Shown here piece by piece: positions 1 through 64,000 of a stretch of 64,000 nt of DNA; positions within the stretch are counted from its first letter, which is position 1, and every line of letters starts with the position of its first letter. Source of the stretch: Microvirga sp. TS319 (GTDB lineage Bacteria > Pseudomonadota > Alphaproteobacteria > Rhizobiales > Beijerinckiaceae); the NCBI RefSeq assembly GCF_041276405.1, contig NZ_JBGGGT010000001.1, positions 1,728,501 through 1,792,500 of the forward strand. The letters are read 5' to 3'. The notes below the pieces were generated by a model, which was not told where the DNA came from, ran no database searches, and saw only the letters and a list, made by a program, of their open reading frames with translations. The position numbers were made by a program, and so were the translations under genes.

Positions 1-1301
1 TTTTGAGGGATCTTGAGAACCTCCGACACCGTGTCGACGACGAAGCCAGCCTGCATGTGGTCGATTCTGACGACGACGATGCGTTCCCGCCGCCGCTCGT
101 CCCGGGTCTCCAGCCTGAAGCGCCGCCTCTGATCGATCACGGGAACGACGCGGCCGCGCAAATTCATGACGCCCTCGATAAAGGCAGGCGCCTTGGGCAG
201 GCGCGTCAGCGTGTCGGGCGGGCGTACCACCTCATCGACGGATCCAATGGGCAAGCCATATTCCTCGCCGCCGAGGCGGAACACGATGAATTGCTCGTCA
301 TCACCCAGGCGTCCATCGGCCGTGTCCATGTCGCGATCCATGTCGTAGCGTGCCTCCGATTGCGGCATCATCCGATCAATCAGGGTCTGATCCCGGAACA
401 GATGGTCTGTCGACAGCACCGAGACCAGACGCTGTCCACCATCGAGGCGGCAGATGCCCTGGATTTGAGCCTCCGCATTTCCGCGGGTGAGGATCGCCGG
501 CACGGGGTCGATGATACTGGCGGGAACCCGAAGGATCTCCCTCATGCCGTCGATGGCCAATCCCACCAGACCCGCGCCGACGCGCGCCACGACCACTCGC
601 GACCGGGCGCTGCCCTGCCCACCTGCAGGCAGGCCGAGGAGCCCGCGCAGCGATACCAGCGGCAGCAATTGCCCGCGCAGCGCCATGACTCCCAGCATGA
701 CGCCATCCGTCCGCGGGACGATCGCGACTTCGTCGGGGAACGCCACGATCTCATGCACCGCAGTGAGCGGCAGCGCAAAATCCTGCGCGGCGACAGCGAA
801 GCACACGAGGGCGACCTCGTCCCGCACGACGGCACTCGGCGTCTGAAGCTCAAGAGGAGCCGCACTCTGTCTGTGCTGCATGGGACGGGCGAAGTTCCCG
901 AAATCCCTGCCCAGCAGTGCATCGAGATCGATCGGCTGCGCAGGCGGACCACCTTCGGCACCCATGTCAGTTGTGTCAGTAGATGCCGCGCCGCCCGCCT
1001 CCAGGGACACCACCTTGTCGATGACGAGACCGACCGGGGCGCCGCGATCGACAACGATGACGCGGGCGGTTGCGCAAGGGCGGCTCGCCCGTCCGAGAAG
1101 GCTGTGCAGCGCCACCACCGGCATCACTGCGCCGCGCAGGTTGGCAAGCCCCAGGAGGCTTGAGGGTCCGAGCGGCACGCGGGTGACGGCCGGAGGGCGG
1201 ATCACCTCGGCGACATCGGATGCAGGCAAGGCAAAGCGCTCGTCCCCCACCTGCACCGTCAGGAACGTCTGTGCTGCAGCCGAAGAGGCCGCCCCGGACA
1301 T
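1..1301 (-). CDS. Multi-domain CheW-like chemotaxis coupling protein (3' end beyond the window)
   Basis: Couples receptors to the CheA kinase in the cytoplasm. The visible 433 residues contain three consecutive CheW modules, at about residues 8-105, 165-300 and 325-433. Each carries the family's 'LRG..(V/L).P(V/L)' strand (NLRGAVMPVV, ALRGQLLPLV, NLRGRVVPVI) after a 'FALP' or 'YGLP' segment. Ordinary CheW has one module of about 150 residues, so this is a multi-CheW scaffold. The ATG at 1301 lies 4 bases after the stop of the receptor gene upstream, so the two are probably co-transcribed and act together. The reading frame is still open at base 1, so the C-terminus is missing and a further domain cannot be excluded. 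No CheA-type histidine phosphotransfer or kinase domain is visible in the part seen. Confidence 0.88.
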   Translation of the reverse strand, partial: MSGAASSAAAQTFLTVQVGDERFALPASDVAEVIRPPAVTRVPLGPSSLLGLANLRGAVMPVVALHSLLGRASRPCATARVIVVDRGAPVGLVIDKVVSLEAGGAASTDTTDMGAEGGPPAQPIDLDALLGRDFGNFARPMQHRQSAAPLELQTPSAVVRDEVALVCFAVAAQDFALPLTAVHEIVAFPDEVAIVPRTDGVMLGVMALRGQLLPLVSLRGLLGLPAGGQGSARSRVVVARVGAGLVGLAIDGMREILRVPASIIDPVPAILTRGNAEAQIQGICRLDGGQRLVSVLSTDHLFRDQTLIDRMMPQSEARYDMDRDMDTADGRLGDDEQFIVFRLGGEEYGLPIGSVDEVVRPPDTLTRLPKAPAFIEGVMNLRGRVVPVIDQRRRFRLETRDERRRERIVVVRIDHMQAGFVVDTVSEVLKIPQ

Positions 1302-1305
1302 TGTC

Positions 1306-3252
1306 TCAAGACTCCGCGATCTGGAGTTCGTCGGCCAGAGAGGCGATCTCCTCGATGGCTGCAGCCAGATCCTCGGCGCCACGCGCCTGCTGACGCGCGG
1401 CGGTGGCAGCCTGGGTTGCGGCACTGCCGGCCTGCTCAGCCACGACCGAAATCTGCTGAGTGCCCAGCCTCACCTCGCGCACAGCTGTCAAAATCGTCTC
1501 CGAGCCTGAGAGAATGGCGGCGCTGCCCTGCCGGATCGACTCGACGTCGGCCTCGACGACCCCGAGTCTCTCGGCCGTCAGGGCGTTCTTCGCAACCTCC
1601 GCCTCCGCCACAATGGCGCTCTGCTCCAGATCACGCCGCACAGTTGCGATCTGATCACGGATCTGGCGCACGACCTCCTTGATGCGGTCAGCATTCTCGG
1701 AAGCATCCCGCGCCAGATTACGGATATCGCCTGAGACGATCGCGAAGCCGCGGCCGGCCTCGCCGGTCCGAGCGGCCTCGATGGATCCGCTTACGGCCAG
1801 CATGTTGGTCTGGACCGCCACCAGAGCGATGCTGTCCACGATCTTCTCGATACGCCGGCTGGATTCGTCGAGGCCGCCCATCAGGCCGATGACGGCCTGT
1901 GTCTCCTTCAATGCCTCCTCGACGCCGGAAGCCAGCCGCAATGTGGCCTTGCGGTTGTCCGACAGATCCGCCGACAAGGTCTCGATACGCTTGACGGCGG
2001 CATTGGATACCTCGCGCGAGGCGCTGGTCGCCTGCTCGATCTGCTGCATAGCCGTATTAGCCTGCTGGGTGGCCGCGGCCTGCATTTGCGCGCCCCGACT
2101 GATCTGCTCCACAGCAGTCATGATCTCGCCGGCGGCCCCCGAGAGTTCCTGAATGGCGGCCGACAGCTCTTCGGCCGCCGATGCGACCTGCTCGGCTGCC
2201 GTCAATCCTGCCGTATTGGACTGCAGCTCGTCCGCGAGGACCGCCAGCGCCTGTGCGCTCTGCTGGCTCTGGTCCAGGGATGCGCTCTGCTGCTGAACGG
2301 CCCGCTGGGCCTCGGCAGCGGCCGCAGCCTGTTCCTCGGCAGCGCTCGCCACCTGCTCGGCACCACGCTGGGCCTCGCGGAGCGCAGCCTCCGCCTCGAC
2401 GGCAGCCACGAGAACGGACTGGCTGCCCTCGGCCAGGAGGGATACGTCCGTGCGGATCTTGTCCAGAGCCGCCACGACGGTACGGCCGATCTGAGCCTCG
2501 GTGCTGGCCGTTTCAGCCGCGTTCCTGATTTTCTCCGCCACCACCCGAACGTCGCTGACGATGCCGTCCGCCAGGCTCCGGATGTCCTGCGCGCTTTTCT
2601 CCGAAGCCCCGGCCAAGGCACGCACCTCGTCGGCCACCACCGCAAAGCCCCGGCCGTTCTCTCCCGCACGGGCCGCCTCGATGGCGGCGTTGAGGGCCAA
2701 CAGGTTGGTCTGGTCGGAGATGTCCCCGACCGCACGGGTGATTTCGCCGATATCGGCTGCCTGCTTTTCCAGAAGGGTGATGACGTCGACCATCGCCTTC
2801 TGGCGGGCGGCATTACCCTCCACAGCCCCGACGGAAGCGTCGATCTGGGCTCCGGTCTCGATCAGAAGGGCGTGAAGACCGGAGGTCTTCACGCGTGAGA
2901 GCTCCGCATGTCCGCGGGCCTGCGCAAACTGAGTGCCGAGGCTCATGATGGCCGCCAGGGATTGCTGCGATGCGCCGGCCGCCTCCTCGGCCCCGCTGGC
3001 GATCTGCTCCATGGAGCGCCGCAACTCTTCCGCGGACGAGGAAGCCTCGGCAACGCCGCTGGCGAGCTCCTCGGTGGCGGCGCCGATCCGCTCCGCTGCC
3101 TGCTGCTGCCGGGCTCGGACCCGCTCGAACGCCCGGCGCTGGGATGTCGCGCCCCGCGTGTTGGCAGGAGATCCATTCTGAGCAGGCGGCTCATCACCGA
3201 CCGGACGTGGGCTGCCCTTGCCCGGAAGCTCGGACGTCTTGACCAGTGCCAT
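1306..3252 (-). CDS. Soluble methyl-accepting chemotaxis protein with two signalling tips
   Basis: Chemoreceptor signalling protein of about 648 residues, made almost entirely of Ala/Glu/Gln-rich coiled coil. The canonical hairpin tip that binds CheA/CheW appears near residue 190 ([18 protein letters not shown], then [10 protein letters not shown]). A second, diverged tip lies near residue 494 ([15 protein letters not shown], then [10 protein letters not shown]). No transmembrane segment or signal peptide is visible, so it should be cytoplasmic. I start it at the ATG at 3252, which has AAGGGA a few bases upstream, rather than the earlier in-frame start at 3456, which would add an Arg-rich, non-coiled leader. 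It lies directly upstream of the multi-CheW gene. The duplicated tip is discussed as a finding. The family is certain; the signal sensed is unknown. Confidence 0.9.
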
Positions 3253-3591
3253 TGAGGTCCCTTGGAGTCTGTAACGGTATTCGGCCGCACCGCCTCGACC
3301 GACAAGCCATCTGCTGGCTTCGCCTAAACGGGATAGAGGAAGAGTCACTTTTATAGTTGCTGATCCCGTCTGAGCAAGGCGTCGCCTCAACTCATCCCAG
3401 GCAAAGGAGCGTGACGGATCCCCGCCCCCGCCGCACCTCATTCGTCTTTGCTCCATTCGACAACGTGGGAGCTGTGTCGCGATCGCCGCGCCCTCCCTGC
3501 CGCGAGCATCGGGGATCCGGCGGCCAGTGCTGCCCTTCCGCAGTGTCTCGATCCCAAAACCGCAGATTTTCCGAGAGTCCGGACGAAGTCA

Positions 3592-3608
3592 TATAACAAG
3601 GAGTTATA
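3592..3608. promoter_or_regulatory. Inverted repeat upstream of the YeiH-type transporter gene
   Basis: TATAAC-AAGGA-GTTATA is a perfect 6-bp inverted repeat in an AT-rich patch about 90 bases before the transporter start. The spacing resembles LysR-type operators (T-N11-A), and YeiH relatives are often controlled by LysR regulators, but no LysR gene is nearby. The rest of 3253-3691 shows nothing else convincing apart from a possible 19-codon leader ORF. Confidence 0.35.
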
Positions 3609-3613
3609 AAAAT

Positions 3614-3673
3614 ATGAAATTTATGTATTTGCGTTATCCGAACCGGAGGAGCACGACAGCCGGACACCCTTGA
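3614..3673 (+). CDS. Possible 19-residue leader ORF before the YeiH-type gene
   Basis: An ATG at 3614 follows AAGGAG with about 11 bases spacing and reads 19 codons (beginning MKFMYLRYP) to a TGA at 3671, 18 bases before the transporter start. It overlaps nothing else. It could be a translated leader controlling the downstream gene or a chance ORF; there is no homology evidence. Confidence 0.2.
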   Translation: MKFMYLRYPNRRSTTAGHP

Positions 3674-3691
3674 TGAAGGTACCGTGATCCG

Positions 3692-4702
3692 ATGATCGAC
3701 CGATTGATGCGCCTGCTCCCCGGCATTGCCTTGAGTGCGGCCATTTCCTTCGCGGCCATTGGCCTTCAACACCTGGAGGAGGCCTGGACCGGGCGGCCGT
3801 GGCTGGAGGCTCTCGTCATTGCGATCCTTCTCGGAACAGTGATCCGCACCGCCTGGACCCCTGGCGCCCGCTTCGCTCCCGGAATCGGCTTCTCGGCCAA
3901 GATGCTGCTCGAATTCGCCGTCATGCTGCTCGGCGCCTCGATCAGCTTCCAGGCCGTGATGCAGGCGGGTCCCGGGCTCATCGTCGGCATCGCCGTCGTG
4001 GTGGTGATCGCGATCGCGGCGAGCTACGGCCTTTGCCGCGGACTCGGGTTGCCCAAGCGCATGGCCGTGCTGGTGGCCTGCGGCAACTCCATCTGCGGCA
4101 ACTCGGCCATCGCGGCGGTGGCGCCGGTGATCGGGGCCAAGTCGGAGGATGTCGCCTCCTCCATCGCCTTTACGGCAATCCTCGGCGTCATCGTGGTGTT
4201 GAGCCTTCCCCTCCTGGTACCGGCTCTCGGGCTGTCGGAGACGCAGTACGGCGTGCTCGCGGGCCTGACCGTCTATGCAGTGCCGCAGGTGCTCGCCGCG
4301 ACTCTGCCTGTCGGGCTGGTCAGCACCCAGCTCGGGACCTTGGTGAAGCTGGTTCGGGTGCTCATGCTGGGTCCCGTCGTGATCGGCCTTTCGCTCGCCA
4401 TGGGCCGCGACGGGGCGAGCCGGCCGGGCTTCTCCCTCAATCGTTTCGTGCCGTGGTTCATCATCGGATTTCTGGCCCTGGCGGCCCTGCGTTCGACGGG
4501 CCTGATCCCCGATATGGTGTTGCGCGCCATCATGCCGCTGACGACCTTCCTGACTGTGATCGCCATGGCGGCCCTGGGACTCGGCGTCGACCTCAAGGTG
4601 CTCGGCCGGGTCGGCGGACGGGTGACACTTGCCGTCACCCTCTCGCTTCTCGCCTTGTTGGCCGTTAGCCTGTGCCTCATCCGGCTTCTCGACATGGCTT
4701 AG
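3692..4702 (+). CDS. YeiH/UPF0324-family putative sulfate exporter
   Basis: Integral inner-membrane transporter of 336 residues with about ten hydrophobic segments. The family signature is clear: the paired motif ACGNSICGNSAIAAVAPVI near residues 130-148 and a preceding 'LLEFAVMLLGASIS' helix. Members of this family are annotated as putative sulfate or anion exporters; the substrate is not proven for most of them. The ATG at 3692 gives a normal-length protein with the first helix intact. It is a single gene: the upstream neighbours are chemotaxis genes on the other strand, and 1.3 kb of non-coding DNA follows. An AT-rich inverted repeat upstream may carry its control. Confidence 0.9.
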   Translation: MIDRLMRLLPGIALSAAISFAAIGLQHLEEAWTGRPWLEALVIAILLGTVIRTAWTPGARFAPGIGFSAKMLLEFAVMLLGASISFQAVMQAGPGLIVGIAVVVVIAIAASYGLCRGLGLPKRMAVLVACGNSICGNSAIAAVAPVIGAKSEDVASSIAFTAILGVIVVLSLPLLVPALGLSETQYGVLAGLTVYAVPQVLAATLPVGLVSTQLGTLVKLVRVLMLGPVVIGLSLAMGRDGASRPGFSLNRFVPWFIIGFLALAALRSTGLIPDMVLRAIMPLTTFLTVIAMAALGLGVDLKVLGRVGGRVTLAVTLSLLALLAVSLCLIRLLDMA

Positions 4703-4911
4703 CTCTCCGGCCCATGTCCCACGGGAACGGTGCGGAATCGCAACGCCCCGTCCCGCTCGATTGATACGTTCCTTCTTTCGCCTTGCCGTGGCTGCTGGAC
4801 CATGCCTTGAGGCTGACCCGCGAGCCGGTTCTGGCGCATCAACGGCGACGGCTTGCCGACACCATCGGACGTGACATCGAACCCACATGCGATGCGCGGC
4901 TCTACAATGGA

Positions 4912-5040
4912 AGCATCGAATTGGTCCCAGAGTGGAATCCACTTCTGGGATTGAACCCAATGCTCCCTTCTTAGATGAGCGCATCGTTTGAGCGGACTCG
5001 AAGGGCTACGTTCGTGAAAACCGGGTCCGCACGATGCGCT
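4912..5040. repeat. Dispersed palindromic repeat, copy 1
   Basis: Begins with agcatcga and ends with cacgatgcgct, with internal blocks 'tggaatccacttctggga' and 'gcatcgtttgagcgg' that recur in other copies in this window. GCATCG/CGATGC ends can pair, giving hairpins. Non-coding. Confidence 0.75.
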
Positions 5041-5140
5041 ACCACGACGGCTATCCGGTCCGGCTCGTGGTGCCCGGCTATTGTTGTACCTGCCGGGTCA
5101 GCAACGCGATGAAACGATCGTCGTGAACGATATCTTTATC
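5033..5140 (+). pseudogene. Short relic resembling a sulfite-oxidase/molybdopterin protein
   Basis: One frame reads YHDGYPVRLVVPGY, which closely matches the 'HGYPVRLVVPGYYGT.WVK' strand of the sulfite oxidase family, and then shifts frame into a stretch resembling the following 'NEITVV' part. Only about 35 codons are recognisable, with no start and no downstream domain. I read it as a decayed fragment; the match is from memory of the family motif only. Confidence 0.35.
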
Positions 5141-6003
5141 CAGGCTCCTCATCTCCACTGGGTGAGAGGGCCTCAGCTGGTCCAGCGATGTCGGATCTCG
5201 CAAAAGATGATGAGCGATGAGGATCTATGAAGTCGCCACTGTCGTTCCGTGATGCCTCATGCTCCAACGGCAGACACAAGACGCAGCCTATCTGCCACCC
5301 GAAATGGCTATTGAGCGAGATGTCCTTCCGAGATTGGAAAACAGCCATGCCTTCGAGTTACTCCGCAGATCGAAGCGTGTGAGCTGCGGTTTCCACGAAG
5401 GCTGGGCGTTCCGATCTGGTTCGCCAGGGCAAGTCACATGGCATTCGCATGCTTGTCTCCTGTGAAGCCTGATGGCTCAACGCACCTAGCACCAGCTCCC
5501 CCCGTCGCGATACCCGGATGACAGCTGGCCATTTTCGGCAGTATGGCGCTGTCTCTGCTGGACTTTTTAAACAGGCGATGGCCGCGGAATGCACATGCGC
5601 GGCACCGGATCGGATGACGAACAGTTTCCATTGCAGGCGCGAATACCTGTGCTGCGAGCAGCAGACGCTCCTCCATGCCGGCATCGTTCAGACGTCCTGT
5701 TTCGAGATGAACTCGCTCGAAGCGGCAGCGTCTGGCCTTTGGAAAAAGGAAGTAGCCATCAAGCATACTATCCTTTCTAGAGCGCCCCAATCTCCCGAGA
5801 TGTTGCTATCAAACGAATGAACTTGACCACGCCACGGCGGAATGATGGCGAAACAAAGGTCGCAAAGGAGGAGATGCGCCGCTTTACGCTATTTCTACAT
5901 CCAGGCTTTTGATTTTTCATCATCTGCCTTTCCAAAGATCTTCCAGCACCTCTCCCCTTATTCAACATCAGCACCTTTCAAGACTGAACGGTAGGGAACA
6001 CAT

Positions 6004-6711
6004 ATGAAGCGGATCCTCTTTGCCGCTGCGACGGCTGTTGCGCTGCTCGCGACACCGGCGCTCGCACAATCAACCGGCACCTCGACCTCGGGCACGTCAA
6101 CCAGCAATTCTGGTGCTACGGCCATTGTGAATGGAGACACCATCTACAACCCTGCAAAAACGCGGCAGCGAATTGCCTCCACGGCCTCAGGCATTGCACC
6201 CGGCCTTACAGCGGCAGGCGTTCATTCATGCGCCGGCTCCGCATCGATCGGCGTCGGCGGCGTCGGCTTCAATTTTGGAGCGGGGGCTACCTACGAAATG
6301 CAGGAGTGCAACCGGCGTGCTTACGCGGCGACGCTGATGGGCATGGGGCAGAACGCTGCCGCTCTCGCCCTCGTGTGCAACAATCCGGAGGTCCAGACAG
6401 CTCTCAACCAAACGGGTGTCGTGTGCCCTCAACAGCGTGCCGCGATCCAGCAGGCGCAGGCACAGGCTGCGGCCATCGGACAGCCCGTCGTCTATTACGG
6501 TGATGGCTCCGGTAATTCGGCAGGAACGCGCTACATCCCGGCTAACGGTCAGGGTGGCGCGCCGCTGGTCCCGATCAGCGGAGACACTCGGGCGCGATAT
6601 GCCTCTACCACCGGCTCAATCGGATCGGCTACTCCCGCAGCGCCGCCGTTTTGCTTCAATCCCCGCACCTACAACCCGTCGCTCTGCACCGGCATCGGTG
6701 CGCCTCAATAA
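6004..6711 (+). CDS. Secreted protein of unknown function (first of three)
   Basis: 235 residues with a clear Sec signal peptide (MKRILFAAATAVALLATPALA, cleavage after ALA near residue 21) followed by a Ser/Thr/Gly-rich stretch. The middle part contains 'APGLTAAGVHSC', 'VGGVGFNFGAG' and four to five cysteines, which suggests a small disulfide-stabilised extracytoplasmic domain resembling uncharacterised Hyphomicrobiales secreted proteins. I do not recognise a named domain. AGGGAA lies before the ATG at 6004. Two further small secreted, low-complexity proteins follow on the same strand with short gaps of 140 and 102 bases, so the three are probably one transcription unit and may form one surface structure. 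Confidence 0.75.
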   Translation: MKRILFAAATAVALLATPALAQSTGTSTSGTSTSNSGATAIVNGDTIYNPAKTRQRIASTASGIAPGLTAAGVHSCAGSASIGVGGVGFNFGAGATYEMQECNRRAYAATLMGMGQNAAALALVCNNPEVQTALNQTGVVCPQQRAAIQQAQAQAAAIGQPVVYYGDGSGNSAGTRYIPANGQGGAPLVPISGDTRARYASTTGSIGSATPAAPPFCFNPRTYNPSLCTGIGAPQ

Positions 6712-6851
6712 GGCGGCGCAGCCTGAAGGGGCACGGGTGTATGAATCGCGCCCGGCGCCCCCTTCAGGGTGCGGACAAGGCTTCCGTCACCGGTGCAATC
6801 GAAACGATCGCATTCATGTTGCGACCATCTTCTCATTCAAGGGAATATCTG

Positions 6852-7451
6852 ATGCGTAAGCTCATTCTTTCATCTGTGGCTCTCGTCGCCCTGACCGGGG
6901 CCGCCCTGGCGGGACAACCGTCACGCCCCGGCCACGGACCCCAGAACAATCAGCCGGACGTCAATGCCCACGCCTCTGGTTATCTCTATAACCGCGAAGT
7001 CGCCAACGCTCGTCAAATGAATGCGACAGCCTATGTCGACGCGACGGTCAGCCATACGCAATCGGGCGGCTCCTCCTGGACCGTGAATGGCGCCCATCAG
7101 TTCCAGGCGACGGCGAACAATGGCGTCGCTGCTGCGAACTCGCAGGGTGCTGCCAACCAGGCCGCCTCCTCCTCGTATGAAGGCATGATGAGGGGTGCGG
7201 CTGCCGGCAACGCTTCGATCACGGACCAGGGCGGCTTCGCTCAGGTCGGCAACGTTGCCGCCGGCAACGTCCTGACGCCCAGCACCGGTCAGGCACAGGG
7301 CTCGACCTCGGGCGGCTTCTCGGGCGGCGGAAGCTACACCAATACCAACACCTATACCGGCTCTGTCTATGGCTCTGTGAGCTACAACAGCGCATCGCAG
7401 TCCAGTGCGAGCGGCTATGGCGCCGGTGGCGCGATTTCGTACCGGAACTAA
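6852..7451 (+). CDS. Secreted Ser/Gly/Asn/Ala-rich protein (second of three)
   Basis: 199 residues. A Sec signal peptide (MRKLILSSVALVALTGAALA) is followed by a mature part rich in Gly, Ser, Asn, Ala and Tyr, with no Cys. There is a degenerate pattern of short polar strands such as 'SGGGSYTNTNTYTGSVYGSV' near the C-terminus. The composition resembles fibre, adhesin or amyloid-like extracellular proteins, but no curlin or hemagglutinin repeat is recognisable. I chose the ATG at 6852 because it opens a perfect signal peptide; the longer frame upstream overlaps the intergenic region and lacks one. It sits between two other secreted proteins of similar composition. Function unknown. Confidence 0.75.
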   Translation: MRKLILSSVALVALTGAALAGQPSRPGHGPQNNQPDVNAHASGYLYNREVANARQMNATAYVDATVSHTQSGGSSWTVNGAHQFQATANNGVAAANSQGAANQAASSSYEGMMRGAAAGNASITDQGGFAQVGNVAAGNVLTPSTGQAQGSTSGGFSGGGSYTNTNTYTGSVYGSVSYNSASQSSASGYGAGGAISYRN

Positions 7452-7553
7452 CCGCGTCGCCATCAGGGCAGGGCTTCCGTCCCTGCCCTTCCTTTACAAG
7501 GGAACGTGACGACGCAATCAAACAATCAGCCGTTTCCCGATATGAGGCAATCC

Positions 7554-8099
7554 ATGCGAAGCGCCATCCTGCCCGCCCTCGGTCTTATTCTCTCGAACTG
7601 CGCGGCTCAAGCTCAGACGGCCGGTGCCCCACCGCATGCCGGCACTTTGGGAGTCTTCCTCGGGAATCTGCCGCTGACGAATTCGCAGAACCTCGTAGCA
7701 GGCCAATTGTGGGACCAAGGCGTCAGGGCCTCTCAGCAGGCGATCGGCCCGAATACGCAGTCCTACGCCATCTCGAATGCCCATGCGACCATGCGGACAA
7801 CGTCGAACTCGTCGACGACCAGCACGACGAACATGTCACGCAGAACCGATGGCCGCTCCGGAACGGGTTCCGTCACCCACAGCGGACAGAACGACTTCTA
7901 TATCTGGGGGAATACGCGCTTCGACACGATCACCAAGAACGGCATCGGCTCAGCCTGGGGTCGGAACAGCGGCAATGTCGCAAGTTCGGCGACACTCAAT
8001 AACGGCGGTTCGACCGGAAGCGTCTCATCCACCACTTCGGCCGGTTCGAGCTCCTCGTCGAATGCCACGGCGATAGCGGGCGGGGGGCTGCGCCGTTAA
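7554..8099 (+). CDS. Secreted Ser/Asn/Thr-rich protein (third of three)
   Basis: 181 residues from the ATG at 7554, preceded by GAGG at 7 bases; earlier in-frame starts would put a polar tail before the signal peptide. The N-terminus (MRSAILPALGLILSNCAAQA) is a signal peptide; the Cys after LSN is a poor lipobox, so cleavage by signal peptidase I is more likely. The mature protein has Ser/Thr/Asn runs around residues 80-110, one folded-looking segment 'FYIWGNTRFDTITKNGIG', and a Ser-rich tail. No domain recognised. As the last gene of the secreted trio it probably shares their role. Confidence 0.7.
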   Translation: MRSAILPALGLILSNCAAQAQTAGAPPHAGTLGVFLGNLPLTNSQNLVAGQLWDQGVRASQQAIGPNTQSYAISNAHATMRTTSNSSTTSTTNMSRRTDGRSGTGSVTHSGQNDFYIWGNTRFDTITKNGIGSAWGRNSGNVASSATLNNGGSTGSVSSTTSAGSSSSSNATAIAGGGLRR

Positions 8100-8204
8100 T
8101 CGGGAGAATGGGGCGCAAGACCGCCGCCCGGCCGGTTCGACGCAGGGAGCGCGATGAAGCCCGCCGGATGGCCTGATCCAGACGATCCTCGCCGATGCTC
8201 TCGC

Positions 8205-8633
8205 TCACTCGCCCCCGGGCGTTGCGGCGGCGAATGCACGGGCGGTGTCGTAGAACTCGACGAAGTCGACGGCCTTCCCGTCCCGGAATCGCCAAATATC
8301 GACCTTCGGGGTGTCCGCAACCTTGCCGGTCGTCTTGTGGCGCCAAGCCACCCGGCCGATCGCCACGACGCGATCATCCTGGGCGATGAACTCCTTCATG
8401 TCGAAAGAGACCATGTCCCAATCCCGTGTCAGCCCCTCCAGGTAATCGAGGATTTCGCCCTTACTGCTGCGAGACGCCGAAAAGGGCATTTCCGGTGAGC
8501 CATTTGCCAGCGAGTCGAGAGAAATGTCGTCGGACATGATCTCCATCCAGCACTCGCTATCGGCGCCTTTCTGCCCCGACCATCGCGCATAAGCCTCTTT
8601 GAGGGTCGCGACATTCTCGTTTTCGATTGTCAT
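8205..8633 (-). CDS. SnoaL-like / NTF2-like fold protein
   Basis: 142-residue cytoplasmic protein with the alpha-helix plus curved-sheet pattern of the SnoaL/NTF2-like superfamily: 'LKEAYARWS' helix, 'DDISLDSLANG', then 'VVAIGRVAWRHKTTGK' and 'VDIWRFRDGKAVDFVEFYD'. The last segment is the typical closing strand pair of polyketide-cyclase-like and steroid-isomerase-like proteins. Members bind small hydrophobic ligands or act as small isomerases/hydrolases, so the reaction cannot be predicted. AGGAGG lies just upstream of the ATG at 8633. It stands alone, convergent with the secreted trio. Confidence 0.8.
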   Translation of the reverse strand: MTIENENVATLKEAYARWSGQKGADSECWMEIMSDDISLDSLANGSPEMPFSASRSSKGEILDYLEGLTRDWDMVSFDMKEFIAQDDRVVAIGRVAWRHKTTGKVADTPKVDIWRFRDGKAVDFVEFYDTARAFAAATPGGE

Positions 8634-9274
8634 AGAAGCCTCCTGCTAGCCCCATCATCTCAGGGTGCCGTTGAACGCCTCCGGCAGAGCGTGACGTGCT
8701 TGGGGCGCAATGACTGCTGAGCCGAATGATAGGTTCGAAGATCCGGCAGGCTAACGCACTATGAAGAGGTAGCCGATGACCTATCGGCGCTCTCGCCGAC
8801 ATCGGGAGTTCGGATCGACAGGCCTACGGACATCGCCAGCCATGTTGCGAGCCCGGCCCCGGCCATGCGGTCCGCCACAATTCTTGCCTTCCAGCGAAGA
8901 AGACCGCGGCTGCGATGGTTTCAAGAGGCACGTACATATCTTGAATTAGAAATGCGATTCGTGTTGCATTTAATAGTTCAGATATGCAATGATACTTTCC
9001 ACCGCACAGCAAACGGCTCGCGTCACTTCCGCCGCACCGGGACTGAGCCAGGGAAGCACAGGAGCGATTGATGGCGACCGTCACGACGGGGGCGCTTGGA
9101 GCCTTCCGAACGCATGAAGCGTTCGGGCAGCGCGGTCCGTCCCTGTCTGCCCCTGTCGATGCTTCGTCTCCTGAGGGTGCGCACGGGGTGCACTGCGCTC
9201 CGGATAGACCAGGCACCGGTTCTTGCCGGCCCCGCCTTCGCCCTTGCCGCCGCCTGAGAACACTGTTCTGAACC
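8634..9274. other. 640-bp stretch with no recognisable gene
   Basis: Both strands contain only shadow frames. A locally AT-rich part at about 8930-9000 may hold promoters for the divergent genes on either side. No repeat copy is seen here. Confidence 0.5.
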
Positions 9275-11965
<2,691 letters not shown>

Positions 11966-12019
11966 GCGGCAACGTCCGCTTTGGCGTTCAATACCTCACG
12001 CAAACCAAGGGAGGAACTC

Positions 12020-12985
12020 GTGAGCCACTTTATCAAGACGGTCCGCGTCGCCGCCGTCGCAGCCGTGACGCTCTTCGCATCGTCGGCCTTCGCGCAGCAG
12101 GAGCTCAGGATCATGGCGCCCGCCGGACCCGGCGGCGGATGGGATTCAGCCGCTCGCTCGATCCAGCAGGTGCTGATGCAGACGGGTCTCGCCAAGGGCG
12201 TCCAGGTGGTGAACGTCACCGGAGCGGGCGGCACCGTGGGCCTTGCCCAGTTCGTCAACCAGGCGAAAGGCGACCCGGGCCAGCTCATGGTCAACGGCAT
12301 TACCATGGTCGGCGCGATCCTCACCAACAAGGCGCCGGTCACGCTCGATCAGGTCACGCCGATCGCTCGTCTCACGGGCGATCCGCTCGTGATTGTCGTG
12401 CCCGAGAACTCGCCCATCAAATCGGTCAAGGAGCTGGCCGATGCCGTGAAGGCCGATCCCGCGAAGGTGACCTGGGCGGGCGGCTCGGCCGGCGGCGCCG
12501 ACCACATCCTCGCGGCACTGTTCGCGAAGGCCGCCGGTTCGGATCCGGCGAAGGTGAACTACATCGCGTTCTCGGGCGGCGGCGAGGCTCTGGCGGCCAT
12601 GCTCGGGGGACGCGTGACGGCCGGCATCTCCGGCTACGGCGAGTTCGAGAGCCAGATCAAGGCCGGCAAGCTGCGGGCGCTCGCCATCTCGTCCGGCAAG
12701 CGGCTTGCCAATGCCGATACCCCGACCCTCAAGGAGCAGGGCATGGACGTAGAGGTCGTGAACTGGCGCGCCATCATGGCGGGCCCCGGCATCACGGCAG
12801 ACCAGAAGCAGGCCCTCACCGAGACGGTCGACAAGCTCGTCAAGTCCAAGGAATGGGCCGAGATCCTCAAACAGCGCGGCTGGGAGGACTTCTATCTCGC
12901 CGGCGCTCCCTTCGCGGACTTCCTCAAGGAAGAGCAGGTTCGCGTCGGCGACGTGCTGAAATCCGTCGGTCTCGTGAAGTCCTGA
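12020..12985 (+). CDS. Tripartite tricarboxylate transporter substrate-binding protein (TctC/Bug family)
   Basis: Periplasmic binding protein of 321 residues that captures organic acids for a TctAB-type membrane transporter. The GTG at 12020 is preceded by a strong AAGGGAGGAA and opens a clean signal peptide ending SSAFAQ; an upstream ATG would place charged residues before it. Family features are present: 'IMAPAGPGGGWD' at the start of the mature protein, 'VNVTGAGGTVGLAQF', 'WAGGSAGGADHI' and 'YIAFSGGGEALAAMLGG'. It lies 54 bases after the aconitase gene. No tctA or tctB gene lies in the window, so it must use a transporter encoded elsewhere or be an orphan, as is common for this expanded family. 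Confidence 0.9.
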   Translation: MSHFIKTVRVAAVAAVTLFASSAFAQQELRIMAPAGPGGGWDSAARSIQQVLMQTGLAKGVQVVNVTGAGGTVGLAQFVNQAKGDPGQLMVNGITMVGAILTNKAPVTLDQVTPIARLTGDPLVIVVPENSPIKSVKELADAVKADPAKVTWAGGSAGGADHILAALFAKAAGSDPAKVNYIAFSGGGEALAAMLGGRVTAGISGYGEFESQIKAGKLRALAISSGKRLANADTPTLKEQGMDVEVVNWRAIMAGPGITADQKQALTETVDKLVKSKEWAEILKQRGWEDFYLAGAPFADFLKEEQVRVGDVLKSVGLVKS

Positions 12986-13009
12986 GACCCGGCTCCGGAC
13001 GACAGGTAT

Positions 13010-13041
13010 GGTATCCTCGGGCCAGTCGGCCCGAGGATACC
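13010..13041 (+). terminator. Perfect 14-bp hairpin after the TctC-like gene
   Basis: GGTATCCTCGGGCC and its exact reverse complement are separated by AGTC. The stem is GC-rich and starts 25 bases after the stop codon, but no T-run follows. It may act as a terminator or mRNA stabiliser, or as a palindromic operator for the GntR gene that begins 66 bases later. Confidence 0.65.
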
Positions 13042-13106
13042 GTGAACCCGGCAAATGGGATAAAGGAAGAGCAGGCCGTTTTGGGACCGGGTGCGAGGGT
13101 TTGCTC

Positions 13107-14027
13107 ATGAGTTCAGTCGGAGACCGTGCGGTCAACGGAAAGCGAGAATTGACCGAGGGACTCGCCGCGCAGATTCTGGAGCATATCCGCGGAGGCGGAC
13201 TGTCCCGGGGAACCCATCTGACGGCGCAGGAACTGTCCGAGCGCTTCAGCGTGTCCCGTTTTCCCATCGGCCAAGCCCTGCAGCTGCTCGCCGCCAAGGG
13301 GGTCCTCACCCATCGGCCCAACCGTGGCTACTTCGTCTCGGATGTCGGGAACGCCTCGCCGGAGAGCCTGGGGCTCGCCGCCAGGGACGACGCCACCCGC
13401 GTCTACTTCAGCATCGCCGAGGATCACCTTCACGGACGCCTCCCCGATCCTGCCTCCGAGGCCTATCTCAAGGAAACCTATGCAGTCACCAAGGCACAGC
13501 TGAACACCGTACTGGGACGGATTGCCCAGGAGGGCTGGGCCGAGCGCCGTCCCGGCTACGGCTGGTCCTTTTCGCCTATGCTGACGACGCCCGAGAGCCT
13601 GGAGCAGACCTATCGGGTGCGTCTGGCCCTTGAGCCGGCTGCCCTCCTGGAGCCGACCTATCGCCTCGATCCGGATGTCGCCGCTCGCTGCCGCGAAGCG
13701 GAACTCCGGCTGCTCGCCGGCGCCATCGAGACGGACAGCGCCGACGCGCTCCACGAACGCGGCGTGCGCTTCCACGAGGCGATCATCGGCGCGTCCGGCA
13801 ATCCCTTCTTCCTGGAGGCGGTGCGGCGTATCAACCGCGTCCGACGCCTGCTGTCGTATCGTTCGATGGTCGACCGCCAGCGCTACCGTCAGCAATGCGA
13901 GGAGCACCTCGAGATCCTCGACTTGCTTGAGCAGCGAAGAAACGAAGAGGCGTCACAGGCCCTGCGCCACCATCTGCAGCACACCATCGGAAACCTCCAG
14001 AAGATCAGGCTGATCCTGGAGCCCTGA
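13107..14027 (+). CDS. GntR/FCD-family transcriptional regulator with two winged helices
   Basis: 306 residues. The N-terminal GntR winged helix is at about 15-75 ('LTAQELSERFSVSRFPIGQA', then LQLLAAKGVLTHRPNRGYFV). A second helix-turn-helix-like unit with its own wing ('KAQLNTVLGRIAQEGWAERR', 'GYGWSFSP') is at about 100-150. The FCD ligand-binding domain follows ('RLALEPAALLEP', 'FHEAIIGASGNPFFLEAV', 'EHLEILDLLEQ'). FCD proteins sense carboxylates or sugars, which suits the aconitase and tricarboxylate-binding protein upstream that it probably controls. The ATG at 13107 is chosen because the preceding in-frame codons overlap the hairpin and encode no domain. The doubled DNA-binding part is unusual for this family. 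Confidence 0.87.
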   Translation: MSSVGDRAVNGKRELTEGLAAQILEHIRGGGLSRGTHLTAQELSERFSVSRFPIGQALQLLAAKGVLTHRPNRGYFVSDVGNASPESLGLAARDDATRVYFSIAEDHLHGRLPDPASEAYLKETYAVTKAQLNTVLGRIAQEGWAERRPGYGWSFSPMLTTPESLEQTYRVRLALEPAALLEPTYRLDPDVAARCREAELRLLAGAIETDSADALHERGVRFHEAIIGASGNPFFLEAVRRINRVRRLLSYRSMVDRQRYRQQCEEHLEILDLLEQRRNEEASQALRHHLQHTIGNLQKIRLILEP

Positions 14028-14030
14028 CCT

Positions 14031-14309
14031 AGAGCATCGTGCGAAGAAGTGGGAACCGGTTCTTCGCGAAAAACGATGCTTCGCCAAAGAGAAAGAGCAA
14101 GCATTCTGATCCCGTCAGAAAGCTTGCTCTAGAGCATCGGACGCAGGAAGTAGAATCCACTTTTGGGATCCAATCCGATGCTCCCTTCTTAGATGAGCGC
14201 ATCGTTCTTGCCAAAAACCGGATCCACTTTTCCGCACGATGCTCTCTTCTTGGAAAGAGCGCATCGTTCTTGCGAAAAACCGGTTCCCACTTTTTCGCAC
14301 GATGCGCTA
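14031..14309. repeat. Compound palindromic repeat, copy 2 (several units)
   Basis: About 280 bases made of alternating units beginning gagcatcg and ending cgatgctc or cgatgcgct, with central 'agtgggaaccggttcttcgc' blocks in both orientations. A separate element, aagcttgctctag, with an imperfect inverted copy, lies at 14098-14130. Its right end supplies the last bases of the uspA gene, including its stop codon. Confidence 0.85.
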
Positions 14310-15161
14310 GCGGAGGGGCGGAACGGCGAGGATGTCGACATCGAGCGAGCGCAGGACTTCCTCGGTCACGCTTCCCAGGAGCACCTTGGCGATGCCTGAG
14401 CGACCGCGCGTTCCAATGATCAGAACATCGGGCTTCAACTGCTCCACAACCGCGGCAATCACCTCGATCGGGGCACCCTCCTCGATACGTATCGATTGTC
14501 CGTGATCATCAAGCCCGTTCGCATCCAGGAACGAGATCAGCTCCTTGGTGGCCCGGACACGCGCGTCGGCAACGTACTCCTCGATAGTCTCCCGGCTGAG
14601 TCCCGCATAAGACAACTTCCCTTTCGCCAGGGGCAGAAAGGCATGAACGAGCGCGAGCCGGGACCTGCCAGGTAATCCCAGAGCCATGCCGGCTTTGATG
14701 GCGTTGAGGGATGGCTCGGACATGTCGACTGCGGCCAAGGCCGTGCGGTAAGGCTGATCCACCTCCCTGTTCACCATCAGGACCGGAAACGGACCGGTTC
14801 GGATCACACGCTCGACAGTGGTTCCGACCACGATATCGCGCAGAAGCTGCTTGCGGTGGGCTCCCACGACGACGAGGCCGGCCCTCGTCGATGCGGCAGC
14901 GCGCAGGATCCCGTCGAAGGGGTCGCCTGCAATGACGAGAGCGTGCGACCGAAGCCCGTGCAGCTCGGCGATCGCGCCGATCTGTTCGCCAAGAATCCGT
15001 TCAGCCTCGCGCCTTTCGAGCGCGACGAGGTCCTGCGGCTGATCGTCGTCGACGACATGCAAAAGGGTGATTTCGGCACCATTATCCCGCGCCAGAAGAC
15101 CAGCCCGGCGCACAGCCCGCTGCGAGCGGGTCGAGAAGTCCGTTGCCGCGAGGATGTGCAT
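14307..15161 (-). CDS. Tandem-domain universal stress protein (UspA family)
   Basis: 284 residues with two Usp domains (about 1-140 and 145-284). Both begin with the beta-strand/helix pattern ('ILAATDFS', 'ALAAVDMSEPS'). The second domain keeps the nucleotide-binding motif G-2x-G-9x-G-S in GTRGRSGIAKVLLGS near residue 255. The first has GAHRKQLLRDIVVGTT, which lacks the middle glycine, so probably only the second half binds ATP. Such proteins bind ATP and aid survival of stress or starvation. It stands alone, with repeats on both sides; its TAG stop at 14307-14309 lies inside the flanking repeat, which suggests the repeat inserted at, or replaced, the original 3' end. Confidence 0.93.
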   Translation of the reverse strand: MHILAATDFSTRSQRAVRRAGLLARDNGAEITLLHVVDDDQPQDLVALERREAERILGEQIGAIAELHGLRSHALVIAGDPFDGILRAAASTRAGLVVVGAHRKQLLRDIVVGTTVERVIRTGPFPVLMVNREVDQPYRTALAAVDMSEPSLNAIKAGMALGLPGRSRLALVHAFLPLAKGKLSYAGLSRETIEEYVADARVRATKELISFLDANGLDDHGQSIRIEEGAPIEVIAAVVEQLKPDVLIIGTRGRSGIAKVLLGSVTEEVLRSLDVDILAVPPLR

Positions 15162-15988
15162 GGGTCCGTCTCCTGTGGTTTCGACTCACCTTTAGGATCG
15201 GACGCGAAATCGAATCCCCATCCGATGCTGTCAGTCTATGGTCTCGAGCATCATTCCACGCAAAATCGGTACCCACTTCCCGCGTCCGATACAGTAGTCC
15301 TTCCACGCATGCCGATTCCAGGCACATGTGACGCGTCGTCTTCCGATCATGAGCAGTGCCTTCCGGCGCGAGCCTTTAAGGCAGCCTGACTGCCGCCAAG
15401 GTTGAAGCCTCGACACGCCGACCACGCCGGGTGCCCTGCTCATCGTCAATCGGCGCTCTGCATGGGACGGTGCCATCATATCGCGACCGTTGGGTTGTGG
15501 CGCATCGATCTCCGGGACTGAAGAACTGTAGGTCAGTATCCCCTTTGCGGCGACCTCTTGCCCGACCAAAATGCGAATGGAGGCCCTAAAATGTGTGTCA
15601 GGAGCAGACTTTCACATTCCGACCACACAACAGGTGTCAGCTTTGAGGCGGTGACGCGGACCGGGCTCTTTCTGCAATGGCCACAGCCGGGCAACGAGGA
15701 AATGAGCGAATGCCACGGGTGCGAAGCCTATGCACCGGCAGGGGCAAACCCGGCCCGGTCTCAGTGCTTTCACCGCTCGGGTTCGGGATTTTCCCCGGTA
15801 GCCAGAGCGGGCGGTAAAGGCCAAGCTCCTCGCTCGCCTTGCAGGCGGTCAATACCCGTGCGGTCCGCCGGTAGGCACGAGGCCGCCGTTCGACGAGTTG
15901 CTGCGGCGGCCCCGGGGCAACGGGGTCGCGCGCTGCCAGCCGTGTCGCGTTAATGCGCGGCTAAGTCGACACACCACTTGGGGGAACC
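15162..15988. other. 830-bp stretch with no recognisable gene
   Basis: Holds a dispersed repeat copy at 15192-15293. The remaining 700 bases contain only short frames with unlikely composition on either strand. A GGGGGAACC sequence at the right end is the ribosome-binding site of the patatin gene. Confidence 0.5.
15192..15293. repeat. Dispersed palindromic repeat, copy 3
   Basis: Two units, 'gatcggacgcgaaatcgaat' to 'atccgatgctgtcagtctat', then 'gagcatcattccacgcaaaa' to 'cccgcgtccgat', matching the other copies in order and spacing. Non-coding. Confidence 0.75.
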
Positions 15989-17035
15989 ATGGCGGATGAT
16001 CGCATCAGGCGTATGCCGCAGCAGGATGCCAGACTGGTTGACCTCGCGCTGCAAGGAGGTGGGGCTCATGGAGCCTTCACCTGGGGCGTGCTGGACAGGC
16101 TATTGGAGGAGCCATGGCTGCAAATCGACGGCATCTCCGGTACATCGGCGGGTGCGATGAATGCCGCAGTGCTGGCCGACGGCTATGCCGAGGGTGAAGC
16201 GCGCGGGGCACGAGCGGCGCTCGAGGCTTTCTGGCGCAAGGTCTCGGATGCGGCCCGGTTCAGCCCTTTGCGGCGGGGACCTATCGACCTCCTGCTCGGC
16301 CGCTGGACGCTCGATCATTCACCCACTTTCATCGCCATGGACCTGATGGCCCGTCTCTTCTCGCCCTACGACTTGAACCCGCGCGGGTTCAATCCCCTGC
16401 GGGATATCCTTGCCGACAGCATTCATTTCGATCGCCTGACCGCGGGGCCGATCAAGCTGTTCGTCACCGCCACCAATGTGCGCACGGGCCAGGGACGCGT
16501 TTTCCGGAACGCCGAGATCACGCCGGACGTGCTTCTTGCCTCGGCCTGCCTGCCAACCCTGTTCCACGCCGTCGAGATCGACGGCGAATCCTATTGGGAC
16601 GGCGGCTATTCCGGCAATCCCACCATCACCCCGCTCGTGCGCGAATGCACGTCGCAGGACACGATCCTCGTCCAGATCAATCCGGTCGAGCGCCACGGTA
16701 CGCCGCGGGCCGCTCGCGACATCATCAACCGGCTCAACGAAGTGTCTTTCAACGCGGTGCTGCTCAAGGAGCTGCGAATGATCGCCCTGCTGCGCCACGT
16801 AGCCGATCCAGGCGACGGCGAAGGCGCCCAATGGGCCGGCATGCGCATCCACCGGGTAAGCAGCGAGCATATGGTCGACCTCGGCTATTCCTCGAAGCTC
16901 AATGCCGAATGGGAGTTCCTCACCATGCTACGGGACAAGGGACGCCGCGCCGCGGAGGGGTTCCTGACGACGGACGGGCGAAATATCGGGACGCGTTCCA
17001 CTCTCGATATCGACCGGCTGCTCGAGAGCGCATGA
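15989..17035 (+). CDS. Patatin-like phospholipase / esterase
   Basis: 348-residue patatin-fold acyl hydrolase with the complete Ser-Asp dyad: oxyanion loop GGGAHG (about residue 26), nucleophile elbow GTSAG (about 49), and DGG carrying the catalytic Asp (about 208). Further family blocks are 'PIKLFVTATNVRTG' and 'LLASACLPTLFHAVEI'. No signal peptide, so cytoplasmic. It is followed after 3 bases by a GntP-family permease, so the two form an operon. In related bacteria this pair is often found with 3-hydroxybutyrate metabolism, which suggests a role in polyhydroxybutyrate or short-chain hydroxyacid turnover; that is inference, since no dehydrogenase gene is adjacent here. GGGGGAACC precedes the ATG. 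Confidence 0.9.
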   Translation: MADDRIRRMPQQDARLVDLALQGGGAHGAFTWGVLDRLLEEPWLQIDGISGTSAGAMNAAVLADGYAEGEARGARAALEAFWRKVSDAARFSPLRRGPIDLLLGRWTLDHSPTFIAMDLMARLFSPYDLNPRGFNPLRDILADSIHFDRLTAGPIKLFVTATNVRTGQGRVFRNAEITPDVLLASACLPTLFHAVEIDGESYWDGGYSGNPTITPLVRECTSQDTILVQINPVERHGTPRAARDIINRLNEVSFNAVLLKELRMIALLRHVADPGDGEGAQWAGMRIHRVSSEHMVDLGYSSKLNAEWEFLTMLRDKGRRAAEGFLTTDGRNIGTRSTLDIDRLLESA

Positions 17036-17038
17036 CCC

Positions 17039-18493
17039 ATGGGCCTCCTCGGGATCCTGCTCGGCCTCGGCCTTCTCATCTTGCTTGCGTTTCGCGGCTG
17101 GAGCGTGCTGCTGCTTTCGCCCGCCGCGGCTCTGATCGCGGCCGCGCTCGCCGGCGAGCCCTTGCTGGCAAGCTGGACGCAGATCTTCATGGGCAGCGCC
17201 GCGCGCTTCCTGGCACAGTTCTTCCCGCTGTTCCTGCTGGGAGCGCTGTTCGGCAAGCTCATGAACGACAGCGGCTCGGTTACGGCGATCGCCGACACCA
17301 TGACGGCCCGACTCGGGAAGGACCGGGCCATCCTTGCGGTCGTGCTGGCGGGCGCCCTGGTGACCTATGGTGGCGTCTCCCTGTTCGTCGCCTTCTTTGT
17401 CCTGGTACCGATGGCGCAGGCGCTGTTTCGCGCCGCAGACATCCCGCGGCGGCTGATGCCCGCCGCGATCATGCTCGGCACGTCGACTTTCACGATGACC
17501 GCGCTGCCCGGCACACCTGCGATCCAGAACGCGATTCCCATGCCCTTCTTCGGGACGACGCCCTTTGCCGCCCCCGGACTGGGCGTCATCGCGGCGGCGA
17601 TTATGATGGGCATCGGCCTGTGGTGGCTGCGTCGCGCCGAGGCCGCGGCCCGCCGGACGGGCGAAGGCTACGGCACGGAGGTGGATGCTTCCCTCAATGC
17701 CGCAGCCAGCGACGAGATGGTGCGGGAGCGGGCGACGACCGCACGTGAGTTCGATCCTGCCGAGATGGCGCACGGCCAGCCTAGCCCCAAGCCGCCAACA
17801 GCGCTGCGGGCCGCTCTGCCGCTCATCGTCGTCGTCACGGTCAATCTCCTGATGTCCCTCATCGTTCTGCCGCGCCTTGACGTCTCGTACCTCGCCGAGG
17901 AGCGCTGGGGCAGTACCTCCCTGTCGGCTGTAGCCGGCGTGTGGTCCGTCGTGGTCGCCCTCGCGGTCGCGATCCTGGTCCTCGTCATCCTCAACCGCGG
18001 CCACCTGCCGTCCCTGCGTGAGAGCATGGATGCAGGTGCCAATGCATCGGTGCTCCCAGCCGTCAGCATCGCGAGCCTGGTCGGCTTCGGCGCCGTCATC
18101 GCCGCCCTCCCTCCCTTCACGCTCGTCCGGGACTGGGTGCTGACGATCGGAGGTGGGCCGCTCGTGTCGCTGGCGGTGGCGACGAACGTGCTCGCCGCGC
18201 TGACCGGATCCGCCTCGGGCGGTCTGACGATTGCACTCGACGCCCTCGGCGAGACCTACATGAACCTGGCCTCACAGCTTGGCATCGATCCCGCCCTCCT
18301 GCATCGCGTCGCGGTCATCGGCTCCGGCACGCTCGATATCCTGCCGCACAACGGTGCGGTGGTATCCCTGCTCGCCCTGTGCGGCACAAGCCACCGCGAG
18401 AGCTATTTCGACATCGTCATCGTTGGGATCGTCAGTGCGCTGCTGGCGCTGACGGCGGTGATCGTCTGCGGCTCGTTGTTCGGCACGTTCTAA
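17039..18493 (+). CDS. GntP-family organic-acid permease
   Basis: 484-residue inner-membrane secondary transporter with about 12 hydrophobic segments and a charged cytoplasmic loop around residues 200-260. GntP-family hallmarks include 'LFGKLMNDSGS' near residue 75, 'ALVTYGGVSLFVAFF', 'ALPGTPAIQN' and the C-terminal 'LPHNGAVVSLLALCGTSHRE'. Family members carry gluconate, citrate-like or 3-hydroxybutyrate substrates by proton symport. It follows the patatin gene by 3 bases, so substrate and hydrolase are probably linked; 3-hydroxybutyrate is my preferred guess. Its stop is followed at once by a repeat copy. Confidence 0.9.
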   Translation: MGLLGILLGLGLLILLAFRGWSVLLLSPAAALIAAALAGEPLLASWTQIFMGSAARFLAQFFPLFLLGALFGKLMNDSGSVTAIADTMTARLGKDRAILAVVLAGALVTYGGVSLFVAFFVLVPMAQALFRAADIPRRLMPAAIMLGTSTFTMTALPGTPAIQNAIPMPFFGTTPFAAPGLGVIAAAIMMGIGLWWLRRAEAAARRTGEGYGTEVDASLNAAASDEMVRERATTAREFDPAEMAHGQPSPKPPTALRAALPLIVVVTVNLLMSLIVLPRLDVSYLAEERWGSTSLSAVAGVWSVVVALAVAILVLVILNRGHLPSLRESMDAGANASVLPAVSIASLVGFGAVIAALPPFTLVRDWVLTIGGGPLVSLAVATNVLAALTGSASGGLTIALDALGETYMNLASQLGIDPALLHRVAVIGSGTLDILPHNGAVVSLLALCGTSHRESYFDIVIVGIVSALLALTAVIVCGSLFGTF

Positions 18494-18500
18494 GGACACG

Positions 18501-18617
18501 AGAGCATCGGACGCGGGAAGCGGATTTGCCCTTTTGGGATTGCATCCGATGCTCCCTTCTTGGACAGAGCGGATCGATCTTGCAAAGAACCGGAGCCGCT
18601 TTCTCGCACGATGCGCG
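18501..18617. repeat. Dispersed palindromic repeat, copy 4
   Basis: Runs from agagcatcggacgcggga to cgcacgatgcgcgag with internal 'gcatccgatgctcccttctt'. It fills the space between the GntP stop and the arsR-type promoter. Confidence 0.8.
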
Positions 18618-18645
18618 AGTTGCACTGTTCCATGGCCCTCCCTGC

Positions 18646-18703
18646 TTGACTCATACATAACTCTATGGTTATTGATTAGATCAATAGCCCACGAGTTATG
18701 TAT
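18646..18703 (+). promoter_or_regulatory. Nested palindromic operator of the ArsR-type gene
   Basis: A perfect 11-bp inverted repeat, ATACATAACTC (18653-18663) and GAGTTATGTAT (18693-18703), encloses a second perfect one, TATTGAT-TAG-ATCAATA (18670-18686). TTGACT at 18646 is a candidate -35 element. The outer right arm ends four bases before the ArsR start codon. The layout is what is expected for autorepression by a dimeric ArsR-family protein. Confidence 0.7.
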
Positions 18704-18707
18704 CGTG

Positions 18708-19031
18708 ATGTCACAGGCCCATGACATACTTTTTAGAACGCTCTCCGATCCGACGCGGCGCGCCATTTTCGAGCGCCTGTGTCGCGAGGGCGAGCAGACG
18801 GTCACAGCACTGACGGCTCGGGCCAGAGTCTCGCAGCCTGCCGTGTCGAAACATCTCGGCATCCTGAAGGAGGCCGGGCTGGTCCGCGACCGACATGAAG
18901 GTCGCCAGACGCACTACAGCGCGCAGCCCGGCGCCCTGGCTCCGCTGATCGACTGGACGGGTCAGATGGCAGGCTTCTGGGAAAAGCGGTTCGATGACCT
19001 AGAGGACCTGCTTAAAAGGATGGATCAATGA
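18708..19031 (+). CDS. ArsR-family transcriptional repressor
   Basis: 107-residue winged-helix protein. The core is 'ILFRTLSDPTRRAIFERL', then 'LTARARVSQPAVSKHLGILK' as the recognition helix and 'VRDRHEGRQTHYSA' as the wing. No metal-binding cysteine box is present, so it belongs to the non-metal subgroup that is typically paired with an SRPBCC/AHSA1 gene, as here. The ATG at 18708 follows the palindromic operator; upstream in-frame codons run through the repeat element and are not credible. Its stop overlaps the next start by ATGA, indicating translational coupling. Confidence 0.92.
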   Translation: MSQAHDILFRTLSDPTRRAIFERLCREGEQTVTALTARARVSQPAVSKHLGILKEAGLVRDRHEGRQTHYSAQPGALAPLIDWTGQMAGFWEKRFDDLEDLLKRMDQ

Positions 19032-19459
19032 ACGACGCATCGGCCGCCACGCACTCCGTCATCGTCGAACGCGAGATGGATCATCCGCCGGAGAGGATCT
19101 GGCGCGCACTCACCCAGCCGCATTTGATCGCGGAGTGGCTGATGAAGAATGACTTCGCACCGATCGTCGGACATCGCTTCAATCTTCGCGGGGACTGGGG
19201 CGGCGTTCTGGATTGCGAGGTCCTCGTGGTCGAGCCGACCAGAGTGCTGTCCTACACTTGGAATTTCACGCACGACGATCCGGCCTTTGATATGAAAAGC
19301 GTGGTGACATTCACCCTCATTCCCACGAACAGGGGAACTCATCTGCGCATGGAGCAGTCGGGTTTTCGGCCGGAACAGAAGCAGGCCTATGGTGGCGCCA
19401 AGACCGGTTGGCGGCAATTTTTCGAAAAGCTGGAGCAGGTCTTGTCACGATCTGATTGA
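19028..19459 (+). CDS. SRPBCC / AHSA1-domain protein
   Basis: 143-residue helix-grip (START-like) protein. Typical blocks are 'MDHPPERIWRALTQPHLIAEWL' shortened to its core 'RIWRALTQPHLIAEW', the middle 'VLVVEPTRVLSYTWNF', and the C-terminal helix 'GWRQFFEKLEQVL'. The fold binds small hydrophobic ligands; the ligand is unknown. It is translationally coupled to the ArsR gene by a four-base overlap, a very common pair, so the repressor controls its synthesis. A truncated VOC gene and a small membrane protein follow. Confidence 0.9.
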   Translation: MNDASAATHSVIVEREMDHPPERIWRALTQPHLIAEWLMKNDFAPIVGHRFNLRGDWGGVLDCEVLVVEPTRVLSYTWNFTHDDPAFDMKSVVTFTLIPTNRGTHLRMEQSGFRPEQKQAYGGAKTGWRQFFEKLEQVLSRSD

Positions 19460-19536
19460 GGCCCATCGGAGCAGCCCAATGCGAGGCCCTAAGTTTCAAA
19501 TGGAATAGCACGAATACGATTCATGGAGGAATATCG

Positions 19537-19662
19537 ATGAGTATCAAATTGACCAGTGTGCATGTGGACAATCAGGAGAAGGCTCTGCGCTTCTACACAG
19601 ACGTCCGGCACGCTGATAGGCCAGACATCCAGCCGAGTTTGTGCTCCCCAAAGAGACTCTGA
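19537..19662 (+). pseudogene. Truncated VOC/glyoxalase-fold gene
   Basis: A good ribosome-binding site (GGAGGA) precedes an ATG that opens 'IKLTSVHVDNQEKALRFYTD', the unmistakable first strand and helix of a VOC-superfamily protein. After about 23 codons the similarity stops and the frame ends at 41 residues; the normal length is about 120. It lies in line with the ArsR-SRPBCC pair, a frequent arrangement for VOC genes, so it is most likely an internally deleted third gene of that operon. Confidence 0.7.
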
Positions 19663-19696
19663 ATTCCGTCAAGGCTTGCTTCAAAAGGAATTAACA

Positions 19697-19933
19697 ATGA
19701 ATTCGAACATGTGGATTCGGCAGGCTCACCGCTGGCTGTCGGCTGCCTTCACCGCAACCGTCATCGCCAATTTCGTCGCGATGGGGCTGGGCGAACCGTC
19801 CCCGTGGGTGGTGTACTCACCATTACCTCCGCTCTTTCTATTGATGTTTACTGGTCTATACATGTTCGCGCTGCCCTATGCCACTCAGCGGCGCCGAGCG
19901 CGACCGGCGTGCGGCCGGGAAGGCGTAAACTAG
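19697..19933 (+). CDS. Small two-helix membrane protein
   Basis: 78 residues with AAGGAA before the ATG. The two hydrophobic segments are at about 13-31 (AAFTATVIANFVAMGLG) and 43-59 (PPLFLLMFTGLYMFALPY), joined by a short Pro-rich loop, with a basic C-terminal tail. It resembles small conserved proteins of unknown function found downstream of SRPBCC/VOC genes in this bacterial group. The tail runs into a repeat copy, whose first bases overlap the stop codon. Confidence 0.7.
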   Translation: MNSNMWIRQAHRWLSAAFTATVIANFVAMGLGEPSPWVVYSPLPPLFLLMFTGLYMFALPYATQRRRARPACGREGVN

Positions 19934-20037
19934 AGTATCGTGCGAAGAAGTGGGAACCGATTTTTGCGTGAAACGATGCTCATGCGCATAGACTGACAGC
20001 ATCGGACGTGGGTTCGATCTCACGTCCGATGCTGTAG
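19931..20037. repeat. Dispersed palindromic repeat, copy 5
   Basis: Unit one runs from tagagtatcgtgcgaagaag to gtgaaacgatgctc. Unit two is 'gcatcggacgtgggttcgat' joined to 'ctcacgtccgatgctgt', a long near-perfect palindrome. It sits between convergent genes and could also terminate transcription. Confidence 0.85.
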
Positions 20038-20092
20038 ATCGCCCTTATTCGGACGACATGGCCCCCCTGCAGCTCCGCTGTGCGGCCCCACT

Positions 20093-21910
20093 TCATTCCG
20101 CCGCGAGCTCTGCCGGCTTGCCACCTGCGAAATCCAGCCCCTGATGTTCGCACAGGCGACGGTAGAGGCCGCCTCTGCGATAGAGGCTGTCGTGGTTGCC
20201 CTCCTCCACGATCCGCCCCTTCTCGAACACGAGAATCCGGTCGAGACTCCGTACGGTGGACAGTCGGTGCGCAATGACAATGGAGGTACGCCCAACCATC
20301 AACCGCTCCATTGCCTGCTGGATCTGCACCTCCAGCTCCGAGTCGAGCGCCGAGGTCGCCTCGTCCAGGATGAGGATGGGCGCGTCGGCGAGGAACGCGC
20401 GCGCGATGGCTACGCGCTGGCGCTCGCCGCCCGAGAGCTTGATCCCACGCTCGCCGACAAGCGTCGCATAGCCCTTCGGAAGGCTGGTGATGAAATCATG
20501 CGCGTTGGCAAGCCGAGCCGCGCGCTCGATGTCCTCCATGCGCGCTCCGGGCCTGGCATAGGCGATGTTCTCCGCAAGCGTGCGATGGAACAGGATCGGC
20601 TCCTGCTGGACGATTGCGATCTGCGAACGCAGGGACGCTTGGTGCATATCGGCGATATTCCGCCCATCAATGAGGATCTCGCCATTATTCACATCATAGA
20701 GGCGCTGGATCAGCTTGACGAGCGTGGTCTTGCCGGAGCCGGACGGCCCTACAAGCCCCACACGCTCGCCAGCGCGAATGGTCAACGACAGGTCCCTGTA
20801 GAGGGGCGTATCGTGGCCTGCATAATGGAAGGTGACGTGCTTGAACTCCACCTCCCCGTGCTTGATGCGGATTGCGCGAGCACTGGGACGGTCGAGCACG
20901 CCGATTTTTTCGCCCGTAATCGCAACAAGCTCCTCCATGTCGTTCACGGAACGGCGCAGATTATTGATGTGCATACCCACATCGCGCAGGTAGCCGTGGA
21001 TCACGAAGTAGGTGGTCAGCACATAAGCAAGATCCCCCGGTGTGGCGCGATTGTCCCACCATAGCCAAATGGCCGTGCCGATGATGGCGACCCGGATGCC
21101 GAGCAGTGCGATGAACTGCACTGTGCCGCTATTCGTACCCCGCTGCCAGACGCGGCGGGTGCGACTCTGCCACTTGCCGACGACACGCGTGAGGCGCGCA
21201 TCCTCCCGGGCCTCGGCACCGAAGGCTTTCACCACTGGATTGCAGCTCAGCGCATCCGCCAGCGTCCCGCCCATGCGCGTGTCCCAGTCGTTCGCGAGCC
21301 GCGCGGCCGGAGCCACATAGCGCGTGGCGAGCAACCCTGTCATCGCGATATAGGCCAGCGAACTCACACCGACGACGAGGCCCATGATGGGCCAGCGCAG
21401 ACCAAGCACGATCATGGAGCCTGCAAGCACGGTGAGCGAGGGCAACAGCGCCAGAAGAAGCGTGTCATGCATGAGGTCGAGCGCCCACATGCCACGCGTG
21501 ATCTTGCGCACGGTCGAGCCCGCGAAGCTGTTGGCATGCCAATCCGTAGAGAAGCGCTGCACGCGCGCGAAAGCGTCCTGCGCCACGCGTCCCATAATGC
21601 GTAGGGTCAGCTCCACAATGCCGTAGAACGACAGATGCCGCATCACGATCATGACGAAGCCGAGGCCTGTCATGATCGCGAAGGCGCCTAGCGCTGCGGT
21701 CAAAGCTTCCTCGCGGTTGCCGCTGCTTTCTGCAAGGGCATCCACCAGACGGCCCGCGAAAACAGGCATAAACACGTCCGCGAGGGTGGACATCATGATC
21801 GTGCCGACAACGAGCGCCACGTAGCGCGGCTCGTCCCGCCAGTGCCGGAAGGTGAATCTCAATACATCGCGGGTCGCATCCCCGCGTTTGGTCTGCTTCG
21901 TCATGGGCAT
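20093..21910 (-). CDS. ABC exporter half-transporter (fused membrane and ATPase domains)
   Basis: About 605 residues. A six-helix transmembrane domain (about 20-310) is followed by an ATPase domain with Walker A GPSGSGKTT, signature LSGGERQR, Walker B ILILDEATSALD and the switch His in 'IVIAHRLSTV'. Type IV exporters of this kind dimerise in the inner membrane and pump out lipids, drugs or peptides; nothing here identifies the cargo. I use the ATG at 21910 (MPMTKQTKRG), just before a basic segment and the first helix. A longer frame to 21973 exists, and the ribosome-binding site is unclear. Isolated gene between repeats. Confidence 0.9.
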   Translation of the reverse strand: MPMTKQTKRGDATRDVLRFTFRHWRDEPRYVALVVGTIMMSTLADVFMPVFAGRLVDALAESSGNREEALTAALGAFAIMTGLGFVMIVMRHLSFYGIVELTLRIMGRVAQDAFARVQRFSTDWHANSFAGSTVRKITRGMWALDLMHDTLLLALLPSLTVLAGSMIVLGLRWPIMGLVVGVSSLAYIAMTGLLATRYVAPAARLANDWDTRMGGTLADALSCNPVVKAFGAEAREDARLTRVVGKWQSRTRRVWQRGTNSGTVQFIALLGIRVAIIGTAIWLWWDNRATPGDLAYVLTTYFVIHGYLRDVGMHINNLRRSVNDMEELVAITGEKIGVLDRPSARAIRIKHGEVEFKHVTFHYAGHDTPLYRDLSLTIRAGERVGLVGPSGSGKTTLVKLIQRLYDVNNGEILIDGRNIADMHQASLRSQIAIVQQEPILFHRTLAENIAYARPGARMEDIERAARLANAHDFITSLPKGYATLVGERGIKLSGGERQRVAIARAFLADAPILILDEATSALDSELEVQIQQAMERLMVGRTSIVIAHRLSTVRSLDRILVFEKGRIVEEGNHDSLYRRGGLYRRLCEHQGLDFAGGKPAELAAE

Positions 21911-22206
21911 GAACAGGCTGCGCCGAGACGCACCTCTCCTGAAAACGTGCACGAGCAGCACAAAAGGCTCCAACGGATGCCCGAGAGCTGCCCGATATTC
22001 GGTGAAAATGGGGATGAACTTATGCGTGCGGGATCAGATGTCCCGCGGAACCGGACCTAGCGTCCGGACGCGGGAGGAATGTTCAGCAAGCGTTTCACAG
22101 CCATGCAGCCCTCCCTCTCAAAGATAAGTCTGTTCGAACAATAGTTCAGTTGCGTCAACTTGGCAACTCCACGATTGTTTCAACCGTGCTGCAGCGAATT
22201 ATGGGT

Positions 22207-22371
22207 TAGCGCATCGAACGCAAAAGCGGGTATCGGTTTTGCGTGGAAAGATGCTCAAAAACATAGACTTAGAGCATCGAACCCAAAAGTGGCTTCCACT
22301 TTTGGGTTCGATGCTTCCCTATAGAACAGCGCATCGGATGTGGGTTCGATTTCACACCCGATGCTGTCGTC
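22207..22371. repeat. Dispersed palindromic repeat, copy 6 (three units)
   Basis: Units gcatcgaacgcaaaagcggg..aaagatgctc, gagcatcgaacccaaaagtg..gggttcgatgct and gcatcggatgtgggttcgat..cacccgatgctgt. The second is a near-perfect 50-base palindrome. Confidence 0.85.
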
Positions 22372-22410
22372 TACGGAAAGGTCGGTTGCCGAACCGGGCT
22401 GCCCTGGACC

Positions 22411-23166
22411 TCATGCTAAAAGGATCGACTTCAGGATGAGTTCGGCCCCGAGAAGCAGCAGGCAAGCGAGAAACCACCGCCGGAATCTCTCCGGGCTCAC
22501 CCTTAGCCTCACGATCTGTCCCAACCACATCCCGAGGAGCGCGGGCGCGATCGCCAGGGAGGATAGGGCCAAACCGTCGAAGTGGAACGCCCCACGCCAT
22601 GCCAGTCCTGCGGCAAGAGCCATCGTCGATACCGTAAAGGAGAACCCTAGGCCCTGAATCAGGTCATCTTTGCTCAGCCGAAGGGCTTGAAGATAAGGAA
22701 CAGCCGGGATGACAAAAACGCCTGTGCCTCCGGTAATGACGCCCGTCGTCAAACCGACCAGGGGCGACAACCACGTCTCGAAGCGGGCCGGTACAGAGAG
22801 CTGCCGAGCCGCCAGGGTAAAACCGGCATAGGCCATCAGGATCGCCCCAAGGCCCGCGGTCGTCCATTGCGTCTGTCCGCTTATCAGAACGGAGGATCCC
22901 ACCAGCGTGCCGAGCGCGATCCCGAGCATCATGAGCCACAGCCGCCGGACAAGCGCGGCAAAGCTCGGACCACAGACCAATTGCCATACGTTTGTGACGA
23001 AGGACGGAATGATCAGCAGCGCCGCCGCGGCGACTGGTGACATGATTGCCCCCAGCACCCCCATGGCCACCGTCGGCAGACCCATGCCGGTTACGCCCTT
23101 GACGAAACCGGCAAGGAGAAAGGTCAGGCCGATCGCGAGAATGTGCCACACAGAAATATCGAACAT
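22411..23166 (-). CDS. TauE/SafE-family anion exporter or permease
   Basis: About 251 residues with eight predicted membrane helices in two homologous halves. Family motifs are 'FLLAGFVKGVTGMGLPTV' near the N-terminus and its counterpart 'LVGLTTGVITGGTGVFVIPA' in the middle. The family moves sulfite, sulfoacetate or other small anions; substrate not predictable. The ATG at 23166 (MFDISVW) puts the first helix at the proper distance; earlier in-frame ATGs exist at 23181 and upstream. Isolated gene. Confidence 0.87.
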   Translation of the reverse strand: MFDISVWHILAIGLTFLLAGFVKGVTGMGLPTVAMGVLGAIMSPVAAAALLIIPSFVTNVWQLVCGPSFAALVRRLWLMMLGIALGTLVGSSVLISGQTQWTTAGLGAILMAYAGFTLAARQLSVPARFETWLSPLVGLTTGVITGGTGVFVIPAVPYLQALRLSKDDLIQGLGFSFTVSTMALAAGLAWRGAFHFDGLALSSLAIAPALLGMWLGQIVRLRVSPERFRRWFLACLLLLGAELILKSILLA

Positions 23167-23309
23167 GGCCCATTGGCCCATGGGTCGGCGAGCAGCGCAA
23201 TGCGGATGTTTCATAGCCAGCCTTCGGCTATACCGAAGGCTGGAGTGAGGATTTATTCGATCAGCGGCTGGCGCCCAGGGCCTCCGGAGACGAAATTGTC
23301 AGGGGTAGT

Positions 23310-24557
23310 TCATAACCCTGAGACGCCGCGTATCTTACTCGACCGCTCGCCCGGTGGGGACGACGCCATGGTAACGAGGGCCGCGAGCGCAACCGTAAGG
23401 GGAACAAACGATACCCAGAGCACCATGTCCCAGCCGTAGGTGGTCAGCAGGCTGCCGGACGAGAACGAGCCGACCGCCATCGTGCCGAACACCAGGAAGT
23501 CGTTCAGGGACTGCACCCTCGTCCGCTCTTCGGGGCGATGGCATTCCAGCACGAGCGCCGAGGCGCCGACGAAGCCGAAGTTCCAGCCGAGCCCGAGCAG
23601 GATCAGGGTCAGCCAGAAATGCGCCACGTCCGCGCCGGTCAGTCCGATGGCGGCGGAAGCGGCGGTCAAGGCCAGGCCGGCAGCCACCACGCGGTGCGCG
23701 CCGAAGCGCGTGATTAGCCGTCCGGTAAAGAACCCTGGGGCGTACATCGCGATGATGTGCCATTGCAGGCCGACGTTGGATGTCTCCTGCGACAGCCGGC
23801 ACAGGCGCATCGCCAAAGGTGCGGCCGTCATGATGAAGTTCATGAGCGTGTAGGAGACGACCCCGCAGATCACGGCGATGATGAAGCGGGGCTGCCGCAC
23901 GATGGTCCCGAGCGAACGGCCGCCGGCCACCTCCGCCTCTGTCGGCATCGGAACCCGGACACCGAGCAGGACGAGGGCGGACACGGCGGCAACAATCGCT
24001 TGCGCCAGATACGTCGCCCCGAACAGGTAGGGCTGCCACAGGTCCATGGTGTAGGTCACGAGCTGTGGCCCGATCACCCCTGCGAATACCCCGCCGGCCA
24101 TGACCGTGGACAGAGCTCGCGGGCGACGCGCTGCCGGGACGCAATCGGCTGCGGCGAAGCGGAACGAGAGGACGACGGCGGCATAGGCCCCGCCGAAGAA
24201 CATCGCCACGCAGAACAGCCAGAACGAACCCCGCACGACCGCAAGGGAAGCCAGCAGTCCGACGAGCACACCGGATCCCGTTCCCGTCAGGAACGCGGCG
24301 CGGCGGCCGTGTCGCCGGGCGATGGCCCCGGCCGGCAGGGTGCAGGCCGCCATGCCGACCACGAAAATCGAGATCGGCAGCGTGGCCAGCGCCTTGCTGG
24401 GAGCCAGCATGTTGCCGACGATGGCGCCGGTTGCGTACACCACCGCCGAGTTGGCTCCTCCAAGCGCCTGCGCAATCGCCAGCCGCCAGACATCGGCATT
24501 CCCGGAGCGGACCGCGGATACGACCCCGGTCACGGCATTGGCGTTGATCTGTGACAT
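23310..24557 (-). CDS. MFS transporter
   Basis: 415-residue, 12-helix major facilitator. The loop between helices 2 and 3 carries 'PAGAIARRHGRRAAFLTGTG', and the second-half equivalent is 'FFTGRLITRFGAHRVVA'. GAGGAACC precedes the ATG at 24557, which lies 8 bases after the stop of the TPR gene upstream, so the pair is an operon. An AraC-type regulator is transcribed divergently from the other end of that operon. This gives a likely inducible exporter of a small molecule, cargo unknown. A frame in another register overlaps it but is a shadow. Confidence 0.9.
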   Translation of the reverse strand: MSQINANAVTGVVSAVRSGNADVWRLAIAQALGGANSAVVYATGAIVGNMLAPSKALATLPISIFVVGMAACTLPAGAIARRHGRRAAFLTGTGSGVLVGLLASLAVVRGSFWLFCVAMFFGGAYAAVVLSFRFAAADCVPAARRPRALSTVMAGGVFAGVIGPQLVTYTMDLWQPYLFGATYLAQAIVAAVSALVLLGVRVPMPTEAEVAGGRSLGTIVRQPRFIIAVICGVVSYTLMNFIMTAAPLAMRLCRLSQETSNVGLQWHIIAMYAPGFFTGRLITRFGAHRVVAAGLALTAASAAIGLTGADVAHFWLTLILLGLGWNFGFVGASALVLECHRPEERTRVQSLNDFLVFGTMAVGSFSSGSLLTTYGWDMVLWVSFVPLTVALAALVTMASSPPGERSSKIRGVSGL

Positions 24558-24565
24558 GAGGTTCC

Positions 24566-25885
24566 TCAGGCTCCGAGCATGCCGTGCCAGCGCGCGTCGC
24601 GCGACGATGGGCGGCAATGGAGGCGGCGGTCGAGCAGTTCACCGGCCTTCATGGCCTCGCCGCTGCGCATCAGGGCCAGCAGCAGCATGTCCTCGACCAT
24701 CTCGCGCTGGGCGCCGCTGCCGCCGATGCGCACGACCTCGGCCGCGACCGGCTCCAGAACACGGGCGCAGGCCGCATAATCCTCCTCCGCGAAGGAAAGT
24801 GCCGCGCGGCAGATCGCCGGCACCACCGGACCGGCGGGCAAGGCTCCCACCTCGATCAGCTCCATCAAGTTCTTAACGCGCTCCTCGACGGTGATCTTGT
24901 CGCCGGTGGCCGCTGCGATGAGTGCCATATGGACGTCGGCGAAGGCAAAGCCGGCTTTCTGGAAGTAGCTTCCCGAATAGGTGGCAGCGTCCTCCCACAG
25001 CCCCATAGGCACGGTATGGCCATAGGCCTTGAGCCGCCACAGGAAGGAGGCCGTATCGCTGACCACGTTGATCGGCATGCCGGCCGTTACCGACGGCTGG
25101 ATGTAATCCGCGTAGATCGCGAGCGCCTGATCGGGATCGCCGCGCTCGAGGGCTCCGAGGGCCGAGTGCCAGGCGATGTGGCCATGCAGGATGCCGACGC
25201 GGTCGTAGCCTGGCAGCCAGTCTGCGATCAGCGCCTCCGCCTCATCGTGCGCGCCGCTCTCGTACATGGCGTGCGAGAGCGCATGGGCCGCGTTCGCATT
25301 CTTTCTCCGCAGGTCGAAGCCGCGCTGCGTGAGGGCACGGCCATGCGCGACGTTGCCGTTCTCCGCATGAGACCAGCCCCGGTAGGTCAGGAACCACCAG
25401 TCGTCGGCGTCGAAGTGCCGAGCGTGGCGCTCGCAGAGATCGACCCGCGCCTGATCGTGGTCCGCCATCCCGGAGAAGGCGAAGAGCCCGAAGGCCCCGA
25501 GAGGGAGAGAGAGGATCAGGACGTCCCGCGGCCAGATGTCCGCATGCGCGAGCGCCCGCTCCAGCGCCTTGGCGGAGTTGCCGTTGATGGCCACCGACAG
25601 GATCGCCACATGGCTGCGCTCCCGCTCGGTCCCGCGCCGGGCGACGATCTCTTCCGCCGTCGCGATCCGCGCCTTGGCCTTGGCCAGCTCGGCCCGGATG
25701 GCGTGCAGGCGGGCGCGCGCCGCATGGGCGAGCGCGAAGTCCGGATCGGCCGCGATGGCCTCGTCCAGGGCCTCCGCAGCGCCGGGCCAAGCCGAGAGGA
25801 GCAGGGCGACGCCCTCCCTGTAGCGGTCGGCCGCGCGGTCGGACATGGTCGAGAGGTGCAGGCCACGGCTGTCGCGGCGGGGCAT
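24566..25885 (-). CDS. TTC38-like tetratricopeptide-repeat protein
   Basis: 439 residues, cytoplasmic, all-helical. TPR-like helices begin at about 20 ('YREGVALLLSAWPGAAEALD'). The middle has blocks typical of the TTC38 family: 'WWFLTYRGWSHAENG', 'ANAAHALSHAMYESG' and 'GHIAWHSALGALERGDPDQA'. The function of bacterial TTC38-like proteins is unknown. GAGGAACC precedes the ATG at 25885. The gene lies 129 bases from the divergent AraC gene and 8 bases before the MFS gene, so regulator, TPR protein and exporter form one module. Confidence 0.85.
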   Translation of the reverse strand: MPRRDSRGLHLSTMSDRAADRYREGVALLLSAWPGAAEALDEAIAADPDFALAHAARARLHAIRAELAKAKARIATAEEIVARRGTERERSHVAILSVAINGNSAKALERALAHADIWPRDVLILSLPLGAFGLFAFSGMADHDQARVDLCERHARHFDADDWWFLTYRGWSHAENGNVAHGRALTQRGFDLRRKNANAAHALSHAMYESGAHDEAEALIADWLPGYDRVGILHGHIAWHSALGALERGDPDQALAIYADYIQPSVTAGMPINVVSDTASFLWRLKAYGHTVPMGLWEDAATYSGSYFQKAGFAFADVHMALIAAATGDKITVEERVKNLMELIEVGALPAGPVVPAICRAALSFAEEDYAACARVLEPVAAEVVRIGGSGAQREMVEDMLLLALMRSGEAMKAGELLDRRLHCRPSSRDARWHGMLGA

Positions 25886-26014
25886 GGCAGGTTCCTCGGA
25901 CTGAGATCGGGTGCGCATCGGCGCGTGGTTGGACCGTGTATACTCGACCGCTGATCGTCCGTCTTTTGACAGGCTGCCAGATGATGTAGAATAACCGCCA
26001 ATCTGGAGGCCGCT

Positions 26015-26932
26015 ATGGCATGGGAGACCATTGAGGCGCCACCCGGCGTGGCCCCACCCCGACCGATGACCGTGCGTGCGCAGTCGATCCCGGCGCGGCA
26101 CTCCTTTCCCGAGCATGCGCATCATTGGAACCAGATGGCCTACGCGATCTCCGGCGTGCTGACGGTGGCGGTCGAGGGACACTCCTTCGTGATCTCGCCG
26201 GAGCAGGCCGTCTGGTTGCCGACCGGCCTGCGCCACCGGGTCGGATCCCTGCTCGGGGCGGAGTTTCGCTCCCTCTGGATTGCCGATAAGGCCGGGCATG
26301 GCCTTCCGACGGCTCCGACCGTGTTCGGCGTCACGCCGCTCCTGAAGGAACTCATCGTCGAGGCCACCGCAATCGAAGGAGAGGAGGATCGTGACGGCTA
26401 TGCCGGCCGTGTGACGGACCTGATCCTCGACCAGCTCCGGCGCGCGCAGCCCCTCCCTGGTGCGCTCGCATGGCCCCGCGCGGGATCGCCCCTGATGACG
26501 CTGTGCGAGGCGATCTACGCGGATCCCGCCGACCGCCGCGGGCCGAGGACGTGGGGCGCGGCACTCGGGATGTCGGAGCGGACGCTCGCCCGCCGCTTCG
26601 AGGCGGAGGTGGGCATGAGCCTGCGGACGTGGCGACGCCGCCTGCGGCTGTTCAAGTCGATCGAGCTCATGGGTGGCGGTCTGGATGTGACCCGCACGGC
26701 CATGGAACTCGGCTACGGCTCGACATCGGCTTTCGTCTACGCGTTCCGGACCGAGATGGGATGCAGCCCCCAGGCCTACATGCGCCGTGATCGAGCAGAT
26801 CGATCAATGCGCAACCCCGATAAACTCTCTCGGCTCAATGGAGCATCGCCGCTCAATGAGGTGAACCGACGGCGATGCGGAACTTCTCTCTGCTGTTCCG
26901 CAGCACGAGGACCATGGAGAGCAGGCGGCTGA
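26015..26932 (+). CDS. AraC-family transcriptional regulator
   Basis: 305 residues. The N-terminal cupin ligand domain (about 20-100) contains 'HSFPEHAHHWNQMAYAISG' and 'AVWLPTGLRHRV'. The C-terminal AraC DNA-binding domain has two helix-turn-helix motifs, 'WGAALGMSERTLARRFEAEV' and 'TAMELGYGSTSAFVYAFRTE', ending in 'GCSPQAYMRR'. About 45 unconventional residues follow (Arg/Ser/Cys-rich), suggesting the original stop was lost and translation runs on to 26932. Divergent from the TPR-MFS operon, which it presumably regulates. Confidence 0.88.
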   Translation: MAWETIEAPPGVAPPRPMTVRAQSIPARHSFPEHAHHWNQMAYAISGVLTVAVEGHSFVISPEQAVWLPTGLRHRVGSLLGAEFRSLWIADKAGHGLPTAPTVFGVTPLLKELIVEATAIEGEEDRDGYAGRVTDLILDQLRRAQPLPGALAWPRAGSPLMTLCEAIYADPADRRGPRTWGAALGMSERTLARRFEAEVGMSLRTWRRRLRLFKSIELMGGGLDVTRTAMELGYGSTSAFVYAFRTEMGCSPQAYMRRDRADRSMRNPDKLSRLNGASPLNEVNRRRCGTSLCCSAARGPWRAGG

Positions 26933-26955
26933 ACGGGTCGCGGGACCTATTGCCG

Positions 26956-27393
26956 TCAGCCTTTGTAGGCGACGAGGACTGCGCCAGCGGCGATGAAAGC
27001 GACTCCGATCCAGTTGGGCAGCAAGAGCCGCTCGCCCAGGAAGGCGGCGCCAAAGACGGCAACCAGAACGACACTCAGTTTGTCCAATGGAGCCACGCGC
27101 GCGGCATCGCCGAGCTTGAGAGCGCGGAAATAGCAGATCCACGATGCTCCGGTCGCCAGCCCGGAGAGCACAAGGAAGAGATAGCTGCGGCCCGACACCG
27201 ATCCGAGCGGCTGCCACTGCCCCGTTCCGATCAGGATTGCCGCGAGAACACAGAGGATCACGCATGTGCGGATGAAGGTCGCAAAATCGGAATTGACGCT
27301 CTCGATCCCGATCTTGGCGAAGACGGCAGTCAGTGCTGCGAAGGCCGCCGAGAGCAGCGCCCAGAACTGCCATGACAGAAAGATCGGTCTCAT
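26956..27393 (-). CDS. Single-domain EamA/DMT-family membrane protein
   Basis: 145 residues with five hydrophobic helices, corresponding to one EamA repeat of a drug/metabolite transporter ('FWALLSAAFAALTAVFAKIG', 'RALKLGDAARVAPLDKLSVV', 'FLGERLLLPNWIGVAFIAAG'). Standard DMT carriers have two repeats and about 290 residues. Single-repeat members act as dimers, so this is a real small transporter rather than a truncation. The ATG at 27393 follows GAGG. It converges on the AraC gene. Confidence 0.85.
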   Translation of the reverse strand: MRPIFLSWQFWALLSAAFAALTAVFAKIGIESVNSDFATFIRTCVILCVLAAILIGTGQWQPLGSVSGRSYLFLVLSGLATGASWICYFRALKLGDAARVAPLDKLSVVLVAVFGAAFLGERLLLPNWIGVAFIAAGAVLVAYKG

Positions 27394-27675
27394 GATGCAA
27401 CCTCGTACGGGTGAACGGCGGATCCTGTATTGCTTGGCATTCGCTTTTCTGGGACCCACGAATTGGCCTCATAGCTCACCGCGCACGATGAGGACCATGA
27501 CGTATGAATGAGAAACGTGGAGGAGATTAGAAACACTTCAATTAAAGGCAGTTTAGAGACCTTCTAAGTGGATGATTTCATTGGCTTATTCCTTGACATT
27601 CATAACGTCATCGGCTGTCCTGAAACAGACACCGTGCCCATCACGGACCTGATGCCCGTCAATGCGAGAGAGCCC

Positions 27676-28161
27676 ATGGACAGGAATGAACATGCGCCCC
27701 GGCCGAAAATCACAGACGTCTGCACGGATCAGGCTGAGATCCTTGCTCTCACAATCACGCGCTTTATCGCGGCCGGCTACATGACACAAGATGTTGCCTG
27801 CTGGGACGCGGGCCATCAATGCGCCGAAGACGCTCTCGGCTATGTGGATGGCCCGCGGCTCGTTGCTGCGATGGCGGGCGTTGTTCGGGCACTGCGTGCC
27901 GAATGGCAACGGCCCTGGCAATTCATGCCTGCAAGCTGTTGTCGCATCACTCAGGACGAGATGAGCCTCCTGAGAGCTCTCGCTCAGGCCAGGGGCCCCG
28001 TTCCAGCTCCTCCTGCACCCACGACGGAGGACCTTGCGAAACAGGCCGATGCTCCACGTTTGGCGGCTGCCTTGAAGGCTGCTGCCGGAACTCTCGCGAG
28101 CCTTGGACCGCCGCTGGCGCCACCTGTCTCTCGGCGAACCATGCCGACCATTCTGCACTGA
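27676..28161 (+). CDS. Hypothetical protein
   Basis: 161 residues from the ATG at 27676 (GAGAGAG just before it); the frame is open further upstream to 27568 but without a ribosome-binding site. The part up to about residue 110 looks folded and helical ('EILALTITRFIAAGYMTQD', 'DGPRLVAAMAGVVRALRAEW', 'EMSLLRALAQAR'); the rest is a Pro/Ala-rich tail. No domain recognised. Not co-directional with its neighbours. The stop is followed by a repeat copy. Confidence 0.6.
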   Translation: MDRNEHAPRPKITDVCTDQAEILALTITRFIAAGYMTQDVACWDAGHQCAEDALGYVDGPRLVAAMAGVVRALRAEWQRPWQFMPASCCRITQDEMSLLRALAQARGPVPAPPAPTTEDLAKQADAPRLAAALKAAAGTLASLGPPLAPPVSRRTMPTILH

Positions 28162-28173
28162 ACGACGCCCATT

Positions 28174-28245
28174 GCGATGCTCCCTTCTTGGAAGCAGCGC
28201 ATCGTTCTTGCGAGAACCGGGTCCACCTGTCCGCACGATGGGCTG
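28174..28245. repeat. Dispersed palindromic repeat, copy 7 (single unit)
   Basis: 'gcgatgctcccttcttggaa', then 'gcgcatcgttcttgcgagaa' and 'gtccgcacgatgggct', the right-hand half of the compound repeat. Confidence 0.75.
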
Positions 28246-28315
28246 GGTGACGATCGTCTGACTACAATGGGTATGCGGACATCGCCCACAGTGCCCTCAG
28301 CCGGACCCTGGTTCC

Positions 28316-29092
28316 CTAAGAACGGCGCAGATAGGCATCGACCATGAGCGTACCGGTCGATGCGCGTTCCACATGGATACCGACGCCGTAGGCCGTCTCG
28401 ATGGCTTCTCCGGACAGGACCTCGTCCGGAGGGCCGTCAGCCGCGATCTGACCGGCCTTCAGCAGCATGAAGCGTTTGGCGAAGCGGCTGGCAAGACCAA
28501 GATCATGCAATGCGACCAGCGTCACGATGCCCCGGCTTTCCGTCACTCGCTGCACGAGTTCCATCACCTCGAGCTGCCGCCTCAGATCGAGCGCGCTCGT
28601 AGGCTCGTCGAGCAGCAGAATCTGCGGATCCTGCACCAAGGCTTGAGCCACTCCGGCCAGCTGTTGCTGCCCACCCGACAGGTCCGTCACCGGCCGGTCG
28701 GACAGCATTCCGATTCCGAGTTGATCGAGAACCTCCTCGACGCGCATGAGATCGGAGGCGGACGCACGCCCTCCCCGACCGCTCTTACGGGCGAGAAGCA
28801 CCACGTCGAAGACGCTGAGCGCAGCCCGCATGCCCACATGCTGAGACAGGAAGAATACGGCCTCGTGGCGCCCGGCACTGCTGAGGCGAAGTAGATCAAT
28901 GTCGTCCAGGACGATCGAACCCGTCCGGGGCTTGAGCAAGCCGGCAATCAGGCGAAACAGGGATGACTTGCCAACCCCGTTCGGTCCGACGACGGCTGTG
29001 ATCTCGCCCCTGCGGATATCCGCTGCCTCGATGGATTCAAACAGGGGCAGATGCCGGTAGCCGAAGCTCAAGTCTCTGATTGTCAGACTCAT
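28316..29092 (-). CDS. ABC transporter ATPase for a metal chelate (FecE/HmuV type)
   Basis: 258-residue ATPase with Walker A GPNGVGKSS, signature LSGGQQQ, Walker B ILLLDEPTSALD and switch region 'VALHDLGLASRFAKR', all in the arrangement of siderophore, heme and cobalamin importers. Its ATG overlaps the stop of the permease gene by four bases (ATGA), so the two are coupled. It is the last gene of an operon running methyltransferase, binding protein, permease, ATPase. Works at the inner face of the membrane. Confidence 0.93.
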   Translation of the reverse strand: MSLTIRDLSFGYRHLPLFESIEAADIRRGEITAVVGPNGVGKSSLFRLIAGLLKPRTGSIVLDDIDLLRLSSAGRHEAVFFLSQHVGMRAALSVFDVVLLARKSGRGGRASASDLMRVEEVLDQLGIGMLSDRPVTDLSGGQQQLAGVAQALVQDPQILLLDEPTSALDLRRQLEVMELVQRVTESRGIVTLVALHDLGLASRFAKRFMLLKAGQIAADGPPDEVLSGEAIETAYGVGIHVERASTGTLMVDAYLRRS

Positions 29093-30150
29093 CGCCAGCT
29101 CTCCCGACGCACGGACAGGATCAGGCTCAGGAAGAACGGCACGCCTACCAGTGCCGTGATGATGCCGATAGGATAGATCACACCAGGCGTAATGCCCTTG
29201 GACAGCGTTGAGGCGACCGAGAGGATGATGGCCCCAGACGCGGCGGAAACAGGCAGGAAGTAGCGCTGGTCTTCTCCCACGAGCATCCGGGCGATGTGAG
29301 GCCCGACAAGGCCGATGAAGCCGATGGTTCCTACGAAGGCCACAGCCGTCGAGGCCAGGATAGAGATGCAGGCGAGCATTTCGAGCCGCAGACGCGCGAC
29401 GGGGACACCCAGGCTCGAGGCCCGCTCGTCTCCCATGGTCAGTGCCGTGAGCATCCAGCTGCGTTTCATGCAGATCGGAATCACGAGCGCCAGGAGGACG
29501 ATGCAGACGGCGATCTTGGTCCAGGTTGCGCGGGCGAGGCTGCCCATCATCCAGAATATGATCTGCTGGAGCTGCGTTTCGGAGGATTGATACTGAATGA
29601 AGGCGAGGAGCGCGTTGAAGGTGAAGAACATCGCGATTCCCACCAGGACGAACGTTTCGATCGTAACGCCACGCATGCGCGTAAAGAGAAACAGGATCAC
29701 AGAGGTCGCAAGAGCGAACAGGAAGGCGTTTGCGGTCACCAAAAAAGCACCTGCAAAGGGAACGAGGCTGACGCCAACCGCAATGGCTAGCGCCGCCCCG
29801 AAGCTGGCCGCCGACGAGATGCCGAGAGTGAACGGATCTGCGAGAGGATTGTTCAGGATCGTCTGCATCTGGGCTCCCGCTATGCCCAGCATGGCACCGA
29901 CAAGGATCGCCATGATGGCCACCGGCAGGCGCACGTTCCACACGATGACGTCGAGCTTGTCCCCATAGGAGCCGGGATCGAGGATCGTGCCCGCGACTTC
30001 CCTCAGCGAGAAATTGCCCGGGCCGACGGACACATCGATGATCAGTGCCAAGGCCAGGAGAGCGATGGCTCCTGCCACATAGGCCAAGCGTTGCAGCGTG
30101 CGGCGATGATAGCGCGCCCCTGCTCCCGTGCCGACGCTCAACTCAATCAT
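29089..30150 (-). CDS. FecCD-family permease of a metal-chelate importer
   Basis: 353-residue inner-membrane protein with about nine or ten helices. Recognisable blocks are 'RLPVAIMAILVGAMLGIAGA', 'NNPLADPFTLGISSAASFGA' and 'GTIGFIGLVGPHIARML' (the coupling region that contacts the ATPase). Forms the homodimeric channel for a siderophore, heme or cobalamin-type cargo. The ATG at 30150 is used; a TTG at 30168 is in frame. A hairpin followed by a T-rich run lies between this gene and the binding-protein gene upstream, which should make the permease less abundant than the binding protein. Confidence 0.93.
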   Translation of the reverse strand: MIELSVGTGAGARYHRRTLQRLAYVAGAIALLALALIIDVSVGPGNFSLREVAGTILDPGSYGDKLDVIVWNVRLPVAIMAILVGAMLGIAGAQMQTILNNPLADPFTLGISSAASFGAALAIAVGVSLVPFAGAFLVTANAFLFALATSVILFLFTRMRGVTIETFVLVGIAMFFTFNALLAFIQYQSSETQLQQIIFWMMGSLARATWTKIAVCIVLLALVIPICMKRSWMLTALTMGDERASSLGVPVARLRLEMLACISILASTAVAFVGTIGFIGLVGPHIARMLVGEDQRYFLPVSAASGAIILSVASTLSKGITPGVIYPIGIITALVGVPFFLSLILSVRRESWR

Positions 30151-30173
30151 GAGAAATGCTCTTTTCAAAAGAA

Positions 30174-30203
30174 GACGGTGTGGGTCCGTGGCCCCACACC
30201 GTC
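30174..30203 (-). terminator. Attenuating hairpin between binding-protein and permease genes
   Basis: A perfect 11-bp stem (GACGGTGTGGG / CCCACACCGTC) with an 8-base loop. In the direction of transcription it is followed by TTCTTTT. It starts right after the stop of the binding-protein gene and should act as a leaky intrinsic terminator. Confidence 0.75.
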
Positions 30204-30207
30204 AGTG

Positions 30208-31368
30208 CTACTTCAGCTCGGTCCAGAAAATTCCAGTCAGCGGAATCGGCAGGAACTTGTCGTGCAGCTCCTGGAACGTCGCCTGGGGATCGAGATTCTC
30301 GAATTTGTCCGGATGGATCCACTTCGCCAGAGCCTGGATGGCGACGAAGTGGTACGGGCTCTGATAGAATTGATGGTAAATCGCCATCACCTTCTTGCTC
30401 TTCACGGCGGAAAGCTCGGCAAAGCCCGGACGCTGAACGAGACCTCGGATCTGCTCCTGAGCCTTCTGGGGTTGGGCCTCATAACCAAGCCAGACGGCCT
30501 TGTTGCCGGGATTGGACTTCGACCAGTTCGCACCGGTCATCAGCAGATAGGTCGGGTCCTCGACGATGATCTTCTCCGGATTGACTATGCCGCTTGCGCC
30601 GGAGAAGAATTTGGAACCCCAGTTCAGGCCGCCCGCTTCCGAGACGAATTCGCCGAAATTGAAATTACCGAAGGAGCGGCAGCAGGTGTCCGGCTCCAGG
30701 CCTGCGGCCTGCTCGGCGAAGACGAGAGGTCGCTCGTTCTGCTTCAGGCGGTTCGTGACGTTGTAGATGCGGCGCATCTGCTGAGTGTAGTAATCGACGA
30801 ATTCCTGTGCCTGATCCTGGCGGTCAAAGACACGGCCCAGGAGCAGCATACTGGGAACGGCATTCTGTGTCGGCCGTTCGCGGAAGTCGATGAAGATGGT
30901 CGGAATGCCAGCCTTCTCAAGATTGTCGAGAATGCCCGTCTCCTTGGCCTTATCGTAGAAGCCGAGTGACAGGACGATGAGATCGGCATCAAGCGCGACC
31001 GCCTTTTCGACGCTGAAATCGCTGGACGCGAGGGCACTGACGAGGGTCACGCTCTTCGCATCCGGCACATTCGCCAGATACTGGTTCCAGGTATCGGGAT
31101 CGAATTTCGGAAGATCGTCGCCGATGGCCGCCAGCTGCGCGAAGGGATGTTCCTTATTGAGCACGACCGTTGCGTAGAACAAGCGTCCTTCGCCGAGAAT
31201 CGCGCGCTGAACTCCCTTCTTCACCGTGACCGTGCGACCTGCCAGGTCGGTTACTTTGATCATCGTATCGGCGGCCCGACCGGGGCTTGCCAGCCCCAAG
31301 GTCAGTAACACGAGTGCTACGGCCAGGATCGCATGCTGGATGAGTCTGGACGGGAATGCGTGTGGCAT
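30208..31368 (-). CDS. Periplasmic binding protein for a metal chelate (FecB/BtuF-like)
   Basis: 386 residues with a Sec signal peptide (hydrophobic 'AILAVALVLLTLGLA', cleavage near residue 33) and the two-lobed class III binding-protein pattern: 'IKVTDLAGRTVTVKKGVQR', 'ALDADLIVLSLGFYDKA' and 'GIPTIFIDFRERP'. It captures an iron-siderophore or similar chelate for the FecCD/FecE pair downstream. The protein is longer than typical (about 300-330), mostly in the second lobe. No TonB-dependent receptor gene lies in the window. Confidence 0.9.
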   Translation of the reverse strand: MPHAFPSRLIQHAILAVALVLLTLGLASPGRAADTMIKVTDLAGRTVTVKKGVQRAILGEGRLFYATVVLNKEHPFAQLAAIGDDLPKFDPDTWNQYLANVPDAKSVTLVSALASSDFSVEKAVALDADLIVLSLGFYDKAKETGILDNLEKAGIPTIFIDFRERPTQNAVPSMLLLGRVFDRQDQAQEFVDYYTQQMRRIYNVTNRLKQNERPLVFAEQAAGLEPDTCCRSFGNFNFGEFVSEAGGLNWGSKFFSGASGIVNPEKIIVEDPTYLLMTGANWSKSNPGNKAVWLGYEAQPQKAQEQIRGLVQRPGFAELSAVKSKKVMAIYHQFYQSPYHFVAIQALAKWIHPDKFENLDPQATFQELHDKFLPIPLTGIFWTELK

Positions 31369-31435
31369 CTGTGTGTATCCTCAATCGAAGGGTTCAAGGC
31401 CCTTGGTTGAATGAAATCCCGAGGCCCGCGTTACT

Positions 31436-31595
31436 GCATCGGGTGTGGAATCGACCCCGCTTCCGATGCTGTCAGTCTATGGTCTCGAGCATCTTTTCAC
31501 GCAAAACCGGTTCCCACTTTTGCGTTCGAAGCTCTCCTTGCTTGAGCATCTTTCCACGCAAAACCGGTTCCCACTTTTGCGTTCGAAGCTCTAGC
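31436..31595. repeat. Dispersed palindromic repeat, copy 8, with a tandem duplication
   Basis: One unit gcatcgggtgtgg..cttccgatgctgtc, then the block 'gcaaaaccggttcccacttt' with its flanks twice in tandem, 56 bases apart, nearly identical. It fills the gap between the methyltransferase and binding-protein genes. Confidence 0.85.
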
Positions 31596-31596
31596 T

Positions 31597-32385
31597 TCAG
31601 GGTTTGCGGGCCTGGATCGCATAGCGGTCCTGGCTTGCCCGTTCGAGTTGTTGGCGCAGGGGCATGTTACGCCACTGGCCACGATGGATCGTCGACAGGT
31701 TCCGGTCGATGACCACATCCCGGAACCCCGTCGCCTGCAGGAGATCGACAATCCGATCCGCGCGAGCCCCTGCCGAAAAGTAAACCTGCCTGAGGATACG
31801 GTTGTGCGTTTCCATATCCATTCCGGGCCGCGAGGGACCCGGCGAAATCTTGGCCACCAGCTTGGCAATGGAACGCAGAGCACGAGCTTTGAAGGTTCTC
31901 GGCGCACCCGTATCAGCATCGACGATGAGAAGGGTTCCACCCGGCTTCAAGACGCGGAACCATTCCGCGAAGGCCTCCGGCGGATTGACGAGGGTCCAGA
32001 CCAGGTGGCGTGTTACCACCGCGTCATATGCTTCATCCGCCTCCAAGGTCTGCTCGGCGTCGCCGGCGATGAAGCGGATCCTTGCCTTGCGCTGACCTGC
32101 CTTGGCGCGGGCCCTGGCCAGCATGGCGTCGGAAAAGTCGAGGCCGGTCACCTCAAAGCCGAGATCGTGAAGAAGGTGCGAGATCACGCCCGTGCCACTG
32201 GCAAGGTCCAGAACGGGCCTGCCCGCTCCTTCACCGAGATGCCGCCGGAACAGCGCAAGCCAGCCGTTGCGCTCCTCTTCGTTGAAGATCTCATGCCCGG
32301 GCGAGAGATCGAACGTTTCCGAGCGCCTGCTCCAATAGTCACGGATATCGTCCTTGAGGGACCAATTGAGAGAGGCTTTGTCCAT
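31597..32385 (-). CDS. Class I SAM-dependent methyltransferase
   Basis: 262 residues with the Rossmann methyltransferase motifs: motif I VLDLASGTGVISHLL, then 'VTGLDFSDAMLARARAKAG', 'RIRFIAGDAEQ' and 'EWFRVLKPGGTLLIVDAD'. It lies at the head of a metal-chelate importer operon, separated from the binding-protein gene by a repeat. In comparable loci such enzymes may modify or release the imported chelate, but that is inference. Substrate unknown. The ATG at 32385 is the only good start. Confidence 0.88.
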   Translation of the reverse strand: MDKASLNWSLKDDIRDYWSRRSETFDLSPGHEIFNEEERNGWLALFRRHLGEGAGRPVLDLASGTGVISHLLHDLGFEVTGLDFSDAMLARARAKAGQRKARIRFIAGDAEQTLEADEAYDAVVTRHLVWTLVNPPEAFAEWFRVLKPGGTLLIVDADTGAPRTFKARALRSIAKLVAKISPGPSRPGMDMETHNRILRQVYFSAGARADRIVDLLQATGFRDVVIDRNLSTIHRGQWRNMPLRQQLERASQDRYAIQARKP

Positions 32386-32416
32386 CGAAAGGTTCTATGT
32401 CGCGTTTGCGTATGCA

Positions 32417-32426
32417 GTTACGTAAC
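32417..32426. promoter_or_regulatory. Palindrome in the promoter region of the chelate-import operon
   Basis: GTTACGTAAC, a perfect 10-bp palindrome 32 bases upstream of the methyltransferase start, next to an AT-rich segment (32450-32510). A possible operator; it does not look like a classical Fur box. Confidence 0.3.
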
Positions 32427-32806
32427 AGGCCCTCCCAAAGATGTCACTATGTAAATCGAAATTTATACATTGCGATACTGGATTATAATTATTCTAATTA
32501 CAGCTTTGTCTCACTTTAGAGCCGTTCTATTGTGCAAACCTAAGTATTTGCGCGCCACACGGGATCTGCTCTCGAACCAGCTGCGACATGGAACTAAGCA
32601 TCCGTCTTGCGACCAAGGTTCATTTCACAGCCGACCTCCCAGAGATGACGCGCCTGGCTCGACAGCAGGCGGGAATTTCATGAGCCTGCTTGCACAGGGG
32701 GAACCGGGGGGTGCATACCGGTCGTATCACCGCCCGAGCAGGACCTGGAGGCACCCGTGGCTGAGAGAGACATGCGCTCCCGCCTGCATGGCTGAGGAGT
32801 GTCGTC

Positions 32807-32935
32807 ATGAACGACCTCCAACGAGAATACCAAGCCTGATCGAAGCTGGTCGGCATCTTGCGGCAGGCGAGCCGCGCATTGCCGAGCAACTCGCCCCGAT
32901 CCGTCAGAAAGGCCAAGCTTTAGGAGCAGGCACAT
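32807..32935 (+). pseudogene. Relic of a small conserved rhizobial-type protein
   Basis: GAGGAG precedes an ATG that opens MNDLQREYQA and then hits a stop. In the next frame the sequence continues 'LIEAGRHLAAGEPRIAEQLA', which fits the pattern of small helical proteins of unknown function common in this order ('DLEREY..IAEA.RHIAEGERRIAEQ'). One frameshift separates the parts and the C-terminus is lost. The match is from remembered family pattern. Confidence 0.4.
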
Positions 32936-33013
32936 GGACACATGTCGTATCCTGCGCCATGCCGGTAACATGCATGAATCCATGCGCCACCAGACGGGAG
33001 CCTGCCTGGAGGA

Positions 33014-33054
33014 GCGCATCGGTTGATCGGACCCGAAGGGCTGCTCGATGCGCT
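33014..33054. repeat. Dispersed palindromic repeat, half copy
   Basis: 'gcgcatcggttgatcggacc' followed by 'cgaagggctgctcgatgcgct'. It matches the 'gcatcgtttgagcgg..cgaaggg' unit seen at 4980 and 41035. Confidence 0.6.
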
Positions 33055-33451
33055 CATGGCGCGAATACAGGAAGGAAACAGGACCGGGTACGGTCATCCT
33101 GACACGAGAGCGTCGAAGCGGAAGAGGACGCCACCTCCCACGTCAAACTCCTTTCCTCATGTCAGGCCCATATGGCCTTGGAGCGCAATCCGCAGGGACC
33201 GTATCCCATTGCTATGCTTGCGCTTACCCATCCAGTCCGCTCCTGTTCCGACACTCGAAGGAGCTATCGCAGACCAAAATGCTCAGGGTCCGGCTTGCTG
33301 AACCGACCGCCGGCCCTAGAACCTGCGGTTAACTTTACCCTGAATTACGGCAGCGATGCCTCAGGTCGAGTAACTGAAGGACAGGTCGTCATAGGCCTGA
33401 ACCGGATCTACCGACGAGGTTGACCTATTCGCACTGGAGGCTATCGCCCAG

Positions 33452-34795
33452 ATGACGATGGATCAGGTCCAAGGATCTCAGCCCACCTCCACTCCCCTCG
33501 AGCGGGACGCCCGCCTGGTGTCCACCGATCACAGGGTTGCGCCGAGTGAGATCGCGATTGGCGTCGTCATCGGCCGAGCCGCGGAATATTTCGACTTTTT
33601 TGTTTTCGCGATTGCTTCCGTGGTGGTGTTTCCCAAGGTGTTCTTTCCCTTTGCGGAACCCGTGACGGCGACGCTCTACGCCTTTGCCATGTTCTCGCTG
33701 GCTTTTATCGCCCGGCCAATCGGTTCGATCATCTTCACCGCGGTCGACCGCCGGTACGGCCGTGGCGTTAAACTCACCATCGCGCTCTTCCTGCTCGGCT
33801 TCTCCACCATGGCGATCTCCTTCCTGCCCGGCTACGCGCAGATTGGGGCCTGGTCCCTGTACCTCCTCGGCATTCTCCGGATCGGCCAAGGACTCGCGCA
33901 GGGCGGTGCTTGGGACGGCCTCGCTTCGCTTCTCGCGCTCAATGCGCCCGTTGAGCGACGCGGCTTCTACACGTCCATCCCACAACTCGGCGCCCCGCTG
34001 GGTTTCATGGTCGCCAGCACGCTGTTCTCGTTCTTCATGCTCAACCTGACAGAGGCCGATTTTCTGGATTGGGGCTGGCGCTATCCCTTCTTCTGCGCGT
34101 TCACCATCAACGTCGTGGCCATATTCGCGCGGCTGCGGCTGGTGGCCACTGAAGAGTTTTCACGCCTTCTCGAACAGCGGCGGCTCGACCCCTCGCCCAT
34201 CATTCCACTGTTCCGGACCCACGCGCGCGTCCTTGTTGTCGGCGCATTGATCCCATTGGCGAGCTTTGCCCTGTTTCACCTCGTCACGGTGTTTCCCATC
34301 AGCTGGATCACGCTGTTCACCCAACGTTCGGCAGGCGAGTTTCTGATGGTTCAATGCTCCGGCGCCTTTATCTGCGCTGGCGCGGTTGTGGCCTCGGGCC
34401 TCATCGCCGACCAGATCGGCCGCCGGAGGCTCCTTCTGATCTCGGCCGGCCTCATCGCTGTCTTCGCCATCTGCAGCATCATCGCTCCCCTGGTGGTCGA
34501 GGAGAATGCGATCGGACAGACGATCTACGTCAATGCGGGTTTCACTCTGCTCGGCCTGTCCTACGGACAATCCTCCGGCGCGGTAACGTCGCAACTTGGT
34601 CGACGCTACCGCTACACTGGCGCAGCGCTCACCAACGACCTCGCCTGGCTGCTCGGGGCAGGCTTTGCACCACTGATCGTTTTGTTCCTGTCAGCCCGTT
34701 ACGGACTTGCCTGCGTGGGTCTGTATCTGCTGTCGGGGGCAGTCACGACCCTCGTGGCGCTTAGCCTGTCTCGCTCAGAAATCCGGCAGGTTTGA
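33452..34795 (+). CDS. MFS transporter upstream of the quinol oxidase operon
   Basis: 447 residues, 12 helices, of the metabolite:proton symporter subgroup ('GRAAEYFDFFVFAIASVVVF', 'ARPIGSIIFTAVDRRYGRG', 'LAQGGAWDGLASLLALNAP'). GGAGG precedes the ATG. The cyoA gene starts 3 bases after its stop, so it is transcribed with the oxidase genes; an MFS gene in this place is common in Hyphomicrobiales. Whether it supplies a substrate or cofactor for the oxidase is unknown. Confidence 0.9.
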   Translation: MTMDQVQGSQPTSTPLERDARLVSTDHRVAPSEIAIGVVIGRAAEYFDFFVFAIASVVVFPKVFFPFAEPVTATLYAFAMFSLAFIARPIGSIIFTAVDRRYGRGVKLTIALFLLGFSTMAISFLPGYAQIGAWSLYLLGILRIGQGLAQGGAWDGLASLLALNAPVERRGFYTSIPQLGAPLGFMVASTLFSFFMLNLTEADFLDWGWRYPFFCAFTINVVAIFARLRLVATEEFSRLLEQRRLDPSPIIPLFRTHARVLVVGALIPLASFALFHLVTVFPISWITLFTQRSAGEFLMVQCSGAFICAGAVVASGLIADQIGRRRLLLISAGLIAVFAICSIIAPLVVEENAIGQTIYVNAGFTLLGLSYGQSSGAVTSQLGRRYRYTGAALTNDLAWLLGAGFAPLIVLFLSARYGLACVGLYLLSGAVTTLVALSLSRSEIRQV

Positions 34796-34798
34796 ACC

Positions 34799-36052
34799 AT
34801 GCGGAAGTCGTTGCATCCATTTCGTAACAACGCGTCTCACCATCCAGGCGGATCCCTGAAGCGTAAAGTCCTAAGAGGCTTGGTTCTCCTCACCACTTCG
34901 GCGCTGCTCGCCGGCTGCAACATGGTTGTCATGAATCCGTCTGGCGACGTCGCGGTCCAGCAGCGCAATCTCATCATTGCATCGACTGCCTTGATGTTGC
35001 TCGTCATCCTGCCGGTGATCGCGCTGACCTTCATCTTCGCCTGGCGCTATCGGGCATCGAACCCCGACTCGACCTACGATCCCGATTTTCACCACTCGAC
35101 CCAGCTCGAGGTGATCATCTGGACAGTGCCCCTGCTCATCATCATTGCATTGGGGGCCATGGCTTGGATCGGCACGCACACGCTCGATCCCTTCAGACCG
35201 CTCACCCGGCTCGCACCCAACAAGCCTGTACCTGCCGACGTGAAACCCCTGACGGTCCAGGTCGTCGCGCTCGACTGGAAATGGCTGTTCATTTATCCCG
35301 AATTCGGGATCGCGAGCCTGAACGAGATGGCAGCACCGGCGAACGTGCCGGTCACGTTCAAGATCACGTCCTCGTCCGTATGGAATACGTTCTACGTTCC
35401 CGCTCTGGCAGGCATGATCTATGCCATGCCAGGCATGGAAACGAATCTCCACGCCGTCATGAACCACGAGGGCGAGTTCAGCGGACAATCCGCCCATTAT
35501 AGCGGATCGGGCTTCTCCCGCATGAATTTCGGCTACCTCAGCCTCAGCCAGCACGGCTTCGAGGATTGGGTCGCGAAGGTGAGGTCGACTGGTACTCCCC
35601 TCGACCGCGAGGCCTATCTTAAGCTCGAAAAGCCGAGCGAAGCGGAGCCGGTCCGCTATTTCGCGTCGGTGGAGAACGGCCTCTATGATGCCGTTCTCGG
35701 CTTATGCGTCAGGCCGGGTCAGATGTGCGTCACCGAAATGCACCACATCGACAGGACGGGTGGCGCAGCCGACGAGAGCGAAGCGAACCGAGCGCGTCTC
35801 GACTATGACAACCGCCGCCTGGAAAGTGGCGACGAACCATCCGGAGCGACGTTTCCCGCCTCGGGCCGCCCGCCCCAGGGCTCGGTCCAGCCGCAGGGCA
35901 TGATGCCACGGGATCAAGATTTGACTCGCGGCGGCGTCAACACTCCCAAGACCGAACCCGACCAGGGACAGGGCAACGCCCTCCCGGGCGCGAACAGGGA
36001 GCCTGCGCCCGCCCAGTTGAACAACCGGCCGACCGATAGCCACGAGCACTGA
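34799..36052 (+). CDS. cyoA: Cytochrome bo3-type quinol oxidase subunit II
   Basis: 417-residue lipoprotein subunit. The lipobox LLAGC near residue 40 is followed by two membrane helices and a periplasmic cupredoxin domain ('[20 protein letters not shown]', '[20 protein letters not shown]'), without the CuA ligands of cytochrome c oxidases, as expected for a quinol enzyme. The last 90 residues are a low-complexity tail rich in Pro, Gln, Asn and Asp that makes it longer than typical CyoA (about 315-380). Directly followed by cyoB. The N-terminal 20 residues before the hydrophobic signal are longer than usual, and a start further in is possible. Confidence 0.95.
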
Positions 36053-36069
36053 TTGGAACGAGCATCCGC

Positions 36070-38073
36070 ATGTTCTCGAACCTCGATCTCAAACAATTCA
36101 TCTTCGGGCGCCTGACGCTCGAAGCCATTCCCTACCATGAGCCCATCCTGCTCGGGACCTTCGCTGTCGTGGCCCTGGGCGGATTAGTTCTTATCGGAGC
36201 CATCACGTGGTATGGCAAGTGGGGCTATCTGTGGCGCGAATGGTTCACGAGCGTCGATCACAAGAAGATCGGCATCATGTACGTCATCCTCGCCATCGTG
36301 ATGCTGCTGCGCGGTTTCGCCGACGCGGTCATGATGATCACCCAGAAGGCACTTTCGGTCGGCGCAAACGAGGGCTACCTGCCGCCGCACCATTACGATC
36401 AGGTCTTCAGCGCCCACGGCATGATCATGATCTTCTTCATGGCCATGCCGTTCGTCACCGGCATCATGAACTACATCATGCCGCTGCAGATCGGCGCACG
36501 GGACGTCGCCTTTCCGTTTCTGAACAATTTCAGCTTCTGGATGACGGCGGGTGGCGCAGCGCTCACCATGCTGTCCTTGTTCGTCGGTGAATTCTCGCGG
36601 GCCACCTGGCTCGCCTATCCCCCATTGTCAGGGGCGGCATACAGCCCCGGGGTCGGCGTCGACTACTACATCTGGGGACTTCAGATCGCAGGCGTCGGCA
36701 CGACGCTGTCGGGCATCAACCTGATCGCCACGATCGTCAAGATGCGTGCCCCGGGCATGACGATGATGAAGCTGCCTGTCTTCTGCTGGACGACGCTCGC
36801 CAGTAACGCCATCATCGTGACGATCTTCCCGGTTCTCACCGTGACCTTGGTGCTCCTGTCGCTCGACCGCTACGTCGGAACGCATTTCTTCACGAACGAT
36901 TACGGCGGAAACCCGATGCTGTACATGAACCTCATCTGGATCTGGGGTCATCCGGAGGTTTACGTTCTCGTTCTGCCCGCCTTCGGCATCTTCTCGGAAG
37001 TCACATCGACCTTCTGCAGCAAGCGGCTGTTCGGCTACACGTCGATGGTCTACGCCACGATGGTGATTGCCCTCGTGTCCTGGCTCGTCTGGCTGCACCA
37101 TTTCTTCACCATGGGAGCAGGCCCTAACGTCAACGCCTTTTTCGGCATCGCGACGATGATCATCTCGATCCCAACGGGCGCGAAAGTGTTCAACTGGCTG
37201 TTCACCATGTACCGAGGAAAGATCCGGTTCGAGACTCCTTTCATCTGGGTGGTGGGCTTCATCCCGACCTTCGTGATCGGTGGGCTGACCGGCGTGCTGC
37301 TCGCGGTGCCGCCCGCCGACTTCGTGGTGCACAACAGCCTGTTCCTGGTCGCCCACTTCCACAACGTCATCATCGGCGGCGTGGTGTTTGGGCTCCTGGC
37401 AGGCGTCCAGTACTGGTTTCCCAAGGCGTTCGGCTACAAGCTCGACCCGTTCTGGGGCAAGGCGTCGTTCTGGTGCTGGCTGGTCGGCTTCTGGACCGTA
37501 TTCGCACCGCTCTACATCCTGGGCCTCATGGGCGTGACACGCAGGACGCAGCATTTCGAGGACCCGGCCGTGCAGCCGTACCTGACGATCGCCGCAATCG
37601 GCGTCTTCATCATCATGGCCGGCATCGTGGCGTTCCTGATCCAGCTCTTCGTCAGCTATCTCAGACGCGAGCAGCTACGCGATCTGACAGGCGACCCGTG
37701 GGACGGGCGAACCCTCGAATGGTCGACATCCTCTCCGCCCCCACCCTATAACTTCGCGTTCACGCCGGTGGTCCACGACCTCGATGCGTGGTGGGACATG
37801 AAGAAACGCGGCTACGACCATCCATTGGAGGGCTTCAAGCCGATCCACATGCCCAAGAACACCGGCGCAGGGGTTATCCTGGCCGGGCTCAGCACCGTGC
37901 TCGGCTTCGCTCTGATCTGGTACATCTGGTGGCTCGCAGCCCTGTCTTTCGTGGCTCTCATCGCGACCGCCATCATCCATACATTCAATTACAACCGGGA
38001 CTATTACGTCCCGGCGGAGGACGTCGTCCGGCTCGAAAGCCGAAGAATGGCGCAGCTCGCAGGAGAGGCCTGA
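36070..38073 (+). CDS. cyoB: Cytochrome bo3-type quinol oxidase subunit I
   Basis: 667-residue catalytic subunit of the heme-copper oxidase, reducing oxygen to water with ubiquinol and pumping protons. About 15 helices. Ligand regions are visible: '[16 protein letters not shown]' (low-spin heme), '[17 protein letters not shown]' (CuB His and cross-linked Tyr), 'HHFFTMG' (CuB) and '[15 protein letters not shown]' (both hemes). Full family length. Second of the cyo genes, 17 bases after cyoA and 4 before cyoC. Confidence 0.98.
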
Positions 38074-38077
38074 GCCG

Positions 38078-38704
38078 ATGCATGAAATGACTCCACCACC
38101 CGGCACTACGGCACCGGTCTTCTACCAGCACGAGGAGCACGCCCACGGCGAGGGAGGCACGCTGTTCGGATTCTGGATCTACCTGATGGGCGACAGCCTC
38201 ATTTTCGCGGTCCTGTTCGCCACGTTCGGCGTGCTCGGCCGCAATTATGCGGCGGGCCCGTCGGGAGCGGATCTGTTCGACCTTCGGCTTGTCGCCGTCA
38301 ATACGAGCCTCCTTCTCCTTTCATCGATTACCTACGGCTTCGCCATGCTGGAGATGGACAAGGAGCGCGTTGCCAAAACCCTCGCCTGGCTCGCGGTAAC
38401 CGGTCTGCTCGGTGCAGCCTTTCTCGGAATCGAGCTTTATGAATTCGCACATTTGATCAGCGAGGGCGCTACCCCTCAACGCAGCGCCTTTCTTTCCTCC
38501 TTCTTTACGCTCGTGGGGACGCATGGCCTGCACGTCACGTTCGGCATCGTCTGGCTCGTGACGCTGATGGTTCAGGTGCGCCAGCGCGGTCTCGTCGCGG
38601 AGAACCAGCGTCGGCTCATGTGCCTGTCCATGTTCTGGCACTTCCTCGACGTGGTCTGGATCGGCGTATTCACCTTCGTTTACCTGATGGGGTCCATGCA
38701 ATGA
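38078..38704 (+). CDS. cyoC: Cytochrome bo3-type quinol oxidase subunit III
   Basis: 208 residues with five helices; 'GFWIYLMGDSLIFAVLFATF' and 'FFTLVGTHGLHVTFGIVWLV' are standard subunit III blocks, followed by 'MFWHFLDVVWIGVFTFVYL'. Structural subunit of the oxidase. Its stop overlaps the cyoD start (ATGA), so the two are translationally coupled. Confidence 0.97.
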   Translation: MHEMTPPPGTTAPVFYQHEEHAHGEGGTLFGFWIYLMGDSLIFAVLFATFGVLGRNYAAGPSGADLFDLRLVAVNTSLLLLSSITYGFAMLEMDKERVAKTLAWLAVTGLLGAAFLGIELYEFAHLISEGATPQRSAFLSSFFTLVGTHGLHVTFGIVWLVTLMVQVRQRGLVAENQRRLMCLSMFWHFLDVVWIGVFTFVYLMGSMQ

Positions 38705-39108
38705 GTGAGGTTGCTGCGTCCGGGATCGGTCCGAATCAAGGTCGGAGTGAGGCGCATGGGGAGCATCACCCTCATGGCGCGCAGGGCACGTTCAGGAGCT
38801 ACATGACCGGCTTTATCCTGTCGGTCATCCTCACCGCCATACCGTTCTGGCTCGTCATGGGCAATGTCCTGAACGATACGCGCATGACCGGCATCGTCAT
38901 CATGGCGCTGGCGGCGGTACAGATCATTGTTCATATGATCTACTTCCTGCATATGAATACCAAGTCAGAGGGCGGCTGGACCTTCCTGGCCCTGCTGTTT
39001 ACGCTCATTCTTGTTGTTATCACGCTGGTTGGCTCGATATGGGTCATGTACCACCTGGACCAGAACATGATGCCGATGACGCCGCACGAGGCGTTGCAAA
39101 AGCCCTGA
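38701..39108 (+). CDS. cyoD: Cytochrome bo3-type quinol oxidase subunit IV
   Basis: 135 residues with three helices and an N-terminal His-rich polar tail ('EAHGEHHPHGAQGTFRSYMT'). The family block 'QIIVHMIYFLHMNTKSEGGW' is present. Assists assembly of the binuclear centre. Its ATG overlaps the cyoC stop, and its TGA overlaps the proposed CTG start of the SURF1 gene. Confidence 0.96.
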   Translation: MSEVAASGIGPNQGRSEAHGEHHPHGAQGTFRSYMTGFILSVILTAIPFWLVMGNVLNDTRMTGIVIMALAAVQIIVHMIYFLHMNTKSEGGWTFLALLFTLILVVITLVGSIWVMYHLDQNMMPMTPHEALQKP

Positions 39109-39848
39109 CTGCCAAAAGCATCGCTGCGCTGGCCGCATTCGACATCGCAGCGATTCTGCTCGTGGTCGCCCTCGCCTCGCTCGCCGTCTGGCAGGTCCAT
39201 CGCCGCGCCTATAAGCTCGACCTGATCGCGCGCGTGGAGACGCGGGTTCACGCAGCCCCAACCCCTGCGCCAGGGCCGGAAGACTGGGCAGGCATATCGG
39301 CTGGCACGGACGAGTACCGCCGCGTAATGATGACGGGGACCTGGGTTGATGATCGCTCGACGCTCGTCCAAGCCGTGACGGATCTGGGTGGTGGATATTG
39401 GGTCATGACGCCTTTAGCCCGCGATGACGGGACGACAATCCTCATCAACCGAGGCTTCGTGCCAGCGACCGAACGCGATCCGGCCACGTGGCGACCTCAG
39501 GACCCGGGACCCGTCACCATAGTGGGCCTCCTGCGCATGTCCGAGCCAGGTGGTGCCTTTTTGCGGGCAAACGACCCGACTTCGGATCGCTGGTTTTCCC
39601 GCGACGTGGCGGCGATCGCCGCGTCGCACCGCTTAGCGAAGGTCGCACCCTACTTCATCGATGCCGAACGCACCCCCGGCAAAAGCGGCTTGCCCGTCGC
39701 AGGGCTGACGGTGATCGCCTTTTCGAACAATCACCTCGTCTATGCACTCACCTGGGGCGTTTTGGCGATGATGGCCGCAGCCGGGGCAGCCTTCGTCAAC
39801 GTGGAGCGGCTGCATCCTGGATGGCTCGGACCGCGCGAGCCAACGTAA
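39105..39848 (+). CDS. SURF1-family oxidase assembly protein
   Basis: About 247 residues. SURF1 layout: N-terminal helix ('FDIAAILLVVALASLAVWQV'), periplasmic domain with 'YRRVMMTGTWVDDRSTLVQA', 'GGYWVMTPLARDDGTTILIN' and 'RGFVP', and a C-terminal helix ('HLVYALTWGVLAMMAAAGAA'). It helps insert heme into heme-copper oxidases; here it follows a quinol oxidase operon. No ATG, GTG or TTG fits the normal start: the nearest ATG (39039) would overlap cyoD by 70 bases. A CTG at 39105 in a CTGA overlap with the cyoD stop gives the right N-terminus and is preceded by GAGG. I propose that start with moderate confidence; the gene itself is certain. Confidence 0.85.
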   Translation: MTAKSIAALAAFDIAAILLVVALASLAVWQVHRRAYKLDLIARVETRVHAAPTPAPGPEDWAGISAGTDEYRRVMMTGTWVDDRSTLVQAVTDLGGGYWVMTPLARDDGTTILINRGFVPATERDPATWRPQDPGPVTIVGLLRMSEPGGAFLRANDPTSDRWFSRDVAAIAASHRLAKVAPYFIDAERTPGKSGLPVAGLTVIAFSNNHLVYALTWGVLAMMAAAGAAFVNVERLHPGWLGPREPT

Positions 39849-39894
39849 TGGCCTCATTTGTCCCGCTCCGTTGTGACTGCGCTCAGTGCCGGCC

Positions 39895-40039
39895 CGCAAG
39901 GTCGTTGCGGCCTGGCACACCGGACGTGGCAGGCGAAATCCGTCTTGTGAAACAGGGCTTCGGTTTGCCGGCCTGAATGGGCCGCTCGACTGGGTTCGCT
40001 CTGCCCCTCTCAAGTCCATACAACAGAGCCCTCATAGAC
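39895..40039 (+). mobile_element. IS6-like transposase 3' remnant, left copy
   Basis: The frame ending GEIRLVKQGFGLPA-stop followed by 'ctcaagtccatacaacagagcc' (read as two parts) corresponds base by base to the better-preserved copy at 50770-50989. The end, in reverse complement GGCTCTGTTGTATGG, resembles IS6-family terminal repeats (GGCTCTGTTGCA-type). Only the last 30 or so codons and the right end survive. Confidence 0.6.
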
Positions 40040-40054
40040 GAGCCTCAAGACAGG

Positions 40055-40360
40055 CTATGATTTCATGGCCAGCGGCACCATAGTCTTACAGTGATGCAGT
40101 TCGACTAGCTTCTGCACGAGCCATTCCCGCTGTCTCGTTTGGCGCACATCGAGTTGTTTGAGGAAGCGCAGCTTAAGAACCTCCGGGCCCGCCCAATCCA
40201 GCAAACATTGTCGATTCGTCTCGAAACTCGCCTCGATGGCGGCGAGAATCGCCAAGACATCATCGATTTGGCGGGCAATGTCGCTTTCGCGGGCCTGATC
40301 ATGATCGTTATCCGGAGTCCTGCTCCAGATATCGGCACTGCTTGAAACGGTAATCGTCAT
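40055..40360 (-). CDS. Small hypothetical protein
   Basis: 101 residues, mostly helical and charged ('IARQIDDVLAILAAIEASFE', 'LRFLKQLDVRQTRQREWLVQ'), with an AAAGGG ribosome-binding site before the ATG at 40360. No domain recognised, no membrane segment. It lies beside the IS6-like remnant, at the border of the acidic-protein island. Confidence 0.5.
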   Translation of the reverse strand: MTITVSSSADIWSRTPDNDHDQARESDIARQIDDVLAILAAIEASFETNRQCLLDWAGPEVLKLRFLKQLDVRQTRQREWLVQKLVELHHCKTMVPLAMKS

Positions 40361-40553
40361 AGTGAATCCCTTTCAGGATAGGTTCAGCATGATGTTATGC
40401 CTCACTCATGCCATCCAGGGATTCACCCCCGAAGCAAGGAACGGGCAGAGTGGGGCGAGGCGCATAGGAGCCTCCGGCTTCGAACGCGAGGGACGCTCAC
40501 GTAGCAGGCACCGCCGCCAATAGCCGGCCTGACCCGCAAGCGCATCGGGCTGT

Positions 40554-40916
40554 TCAAGCTAGAGGCGGACCTGTCGGGGGCGCGGTGTGGAGATGATGGA
40601 GAGAGAGAGTGGCGGAATACGGATCGGAACGGCTCCGAAAAGCTTGAGCGAGGCTTGGAGTAAAGTCGGTGGGCTCACCCACGTGGACCGGTCGGACAAG
40701 ATCATCACAATCGTTGAAGCAGCTGGCTCTCCCCTGCTCCTCCATCACATCGTCGAGGTCGTGATCCTGATCCGGTAGCAGGGCGAAGAGATTAGCATCA
40801 AGGCGAGACGCCGAGCCGTCCGAAGTTCGGATGAGCCATACAGCAAATAGACCTGCCACAAGCAGCACGACGAGAAGAAATCGAACTGCGAGTGCGGGGA
40901 ACCGTCCGGGGCCCAA
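40554..40916 (-). CDS. Possible small membrane-anchored protein
   Basis: A frame of 120 residues from a TTG start (GAGG 10 bases upstream) opens with a convincing hydrophobic segment 'AVRFLLVVLLVAGLFAVWLI', then a polar region containing 'LLPDQDHDLDDVMEEQG'. The C-terminal half looks random and no homologue is known to me. It may be real only in its first 60 residues. The remaining DNA of 40361-41030 shows nothing else. Confidence 0.3.
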   Translation of the reverse strand: MGPGRFPALAVRFLLVVLLVAGLFAVWLIRTSDGSASRLDANLFALLPDQDHDLDDVMEEQGRASCFNDCDDLVRPVHVGEPTDFTPSLAQAFRSRSDPYSATLSLHHLHTAPPTGPPLA

Positions 40917-41030
40917 AGCTCAACATCCTCAAGGAACTGTACTTATCAGATCACCCGGATTATGGCGAAAGCAGGTCCCGGCCTTCGCAGGATCAGGAGC
41001 ATTTGGTTCGCGCTGGCTGCTCCTTGGAGC

Positions 41031-41087
41031 TAGAGCAGCGCATCGTTTGAGCGGCCCCGAAGGGCCAAGTCCGCACGATGCGCTAGC
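41031..41087. repeat. Dispersed palindromic repeat, copy 9 (single unit)
   Basis: 'gcgcatcgtttgagcggccc' to 'gtccgcacgatgcgct', matching the second half of copy 1, between the low-confidence ORF and the TAXI-type gene. Confidence 0.75.
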
Positions 41088-41104
41088 ACTTGCGATCTGA
41101 GCCG

Positions 41105-42277
41105 TTACCGGGTTGGCCGTCCGCCGTTTTCCCGCGCTCTCCTCCATTCGATGAAATCCTTGTAGAGATCCTCGTAATGGCCCCATGAGATTGGAAGAGA
41201 ACAGTTGCCCTCCGAGGTGGCGAATGTCTCGAAAGCGCGCTGCTCGTCCGTTCGCTGGATCCTGAGCTCCAATAAGTCCTGCACTGGCTTGAAGCGCAAC
41301 CAGCCGGGAACTCCCGCTTCCCGGATATCCTTCCAACGCGGAGGATGGCCGAGCCGATCGAGTTCGTAGGAATGAGCGTCGATCGCTTGCGCTAAGCGCA
41401 CCAGGCGCCGGTAGCGAGAACTTCCCTCGGGCCAGTTGCGGACAGCGAGGACGCGGCTGACCGCCGCAGTCGCAACCTGCTCATCTGCCTCGACCAGATG
41501 CGGATAATCATCACTGGTGAAACGGGCCGGAGGATAGTCGGGTGCGAGCGATCCAGCCGGAAGGGGGAGCAAATGGAACTGCCCCTCGGATGGAAAGGCG
41601 AGCACTTCGCTCGAAGGACTCGAGGCGAGCAGGATCGCGGCCTGGATCTCGCCCGAGACCAAGCGCTGCTGAGCCGTGCGCTGATCGTCCGTCGTGAACT
41701 CCGGCCTGATCCCGAGACTTTGGAAGATGCGGCGCGCCGTCAGGTGAGTACCGGTACCCACCCGGTCGATGTTGACCTTGCGCCCTTCCAGTTGCCCAAT
41801 CTCCGTAATGCCGCGGGGGGCCAGGACATGAAGCTCCTTGCTGGGGACCTGAAAGATATAGCGCAGTTCGTCCTTGGCGCTGCCCTGCAGGGACTCCGGC
41901 AGAGACCTGAGAGCATCTGTCTGCACGATCGCGACATCGGCCTCAGGCCTGTTGATCAGCTTCAAGAGGTCCTCGACCGGCCCCTGGCTGGCTATCGCTT
42001 GGAGCTGCGGATCGTCGCCGTCGAGGATCGTGGCCAAGTCGGCAATAGTGCGCGAATATGCGCTGTTCTCCTCACCTGATACGATGCGAATAGGCGGCAT
42101 AACGCGGGCCCTCTCGGAGCCTCGCCGCGAGGGAGCTTTCGGCGGCAGCGGGACAGGCCCTAATGAGGCACCTCTCGCTCGCCTAATTCCGTTTTCAGTC
42201 TCGGGCGGCTCGCTGGAGCAGCCTCCCAGGCAGAGATAGAAAGCCGCAACGGCAAGTACGCAGACCGAACGCAACAC
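41105..42277 (-). CDS. TAXI-family TRAP-type binding lipoprotein
   Basis: About 390 residues. A lipoprotein signal ('VCVLAVAAFYLCLGGC') is followed by a Pro/Arg-rich linker and a TAXI-type solute-binding fold: 'PIRIVSGEENSAYSRTIADL', 'ADVAIVQTDALRSLP', 'LRYIFQVPSKELHVLAP' and 'LEGRKVNIDRVGTGTHLTA'. TAXI proteins usually serve TRAP transporters for organic acids, but no TRAP permease is nearby. It may instead be a lipid-anchored sensor or binding component of the type I secretion island. I favour the GTG at 42277 because it opens directly into the lipoprotein signal; the frame extends to another GTG at 42319. It is the last gene of the minus-strand series that begins at 49309. Confidence 0.8.
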   Translation of the reverse strand: MLRSVCVLAVAAFYLCLGGCSSEPPETENGIRRARGASLGPVPLPPKAPSRRGSERARVMPPIRIVSGEENSAYSRTIADLATILDGDDPQLQAIASQGPVEDLLKLINRPEADVAIVQTDALRSLPESLQGSAKDELRYIFQVPSKELHVLAPRGITEIGQLEGRKVNIDRVGTGTHLTARRIFQSLGIRPEFTTDDQRTAQQRLVSGEIQAAILLASSPSSEVLAFPSEGQFHLLPLPAGSLAPDYPPARFTSDDYPHLVEADEQVATAAVSRVLAVRNWPEGSSRYRRLVRLAQAIDAHSYELDRLGHPPRWKDIREAGVPGWLRFKPVQDLLELRIQRTDEQRAFETFATSEGNCSLPISWGHYEDLYKDFIEWRRARENGGRPTR

Positions 42278-42444
42278 GACAGTGCCCCCAAAGGTCCCCA
42301 GCCCTGTCTCAGCTTCCACTGGAAGGTTGATACGCAGGTGCGGCGGCGTCCATCACAATGAAGTGGGCGGCCAGCTTTCCCTTATGTTATGGTTAATGTC
42401 TGGGACGGTTCTGCCAGGCAGGAAACGCTGCTCCGGATCCAAGG

Positions 42445-43524
42445 TCAGATCGTAGCGAAATCGATCCGCACGGTTGTTTCCTGATCGACGTAGGCGGTCT
42501 GCAACGCGTCTACGTCCATATCGATCTCGCCTGCCCGATCCGTGATGTCCACCGTCGCATCCTGGTCGGCAACAGCGTCCTGGTCGACGTCGATCTCGAC
42601 CTTGACGACATAGCGCTCCTCCAGGTCGTCCTCGATGTCGATGTCGATGTCGACATCCTGGTTCATCTCAAGGCTCTGATCGATGCTTACGTCTCCACCC
42701 CTGTGCCCGTCGCTAAGGTGGATGTCCAGGGTCGTGTTCTGCTCGACCGCAATCCTATCCTTCAGGAAGAGATCGACATAGAGGACATCGTCCACGTCGA
42801 AAATCCTCAGATCGATATCGACGCTTTGATCGATCCGCATGTCTTGATCGACCGTCACGAAGAAGCGTCCTTCACCGTCGATATCGATATCAATATCGGC
42901 GTCCTGATCCATCAGAAGATCCTGGTCGATATGAAGGCGAGCGACGACCTTTCCCACATAGCCCTGGACGATGACGTGCGCGTCCTGATCCACCTCGGCT
43001 ACCTGCGTTACGCTGATGGTGTGGGCATCGTCGTGCTCGGCGGCATCGCCGGCGGGCGTGCTCGGGCCGACCGGCTCTCGGTTGATGGTATGGGCGTCAT
43101 CGTCTCCATCCCGCTCATGCCCATCCCGTTCGTGCTCTTCCTGCGCATTCCCTCGTGGCAAATGGCCGCCAGCTCCCCTGTCGCCGGATGTTGCGATCGG
43201 CTTGGGCAGCTCAATAGTCGGGGTCCCGCCGCTGGTCTCAACCTGAGCGTGCTCTGCTTCTCCCCTTTCAAGAGCGGAGACGTGCAGTGGCGCGGATGAA
43301 TGGGGGGCCGCTTTGATCGGCATCGATGCGCGCCCGCCGGCATCGTCCTCGTGGTGAGGAGACAGATCGGCCAACGGGTGCGCTGCCGTAGCGACAGTAG
43401 AAGGCGAACCAGTCTCCTCCATGATGGGAGCGCCATCGAAATCCGCCTCCAGCAGAACGTCGTCATCCAGATAAGGCTGGATGAAGGGCAGCAGATCCCG
43501 AATACCTTTGTCCGCAGGAAGCAT
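42445..43524 (-). CDS. Large acidic repeat protein (candidate type I secretion substrate)
   Basis: 359 residues, translation start well supported by GGGGAGG six bases before the ATG. The first 140 residues are irregular (Pro/His/Glu-rich, 'EEHERDGHERDGDDDAH'). Residues from about 165 to the end carry about five copies of a loose unit '(I/V)DQ(D/S)..(M)(D/N)Q(D/S)(A/V)DIDIDI', separated by more ordinary beta-strand sequences such as 'GRFFVTV' and 'RYVVKVEI'. No signal peptide, no membrane segment, no RTX glycine nonapeptides. The C-terminus ends VRIDFATI, an acidic-then-hydrophobic ending like those of type I secretion substrates. It follows the secretion genes and hydrolase on the same strand. 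It shares its Asp-alternation with two other genes at 48043 and 48671. Function unknown; calcium or metal binding at the surface is a guess. Confidence 0.8.
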   Translation of the reverse strand: MLPADKGIRDLLPFIQPYLDDDVLLEADFDGAPIMEETGSPSTVATAAHPLADLSPHHEDDAGGRASMPIKAAPHSSAPLHVSALERGEAEHAQVETSGGTPTIELPKPIATSGDRGAGGHLPRGNAQEEHERDGHERDGDDDAHTINREPVGPSTPAGDAAEHDDAHTISVTQVAEVDQDAHVIVQGYVGKVVARLHIDQDLLMDQDADIDIDIDGEGRFFVTVDQDMRIDQSVDIDLRIFDVDDVLYVDLFLKDRIAVEQNTTLDIHLSDGHRGGDVSIDQSLEMNQDVDIDIDIEDDLEERYVVKVEIDVDQDAVADQDATVDITDRAGEIDMDVDALQTAYVDQETTVRIDFATI

Positions 43525-43728
43525 CCGATCCTCCCCATGCTCGGAGGCACGTGGTCCTATGATGAGCTTGTCCGCTTCGTATTCTAGAGACCTGTTCCGG
43601 TGAGCCGGGCTAATTCTTTCAGATGAGGAACCGCAGAACTGGGAGGATGGAAGGCTTTCGAACCCCGATTATTCAACACTGGATGCATCAAGTAAGCCAG
43701 TTGGTTCGCACTGGCGATCCTCGAGCGC

Positions 43729-44694
43729 TCACTCGTTTTCGGCGCGCCGATTCCGGCACTCGGCTGAGGGCCGCAAGGTGCTACGCAGGCAGGGGCCGAA
43801 CACGGCAATAGCGCTTTCGGGACGGGCGTAGAGTTTCCTGCTGCCATGCCCCAGATCCGGAACCTCAACCAGGGACCAGCCAAACGCCAGTCCTCTCGCC
43901 GCTGCGCTGGCCTTGGCGGCCTCATAGGCCGCATGACCGCGTTCGTACCGGGTCGCTCCCTGACGCTCAGCGCCCGGGCTCTTATCGAGACCTGTCCGGT
44001 TGGTATCTTGGCCCGACAGGAGAACCACGATGGGCGAGGCAAGATAGTGCTGACGGTCAGCGTCGCTGACGATCGTCAGACCGCCAAAGCCATAAGGGTA
44101 TTTGCGCTCCCACATGGGCATAACATAGCTGCCGGGATTGGCCAGCACGATCCGGAGCGCCCCGTTCGGAAAGAACGCCGCAAACCGTCCGAGGAACTGC
44201 GCCCCGGCCGAATGGCCGATCAGAGAATACGGCATGTCCGGCCTCCCCTCCCCGACGCGCAGCGCATCAATGAGCTCCAACACGAGATGTCCCGTGCGCC
44301 TCTCCTTTGGTTTGAGGCGGAAACGTCTCCTTCCATCCTCCTTGACGAGATCGCCGAGGCCCCCGAACTGATACGCCCAGCGAGGGAAGCGCGCCTCGTC
44401 GAACAGGGGGGCGACCACGAGAGCGCAGCCCGCTTCGGCCAAGGGGAGAGCATTGTCGCGGGCGAGGCTCGGATTGCGGTCCGAACCGTGAAACACGACG
44501 ACGAGAGGTCCGTTCCGAAAGCAGTTCGCCTTGTAGGCCTGCACGCGCCAGGTGATTGCGCCAACCTGCACCTCCCGCTCCGACTTGCCCTGCGCAAAAG
44601 GCTCGCTCCGCAGCGGAGAAGAGGTGCCCGCGAAGAGCAGGGCCAGCCACAGGTGCGACGAGCGAAATCCTGCCACGACCGACCGACCGCTCAT
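43729..44694 (-). CDS. Secreted alpha/beta hydrolase
   Basis: 321 residues with an N-terminal signal peptide ('SSHLWLALLFAGTSSPLRS') and an alpha/beta-hydrolase fold: oxyanion strand 'PLVVVFHGSDRNPS', nucleophile elbow SLIGHSAGAQFLGR with GHSAG, and a late 'VPDLGHGSRK' that should carry the catalytic His. It resembles LpqC/poly-hydroxyalkanoate-depolymerase-like esterases. It starts 3 bases after the stop of the membrane-fusion protein gene, so it is in the type I secretion operon. Its own Sec signal means it need not use that exporter; it may process or tailor a secreted polymer or surface component. Confidence 0.85.
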   Translation of the reverse strand: MSGRSVVAGFRSSHLWLALLFAGTSSPLRSEPFAQGKSEREVQVGAITWRVQAYKANCFRNGPLVVVFHGSDRNPSLARDNALPLAEAGCALVVAPLFDEARFPRWAYQFGGLGDLVKEDGRRRFRLKPKERRTGHLVLELIDALRVGEGRPDMPYSLIGHSAGAQFLGRFAAFFPNGALRIVLANPGSYVMPMWERKYPYGFGGLTIVSDADRQHYLASPIVVLLSGQDTNRTGLDKSPGAERQGATRYERGHAAYEAAKASAAARGLAFGWSLVEVPDLGHGSRKLYARPESAIAVFGPCLRSTLRPSAECRNRRAENE

Positions 44695-44697
44695 CTC

Positions 44698-46053
44698 TCA
44701 ATCCTCGCGAAAGGCCCGGTTGAAGCTGTCGAGAATCGGACGAAGCACATAATTCGCAGCCGTAAACTCGCCGGTCTTGATCAGCACTTCGACCGGCATG
44801 CCGGGCATGATCTCCACTTCCGGCAGATCCTTCAGGGATGCTTCGTTGATCCGGATCCGGGCGACATAATAGGGAAGCTCAGTCTCCTTGTCGACGAGCC
44901 GGTCGGCCGAGACGTAGGTCAGCACGCCTTCGACAGGGGGCACCCGCCGATGCTTGTAAGATAGAAGGCGCACGTGGGCCTCAAGACCAGTACGGACCAG
45001 ATCGATGTCCTCCGGCTTGACCCGGACTTTCACGATCAGCCGATCCTGGCGAGGAACGAGATCCATAAGAGGCTCACCGGCGGCGATCACCCCGCCTGGC
45101 GTATGGATGCGCAGATCCGTGATGGTGCCGGCCTCGGGCGCGCGAATCTCCGTGCGGGCGAGCACATCGCCCGCTGCCTGGATACGCTCGAGGATCTGGA
45201 AGATCAATGCCTGGGTTTCGCGCAAACTCTGGGCGACTTCGGTGTGGAAGTCGCTTTCCAGCTTCAGGATCATCGCCTGGGATTCGCCGACTGACTGCTC
45301 CGCGCGCGAGATCTGGGCCAAGGCGTCTCCGCGGCGTCCGTCGATCTCCGCCTGCTCACGTTCGAGCTGCAGGAGACGCGGCTTCGTCTGCAGGCCCTTG
45401 GCGACGAGCGGAGCTATGGCGGAGACCTCCTCCTTGATGATCTCCGCCCTCTTCCTGGCAGCCTCCTCCTGGAAATGAAGACCGACGATTTCCCGTTCCG
45501 TTTGCGCCCTACGCTGCTGGATGATTTCGATCCGCGACCCTTGAAGCCTTCGGCGGGTATCGAAGATCTTGGCCTGTCCGGCCAAGATCTCCTCCAGGTC
45601 CGCACTGCTCTTGGCAGCCAACCGGAGAGCCATTGGGAACTCGATCGCCTCGCGACTGTCGCGCTCCGCCAGGAGACGCGCCTCGCGGGCCTGCGCGTCC
45701 CAGAGCTGCCCCTGGAGTACCTGAACGGCGGCCCGGGCTCTCGTGCCGTCAAGGCGGATCAGCACCTGACCCGGCGTGACCTCGTCGCCATCCTTTACAA
45801 GGATCTCGGCCACAATGCCTCCCTCCAGGTGCTGGATGGTCTTGCGGCTCGACTCGGCTTCGATGGCTCCCCCTGCAATCGCTGCGCTTTCCAAAGGCGC
45901 ATAAATCGCCCACACCCCGAACCCGACCACGAAGATGCCGACGAGAGCGAAGGCGTTGGTCGCCAGGAGGCGCAAGCGCTGGAGCGGGGTCTCTGACGGC
46001 GGCGGCAGGACGGCCGCAAGCTCATGGACGAGAACGTTCCTCGATTCTCTCAT
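44698..46053 (-). CDS. Type I secretion membrane-fusion protein (HlyD/PrtE family)
   Basis: 451 residues. One inner-membrane helix ('LVGIFVVGFGVWAIYAPLES') is followed by the beta-barrel/lipoyl half ('RKTIQHLEGGIVAEILVKDG', 'GQVLIRLDGTRARA'), a long coiled-coil hairpin (about 105-290) and the returning half ('RAPEAGTITDLRIHTPGGVI', 'GMPVEVLIKTGEFTAANYVL'). This is the PrtE-type adaptor that links an ABC exporter to a TolC-like channel. Its ATG overlaps the ABC gene's stop (ATGA). No outer-membrane channel gene is in the window, so a shared TolC elsewhere is expected. Confidence 0.94.
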   Translation of the reverse strand: MRESRNVLVHELAAVLPPPSETPLQRLRLLATNAFALVGIFVVGFGVWAIYAPLESAAIAGGAIEAESSRKTIQHLEGGIVAEILVKDGDEVTPGQVLIRLDGTRARAAVQVLQGQLWDAQAREARLLAERDSREAIEFPMALRLAAKSSADLEEILAGQAKIFDTRRRLQGSRIEIIQQRRAQTEREIVGLHFQEEAARKRAEIIKEEVSAIAPLVAKGLQTKPRLLQLEREQAEIDGRRGDALAQISRAEQSVGESQAMILKLESDFHTEVAQSLRETQALIFQILERIQAAGDVLARTEIRAPEAGTITDLRIHTPGGVIAAGEPLMDLVPRQDRLIVKVRVKPEDIDLVRTGLEAHVRLLSYKHRRVPPVEGVLTYVSADRLVDKETELPYYVARIRINEASLKDLPEVEIMPGMPVEVLIKTGEFTAANYVLRPILDSFNRAFRED

Positions 46054-47885
46054 GACACAGCCCTCTGAGTCTCCTCACCTGCCCCTGTCTCATCGGATCC
46101 CTTGGCCTGCGGCGGCTCGGAGGAGTGGATGTCCGGGAGCGGCCTCGCCCTCTTGCGGGTGGTAATCTGAGGATTTCTGACAGGAAGAATCGTGCGTCCG
46201 CTCCTGATCTTTTCGGCAACCTCGCGTCGCCGTCCAAAAGCATTCATCGCCCCGTTGTCGAGCACGAGAACCTTGTCGGAAAGATTCAAGATCCCGAGGC
46301 GTTGAGCGATGATCACGATGGTCGTTCCGCGGTCGCGCATTTCCTGGATCGCCTGCCGCAGCGCCTCTTCGCCGTCGGGATCGAGGCTGGCGTTTGGCTC
46401 GTCCAGGACAATGAGCTGGGGATTGCCGAAGAAGGCTCGTGCCAGGCCGAGCCGCTGACGCTGTCCGCCCGACAGCCGCAGGCCCCCCTCCCCGATATCC
46501 GTTTCATAGCCCCTGGGAAGGCGCATGATCGTCTCGTGCAATCCCACCAGGGTAGCGGCAGCGATCACATCCTCTGACGGGGCGTCCTGAAGGCGGGCGA
46601 TGTTGTCGCGGACCGTGCCACCGAACAGCTCGATGTCTTGAGGGAGATAACCGAAATAATGGTGGCCGCCGGAGGCCTGCCAGATTGCGATGTCGGCACC
46701 GTCTAGGCGGACATGCCCCGATGTGGGGGCGAGCGTGCCCGCGATGAGGCGCGCAAGGGTAGACTTTCCCGCCCCTGAAGGCCCCACCACGCCCAGGATT
46801 TCGCCCGGATCGAGCGAAAAGGTCAGTCGGCGCACGGTCGGCGTATCCGCTCCCGGAGGCGTGAACGTCACCCGCTCCAGAGTGAGAGCGCCGCTGGGGC
46901 GCGGCAGCCTCATGACCTCCCGGCCTTGAGGAGCCGCCGCCATGATCTTCTGAAGGCGGCTGTAGCCGAGGCGCGCACTGGTCACGGCCTTCCAGGTTCC
47001 TATGGCCCCCTCAACCGGACCCAGAGAGCGGCCAAGCAGGATCGAGCTCGCGAAGATCGCACCCGGGCTGACGTCGTGCACGATCACGAGCCAAGCGGCG
47101 CAGGCCATGACGATAACCTGAGTGAGAAGCCTGACGAAGCGTGCGAAGGCCTGGATCGCTGCGGCCCTCGCCGAGGCGGTGAGTTGCGCCTCCTTGGCAT
47201 AGGATTGGTTCTCGTGCAGGAGCCGGGCGACCCCCGGAAGCATCCCCATCGTACTGATAGCCTCGACATTGCGCAGGAGCGACTCGAACCGGTGCTGGCT
47301 CTCGACCCAGGCGGCGCTTGAGCGCGCAAAAAGGTTCCGCGTCACCATCTCATTGAGCAGCGCCAACCCGAACAGAACGATCGACGCCGTGAATCCAATG
47401 ACGCCGAGCAGCGGATGAACAAGGATCATCGCGAGAATGAAGATCGGCGTCCACGGAAGGTCGAATAGCGCCGTGCAGGCCGTTCCGCTGAAGAACGAGC
47501 GCAGCCCGCTCAGATCACGCCACGCCTGCGCCGCTGCCGACGGATCATTGCGCAAGGCCGATTGAACAGCGCTGATCAGTACAGAAGCCTGGAGGCGGTC
47601 ATCGAGCCATGTGCCGATACGGCCAAGCATGCTGCGCCGCAGTGCCTCCAGGATCGCGTGCACAGCCAACGCGACAACCACGATGGAGGTGAGCATGACG
47701 AGGGTATCGAAACTCCTACTCGACAGCACATGGTCATAGATTTGGAGGAGATAGAGAGGAACCGTCAGGGCCAGCAGGTTCACAAAGAAGCTGAGCGCGA
47801 AGACTAGGAGGAGCGAGACCCTGCAGAGGCTGAAGGCGCGCTCAATTTCCGTCTTCTTGCGAGTTTTCATCCAGGTGAGAGCCAT
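46050..47885 (-). CDS. Type I secretion ABC exporter (PrtD family)
   Basis: 611 residues. The six-helix membrane domain (about 25-300) has 'LLALTVPLYLLQIYDHVLSS' and 'FDLPWTPIFILAMILVHPLL', diagnostic of PrtD-type exporters. The ATPase domain has Walker A GPSGAGKST, signature LSGGQRQR and Walker B LIVLDEPNASLD. There is no N-terminal C39 peptidase, so cargo is exported uncleaved through a C-terminal signal. The C-terminal 60 residues are a charged extension. The ATG at 47885 is preferred to the longer frame at 47966. The cargo is most likely one or more of the acidic proteins encoded on both sides. Confidence 0.95.
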   Translation of the reverse strand: MALTWMKTRKKTEIERAFSLCRVSLLLVFALSFFVNLLALTVPLYLLQIYDHVLSSRSFDTLVMLTSIVVVALAVHAILEALRRSMLGRIGTWLDDRLQASVLISAVQSALRNDPSAAAQAWRDLSGLRSFFSGTACTALFDLPWTPIFILAMILVHPLLGVIGFTASIVLFGLALLNEMVTRNLFARSSAAWVESQHRFESLLRNVEAISTMGMLPGVARLLHENQSYAKEAQLTASARAAAIQAFARFVRLLTQVIVMACAAWLVIVHDVSPGAIFASSILLGRSLGPVEGAIGTWKAVTSARLGYSRLQKIMAAAPQGREVMRLPRPSGALTLERVTFTPPGADTPTVRRLTFSLDPGEILGVVGPSGAGKSTLARLIAGTLAPTSGHVRLDGADIAIWQASGGHHYFGYLPQDIELFGGTVRDNIARLQDAPSEDVIAAATLVGLHETIMRLPRGYETDIGEGGLRLSGGQRQRLGLARAFFGNPQLIVLDEPNASLDPDGEEALRQAIQEMRDRGTTIVIIAQRLGILNLSDKVLVLDNGAMNAFGRRREVAEKIRSGRTILPVRNPQITTRKRARPLPDIHSSEPPQAKGSDETGAGEETQRAVS

Positions 47886-48042
47886 GGGCGAAACATCTCC
47901 GCGATGGCGTAACAGGAAGCGGGTATGACCTGTCCCTAATTGATCTGATATTATCGGACGAGCCATGTGAACGGATACGCTGCATCCGACATCAAGATCA
48001 GCGCCCGGACACCGTCCGGGCGCCTCAAATCAGCAGAATGCA

Positions 48043-48333
48043 TCAGGCGAAGTCGAAATCGATGTCAATATCCGCATCCTGATCGGCGTCCTGCTCCTGA
48101 TTGACGTCGACATCAACGTCCTGATCCTGGTCAACATCGACATCAGCATCGTTACTCTGATCGTTGTCGTTGTCGTTATCCTGATCGGTGTCGTTGTCGT
48201 TGTCCTGATCGATGTCGACATCAGAGTCCTGATCCGCGTCTACATCCACGTCTTGGTCTTGATCTTGGTCGAGGTCCTGATCAATATCAGCATCGATATC
48301 GATGTCGAAATCGTTGTCATCGAAGTCAGCCAT
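48043..48333 (-). CDS. Ultra-acidic alternating-Asp protein
   Basis: 96 residues, with GGGAGG eight bases before the ATG. By direct count it has 44 Asp and 1 Glu, and no Lys, Arg, His, Gly, Pro, Cys, Trp or Tyr. From residue 8 to 58 every even position is Asp, and again from 62 to 76 and 82 to 94. The odd positions are Ile/Val/Ala/Leu/Phe or Gln/Asn ('DIDIDADIDQDLDQDQDQDV'). As an extended strand this would show a solid Asp face and a hydrophobic or amide face. No signal peptide; the end is DIDIDFDFA. It lies 157 bases upstream of the type I secretion ABC gene on the same strand, so it is the best candidate substrate. I know of no described family; RTX and other calcium-binding repeats do not fit. 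Confidence 0.85.
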   Translation of the reverse strand: MADFDDNDFDIDIDADIDQDLDQDQDQDVDVDADQDSDVDIDQDNDNDTDQDNDNDNDQSNDADVDVDQDQDVDVDVNQEQDADQDADIDIDFDFA

Positions 48334-48670
48334 AGTGAAACCTCCCATTCGGAAGCTTGATGAAAGCCACCCTGGAAAACCTTTGTACCAGGAGCAGATC
48401 GACGATCGAGCAATCGGCAAATCACCTTGTGCTTCGTCGATTCATGATCATTCGCCGGTTCGCACCACAACGGCTAGTTGCCAAATCGCATTCGAACCAA
48501 AGGCCCATATTTCCGACCCGGCCGTCATCCTCATAGGTTATGGCCGCCGGGACAGGTGATGGCTCAAAGTAGTACGACCAACTCCGATACCTACTCCATT
48601 CATACTCTTGGCCACAAACGGGAACCGAGCCCGGACTTCCAGGCTCGCCGCATCTCACGCCCAAACTGGA

Positions 48671-49309
48671 TTAATCATTGACGCCACTCAGGTCGACCAT
48701 GATATCGACATCTGCATCCGCCAACGCATTCTCATCGAAGTCGACGCCGATCTTGTCGCCATCTTCGGCAACGAGGCCCCGGACTACCGCGTTGATAAGA
48801 GAGTCGATGCCCACAGCGGGATCTACATCAATATCACCGCGAACCTCCACGTCGACATCGATGTTCCTGTCAACCTCGGAGTCGTCTTCGATATCACTGT
48901 CAATGCTGTCCTTGTCCCCTTCATCGATATCGATATCGATGTCGCTCTCAATCTCGACATCGTCCTCAACCTTCGCGTCGATCTCAACGACGATGTTGCC
49001 GTCATCGTCCTCGCTTATTTCAACTTCAACGTCGATCCTCTGATCAACCTCCAGCCTCTGAACGCCTGCTACATCGACCTCTCGACCATCACTGTCATCA
49101 TCGACGTCGACATCGATATCCTGATCGACCTCGCCGTTCTGATCGATTTCCGTATCGAGATCGACGCTCACAGGGCGCGGGCTGATGACATCTATCTCTA
49201 TGTCGACATCGTCATCGGTTGAGGAATTCTGATCGACGTCGATTTCCCGGTCCAGGACGTCATCATCGGTCTTTTCCGTCGAGCGCCCATCATTGTCGTC
49301 GTTCTTCAT
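48671..49309 (-). CDS. Acidic Asp/Val/Ile-alternating protein
   Basis: 212 residues from the ATG at 49309 (GGAG nine bases upstream; the longer frame to 49348 lacks a site). Dominated by Asp/Glu alternating with Val/Ile ('VDQDIDVDVDDDSDG', 'VEIESDIDIDIDEGDKDSID', 'VDRNIDVDVEVRGDIDVD'). More relaxed than its 96-residue neighbour, with a few Lys/Arg/Gly and a more ordinary stretch near 170-190 ('IDSLINAVVRGLVAEDGDKI'). No signal peptide or membrane helix. First gene of the minus-strand series leading to the secretion genes, and divergent from the LuxR-type regulator across a 520-bp AT-rich region. Confidence 0.8.
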   Translation of the reverse strand: MKNDDNDGRSTEKTDDDVLDREIDVDQNSSTDDDVDIEIDVISPRPVSVDLDTEIDQNGEVDQDIDVDVDDDSDGREVDVAGVQRLEVDQRIDVEVEISEDDDGNIVVEIDAKVEDDVEIESDIDIDIDEGDKDSIDSDIEDDSEVDRNIDVDVEVRGDIDVDPAVGIDSLINAVVRGLVAEDGDKIGVDFDENALADADVDIMVDLSGVND

Positions 49310-49832
49310 GGCAGGACTCCACAACATAAGGCTCTGGCGACCCAGCATTATTTTATTTGCGAATGAGAAAAAGAGACCAAGTTGGGCGAGATGTTTTGAA
49401 TAGGCGGACTACAGGATCCCTGAGTATTAAGCCGATCGAATTTGGGATTACGCTCGGCTTCGTTATACGCTTGCCGAGAACATTACCTGTTCGAATGGGC
49501 ATGAAGAGGCGTATCTTGGGCCCTTAAGAAAATAAGTTGATGCTAGAATAAGTTTCCAATCTTCGTCCATTTATTTGCCGACGCCCTCCTATCGGACCAA
49601 TCATTTTGCGATAATGCAAATGGGTAATACCCAAAGCATGAATAATATGGTCAGATCATCCTAGGATTCACTTCAACAAGAAGTCTGATGCTATCCCCTC
49701 GCAGAGTTATTTTAGGTCGATTGCCCGGCGTATGAATGAATTGCGCCCAATGCACATGGTCCGAGATTAGGACGTCGCGACGAGACACTGACTGTGGAGT
49801 TTTCATCGCAGTAGGGCAGAGCAAGGGAAGCA
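49310..49832. promoter_or_regulatory. AT-rich divergent promoter region of the acidic-protein locus
   Basis: 520 bases without a gene and visibly richer in A/T than the surroundings. It separates the acidic-protein genes (minus strand) from the LuxR-type regulator (plus strand). TGGGTA-A-TACCCA at 49621-49633 is a perfect palindrome, and CATTTTGC..GCAAATG at 49602-49622 is an imperfect one; both are candidate regulator sites. AGGGAAG precedes the regulator start. Confidence 0.55.
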
Positions 49833-50630
49833 ATGCCTATGTCGAGCTTAGCGAGACACCATCAACCTGAATTTCGTCAAGGTTGCATCGTCATCATTGA
49901 TGACGAGCTCCTCTCCCAGGATTGCCTAGCTGAAGCGATAAGGGGAGAATTTCCCCAAATGAGGATCATCGGAATTCCGACTGTCCATGACCTCGTCCGG
50001 CCTGCGGAAATTGCGATCGAAGGGGTTCTTCTGAAAGTTCATCCCCGTTCCGGCAACTCCCACAACCTGACGCACGACGTTAGGGCTGTCTGCCAATATT
50101 TCGCCCGTGCCCCCGTGGTCGTCATATCGTCCAGGGACGACATTTCCACTGTTGAAGCTGCGGCTGCCGCCGGAGCGCGCGGCTTCATTCCCGTCACGAC
50201 CTCCTTCAAGATTGCGATCGCCGCCCTTCGGCTGGTGCTGGCCGGCGGAACTTACTATCCGCATTCGTTCAACGGCAAGCTCGACCCGAGCAACGTCGTT
50301 CTCGAAGTCACTCATGAAAATACCATAGAGTATCCTTCGGATCTTTTATCGCACCCAGCTCTCCCTACCGATGTTCCGCAGGACGAGCTGGGATACGAGA
50401 AGGAGTTCAACGGCTTCAATGCAGCCTTTACCGCTCGGGAAATTGATGTTCTGACTGCTCTGCGGCAGGGACGCTCCAACAAGTGGATCGCGCATCACCT
50501 CAACCTGTCAGAGAATACCGTCAAGGTTCATATCCGAAATATTATGCGGAAGCTGAATGCAACCAACAGGACTCAAGTCGTCGTCCTGTCTCAGAGCCTC
50601 GTCCCAAATGGAAAGATGAATGGTGGTTAA
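49833..50630 (+). CDS. LuxR-type regulator with a degenerate receiver domain
   Basis: 265 residues. The N-terminal half has a response-regulator fold starting with the acidic pair in 'CIVIIDDELLSQDCL' (Asp23, Asp24). The phospho-acceptor strand reads 'AIEGVLLKVHPRSG', with no Asp where 'LLDxxMP' is expected, and the usual Lys near the end ('GARGFIPVTTSF') is also absent, so it should not be phosphorylated. The C-terminal LuxR/NarL helix-turn-helix is intact ('FTAREIDVLTALRQGRSNKW', 'HLNLSENTVKVHIRNIMRKL'). No sensor kinase is nearby. Divergent from the acidic-protein genes, which it probably controls. Confidence 0.9.
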   Translation: MPMSSLARHHQPEFRQGCIVIIDDELLSQDCLAEAIRGEFPQMRIIGIPTVHDLVRPAEIAIEGVLLKVHPRSGNSHNLTHDVRAVCQYFARAPVVVISSRDDISTVEAAAAAGARGFIPVTTSFKIAIAALRLVLAGGTYYPHSFNGKLDPSNVVLEVTHENTIEYPSDLLSHPALPTDVPQDELGYEKEFNGFNAAFTAREIDVLTALRQGRSNKWIAHHLNLSENTVKVHIRNIMRKLNATNRTQVVVLSQSLVPNGKMNGG

Positions 50631-50769
50631 CCGGCACCTGCTCTGACGCGGCACCGCTGCATTACCTTGGCAGTTTCAGGGAAGGCGGCGATCCGAGGAG
50701 CCGCCCTCTTGTCTCTCTGTTCGAGCGCCTCCGTCTTCCGGTCGGGATCATTCCGCTGTGCGGGTGCTG

Positions 50770-50989
50770 GCGAGGAACGTCCGGCATCAGCTCCCGCAAC
50801 TGGCTGAGATGATGCTGGAGCGGGGCGTTGAGGTGATGCGGATGATCCGCTACGGCCATCGCGGCCTGACAGGCGAGATCCGTCCTGTGAAGCAGCTCTT
50901 CGGTCCGCCGGCCTGAGTGATCCGATCGACTGGGTTGGCTCTGACCTTCTCAAGTTAATGCAACAGAGGCCCCATAGACTGCGCCCGCG
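50770..50989 (+). mobile_element. IS6-like transposase remnant, right copy
   Basis: One frame reads 'QLAEMMLERGVEV', which matches the 'YRDLEEMMLERGVEV' region of IS6-family transposases, then after a deletion GEIRPVKQLFGPPA-stop, like the family's C-terminus. The end 'ttaatgcaacagaggcc' in reverse complement begins GGCCTCTGTTGCA, like an IS6 terminal repeat. Same orientation as the copy at 39895. Confidence 0.65.
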
Positions 50990-50993
50990 CGGG

Positions 50994-53900
50994 TCAACGA
51001 ACGAACCGGCGCAGGAAACGGGAGAAATCCTCCACCAATACGAACGCTGCTGGGACGAAGACAAGTGAGAGGAGTGTCGAGACGACGAGACCGCCGATAA
51101 CCGCTATCGCTATGGGCGCCCGCGCCTCCCCGCCGTCGCCGATGGCGAGTGCCGAGGGGACCATGCCGGCGACCATGGCGACCGTGGTCATGATGATCGG
51201 TCTGGCGCGCTTGCGTCCGGCGTCGACAATAGCATCCTGCGGACTCATCCCCTTCGACTGCGCCTCCAGCCCGAAATCAACCAGGAGGATCGCATTCTTC
51301 GTCACAATGCCCAGCAGCATCAGGATACCGATCGCAACCGGCATACTGATGGGCTGGCGAACAGCCAACAGGCCTAGCATCGCGCCCCCAATAGAGAGCG
51401 GCAGTGAGAAGAGAATCGTCAAGGGCTGCAGGAAGCTCGCGAAAAGGACAACCAGCACGCTGTAAACGAGAAGGAGACCCGCCAGCATGGCGGTCGAGAA
51501 GCCCTTGAACAGATCCGTCATGACCTCAGCGTCACCCGCCTCGCGCACGGTGACGCCGGCTTCGGGAGTACGCGCAGCGGGCAGTGCGAGTATCGCCTTG
51601 ACGGCATCGCCGAGCGCGGCTCCGCCGACCAGGTCAGCCTCAACAGTTACGCTGCGGGAGCGATCGTGGCGCTCAATCGAGGCCGGGCTGCGGCCAATCT
51701 CCACGTCCGCCACCGCGGCGAGCGGAATCGGCTGCATGCCCGAGGGCCTGCCCTGTGGCGGAGAAAGGCGTACCGCATCGAGTTCTCGCGGGTCCGTGAG
51801 CGTCGCAGGATCGAGGCGAACGCGAATGGGAACGAGCTGGTCGGCGGCATCGAAGTGGGGAAGGTTCGTTTCGACATCGCCAACGGTCGTGACGCGGATC
51901 GCGCGCGCAAGCGCCGCGGCGGGAAGCCCGAGCGCAGCAGCGTCGACAGGCCGCGGGACAATGCGAACCTCCAGCCGGTCGAGGGACGCGGTGGAGATCA
52001 CATTGGCAAGCATGGGAAGACGGCGCATCTGCGCCGCTAGGTCGGCCGCCGCAGTCGAGACTTTTGCGCCATCGGCACCCATGACGATGATCATGACGGG
52101 CCTGAGACCGTTTGCGTCGAGGAAATAGGAGCGGATATCGGGTACGTTGACGAGTTCCGCCGCAAGGACGGCTTCGAGCTCGCGTTGGGTGCGGCTTCGT
52201 TCAGAACGGGGTGTATAGTTGACAACAAAGGTAGCATCGCGTGCCTCCGGCGTTCCGATTGGCACACGCCCTCCTTGAGCCAGAACGGAGCGCACCTCCG
52301 GCACCTCCTTGAGACGATGCGTGATGAGATCGGCGGTGCGACGGGTGTCGGCGAGGTCGACACCAGGAGGGAGTTCGACAACAATGAGTGAGCGGCTCGT
52401 ATCCTGCGGGGGCAGAAGCGAAGTCGGCAGTAGCAAGGCACTCGCGATCGAGGCAACGAAGACGGCAAGCCCGATAACCACCGTAGCAATTCTGTGACGG
52501 ACCGACCAAGCGACAAGCCGCGTATAGGTGCGCAGCACCCGGCCCTCCCTTTCGAGGATGTCCGGTACGGCAGGGAGGCCATAGGCCGCCATCATCGGCG
52601 TGATGAGGCGGGCGACGAGCAGTGAGAAAAACACCGCGACTGCAATAGTAACACCGAATTGCCTGAAGAATTGGCCCGCAACACCGCCCATGAAGCTTGA
52701 GGGTACGAAGATTGCAATCAGGGTCGCTGTCACGGCGATGACGGCCAGTCCGATCTCGTCTGCGGCCTCGAGCGCCGCTTCGTAGGCACCCTTTCCCATT
52801 CGCATGTGGCGGATAATGTTCTCGACCTCGACAATGGCGTCGTCGACGAGAATGCCGGTCGACAGCGTAATGGCAAGGAGTGTCACGAGGTTGAGCGAGA
52901 AGCCCATGACATCCATAACCCAGAAGGTCGGGATGACTGAGAGCGGCAATGCGATCGCCGCAATCAGAGTGGCGCGCCAGTCCCAAAGGAAAATAAACAC
53001 CACGATGACGGCGAGTATCGCGCCCTCAACGAGTGCGCTCATCGTGGCTCTGTAGTTGCCGACTGTATAGTCGACCGGTGAATCGATAAGGCGAATCTCG
53101 TAGTCGGGGTTCGCTCGCTGCAGGACAGCGATTCGATCCGCAACCCCGCGAGCGACGTCGACGTCGCTCGCGCCACGGGCCCGGGAGACTGCAAAGGCGA
53201 CGATGGGCTCACCGTCAAAAAGGGCGAAGGTCCTCGGCTCAGCCTTGCCATCCGTCACAGTACCGAGATCATCGAGACGAACTGTGCCGCCAGTCGGCAG
53301 GACGATAGGAATGGCAGAAAGGCTTGAGATGCTGCGAACGCCGGCAAGCGTGCGGATCGTCGCATTGCGGCCTCCGACCTCTACGCCCCCGCCTCCAACG
53401 TTGACGTTTGCCGCACGCAGTTGCTCATTCACATCGACGACAGTGACACCTGCGTCCGCCAGCTTCAGGGGATTGAGATGGACTGCGATCTCGCGCTCGG
53501 AACCGCCAATGCGCCTGATACCCGCGATTCCACGGAGTCCGAGCAGCGCCCGCTTGACGGTCTCGTCGACGAACCAGGAGACTTGCTCCGGCCCGCGGTC
53601 TTTAGACTTTACCGCATAGGTGACGATCGGTAGGCCAGCAATTTCGATGCTCTGGACGATGGGAGCCTGCACGGCCTGGGGTAGTTCAGCGCGGATGCGC
53701 GTCACTGCATCGCTAACGTCGTTGACCGCAGTGGTCGCATCCATCTCAAGGTGAAACTCGATCACCGTCGTCGAGAGGCCATCCGTAATGGTTGAGGAGA
53801 TGTGACGCACGCCAGCCACGCCTGCCACGGCGTTTTCGACAGGTGTCGTTACCTGGGTTTCAATCTCCGTCGGCGATGCGCCGTACATCGGCACAGTAAC

Positions 53901-54044
53901 GGACACGATCGGAAGGTCGACCGCAGGAAGGCGCGTAACCGGCAGCTGTCGGAAGCTCATAAGACCAAGCAGACACAGCACGAGGAAGAGGACAATAGCA
54001 GGGATCGGCTGGCGGATCGACGCTGCCGATATCGGGATCCTCAT
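50994..54044 (-). CDS. RND multidrug/lipid efflux pump, inner-membrane subunit (AcrB type)
   Basis: 1016 residues with the AcrB layout: 12 helices and two large periplasmic loops. The helix-4 proton-relay Asp pair is present in 'STGILVDDAIVEVENIIRHM', and the helix-10 region has 'LLGIVTKNAILLVDF'. Pumps drugs, solvents or lipids using the proton gradient. Its start overlaps the adaptor gene's stop by four bases. The nearness to hopanoid genes suggests a possible envelope-lipid role, but it is the drug-efflux (HAE1) type, not the hopanoid transporter HpnN. Its 3' end lies right beside the IS6-like remnant. Confidence 0.95.
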   Translation of the reverse strand: MRIPISAASIRQPIPAIVLFLVLCLLGLMSFRQLPVTRLPAVDLPIVSVTVPMYGASPTEIETQVTTPVENAVAGVAGVRHISSTITDGLSTTVIEFHLEMDATTAVNDVSDAVTRIRAELPQAVQAPIVQSIEIAGLPIVTYAVKSKDRGPEQVSWFVDETVKRALLGLRGIAGIRRIGGSEREIAVHLNPLKLADAGVTVVDVNEQLRAANVNVGGGGVEVGGRNATIRTLAGVRSISSLSAIPIVLPTGGTVRLDDLGTVTDGKAEPRTFALFDGEPIVAFAVSRARGASDVDVARGVADRIAVLQRANPDYEIRLIDSPVDYTVGNYRATMSALVEGAILAVIVVFIFLWDWRATLIAAIALPLSVIPTFWVMDVMGFSLNLVTLLAITLSTGILVDDAIVEVENIIRHMRMGKGAYEAALEAADEIGLAVIAVTATLIAIFVPSSFMGGVAGQFFRQFGVTIAVAVFFSLLVARLITPMMAAYGLPAVPDILEREGRVLRTYTRLVAWSVRHRIATVVIGLAVFVASIASALLLPTSLLPPQDTSRSLIVVELPPGVDLADTRRTADLITHRLKEVPEVRSVLAQGGRVPIGTPEARDATFVVNYTPRSERSRTQRELEAVLAAELVNVPDIRSYFLDANGLRPVMIIVMGADGAKVSTAAADLAAQMRRLPMLANVISTASLDRLEVRIVPRPVDAAALGLPAAALARAIRVTTVGDVETNLPHFDAADQLVPIRVRLDPATLTDPRELDAVRLSPPQGRPSGMQPIPLAAVADVEIGRSPASIERHDRSRSVTVEADLVGGAALGDAVKAILALPAARTPEAGVTVREAGDAEVMTDLFKGFSTAMLAGLLLVYSVLVVLFASFLQPLTILFSLPLSIGGAMLGLLAVRQPISMPVAIGILMLLGIVTKNAILLVDFGLEAQSKGMSPQDAIVDAGRKRARPIIMTTVAMVAGMVPSALAIGDGGEARAPIAIAVIGGLVVSTLLSLVFVPAAFVLVEDFSRFLRRFVR

Positions 54045-54997
54045 TGCTGCACCTCTGCAGGCGCCGTGCGCACGACATCGCCCTCGCGTAGGAAATCGGA
54101 CGCGCGGGCGACGACGCGATCGCCGGCCGCCAGCCCGGATTCGACTTCGACCATGTCGCCCTGAATGAGGCCAGTCTTCACCGCGACACTCTCTACTTTA
54201 CCATCGCGCACGCGACGAACCAGCGTTTGATCACGCTCGGAGACAAGAGCTGAAAGCGGGATGCCCGGGCCGCAGCTCTGCCCCGTCTCGATGACGCCTG
54301 ACACGGAAGCGCCGAAGGGCAGCCGCGGGTCTCCATCAAAGTTGATACGCACCAAGGCGAGCCGGCTCTGCCGGTCCACCTCCGGCGCGACGAGGTGCAC
54401 TTGACCGCGGATCTCCCCTCCAGGGGTCTGGAGGAGCACAGCGCGACCGGTCTGCACGTTAACGAGGCGGCTCGCCGGCAGCCCCGTCATCACGTCCATG
54501 GCACCATCGCGGGCGATCCGAAACAGGGGTTCCACGGAGGATGCGGAGACAATGAGACCCACCCGGGCACTGCGGGCCAGTACGATGCCGCCAGCAGGTG
54601 CCGTCACGTCGATCGACCCGCCACCCGGTGGCTCCGGCCGGCTGAGCCGCGCCAGCACTTGGCCGCTCCGAACCCGCTCGCCCGCCTCGACGGGCACCTC
54701 GTTGACGCGTGCGCCTTCAACGAGAGGGATAACGAGCACCTCCTCGCGGGGCACAAGCGTACCGATGAAGAAGACGCGGTCCTCGAAGCAGGTCTGGGTG
54801 GCGGTAGCAACCGTGACGGTCGGTGCCGGCATTGTGGCTTGCGCCGTGCCAGGCGCCGGCCACAGCGTCAGGACGACTGGAACCAACCAGCCTATGAAGA
54901 GAAGAGCCGTCGCCATCCGCTTCAGTTTCCCCAGAAGAGGGCGCCGCGGGCGGCTGGGCTCATCTAAAGCAGAGCTTCCGCGGTTATGCTGAGCCAT
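54041..54997 (-). CDS. RND efflux periplasmic adaptor protein
   Basis: 318 residues from the ATG at 54997. An N-terminal membrane anchor ('MATALLFIGWLVPVVLTLWP') is followed by a shortened adaptor: 'VLVIPLVEGARVNEVPVEAG', 'RVRSGQVLARLSRPE', the lipoyl return 'VTAPAGGIVLARSARVG', and a C-terminal membrane-proximal domain. The usual coiled-coil hairpin is almost absent (the two lipoyl halves are joined by only a few residues), so it may not contact a TolC-type channel in the normal way. In an operon with the RND pump downstream. Confidence 0.9.
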   Translation of the reverse strand: MAQHNRGSSALDEPSRPRRPLLGKLKRMATALLFIGWLVPVVLTLWPAPGTAQATMPAPTVTVATATQTCFEDRVFFIGTLVPREEVLVIPLVEGARVNEVPVEAGERVRSGQVLARLSRPEPPGGGSIDVTAPAGGIVLARSARVGLIVSASSVEPLFRIARDGAMDVMTGLPASRLVNVQTGRAVLLQTPGGEIRGQVHLVAPEVDRQSRLALVRINFDGDPRLPFGASVSGVIETGQSCGPGIPLSALVSERDQTLVRRVRDGKVESVAVKTGLIQGDMVEVESGLAAGDRVVARASDFLREGDVVRTAPAEVQQ

Positions 54998-55365
54998 GTT
55001 GAGTCGTGTACCGGCAGGTTCCATCCCGCACCCACTCATGTCCCGTTAAGCAATCCTGCAACGGCTGACGCAGATACCGTGGCCCGGCCGAGGTTTGCCG
55101 CGACAAGCGATTTCTTGCAGACGCATCAACCGTGTGAGCGCCCGCACAATTCCCCCGGAACTATTGGGCTTCGTCAGCATAATGACTGGTGATAGCCTGA
55201 AAGGTTCCACAAGGTCGTTCCGTGTTCCGTCCGCCCTTGCGCGAGAACCCATGCCTCATGCTTGCCGCTTTGAGATTACAATAAGCGAGGTCAGAAGCTG
55301 CTCGTTGCGCAACCGTGAATCTGCTCAGGCTCAACCGGAGCGGACCCGTGGGGTCCGGGACCAAC

Positions 55366-55902
55366 ATGGTCAGCCAGAAGGTACTTGCCGCGACCTTCCT
55401 CGCGGTATTCATCACCGTCCCGTCTTTGGCCCAGCCCGAAAATAGGCCGAGGACGTCTGCTACCTCGCAAAAGCCGGCGCCTATCGACGGTGAGTGGATT
55501 GTCGCCGACCAGACCGCACGCATCCGCATCGCACCCTGCGGCAATGGCAGCGACGGAACTCATTGTGGCACACTCACCTGGACAAAGACACCGGGGGGCG
55601 TCGACTCGAACAACCCCGACCCGGCCCAACGCAACAAGCCGCTTCTGGGACTTGAGATCATCAAGGGTATGATGCTCAAGGGGCAGAACTTGTGGGAGGG
55701 CACCGTTTACAACGCCACCAATGGCAAGACCTATATGGCTACTCTGGCGCCGCAGAGCCCGACCACACTCAAGATCGAGGGCTGCATCCTTGGCGGCCTT
55801 CTCTGTGACGGCGAAATCTGGACGCGCGCGGTCGAGACCGGTGGTACAGTTTCGCCCAAGCCCGCCGACGGCACCCGCCCCCGCTCCGTACAGCCCCGCT
55901 AA
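55366..55902 (+). CDS. DUF2147 secreted protein
   Basis: 178 residues with a signal peptide (MVSQKVLAATFLAVFITVPS). The DUF2147 fold is recognisable: 'DGEWIVADQTARIRIAPCGN', 'HCGTLTWTKTP', 'LLGLEIIKGMMLKGQNLWEG' and 'YNATNGKTYMATLAPQSPTT'. These periplasmic proteins of unknown role are often near envelope-lipid genes. The ATG at 55366 is chosen because it opens the signal; the GTG at 55315 adds a non-hydrophobic lead. It is 18 bases before hpnO and probably in its operon, divergent from the RND genes. Confidence 0.85.
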   Translation: MVSQKVLAATFLAVFITVPSLAQPENRPRTSATSQKPAPIDGEWIVADQTARIRIAPCGNGSDGTHCGTLTWTKTPGGVDSNNPDPAQRNKPLLGLEIIKGMMLKGQNLWEGTVYNATNGKTYMATLAPQSPTTLKIEGCILGGLLCDGEIWTRAVETGGTVSPKPADGTRPRSVQPR

Positions 55903-55920
55903 AAGGATCCGGAGTTGCCA

Positions 55921-57312
55921 ATGAGTCTTGATATCCCTGCACTCTTCCATGCTCACGGAGAGGACCGCTACGACCTGCACATCCGCTATCTCAACGAGCA
56001 GATGGTACGTGTGCTGAAGGTGCTCGGCTACGATGTAAGCTTCCACCGGGCCCAGGGCGCTCATCTGTGGGACCGCGACGACCGGCGCTACCTTGACCTC
56101 CTGTCCGGCTGGGGCGTCTTCGCACTCGGGCGCAATCACAAGGGCGTTCGCGAGGCACTCGTCTCAACGATCGATGGAGAGCTTCCGAACCTCGTGCAGA
56201 TGGACGTCTCGCCACTCGCGGGCCTTCTCGCCGAGCGGCTCCTGTCCCACACACCCTATCTCGACAAGGTGTTCTTCGCCAATTCAGGGGCCGAAGCCGT
56301 CGAGGCCGCCCTCAAGTTCGCCCGCGGCGCCACCGGCCGGCCGGGCATACTCTTCGCTAGTCACGCCTTTCATGGACTCACCTATGGCAGTCTGTCGGTT
56401 ACTGGCGACGAGATGTTCCGAAGAGGTTTCGGGCCGCTCTTGCCGGACTGCGCTGAGATCCCCTTCGACGACCTCGCTGTCCTTGAGCGTGCGCTCGCGT
56501 CGAAGACCATCGCGGCCTTCATCGTCGAGCCTATTCAGGGTAAGGGCGTCAACATGCCCTCCGAGGGCTATCTGAAGGGTGCGGCGGAGCTGTGCCGGCT
56601 CCACGGGGCTCTCTTCGTCGTAGACGAAATTCAAACAGGCCTCGGCCGCACGGGCAAGTTCCTCGCCATCGAGCATTGGGGTGTTGAGCCCGACATGGTG
56701 CTCCTGGCGAAAGCGCTTTCGGGTGGCTACGTGCCGGTTGGAGCTGTGCTGACCCGTCGCTGGATCTTCGACAAGATCTTCGACCGGCTGGACCGAGCAG
56801 TCGTGCACGGCTCGACCTTCTCGAAAAACGACCTCGCCATGGCCGCCGGGCTTGCGACGCTGCATGCCCTCAAGGAGGAGCGGCTGATTGAGAATGCAGC
56901 TGAGAAGGGGACGCGTCTGATGACCGCCTTCGGGCGCATGGCCGAGCGTTACGAATTCGTGAAGAAGGTGCGCGGCAAGGGGTTGATGATAGGACTCGAG
57001 TTCGGCCCACCGCGGTCCCTCAAACTGAAGGCTGCCTGGAGCGCCCTCGAGGCCATGAACCAAGGTTTGTTCTGCCAGCTTATTACGGTTCCCCTGTTTA
57101 AGGAGCACGGCGTCCTGTGCCAGGTAGCGGCCCACGCGAGCCATGTCGTGAAGCTCCTGCCGCCACTCGTTATCGATGAGGGGGACTGCGCCTGGATCGA
57201 GCATGCCTTCGATACCGTGATTGCCGATTCCCACCGCGTCCCAGGTGCCGCATGGTCCCTTGGCAAGACGCTCGCCAGCCACGCGATGAAGGCGAAGGCC
57301 GGCGCTGCGTGA
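55921..57312 (+). CDS. hpnO: Hopanoid aminotransferase HpnO
   Basis: 463-residue PLP-dependent class III aminotransferase. Core motifs: 'FANSGAEAVEAALKFARGAT' (phosphate binding), 'FIVEPIQGKGVNMPSEGYLK', 'FVVDEIQTGLGRTGKF' (Asp for the pyridine nitrogen) and the catalytic Lys in 'LLAKALSGGYVPVGAV'. The N-terminus ('YDLHIRYLNEQMVRVLKVLG') and genome context fit HpnO, which makes aminobacteriohopanetriol from the ribosylhopane-derived aldehyde. GGAG precedes the ATG at 55921; an upstream TTG at 55915 is in frame. It is separated from shc by a repeat and a gene relic. Confidence 0.9.
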   Translation: MSLDIPALFHAHGEDRYDLHIRYLNEQMVRVLKVLGYDVSFHRAQGAHLWDRDDRRYLDLLSGWGVFALGRNHKGVREALVSTIDGELPNLVQMDVSPLAGLLAERLLSHTPYLDKVFFANSGAEAVEAALKFARGATGRPGILFASHAFHGLTYGSLSVTGDEMFRRGFGPLLPDCAEIPFDDLAVLERALASKTIAAFIVEPIQGKGVNMPSEGYLKGAAELCRLHGALFVVDEIQTGLGRTGKFLAIEHWGVEPDMVLLAKALSGGYVPVGAVLTRRWIFDKIFDRLDRAVVHGSTFSKNDLAMAAGLATLHALKEERLIENAAEKGTRLMTAFGRMAERYEFVKKVRGKGLMIGLEFGPPRSLKLKAAWSALEAMNQGLFCQLITVPLFKEHGVLCQVAAHASHVVKLLPPLVIDEGDCAWIEHAFDTVIADSHRVPGAAWSLGKTLASHAMKAKAGAA

Positions 57313-57356
57313 GGGCACGATCGGGCAGCAGCATACCTGCCTGCAGCTTTCTTATG

Positions 57357-57463
57357 CTAGACCATCGGACGCGGGAAGTGAGAACCGGTATTGCGTGAAA
57401 AATGCTCGAGACCATAGACTGACCGCATCGGATGTGAGTTCGGTTTCACATTCGATGCTGTAG
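57357..57463. repeat. Dispersed palindromic repeat, copy 10
   Basis: 'ccatcggacgcgggaagtga' to 'gaaaaatgctcgagaccata', then 'gcatcggatgtgagttcggt' with 'ttcacattcgatgctgta'. Same two-unit structure as copies 3 and 5. Confidence 0.8.
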
Positions 57464-57676
57464 GCAGAGAGGCGAACGATGCTCGGCTCAATCTGGACGG
57501 GTTCTCCGAGCCGCCGCCCCAACGCTGGCTCGACATTCTGCCTCGTAATCGATGCAGGCGCTGCTGGAGGTCAGGAGGTAGTCGGGACTTGCCCTGCCTC
57601 TTTATCGATATGACATAAGGTCGTATGGATTGTATAGTTCATGACCTCCAGCACTGCTTTCAGGAGGAGCAGGCGC

Positions 57677-57830
57677 ATGGCCAGTATAGTGGTGAACGAG
57701 AATGGCTCCCCCCTTGTTGCCAGAAGCCTGTTCTATACAGCCAAGCATATATTGCCACGCTTTTGGCGTAAGACAATGTACGCCGCATATGCGCTCCGCC
57801 GAGCCGTTAACGACATTCCAGATAGCCGAT
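57677..57830 (+). pseudogene. N-terminal relic of a squalene/phytoene synthase (hpnD-like)
   Basis: About 50 codons read 'ARSLFYTAKHILPRFWRKTM' then 'YAAYALRRAVNDIPDS', clearly the N-terminal 'GSSFY.AMR.LP...R.AMYAIYAFCRAVDDIADS' of HpnC/HpnD-type synthases. The first Asp-rich motif DD..D is damaged (VNDIPD) and the frame then runs into unrelated sequence. It sits just upstream of shc, where squalene-synthesis genes lie in related genomes. The remaining DNA of 57464-58113 shows nothing else that I can identify. Confidence 0.7.
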
Positions 57831-58113
57831 CATATCGCGCCAGTCACCCCAGACAGCTTCGAGCACCGCGAACATGCGCCCGCCACTCCGGAATCGGGCA
57901 TATCTGCATCCAACTGTTCGATACAGCATCCATTCATTTCCAAGCGGAGACTGTCCACGCTGGGCATTCGCGTCTCGTGAAGGCAATGTTAGCATATGGG
58001 CCAGTTTGATTGACAGCCTCATCCAATACTTCGCCTCGAGATAGGCGTTTGATCCAAGCACACTCAACTGTTGTGAATGCAAGGACTCTTGCTCGAAGGA
58101 CATGGAGTATTGA

Positions 58114-60090
58114 ATGACTCAAGTTAGTCCTAGTCGAATTGAACTATCAACCGATGTGATTGAGACGAACATCCAAGCTGCCAGCCGTGCGCTTATCGCA
58201 TGTGCGCAGGCCGACGGTCATTGGAGATTTGAGCTTGAGGCTGATGCAACAATTCCTGCCGAGTATATCCTACTAAGGCATTATCTTGGGGACCCCGCAG
58301 AAGGTGACATTGAAGAAAAGATCGCCGCGTACCTGCGCCGCATACAGATTAAGAATAATGGCTGGCCTCTCTACCATGACGGATCGTTCGACTTAAGCGC
58401 AAGCGTCAAGGCATACTTTGCCCTTAAGATGATTGGAGACCCGCCTGACGCTCCGCATATGCGTTGGGCTCGTGATGTAATTCTCGCTCATGGCGGCGCC
58501 GTAAAGAGCAATGTATTCACGCGGACATTGTTAGCACTTTATGGCGAGATTCCCTGGCGCATGGTCCCGGTCATGCCAATTGAGATTATGCTTCTCCCGC
58601 GCTGGTTCCCCGTACATGTCCTGAAGATATCCTATTGGGCACGCACGGTCCTCGTCCCGCTCATGGTCCTGCAGGCTTTGAAACCAAAGGCACGTAACCT
58701 GCGTGGCATCGGTGTCCAGGAGCTTTTCAAGGCTCCGACAGGTAGCGAGCGCAGCTGGCCAGCGGGCCCGCGTCAGAAGTCGCTCTGGGCGGGTTTCTTC
58801 GAAGCGACAGATAGTATCCTTCATCGAGCGGAGACTGTCTTTCCGAAAGGTACGCGCCAGCGTGCGATCGAGGCCGCAGTAGCATTCGTCGAAGAACGCC
58901 TGAACGGCTGTAGTGGGTTCGGGGCTATATTCCCGGCTATGGTCAATGTCCTGATGATGTACGACGCTCTAGGGTATCCAGGAGATCATCCATCCGTCAT
59001 CGCGGCGCGGGAGGCAGTTGAGGCCTTGCTCGTCGTGAAGGACAATGAAGCCTATTGCCAGCCATGCCTCTCGCCCGTGTGGGATACCGCACTATGTTGC
59101 CAGACGCTCCTCGAAGTTGGAGACGATGAAGCGGAGCAGTGCGCAAAGAAGAGTCTTACTTGGTTAAGGCAGCGCCAGATCCTTGATGTAGCGGGAGATT
59201 GGGCCATGATCCGCCCCGACCTGCGCCCTGGCGGCTGGGCATTCCAATATGCCAATCCTCACTACCCCGATGTCGATGACACTGCAGTGGTCGTCATGGC
59301 GATGCATCGCGCGCGATCTCAGTCGGCTCCGCAGGATGCCAACGCCTATGACGAGCCCATTGCCCGCGGCCGCGATTGGGTTATAGGGCTGCAGAGCCAA
59401 AATGGGGGCTGGGGCGCCTTCGACGCCGATAACACTTACAGTTATCTCAATCACATTCCCTTTGCCGACCATGGAGCGCTTCTTGATCCACCGACCGCCG
59501 ATGTGACGGCTCGATGTGTATCTATGCTCGCCCAACTTGGCGAGAGATCCGAAAGAGACTCGCCACTGGCTCACGGCATTGCGTATCTCCTTGCAGAGCA
59601 GGAGGACGATGGGAGCTGGTTCGGCCGTTGGGGCATGAACTATATTTACGGGACCTGGTCTGCTCTCTGTGCCCTGCGCGCAGCAAAAGTGGATCCACGT
59701 TCAGACCCCATCCGAAGAGCCGCAGAATGGCTCGTACGAATCCAGAATCCCGACGGAGGTTGGGGTGAGGATGGCGAGAGCTATCGTCTCGATTACCGGG
59801 TTCACCGGCCTGCATCGAGTAGAGCATCTCAGACGGCTTGGGCTCTCCTTGGCCTTATGGCCGCCGGGGAGGTCACGCACCCTTCTGTTGAGAGCGGCAT
59901 CGAGTATCTCTGCAGCACGCAAGATCGAGATGGTTTTTGGCCCGAAGAACATTTCACGGCCACGGGTTTCCCAAGGGTCTTCTACTTGCGTTATCATGGT
60001 TACCCTAGGCTCTTCCCGCTTTGGGCGCTTGCGCGCTATCGGAACCTGAAGCAGGGTCTCTATGATACAACCGACCGAGTCGGAATGTGA
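58114..60090 (+). CDS. shc: Squalene-hopene cyclase
   Basis: 658 residues, full length. Cyclises squalene to hopene and hopanol at the membrane face. The catalytic Asp motif DVDD is at residues 386-389 ('PDVDDTAVV'). Several QW repeats are visible, such as 'QSQNGGWGAFDADN', 'QEDDGSWFGRWG', 'IQNPDGGWGEDGESY' and the C-terminal 'QDRDGFWPEEHFTATGFPRV'. Base composition is lower in GC than upstream genes (31 of 60 bases in 58141-58200). Its stop overlaps the hpnG start (GTGA), so the two are coupled. Squalene must be made by genes elsewhere, since only an hpnD relic is present here. Confidence 0.97.
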   Translation: MTQVSPSRIELSTDVIETNIQAASRALIACAQADGHWRFELEADATIPAEYILLRHYLGDPAEGDIEEKIAAYLRRIQIKNNGWPLYHDGSFDLSASVKAYFALKMIGDPPDAPHMRWARDVILAHGGAVKSNVFTRTLLALYGEIPWRMVPVMPIEIMLLPRWFPVHVLKISYWARTVLVPLMVLQALKPKARNLRGIGVQELFKAPTGSERSWPAGPRQKSLWAGFFEATDSILHRAETVFPKGTRQRAIEAAVAFVEERLNGCSGFGAIFPAMVNVLMMYDALGYPGDHPSVIAAREAVEALLVVKDNEAYCQPCLSPVWDTALCCQTLLEVGDDEAEQCAKKSLTWLRQRQILDVAGDWAMIRPDLRPGGWAFQYANPHYPDVDDTAVVVMAMHRARSQSAPQDANAYDEPIARGRDWVIGLQSQNGGWGAFDADNTYSYLNHIPFADHGALLDPPTADVTARCVSMLAQLGERSERDSPLAHGIAYLLAEQEDDGSWFGRWGMNYIYGTWSALCALRAAKVDPRSDPIRRAAEWLVRIQNPDGGWGEDGESYRLDYRVHRPASSRASQTAWALLGLMAAGEVTHPSVESGIEYLCSTQDRDGFWPEEHFTATGFPRVFYLRYHGYPRLFPLWALARYRNLKQGLYDTTDRVGM

Positions 60091-60797
60091 GCTCCAGAAT
60101 GCCGCTCCTGATCGTGACCGGACTTGCCTATGAAGCGCGCATGATCGCGGGACCCGACCTCGTCACGATCTGCTCAGGAGGGTCGCCGGAACGGCTGCGC
60201 CATAAGCTTAGCCGACATACTCCTGCGTATAGGGCTGTGGTCAGCTTCGGGATTGCCGGCGGTCTTGATCCAAGCCTCTCGCCCGGCGATGTCGTTCTCG
60301 CTCAAGGTATTGTGAACGGAAAAGTGCGATGGCTCTCGCACCCTGGCCTCACCCAGGACTGGGTTCAAAGGTTGTCAGTAAGGGGCCAGAATGTCGTCGA
60401 GGCCGAGATTGCAGGGGTTGAAGACACGGTCCGGACTCCTGTCGCAAAAGCGGCACTTCGCTCCGCCACAGGCGCCGCTGCGGTCGATATGGAGTCCCAT
60501 GTCGCAGCCGAATTCGCGGCCGTCTGCGGAGTTCCGTTTGCAGCCATTCGAGTGATCTGTGACGCCGCGAACCACTCACTTCCGCCATTTGTCGGTGACG
60601 CGCTGGATGCCGACGGGCTCCTGGATTGGCAGTATATCCTTCGCGGAGTCATGCGGCAGCCTATCCAGATCGCGTTGCTGGCGCGTCTTGCCCTCGCTTC
60701 ATCGGCAGCCCTCGCAGGCCTACGTCACTGTCGGCCCCTTCTCGGACCCAATCTTGAGGTCGGCAATCTCGCCCAGCCTTTCAGTGACATTTCGTGA
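60087..60797 (+). CDS. hpnG: Hopanoid phosphorylase HpnG
   Basis: 236 residues, nucleoside-phosphorylase fold ('VVSFGIAGGLDPSLSPGDVV' near 50-70, and 'AAAVDMESHVAAEFAAVCGV' carrying the conserved Met-Glu pair for ribose binding). Removes adenine from adenosylhopane to give ribosylhopane (or its phosphate). The GTG at 60087 overlaps the shc stop; an ATG at 60099 is an alternative. Its last 78 bases overlap, tail to tail, the end of hpnH on the other strand. Confidence 0.93.
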   Translation: MSSRMPLLIVTGLAYEARMIAGPDLVTICSGGSPERLRHKLSRHTPAYRAVVSFGIAGGLDPSLSPGDVVLAQGIVNGKVRWLSHPGLTQDWVQRLSVRGQNVVEAEIAGVEDTVRTPVAKAALRSATGAAAVDMESHVAAEFAAVCGVPFAAIRVICDAANHSLPPFVGDALDADGLLDWQYILRGVMRQPIQIALLARLALASSAALAGLRHCRPLLGPNLEVGNLAQPFSDIS

Positions 60798-61868
60798 GTA
60801 CGTAAACTGCGCCGGACGTTGTTGGCCCAGCGGGATATCCGGCACCATCGGGCCGCGCGTTGTCACTCCCTGCCAAGCGACTCGAGCCGCCTTCCAGGGC
60901 CGCCGAACCGCGTCCCTGACCGCCGATGCCTCATAGCCTGAGTGGACCATGCAGTCGGCGCATTTCTCATAGTGGCCCGTACCGTAGGCCTCCCAATCCG
61001 TTTCCTCCATCAACTCCCGGTAGGTCTTGGCGTAACCCTCGCCCAGGAGGTAGCATGGGCGCTGCCATCCAAAAATCGTTCGGGTGGGATTCCCCCATGG
61101 CGTACAATGATAGGCTTGGTTTCCAGCCAAGAAATCGAGGAAGAGCGCCGATTGGTTGAACACCCACCGCTTACCACCTTGGTCAAGACGGAAGATGCTC
61201 CGAAAGAGCTCCTTGGTGGCTTTTCGGTTGAGGAAATGCTGCTGGTCAGGAGCTCGTTCATAGGCGTATCCGGGCGAGACGGTGATCCCGTTCACACCAA
61301 GCTCCATGACCGTGTCAAAAAAGCGAGCGACTCGCTCTGGATCTGTACCCTTGAACAAGGTGCAGTTGATCGTTACCCGGAATCCTTTCGCTCGGGCCAG
61401 CTTGATTGCAGCAACAGCACGATCGTAGACGCCTGGCTGACACACGGACCGGTCGTGCATGCCCTTGTCGCCATCCAAGTGAATGGACCAGGTGAAGTAT
61501 GGGCTTGGTTGATACTGATGAATTTTCTTTTCCAGCAAGAGCGCATTGGTGCAGATGATCACGAACTTACGCCGCGTGACAGCACCCTCGACAATCTGCG
61601 GAAGTTCTTTATGCAGGAGCGGTTCGCCACCTGCAAGGACGACGACTGGGGCGCCACATTCGTCTATTGCACCGAGGCAGTCCTCCAATGACAAGCGCCT
61701 GTTCAGGATCGGATCCGGATAGTCGATCTTGCCGCACCCTGCACAGGACAGATTGCACCGGAACAGAGGCTCCAGCATCAACACGAGTGGATAATGCCTT
61801 CGGCCCAGGAGATGTTGGCGAACCACATAGCCACCGATACGAAGAATTTGACGGAAGGGGATACCCAC
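60720..61868 (-). CDS. hpnH: Hopanoid radical-SAM enzyme HpnH (adenosylhopane synthase)
   Basis: 382-residue radical SAM protein with the cluster motif C38-x3-C42-x2-C45 in LFRCNLSCAGCGKIDYP. Joins adenosine (from SAM) to diploptene to make adenosylhopane, the first C35 hopanoid. Family blocks 'VVVLAGGEPLLHKELPQIV' (GGE motif binding SAM) and 'YFTWSIHLDGDKGMHDRSVC' are intact. Unusually it does not follow shc and hpnG on the same strand: it lies downstream of ispH (48-base gap) and converges on hpnG with an overlap. Confidence 0.95.
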   Translation of the reverse strand: MGIPFRQILRIGGYVVRQHLLGRRHYPLVLMLEPLFRCNLSCAGCGKIDYPDPILNRRLSLEDCLGAIDECGAPVVVLAGGEPLLHKELPQIVEGAVTRRKFVIICTNALLLEKKIHQYQPSPYFTWSIHLDGDKGMHDRSVCQPGVYDRAVAAIKLARAKGFRVTINCTLFKGTDPERVARFFDTVMELGVNGITVSPGYAYERAPDQQHFLNRKATKELFRSIFRLDQGGKRWVFNQSALFLDFLAGNQAYHCTPWGNPTRTIFGWQRPCYLLGEGYAKTYRELMEETDWEAYGTGHYEKCADCMVHSGYEASAVRDAVRRPWKAARVAWQGVTTRGPMVPDIPLGQQRPAQFTYSRNVTERLGEIADLKIGSEKGPTVT

Positions 61869-61916
61869 GAGCAGATCCTTGTCCTGGCGAAGTGCAGCAC
61901 TTCGATCCTACTGATC

Positions 61917-62843
61917 TCAGGTAGTCGACAGTTCAGCAGGTAGGCGAAAGTTGATATTCTCTTCGATGCCCGGAAGCATGGAGATCTCGACCGGATACCT
62001 TCGGGACAGGGCATCGATAACCCTATCGATAAGCATTTCAGGTGCCGATGCACCGGCAGTCAACCCGACGACCTCGACCTTGAGCAGCCATTTGTCGTCA
62101 ATGTCTGTCTCGTCTCCGATAAGATAACTGGGTATGCCCGCCTCCTCACCAATTTCTCGCAGACGATTAGAATTGGAACTGTTGCGAGCGCCGACAACCA
62201 ATAGGAGGTCGCACATCTGACAGAGTTGCCGGACGGCCGTCTGACGGTTCTGCGTTGCGTAGCAGATGTCTCGAGTCTCGGGCCCGACGACCTCATGAAA
62301 GCGCCGCTCCAGAGCCGCAATAATCGACCGGGTATCGTCTACGCTGAGGGTCGTCTGGGTTACATAAGCGATGCGCGTCTCAGCTGGCAGATTAAGCGCG
62401 TCCACATCCGCCTCGGTTTGCACCAGATGAACGTTGCCATCAATTTGCCCTAATGTGCCTTCGACTTCCGGATGCCCGGCATGGCCGATGAGCACGAGCA
62501 CCCGACCTTGCGCCACATAGCGCTGGGCTTGGTGATGAACTTTGGTGACAAGCGGACATGTCGCATTCAGCGCGGGCAGATTTCTTGCGTGAGCCTCTGC
62601 GACGACTGCACGAGATACGCCATGCGCACTGAAGATCACAACGGCCCCGTCCGGCACCTCACTGAGGTCTTCAACAAAGCGCGCGCCCTTCTTTTCCAGA
62701 CCTTGAACCACATGCCGGTTGTGAACAATCTCATGCCGGACATAGATGGGAGCGCCATACTTGGCGAGGGCACGCTCTACGATTTCAATTGCACGAATAA
62801 CGCCAGCACAGAAACCACGGGGCCGAGCGAGGATAACTTTCAT
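61917..62843 (-). CDS. ispH: 4-hydroxy-3-methylbut-2-enyl diphosphate reductase
   Basis: 308 residues; last step of the MEP isoprenoid pathway. The [4Fe-4S] cysteines are at Cys12 ('[17 protein letters not shown]'), in '[18 protein letters not shown]' and in the third region '[20 protein letters not shown]'. The active-site Glu region '[11 protein letters not shown]' is intact. Located upstream of hpnH and downstream of dxs on the same strand, linking precursor supply to hopanoid synthesis. Confidence 0.97.
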
Positions 62844-63729
62844 ATCCTATCCTCTTATGCACACGTTATGCAAAAGCCACGTTGAAGTCTCTACCTCGGG
62901 ATGTGGCTCTTAAACTATCGCCAATTGCGGCGTTCTCGCACAACGATAATAACATCAATCTAGAGATATACTACTACGGTCCAATATTCTGTTCGGAGAC
63001 ATCCTCAAGCTCATCGAGGAAATACCTGAGCAATATACATTCAGCAGTGATGGTCACATCACCGTCGAGTTCAAGGCGCCTGCATCCATTGAATAGTCCC
63101 GCTGGCGCAAAGCACCGTTTGCCCCGGCAATCATGACTTCAAGATCGCTCGGTTCGACCCCCTATTGCGCGAACGAGGTAACGTGGAACACCCTCACTGA
63201 GGTATGCATGCCGCTTTGTATCCGGCTCCGCGTGAGCCCCTAGCGCCGAAGGAATCGTTGCACCCGAGCGAACAGCAACCTTGCTCGTTGCCGACAAGCT
63301 TGTCATCGTGCAGTCGCCTGACAGAGACAAGTTTCGATGGTGGGTTCGTATTCGAAGCCATTGCCCACTCTGGTTTCGAGTTTCAGCGGGGGCCCCTCGT
63401 TGCCCCTTGAGGATCCGCCACGCCGCCTGGTCGGCGTTGCTGATCACAATTGAGAGACGACGCGAGTAGCGCATTGTGCGGACCCTTCGGATCCGCTCAA
63501 GCGATGCGCTCCTCAAGTCTATGATCTTGAGCATCCCCTTACGCAACACCGGCTCCCGCTTTTGCGTTCGATGCTCTAGGAAACATCCCTGTCGCTGAAC
63601 GAGACAAACGCAGGCAGCGCGGAGCCCACGTCGTGGTGATTCAGTCCCTGATGTAGGGCCAGTGACTTCCACGCCCATTTAACCTGGCCAGAAGGACATC
63701 ATCTCCCAGCACCGCATTGGCATCGACCA
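62844..63729. other. 886-bp stretch with no intact gene
   Basis: Contains a dispersed repeat at 63470-63579. A short plus-strand frame ending at 63096 reads 'DILKLIEEIPEQYTFSSDGH', then ITVEFKAPASIE and a stop. It looks protein-like but has no start codon or homologue I can name, and may be a gene remnant. Confidence 0.4.
63470..63579. repeat. Dispersed palindromic repeat, copy 11
   Basis: 'gcgcattgtgcggacccttc' to 'caagcgatgcgctc', then 'gagcatccccttacgcaaca' to 'tttgcgttcgatgctctag'. Confidence 0.75.
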
Positions 63730-64000
63730 TTACCCTCGCTTTCGGTCCCGATGCACACCCAGACCGATACTCTGCAGCTTCTGTTCCTGCGCCGCTCCCA
63801 ACGCCTCGAAGACCTTGGTGACGATTCCTGCGGCGTCGAGGCCGGCCTTGGCGTACATGCGCTCGGGCTTGTCGTGGTCCTGGTAGAGGTCGGGCAGCAC
63901 CAGGGTGCGCACCTTCAGGCGGCCGCGATCGAGCGCGCCCTGCTCGGCGAGCAGCTGCAGCACGAAGGCGCCGAAGCCGCCCATCGCGCCCTCCTCCACG
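63730..64000 (-). CDS. dxs: 1-deoxy-D-xylulose-5-phosphate synthase, C-terminal end
   Basis: The last 90 residues or so of Dxs; the gene continues past the right edge. The ending is diagnostic: '[20 protein letters not shown]', '[20 protein letters not shown]' and '[20 protein letters not shown]'. This is the transketolase C-terminal domain that closes the active site. It makes DXP from pyruvate and glyceraldehyde-3-phosphate, the first step of the MEP pathway that IspH completes. The tail after the last helix is slightly extended ('[18 protein letters not shown]'). Confidence 0.96.

Follow-up and report, generated by a model that had tools for sequence, protein, structure and literature searches.

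A conserved type I secretion locus with very acidic, Asp-rich proteins in Microvirga, Mesorhizobium and related bacteria

BapA of Paracoccus denitrificans, encoded next to type I secretion system (T1SS) genes, is described as a 2211 aa protein with 891 Asp-Ala repeats and a predicted pI of 2.4 that is required for biofilm formation (PMC5588039). According to the same article, P. denitrificans biofilms are stimulated by calcium and depend on both BapA and the T1SS genes, and the authors speculated that BapA nucleates calcium mineral (PMC5588039). CabABC of Vibrio vulnificus likewise includes an extracellular matrix protein that biofilm formation requires and whose gene accompanies those of a dedicated T1SS; this system differs in being gammaproteobacterial, and the abstract portion mentions no Asp-alternating proteins (PMC6978666). 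The PrtD/PrtE-type protease and lipase exporters belong to the same exporter subfamily as the one described here (TIGR01842/TIGR01843), and the tails of AprA and TliA carry an acidic residue followed by hydrophobic residues (PMC2642768), as do candidate cargo tails here; TliA has glycine-rich GGXGXD repeats (PMC2642768), whereas the three acidic proteins of the window are without RTX repeats.

We analyzed a 64,000-nt window of Microvirga sp. TS319, and all coordinates are positions in this window. The interval 42445–49309 holds the genes for a type I exporter of the PrtD/HlyD kind and for three strongly acidic proteins (ACID1, ACID96, and ACID2; Table 1). BapA is the nearest precedent for this module, since by description BapA/BapBCD shares a highly acidic, alternating-Asp protein beside T1SS genes. 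However, BapA is a single giant with a continuous Asp-Ala tract, while the present module has several smaller proteins, from 96 to about 500 aa long (96–359 aa in the window). The BapA cluster includes the TolC-type bapD, but the TolC match of our strain lies elsewhere in its genome. BapA was annotated as an RTX family member, unlike the window proteins, and the consulted part of PMC5588039 describes no Gln-striped domain of the kind predicted for ACID2. The preliminary description of the locus, which had set its cargo apart from that of ordinary type I loci, was thus incomplete in this respect, as BapA provides an Asp-repeat precedent (PMC5588039).

The ORFs of the preliminary description were verified at their coordinates. 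Two listed ORFs are most likely shorter than called: the 125 aa ORF would start at 48333, at an ATG behind GGGAGG, which leaves 96 aa, and for the 225 aa ORF the start would be 49309, which leaves 212 aa; alignment with relatives also suggests both trimmed starts. The true start of prtD may be at about 47885, because some relatives start at MALTW or MALNW. In a coding check, codon position 3 was the most variable in 12 of 12 comparisons, which covered three genes in each of four pairs of relative loci, and the slot protein genes of loci L020 and L027 differed by 6/5/41 changes at the three codon positions.

Table 1 Features of the locus in the 64,000-nt window of Microvirga sp. TS319.
Feature	Position	Strand	Basis or remark
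ACID1, 212 aa acidic protein	48671..49309	-	listed ORF extends to 49348
ACID96, 96 aa Asp-alternating "slot" protein, immediately before prtD	48043..48333	-	listed ORF extends to 48420
PrtD-type T1SS permease/ATPase	46050..47966	-	TIGR01842
HlyD-type periplasmic adaptor	44698..46053	-	TIGR01843; 4-nt overlap with prtD stop
Alpha/beta-hydrolase-like protein, accessory, not core	43729..44694	-	weak Abhydrolase_1
ACID2, 359 aa, predicted disordered N-terminal half and beta domain	42445..43524	-	homologues, relative loci
ACID2 residues 169-358, predicted seven-strand antiparallel meander	42451..43020	-	AF2
ACID2 C-terminal tail DFATI, candidate PrtD-type secretion signal	42448..42462	-	tail pattern
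TAXI/NMT1-like lipoprotein, flank, not core	41105..42319	-	NMT1_3; lipobox by eye
Divergent LuxR/FixJ-type regulator, degenerate receiver	49833..50630	+	GerE

ACID96 consists of 45.8% Asp, with a net charge of -45 in 96 aa and 40 DxD triplets, compared to 10.8 (sd 2.9) expected from 2000 shuffles. ACID2 (net charge -63) contained 20 DxD versus 8.4 in shuffles (maximum 19 of 2000), and ACID1 (net charge -66) contained 21 versus 11.9 (sd 3.0). The alternation of ACID1, taken alone, was the weakest of the three because its count lay under the shuffle maximum of 23. When ACID1 and ACID96 were used as protein queries against the window's genome (E up to 1), the matches were themselves and ACID2 only, and hhalign aligned ACID2 with ACID1 at a probability of 98.4, suggesting that ACID1 is likely a distant paralogue of ACID2. 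No Pfam family match was found for ACID2 (0 of 33 rows). As noted earlier for this locus, the three acidic proteins are without RTX repeats: GGxGxD occurred 0 times in ACID1, ACID96, and ACID2, so that none carries the RTX nonapeptide GGxGxDxUx.

The window PrtD scored 643.9 bits against TIGR01842 (cut-off 510.15) and its HlyD partner 374.5 bits against TIGR01843 (cut-off 208.65), which upholds the original assignment of both genes. In a tree with 8 other exporters, the 24 acid-linked PrtDs were separated from the rest by a branch supported at 100/99. Four further exporters of the window's genome come nearest to this one (37–41%); in the roughly 20 kb examined around them, we found neither an ACID homologue nor an ORF with a DxD density above 0.15. 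The genome has a single TIGR01844 match to a TolC-type channel (367.2 bits, above cut-off), which lies on the other contig.

We compared the neighbourhood across seven named groups, which contributed 23 relative loci. All 23 encoded PrtD, HlyD, and ACID2, and 22 carried the LuxR gene; 19 of the 23 had been recruited via ACID2 and 4 via PrtD. The slot before prtD held an ORF of more than 10% Asp in 23/23 loci, the largest being 513 aa and the one in L063 an 82 aa fragment. Conversely, a PrtD orthologue (69–100% match) was found in 14 of 48 genomes of the genus, and in all 14 ACID2 lay within about 5 kb. The ACID proteins and one exporter therefore form a conserved module in Microvirga, Mesorhizobium, and related bacteria; several genera carrying it are soil or root-nodule bacteria. 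The proposed linkage of acidic proteins to one exporter thus held up, as did the conserved neighbourhood in related genomes, whose absence had been named as grounds for rejecting it. We found no description of the module in the open-licence literature searched.

Other parts of the proposed system were less constant. ACID1 occurred in 12 of the 23 loci and was absent from the other 11. The hydrolase (2/23) and the TAXI protein (1/23), both previously counted as members, are not core. Used as a homology query, ACID96 returned 1 match, probably owing to its low complexity; its counterparts were located by position instead. The slot protein was not Asp-alternating in 11 of the 23 loci, where it was Gly-rich (10 loci, 11–26% Asp) or the L063 fragment, and what the slot conserves is thus not a polyanionic polymer. 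Nine of the Gly-rich slot proteins contained 0–2 GGxGxDxU each, and those of L025 and L060 contained 8 and 11 GGxGxD.

Apart from itself, ACID2 had 112 homologues. A set of 60 relatives plus the window's own genome (61 in total) contained it in 9 genomes, all of the window's genus; a scan of named loci gave at least 15 loci, including other genera. In each of two order-wide sampling searches, the only one of 397 genomes to give a match was that of the window, a weak negative because only 4–5 candidates per genome were scored. This order-wide count fits badly with the named matches in other genera.

The C-termini of the acidic proteins point to a candidate export signal. Of 100 ACID2 tails, 95 matched a loose pattern of an acidic residue and a small or hydrophobic end (DFALV/DFALA type) and 56 a strict one; ACID96 ends in DIDFDFA, and slot proteins in most relative loci end in FDFDFA, DFSFGV, or similar. 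ACID1, which ends in SGVND/SDIDA, fits poorly. Judging from these sequences, we infer that an acidic-plus-hydrophobic C-terminus may serve as the export signal, and the ACID proteins are likely exported by the adjoining PrtD/HlyD exporter. Asp-rich proteins can mimic DNA, and the acidic proteins might instead act in the cytoplasm as DNA mimics, chaperones, or exporter regulators, with something else, such as the hydrolase, as the real cargo. We consider this very improbable: the exporter is always accompanied by ACID2 and the slot protein (23/23 loci), their conserved acidic-hydrophobic C-terminus suits T1SS cargo, and the hydrolase is found in only 2/23 loci and has a signal-like N-terminus of its own (by eye).

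AF2 predicted the beta domain of ACID2 with block pLDDT of about 87–97 from residue 171 on, although AF2 can be overconfident on repetitive beta sequence. The model showed seven long antiparallel strands, with one face acid-rich and the other hydrophobic and bearing two Gln stripes. The inner faces were 64–78% hydrophobic and 0–14% acidic and the outer faces 30–66% acidic, two strands having outer faces of just 30–37%. The stripes comprised 13 Gln and one Asp (Asp256, in the place of a missing Gln), and Gln autocorrelation peaked at 6 and 27. In a register test run after the positions were chosen and with Asp256 included, the stripe positions lay no more than 2 from the hairpin sums for 6/6 hairpins, an outcome reached by 132 of 200000 random placements. 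The ACID1 model was weak (mean pLDDT 49.4), with a long hairpin at 76–130. A fold search with ACID2 gave no significant match and no solved counterpart, leaving ACID2 as a confident predicted fold for which none was found.

Two further explanations were considered. The acidic proteins could be polyanionic metal sponges or mineral templates, soluble or surface-bound, whose main role is to capture Ca2+ or toxic cations or to nucleate calcium mineral, without building an ordered fibre or matrix. The extreme charge of ACID96 and the mineral speculation of the BapA authors (PMC5588039) are consistent with it, but ACID2 is more than charge, having invariant Gln, Gly, and Leu columns in its alignment and a confident predicted sheet, and the slot protein is Gly-rich in 10/23 loci and a fragment in L063. 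We therefore regard this as quite unlikely. ACID2 sheets could also join edge to edge, with two Gln stripes running along a functional-amyloid-like fibre, a type I-exported counterpart of curli and Fap. Repeat units of curli CsgA have Gln placed to stack, and the ACID2 model likewise has regular repeats with Gln at stacking positions, and on its hydrophobic face the two stripes fit each of the seven predicted strands; FapC appeared in the PDB match list at E 5.4, which is not significant. However, CsgA and FapC use a different export route, and ACID2 is a predicted antiparallel meander with an acid-rich face, for which no fold match to a solved functional amyloid was found. Such a fibre seems unlikely.

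The reading that we favour, with a probability of roughly 0.55, is that the exporter is dedicated to polyanionic proteins, which would be unfolded inside the cell and fold outside, probably with calcium, to make a surface coat or a biofilm matrix. With little calcium in the cytoplasm, the ACID proteins would remain unfolded there until exported by PrtD/HlyD via the acidic-plus-hydrophobic C-terminus, with the TolC encoded elsewhere in the genome completing the channel. Outside, calcium would screen the Asp face, replacing the RTX folding trick, and the folded proteins would form the coat or matrix, with ACID2 as structured organiser and the slot protein, Asp-alternating or Gly-rich, as spacer polymer. 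If this is right, it represents an exporter-plus-matrix module recurring in Hyphomicrobiales around a protein outside Pfam families, and a second route, besides RTX repeats, by which type I cargo could remain unfolded within the cell and fold once outside. The module thereby raises the question of calcium folding of a non-RTX type I substrate. As a rather unlikely extension, we propose only tentatively that the product belongs to a novel class of secreted structural polymer. It would be an antiparallel sheet gated by calcium, with Asp on one face and two Gln ladders buried, that leaves the cell unfolded through a PrtD-type system of its own and then joins at its edges into a fibre or sheet outside the cell, the Asp-alternating and Gly-rich spacers being interchangeable. 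If true, this class would be a non-RTX answer to the type I folding problem.

The divergent regulator matched GerE at 5.1e-21 and Response_reg only at E 0.027. Its phospho-acceptor position, placed by the general receiver motif, reads Lys, and Asp was absent from this position in 24 aligned members, including two sisters without ACID2; the LuxR protein may control the gene set without ordinary phosphorylation. The hydrolase gave a weak Abhydrolase_1 match (E 0.066, under the cut-off). The TAXI protein matched NMT1_3 at 7.3e-14, above the cut-off, and TIGR02122 below its cut-off, and a lipobox was read by eye.

The acidic proteins and the adjacent type I exporter almost certainly belong to a conserved module. 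We mapped the window together with 23 relative loci (L018–L036 and L060–L063; L059 was left out as a duplicate of L025), counting genes at E 1e-5 and 30% identity and defining the slot ORF, which lies directly before prtD and is ACID96 in the window, by >10% Asp. PrtD, its adaptor HlyD, and the acidic protein ACID2 were each found in 23/23 relative loci, as was a slot ORF, the L063 copy being an 82 aa fragment. A LuxR gene was present in 22/23 loci and the acidic protein ACID1 in 12/23. The linkage of exporter and acidic proteins proposed in the preliminary description is thus conserved, while the hydrolase and TAXI genes included there were found in only 2/23 and 1/23 loci, respectively. Because ACID2 itself had recruited 19 of the 23 loci as query, we also searched from the exporter side. 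PrtD of 69–100% identity was found in 14 of 48 genus genomes, with ACID2 within ~5 kb in all 14, and ACID2 was absent from the ~20 kb retrieved around each of the next PrtD matches (53%, 46%, 45%, and 41%). In a midpoint-rooted PrtD tree, the 24 acid-linked PrtDs formed one side of a branch (support 100/99) against eight other exporters, several of which were long-branched. Non-core clusters recurring in at least 3 of 25 regions were either frames running antisense to core genes (at most 5 regions) or one of three ordinary genes (3 regions each).

A search of 5.8 billion proteins (E 0.001) yielded 112 ACID2 homologues in addition to ACID2 itself, and those with an organism name shown came from Microvirga, Phyllobacterium, Aminobacter, Pseudaminobacter, Mesorhizobium, Allomesorhizobium, Arvimicrobium, and Ensifer. 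One homologue, P0088, was labelled bactofilin (CcmA) at source, probably a misannotation from its repetitive beta sequence. L063, with fragmentary slot and LuxR genes, is possibly a decayed copy of the module.

Positions of the acidic-protein genes and of neighboring or related features
Sequence	Feature	Coordinates	Strand	Remark
Window	ACID1	49309–48671	minus	first in transcription order
Window	ACID96	48333–48043	minus	after ACID1, before prtD
Window	prtD, hlyD, hydrolase-like gene, ACID2, TAXI-like gene		minus	in this order after ACID96
Window	LuxR gene			divergent from ACID1
Window	Antisense frame	48608–49222	plus	long, over ACID1
Window	Cytochrome oxidase-like genes	36070–39848		one island flank; subunits of 667 and 208 aa, more after; by eye
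Window	RND-type efflux pump gene	50994–54044	minus	1016 aa, beside LuxR gene; by eye
L063	Slot and LuxR genes	11326–16123		fragmentary
L064	Three tandem paralogues	8530–9407		80–87 aa, directly upstream of prtD

In the window genome (6.26 Mb, two contigs), prtD and hlyD overlap by 4 nt, and both products scored well over cut-off in family scans. At E 0.1, no Pfam family matched ACID1, ACID96, or ACID2, and every NCBIfam match to these proteins fell far under cut-off. Compared with shuffles of each protein's own letters, the alternating-Asp composition described earlier was confirmed beyond chance for ACID96 (40 DxD triplets vs 10.8 ± 2.9) and ACID2 (20 vs 8.4, exceeding 2000/2000 shuffles), and ACID1 reached 21 (vs 11.9; shuffle maximum 23). 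Computed pI values lay close to the lower limit of the program and were set aside. The reading frames are real: when the ACID1, slot, and ACID2 genes of relatives were compared in four locus pairs per gene, codon position 3 was the most variable in 12/12 comparisons. The antisense frame over ACID1 is also Asp-rich because codons of the GAC/GTC type read similarly in either direction, which can mislead gene-calling software.

Slot proteins had similar ends and a variable middle. They were Asp-alternating in the 12 ACID1-bearing loci (Asp 22–46%, Gly ≤6%) and Gly-rich in 10 of the 11 loci without detected ACID1 (Gly 24–33%), the other being the L063 fragment (Gly 12%). This suggests that ACID1 partners the Asp-alternating form, on evidence that is not independent: the 11 loci clustered on the PrtD tree with weak support (89/71), so the pattern may be a single switch.

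AlphaFold2, run with 100 sequences, left ACID2 residues 1–165 mostly unordered and modelled residues 169–358 as seven antiparallel strands of 19–26 residues (block pLDDT about 87–97 from residue 171; whole-chain pTM 0.52). One parity of every strand was 64–78% hydrophobic and carried two Gln sites spaced six residues apart, except that residue 256 is Asp in place of one Gln; the opposite parity was 30–66% acidic, lowest in strands 1 and 4. These Gln made up 7 of 11 invariant columns. The chosen positions paired within 2 residues of the turn sum in 6/6 hairpins, compared with 132 of 200000 random same-parity placements, a consistency check because the positions were picked beforehand. The predicted register is consistent with a pair of Gln stripes crossing the sheet, in a type of repeat that AlphaFold2 can over-trust. 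An ordered, Gln-laddered polymer is possible but less probable than not. The dominant Gln spacings, 6 and 27, were common to ACID1 and ACID2, which also aligned by profile (probability 98.4, a value that composition could inflate) and shared one predicted long hairpin (weak ACID1 model).

Judged from sequence, the acidic proteins are likely exported. The ACID2 tail was acidic-plus-hydrophobic in 95/100 sequences under a loose pattern and 56/100 under a strict one, resembling the AprA and TliA tails as a candidate export signal; one report describes this motif as dispensable in one lipase (PMC2642768). TolC is encoded elsewhere in the genome. Type I cargo leaves the cell unfolded, as described for HasA (PMC8277102), and calcium drives RTX folding outside (PMC7730722). 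An Asp-faced sheet would repel itself at scarce calcium and settle at plentiful calcium, and Asp stripes could therefore replace RTX repeats.

The closest known system was BapA with BapBCD of Paracoccus denitrificans. In the sections available, BapA adjoins a type I system, carries 891 Asp-Ala repeats, and is required for calcium-stimulated biofilm (PMC5588039); it differs from the module in size and gene content, and those sections describe nothing ACID2-like. Given this precedent, a matrix or adhesin role is the most economical reading, and a calcium-folded coat or matrix is our best guess, at a probability of roughly 0.55. No paper found in the open-licence literature searched described the module.

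In 24 aligned LuxR regulators, two of them from sister loci without ACID2, Asp was missing at what we take, by eye from the receiver motif, to be the usual phospho-acceptor position; the regulator is therefore probably not driven by an ordinary phosphorelay. Sister PrtD/HlyD loci (L065 and L067; PrtD 46% and 45%) had the same kind of LuxR neighbour and, in place of ACID2 and other acidic proteins, reading frames rich in Gly that begin MPSWYP... This hints that exporters of low-complexity proteins may form a wider family linked to LuxR genes. At L064 (PrtD 53%), the three tandem paralogues (SDHDxTA..AADSG..SPxTQ type) are a candidate further set of small non-RTX cargo.
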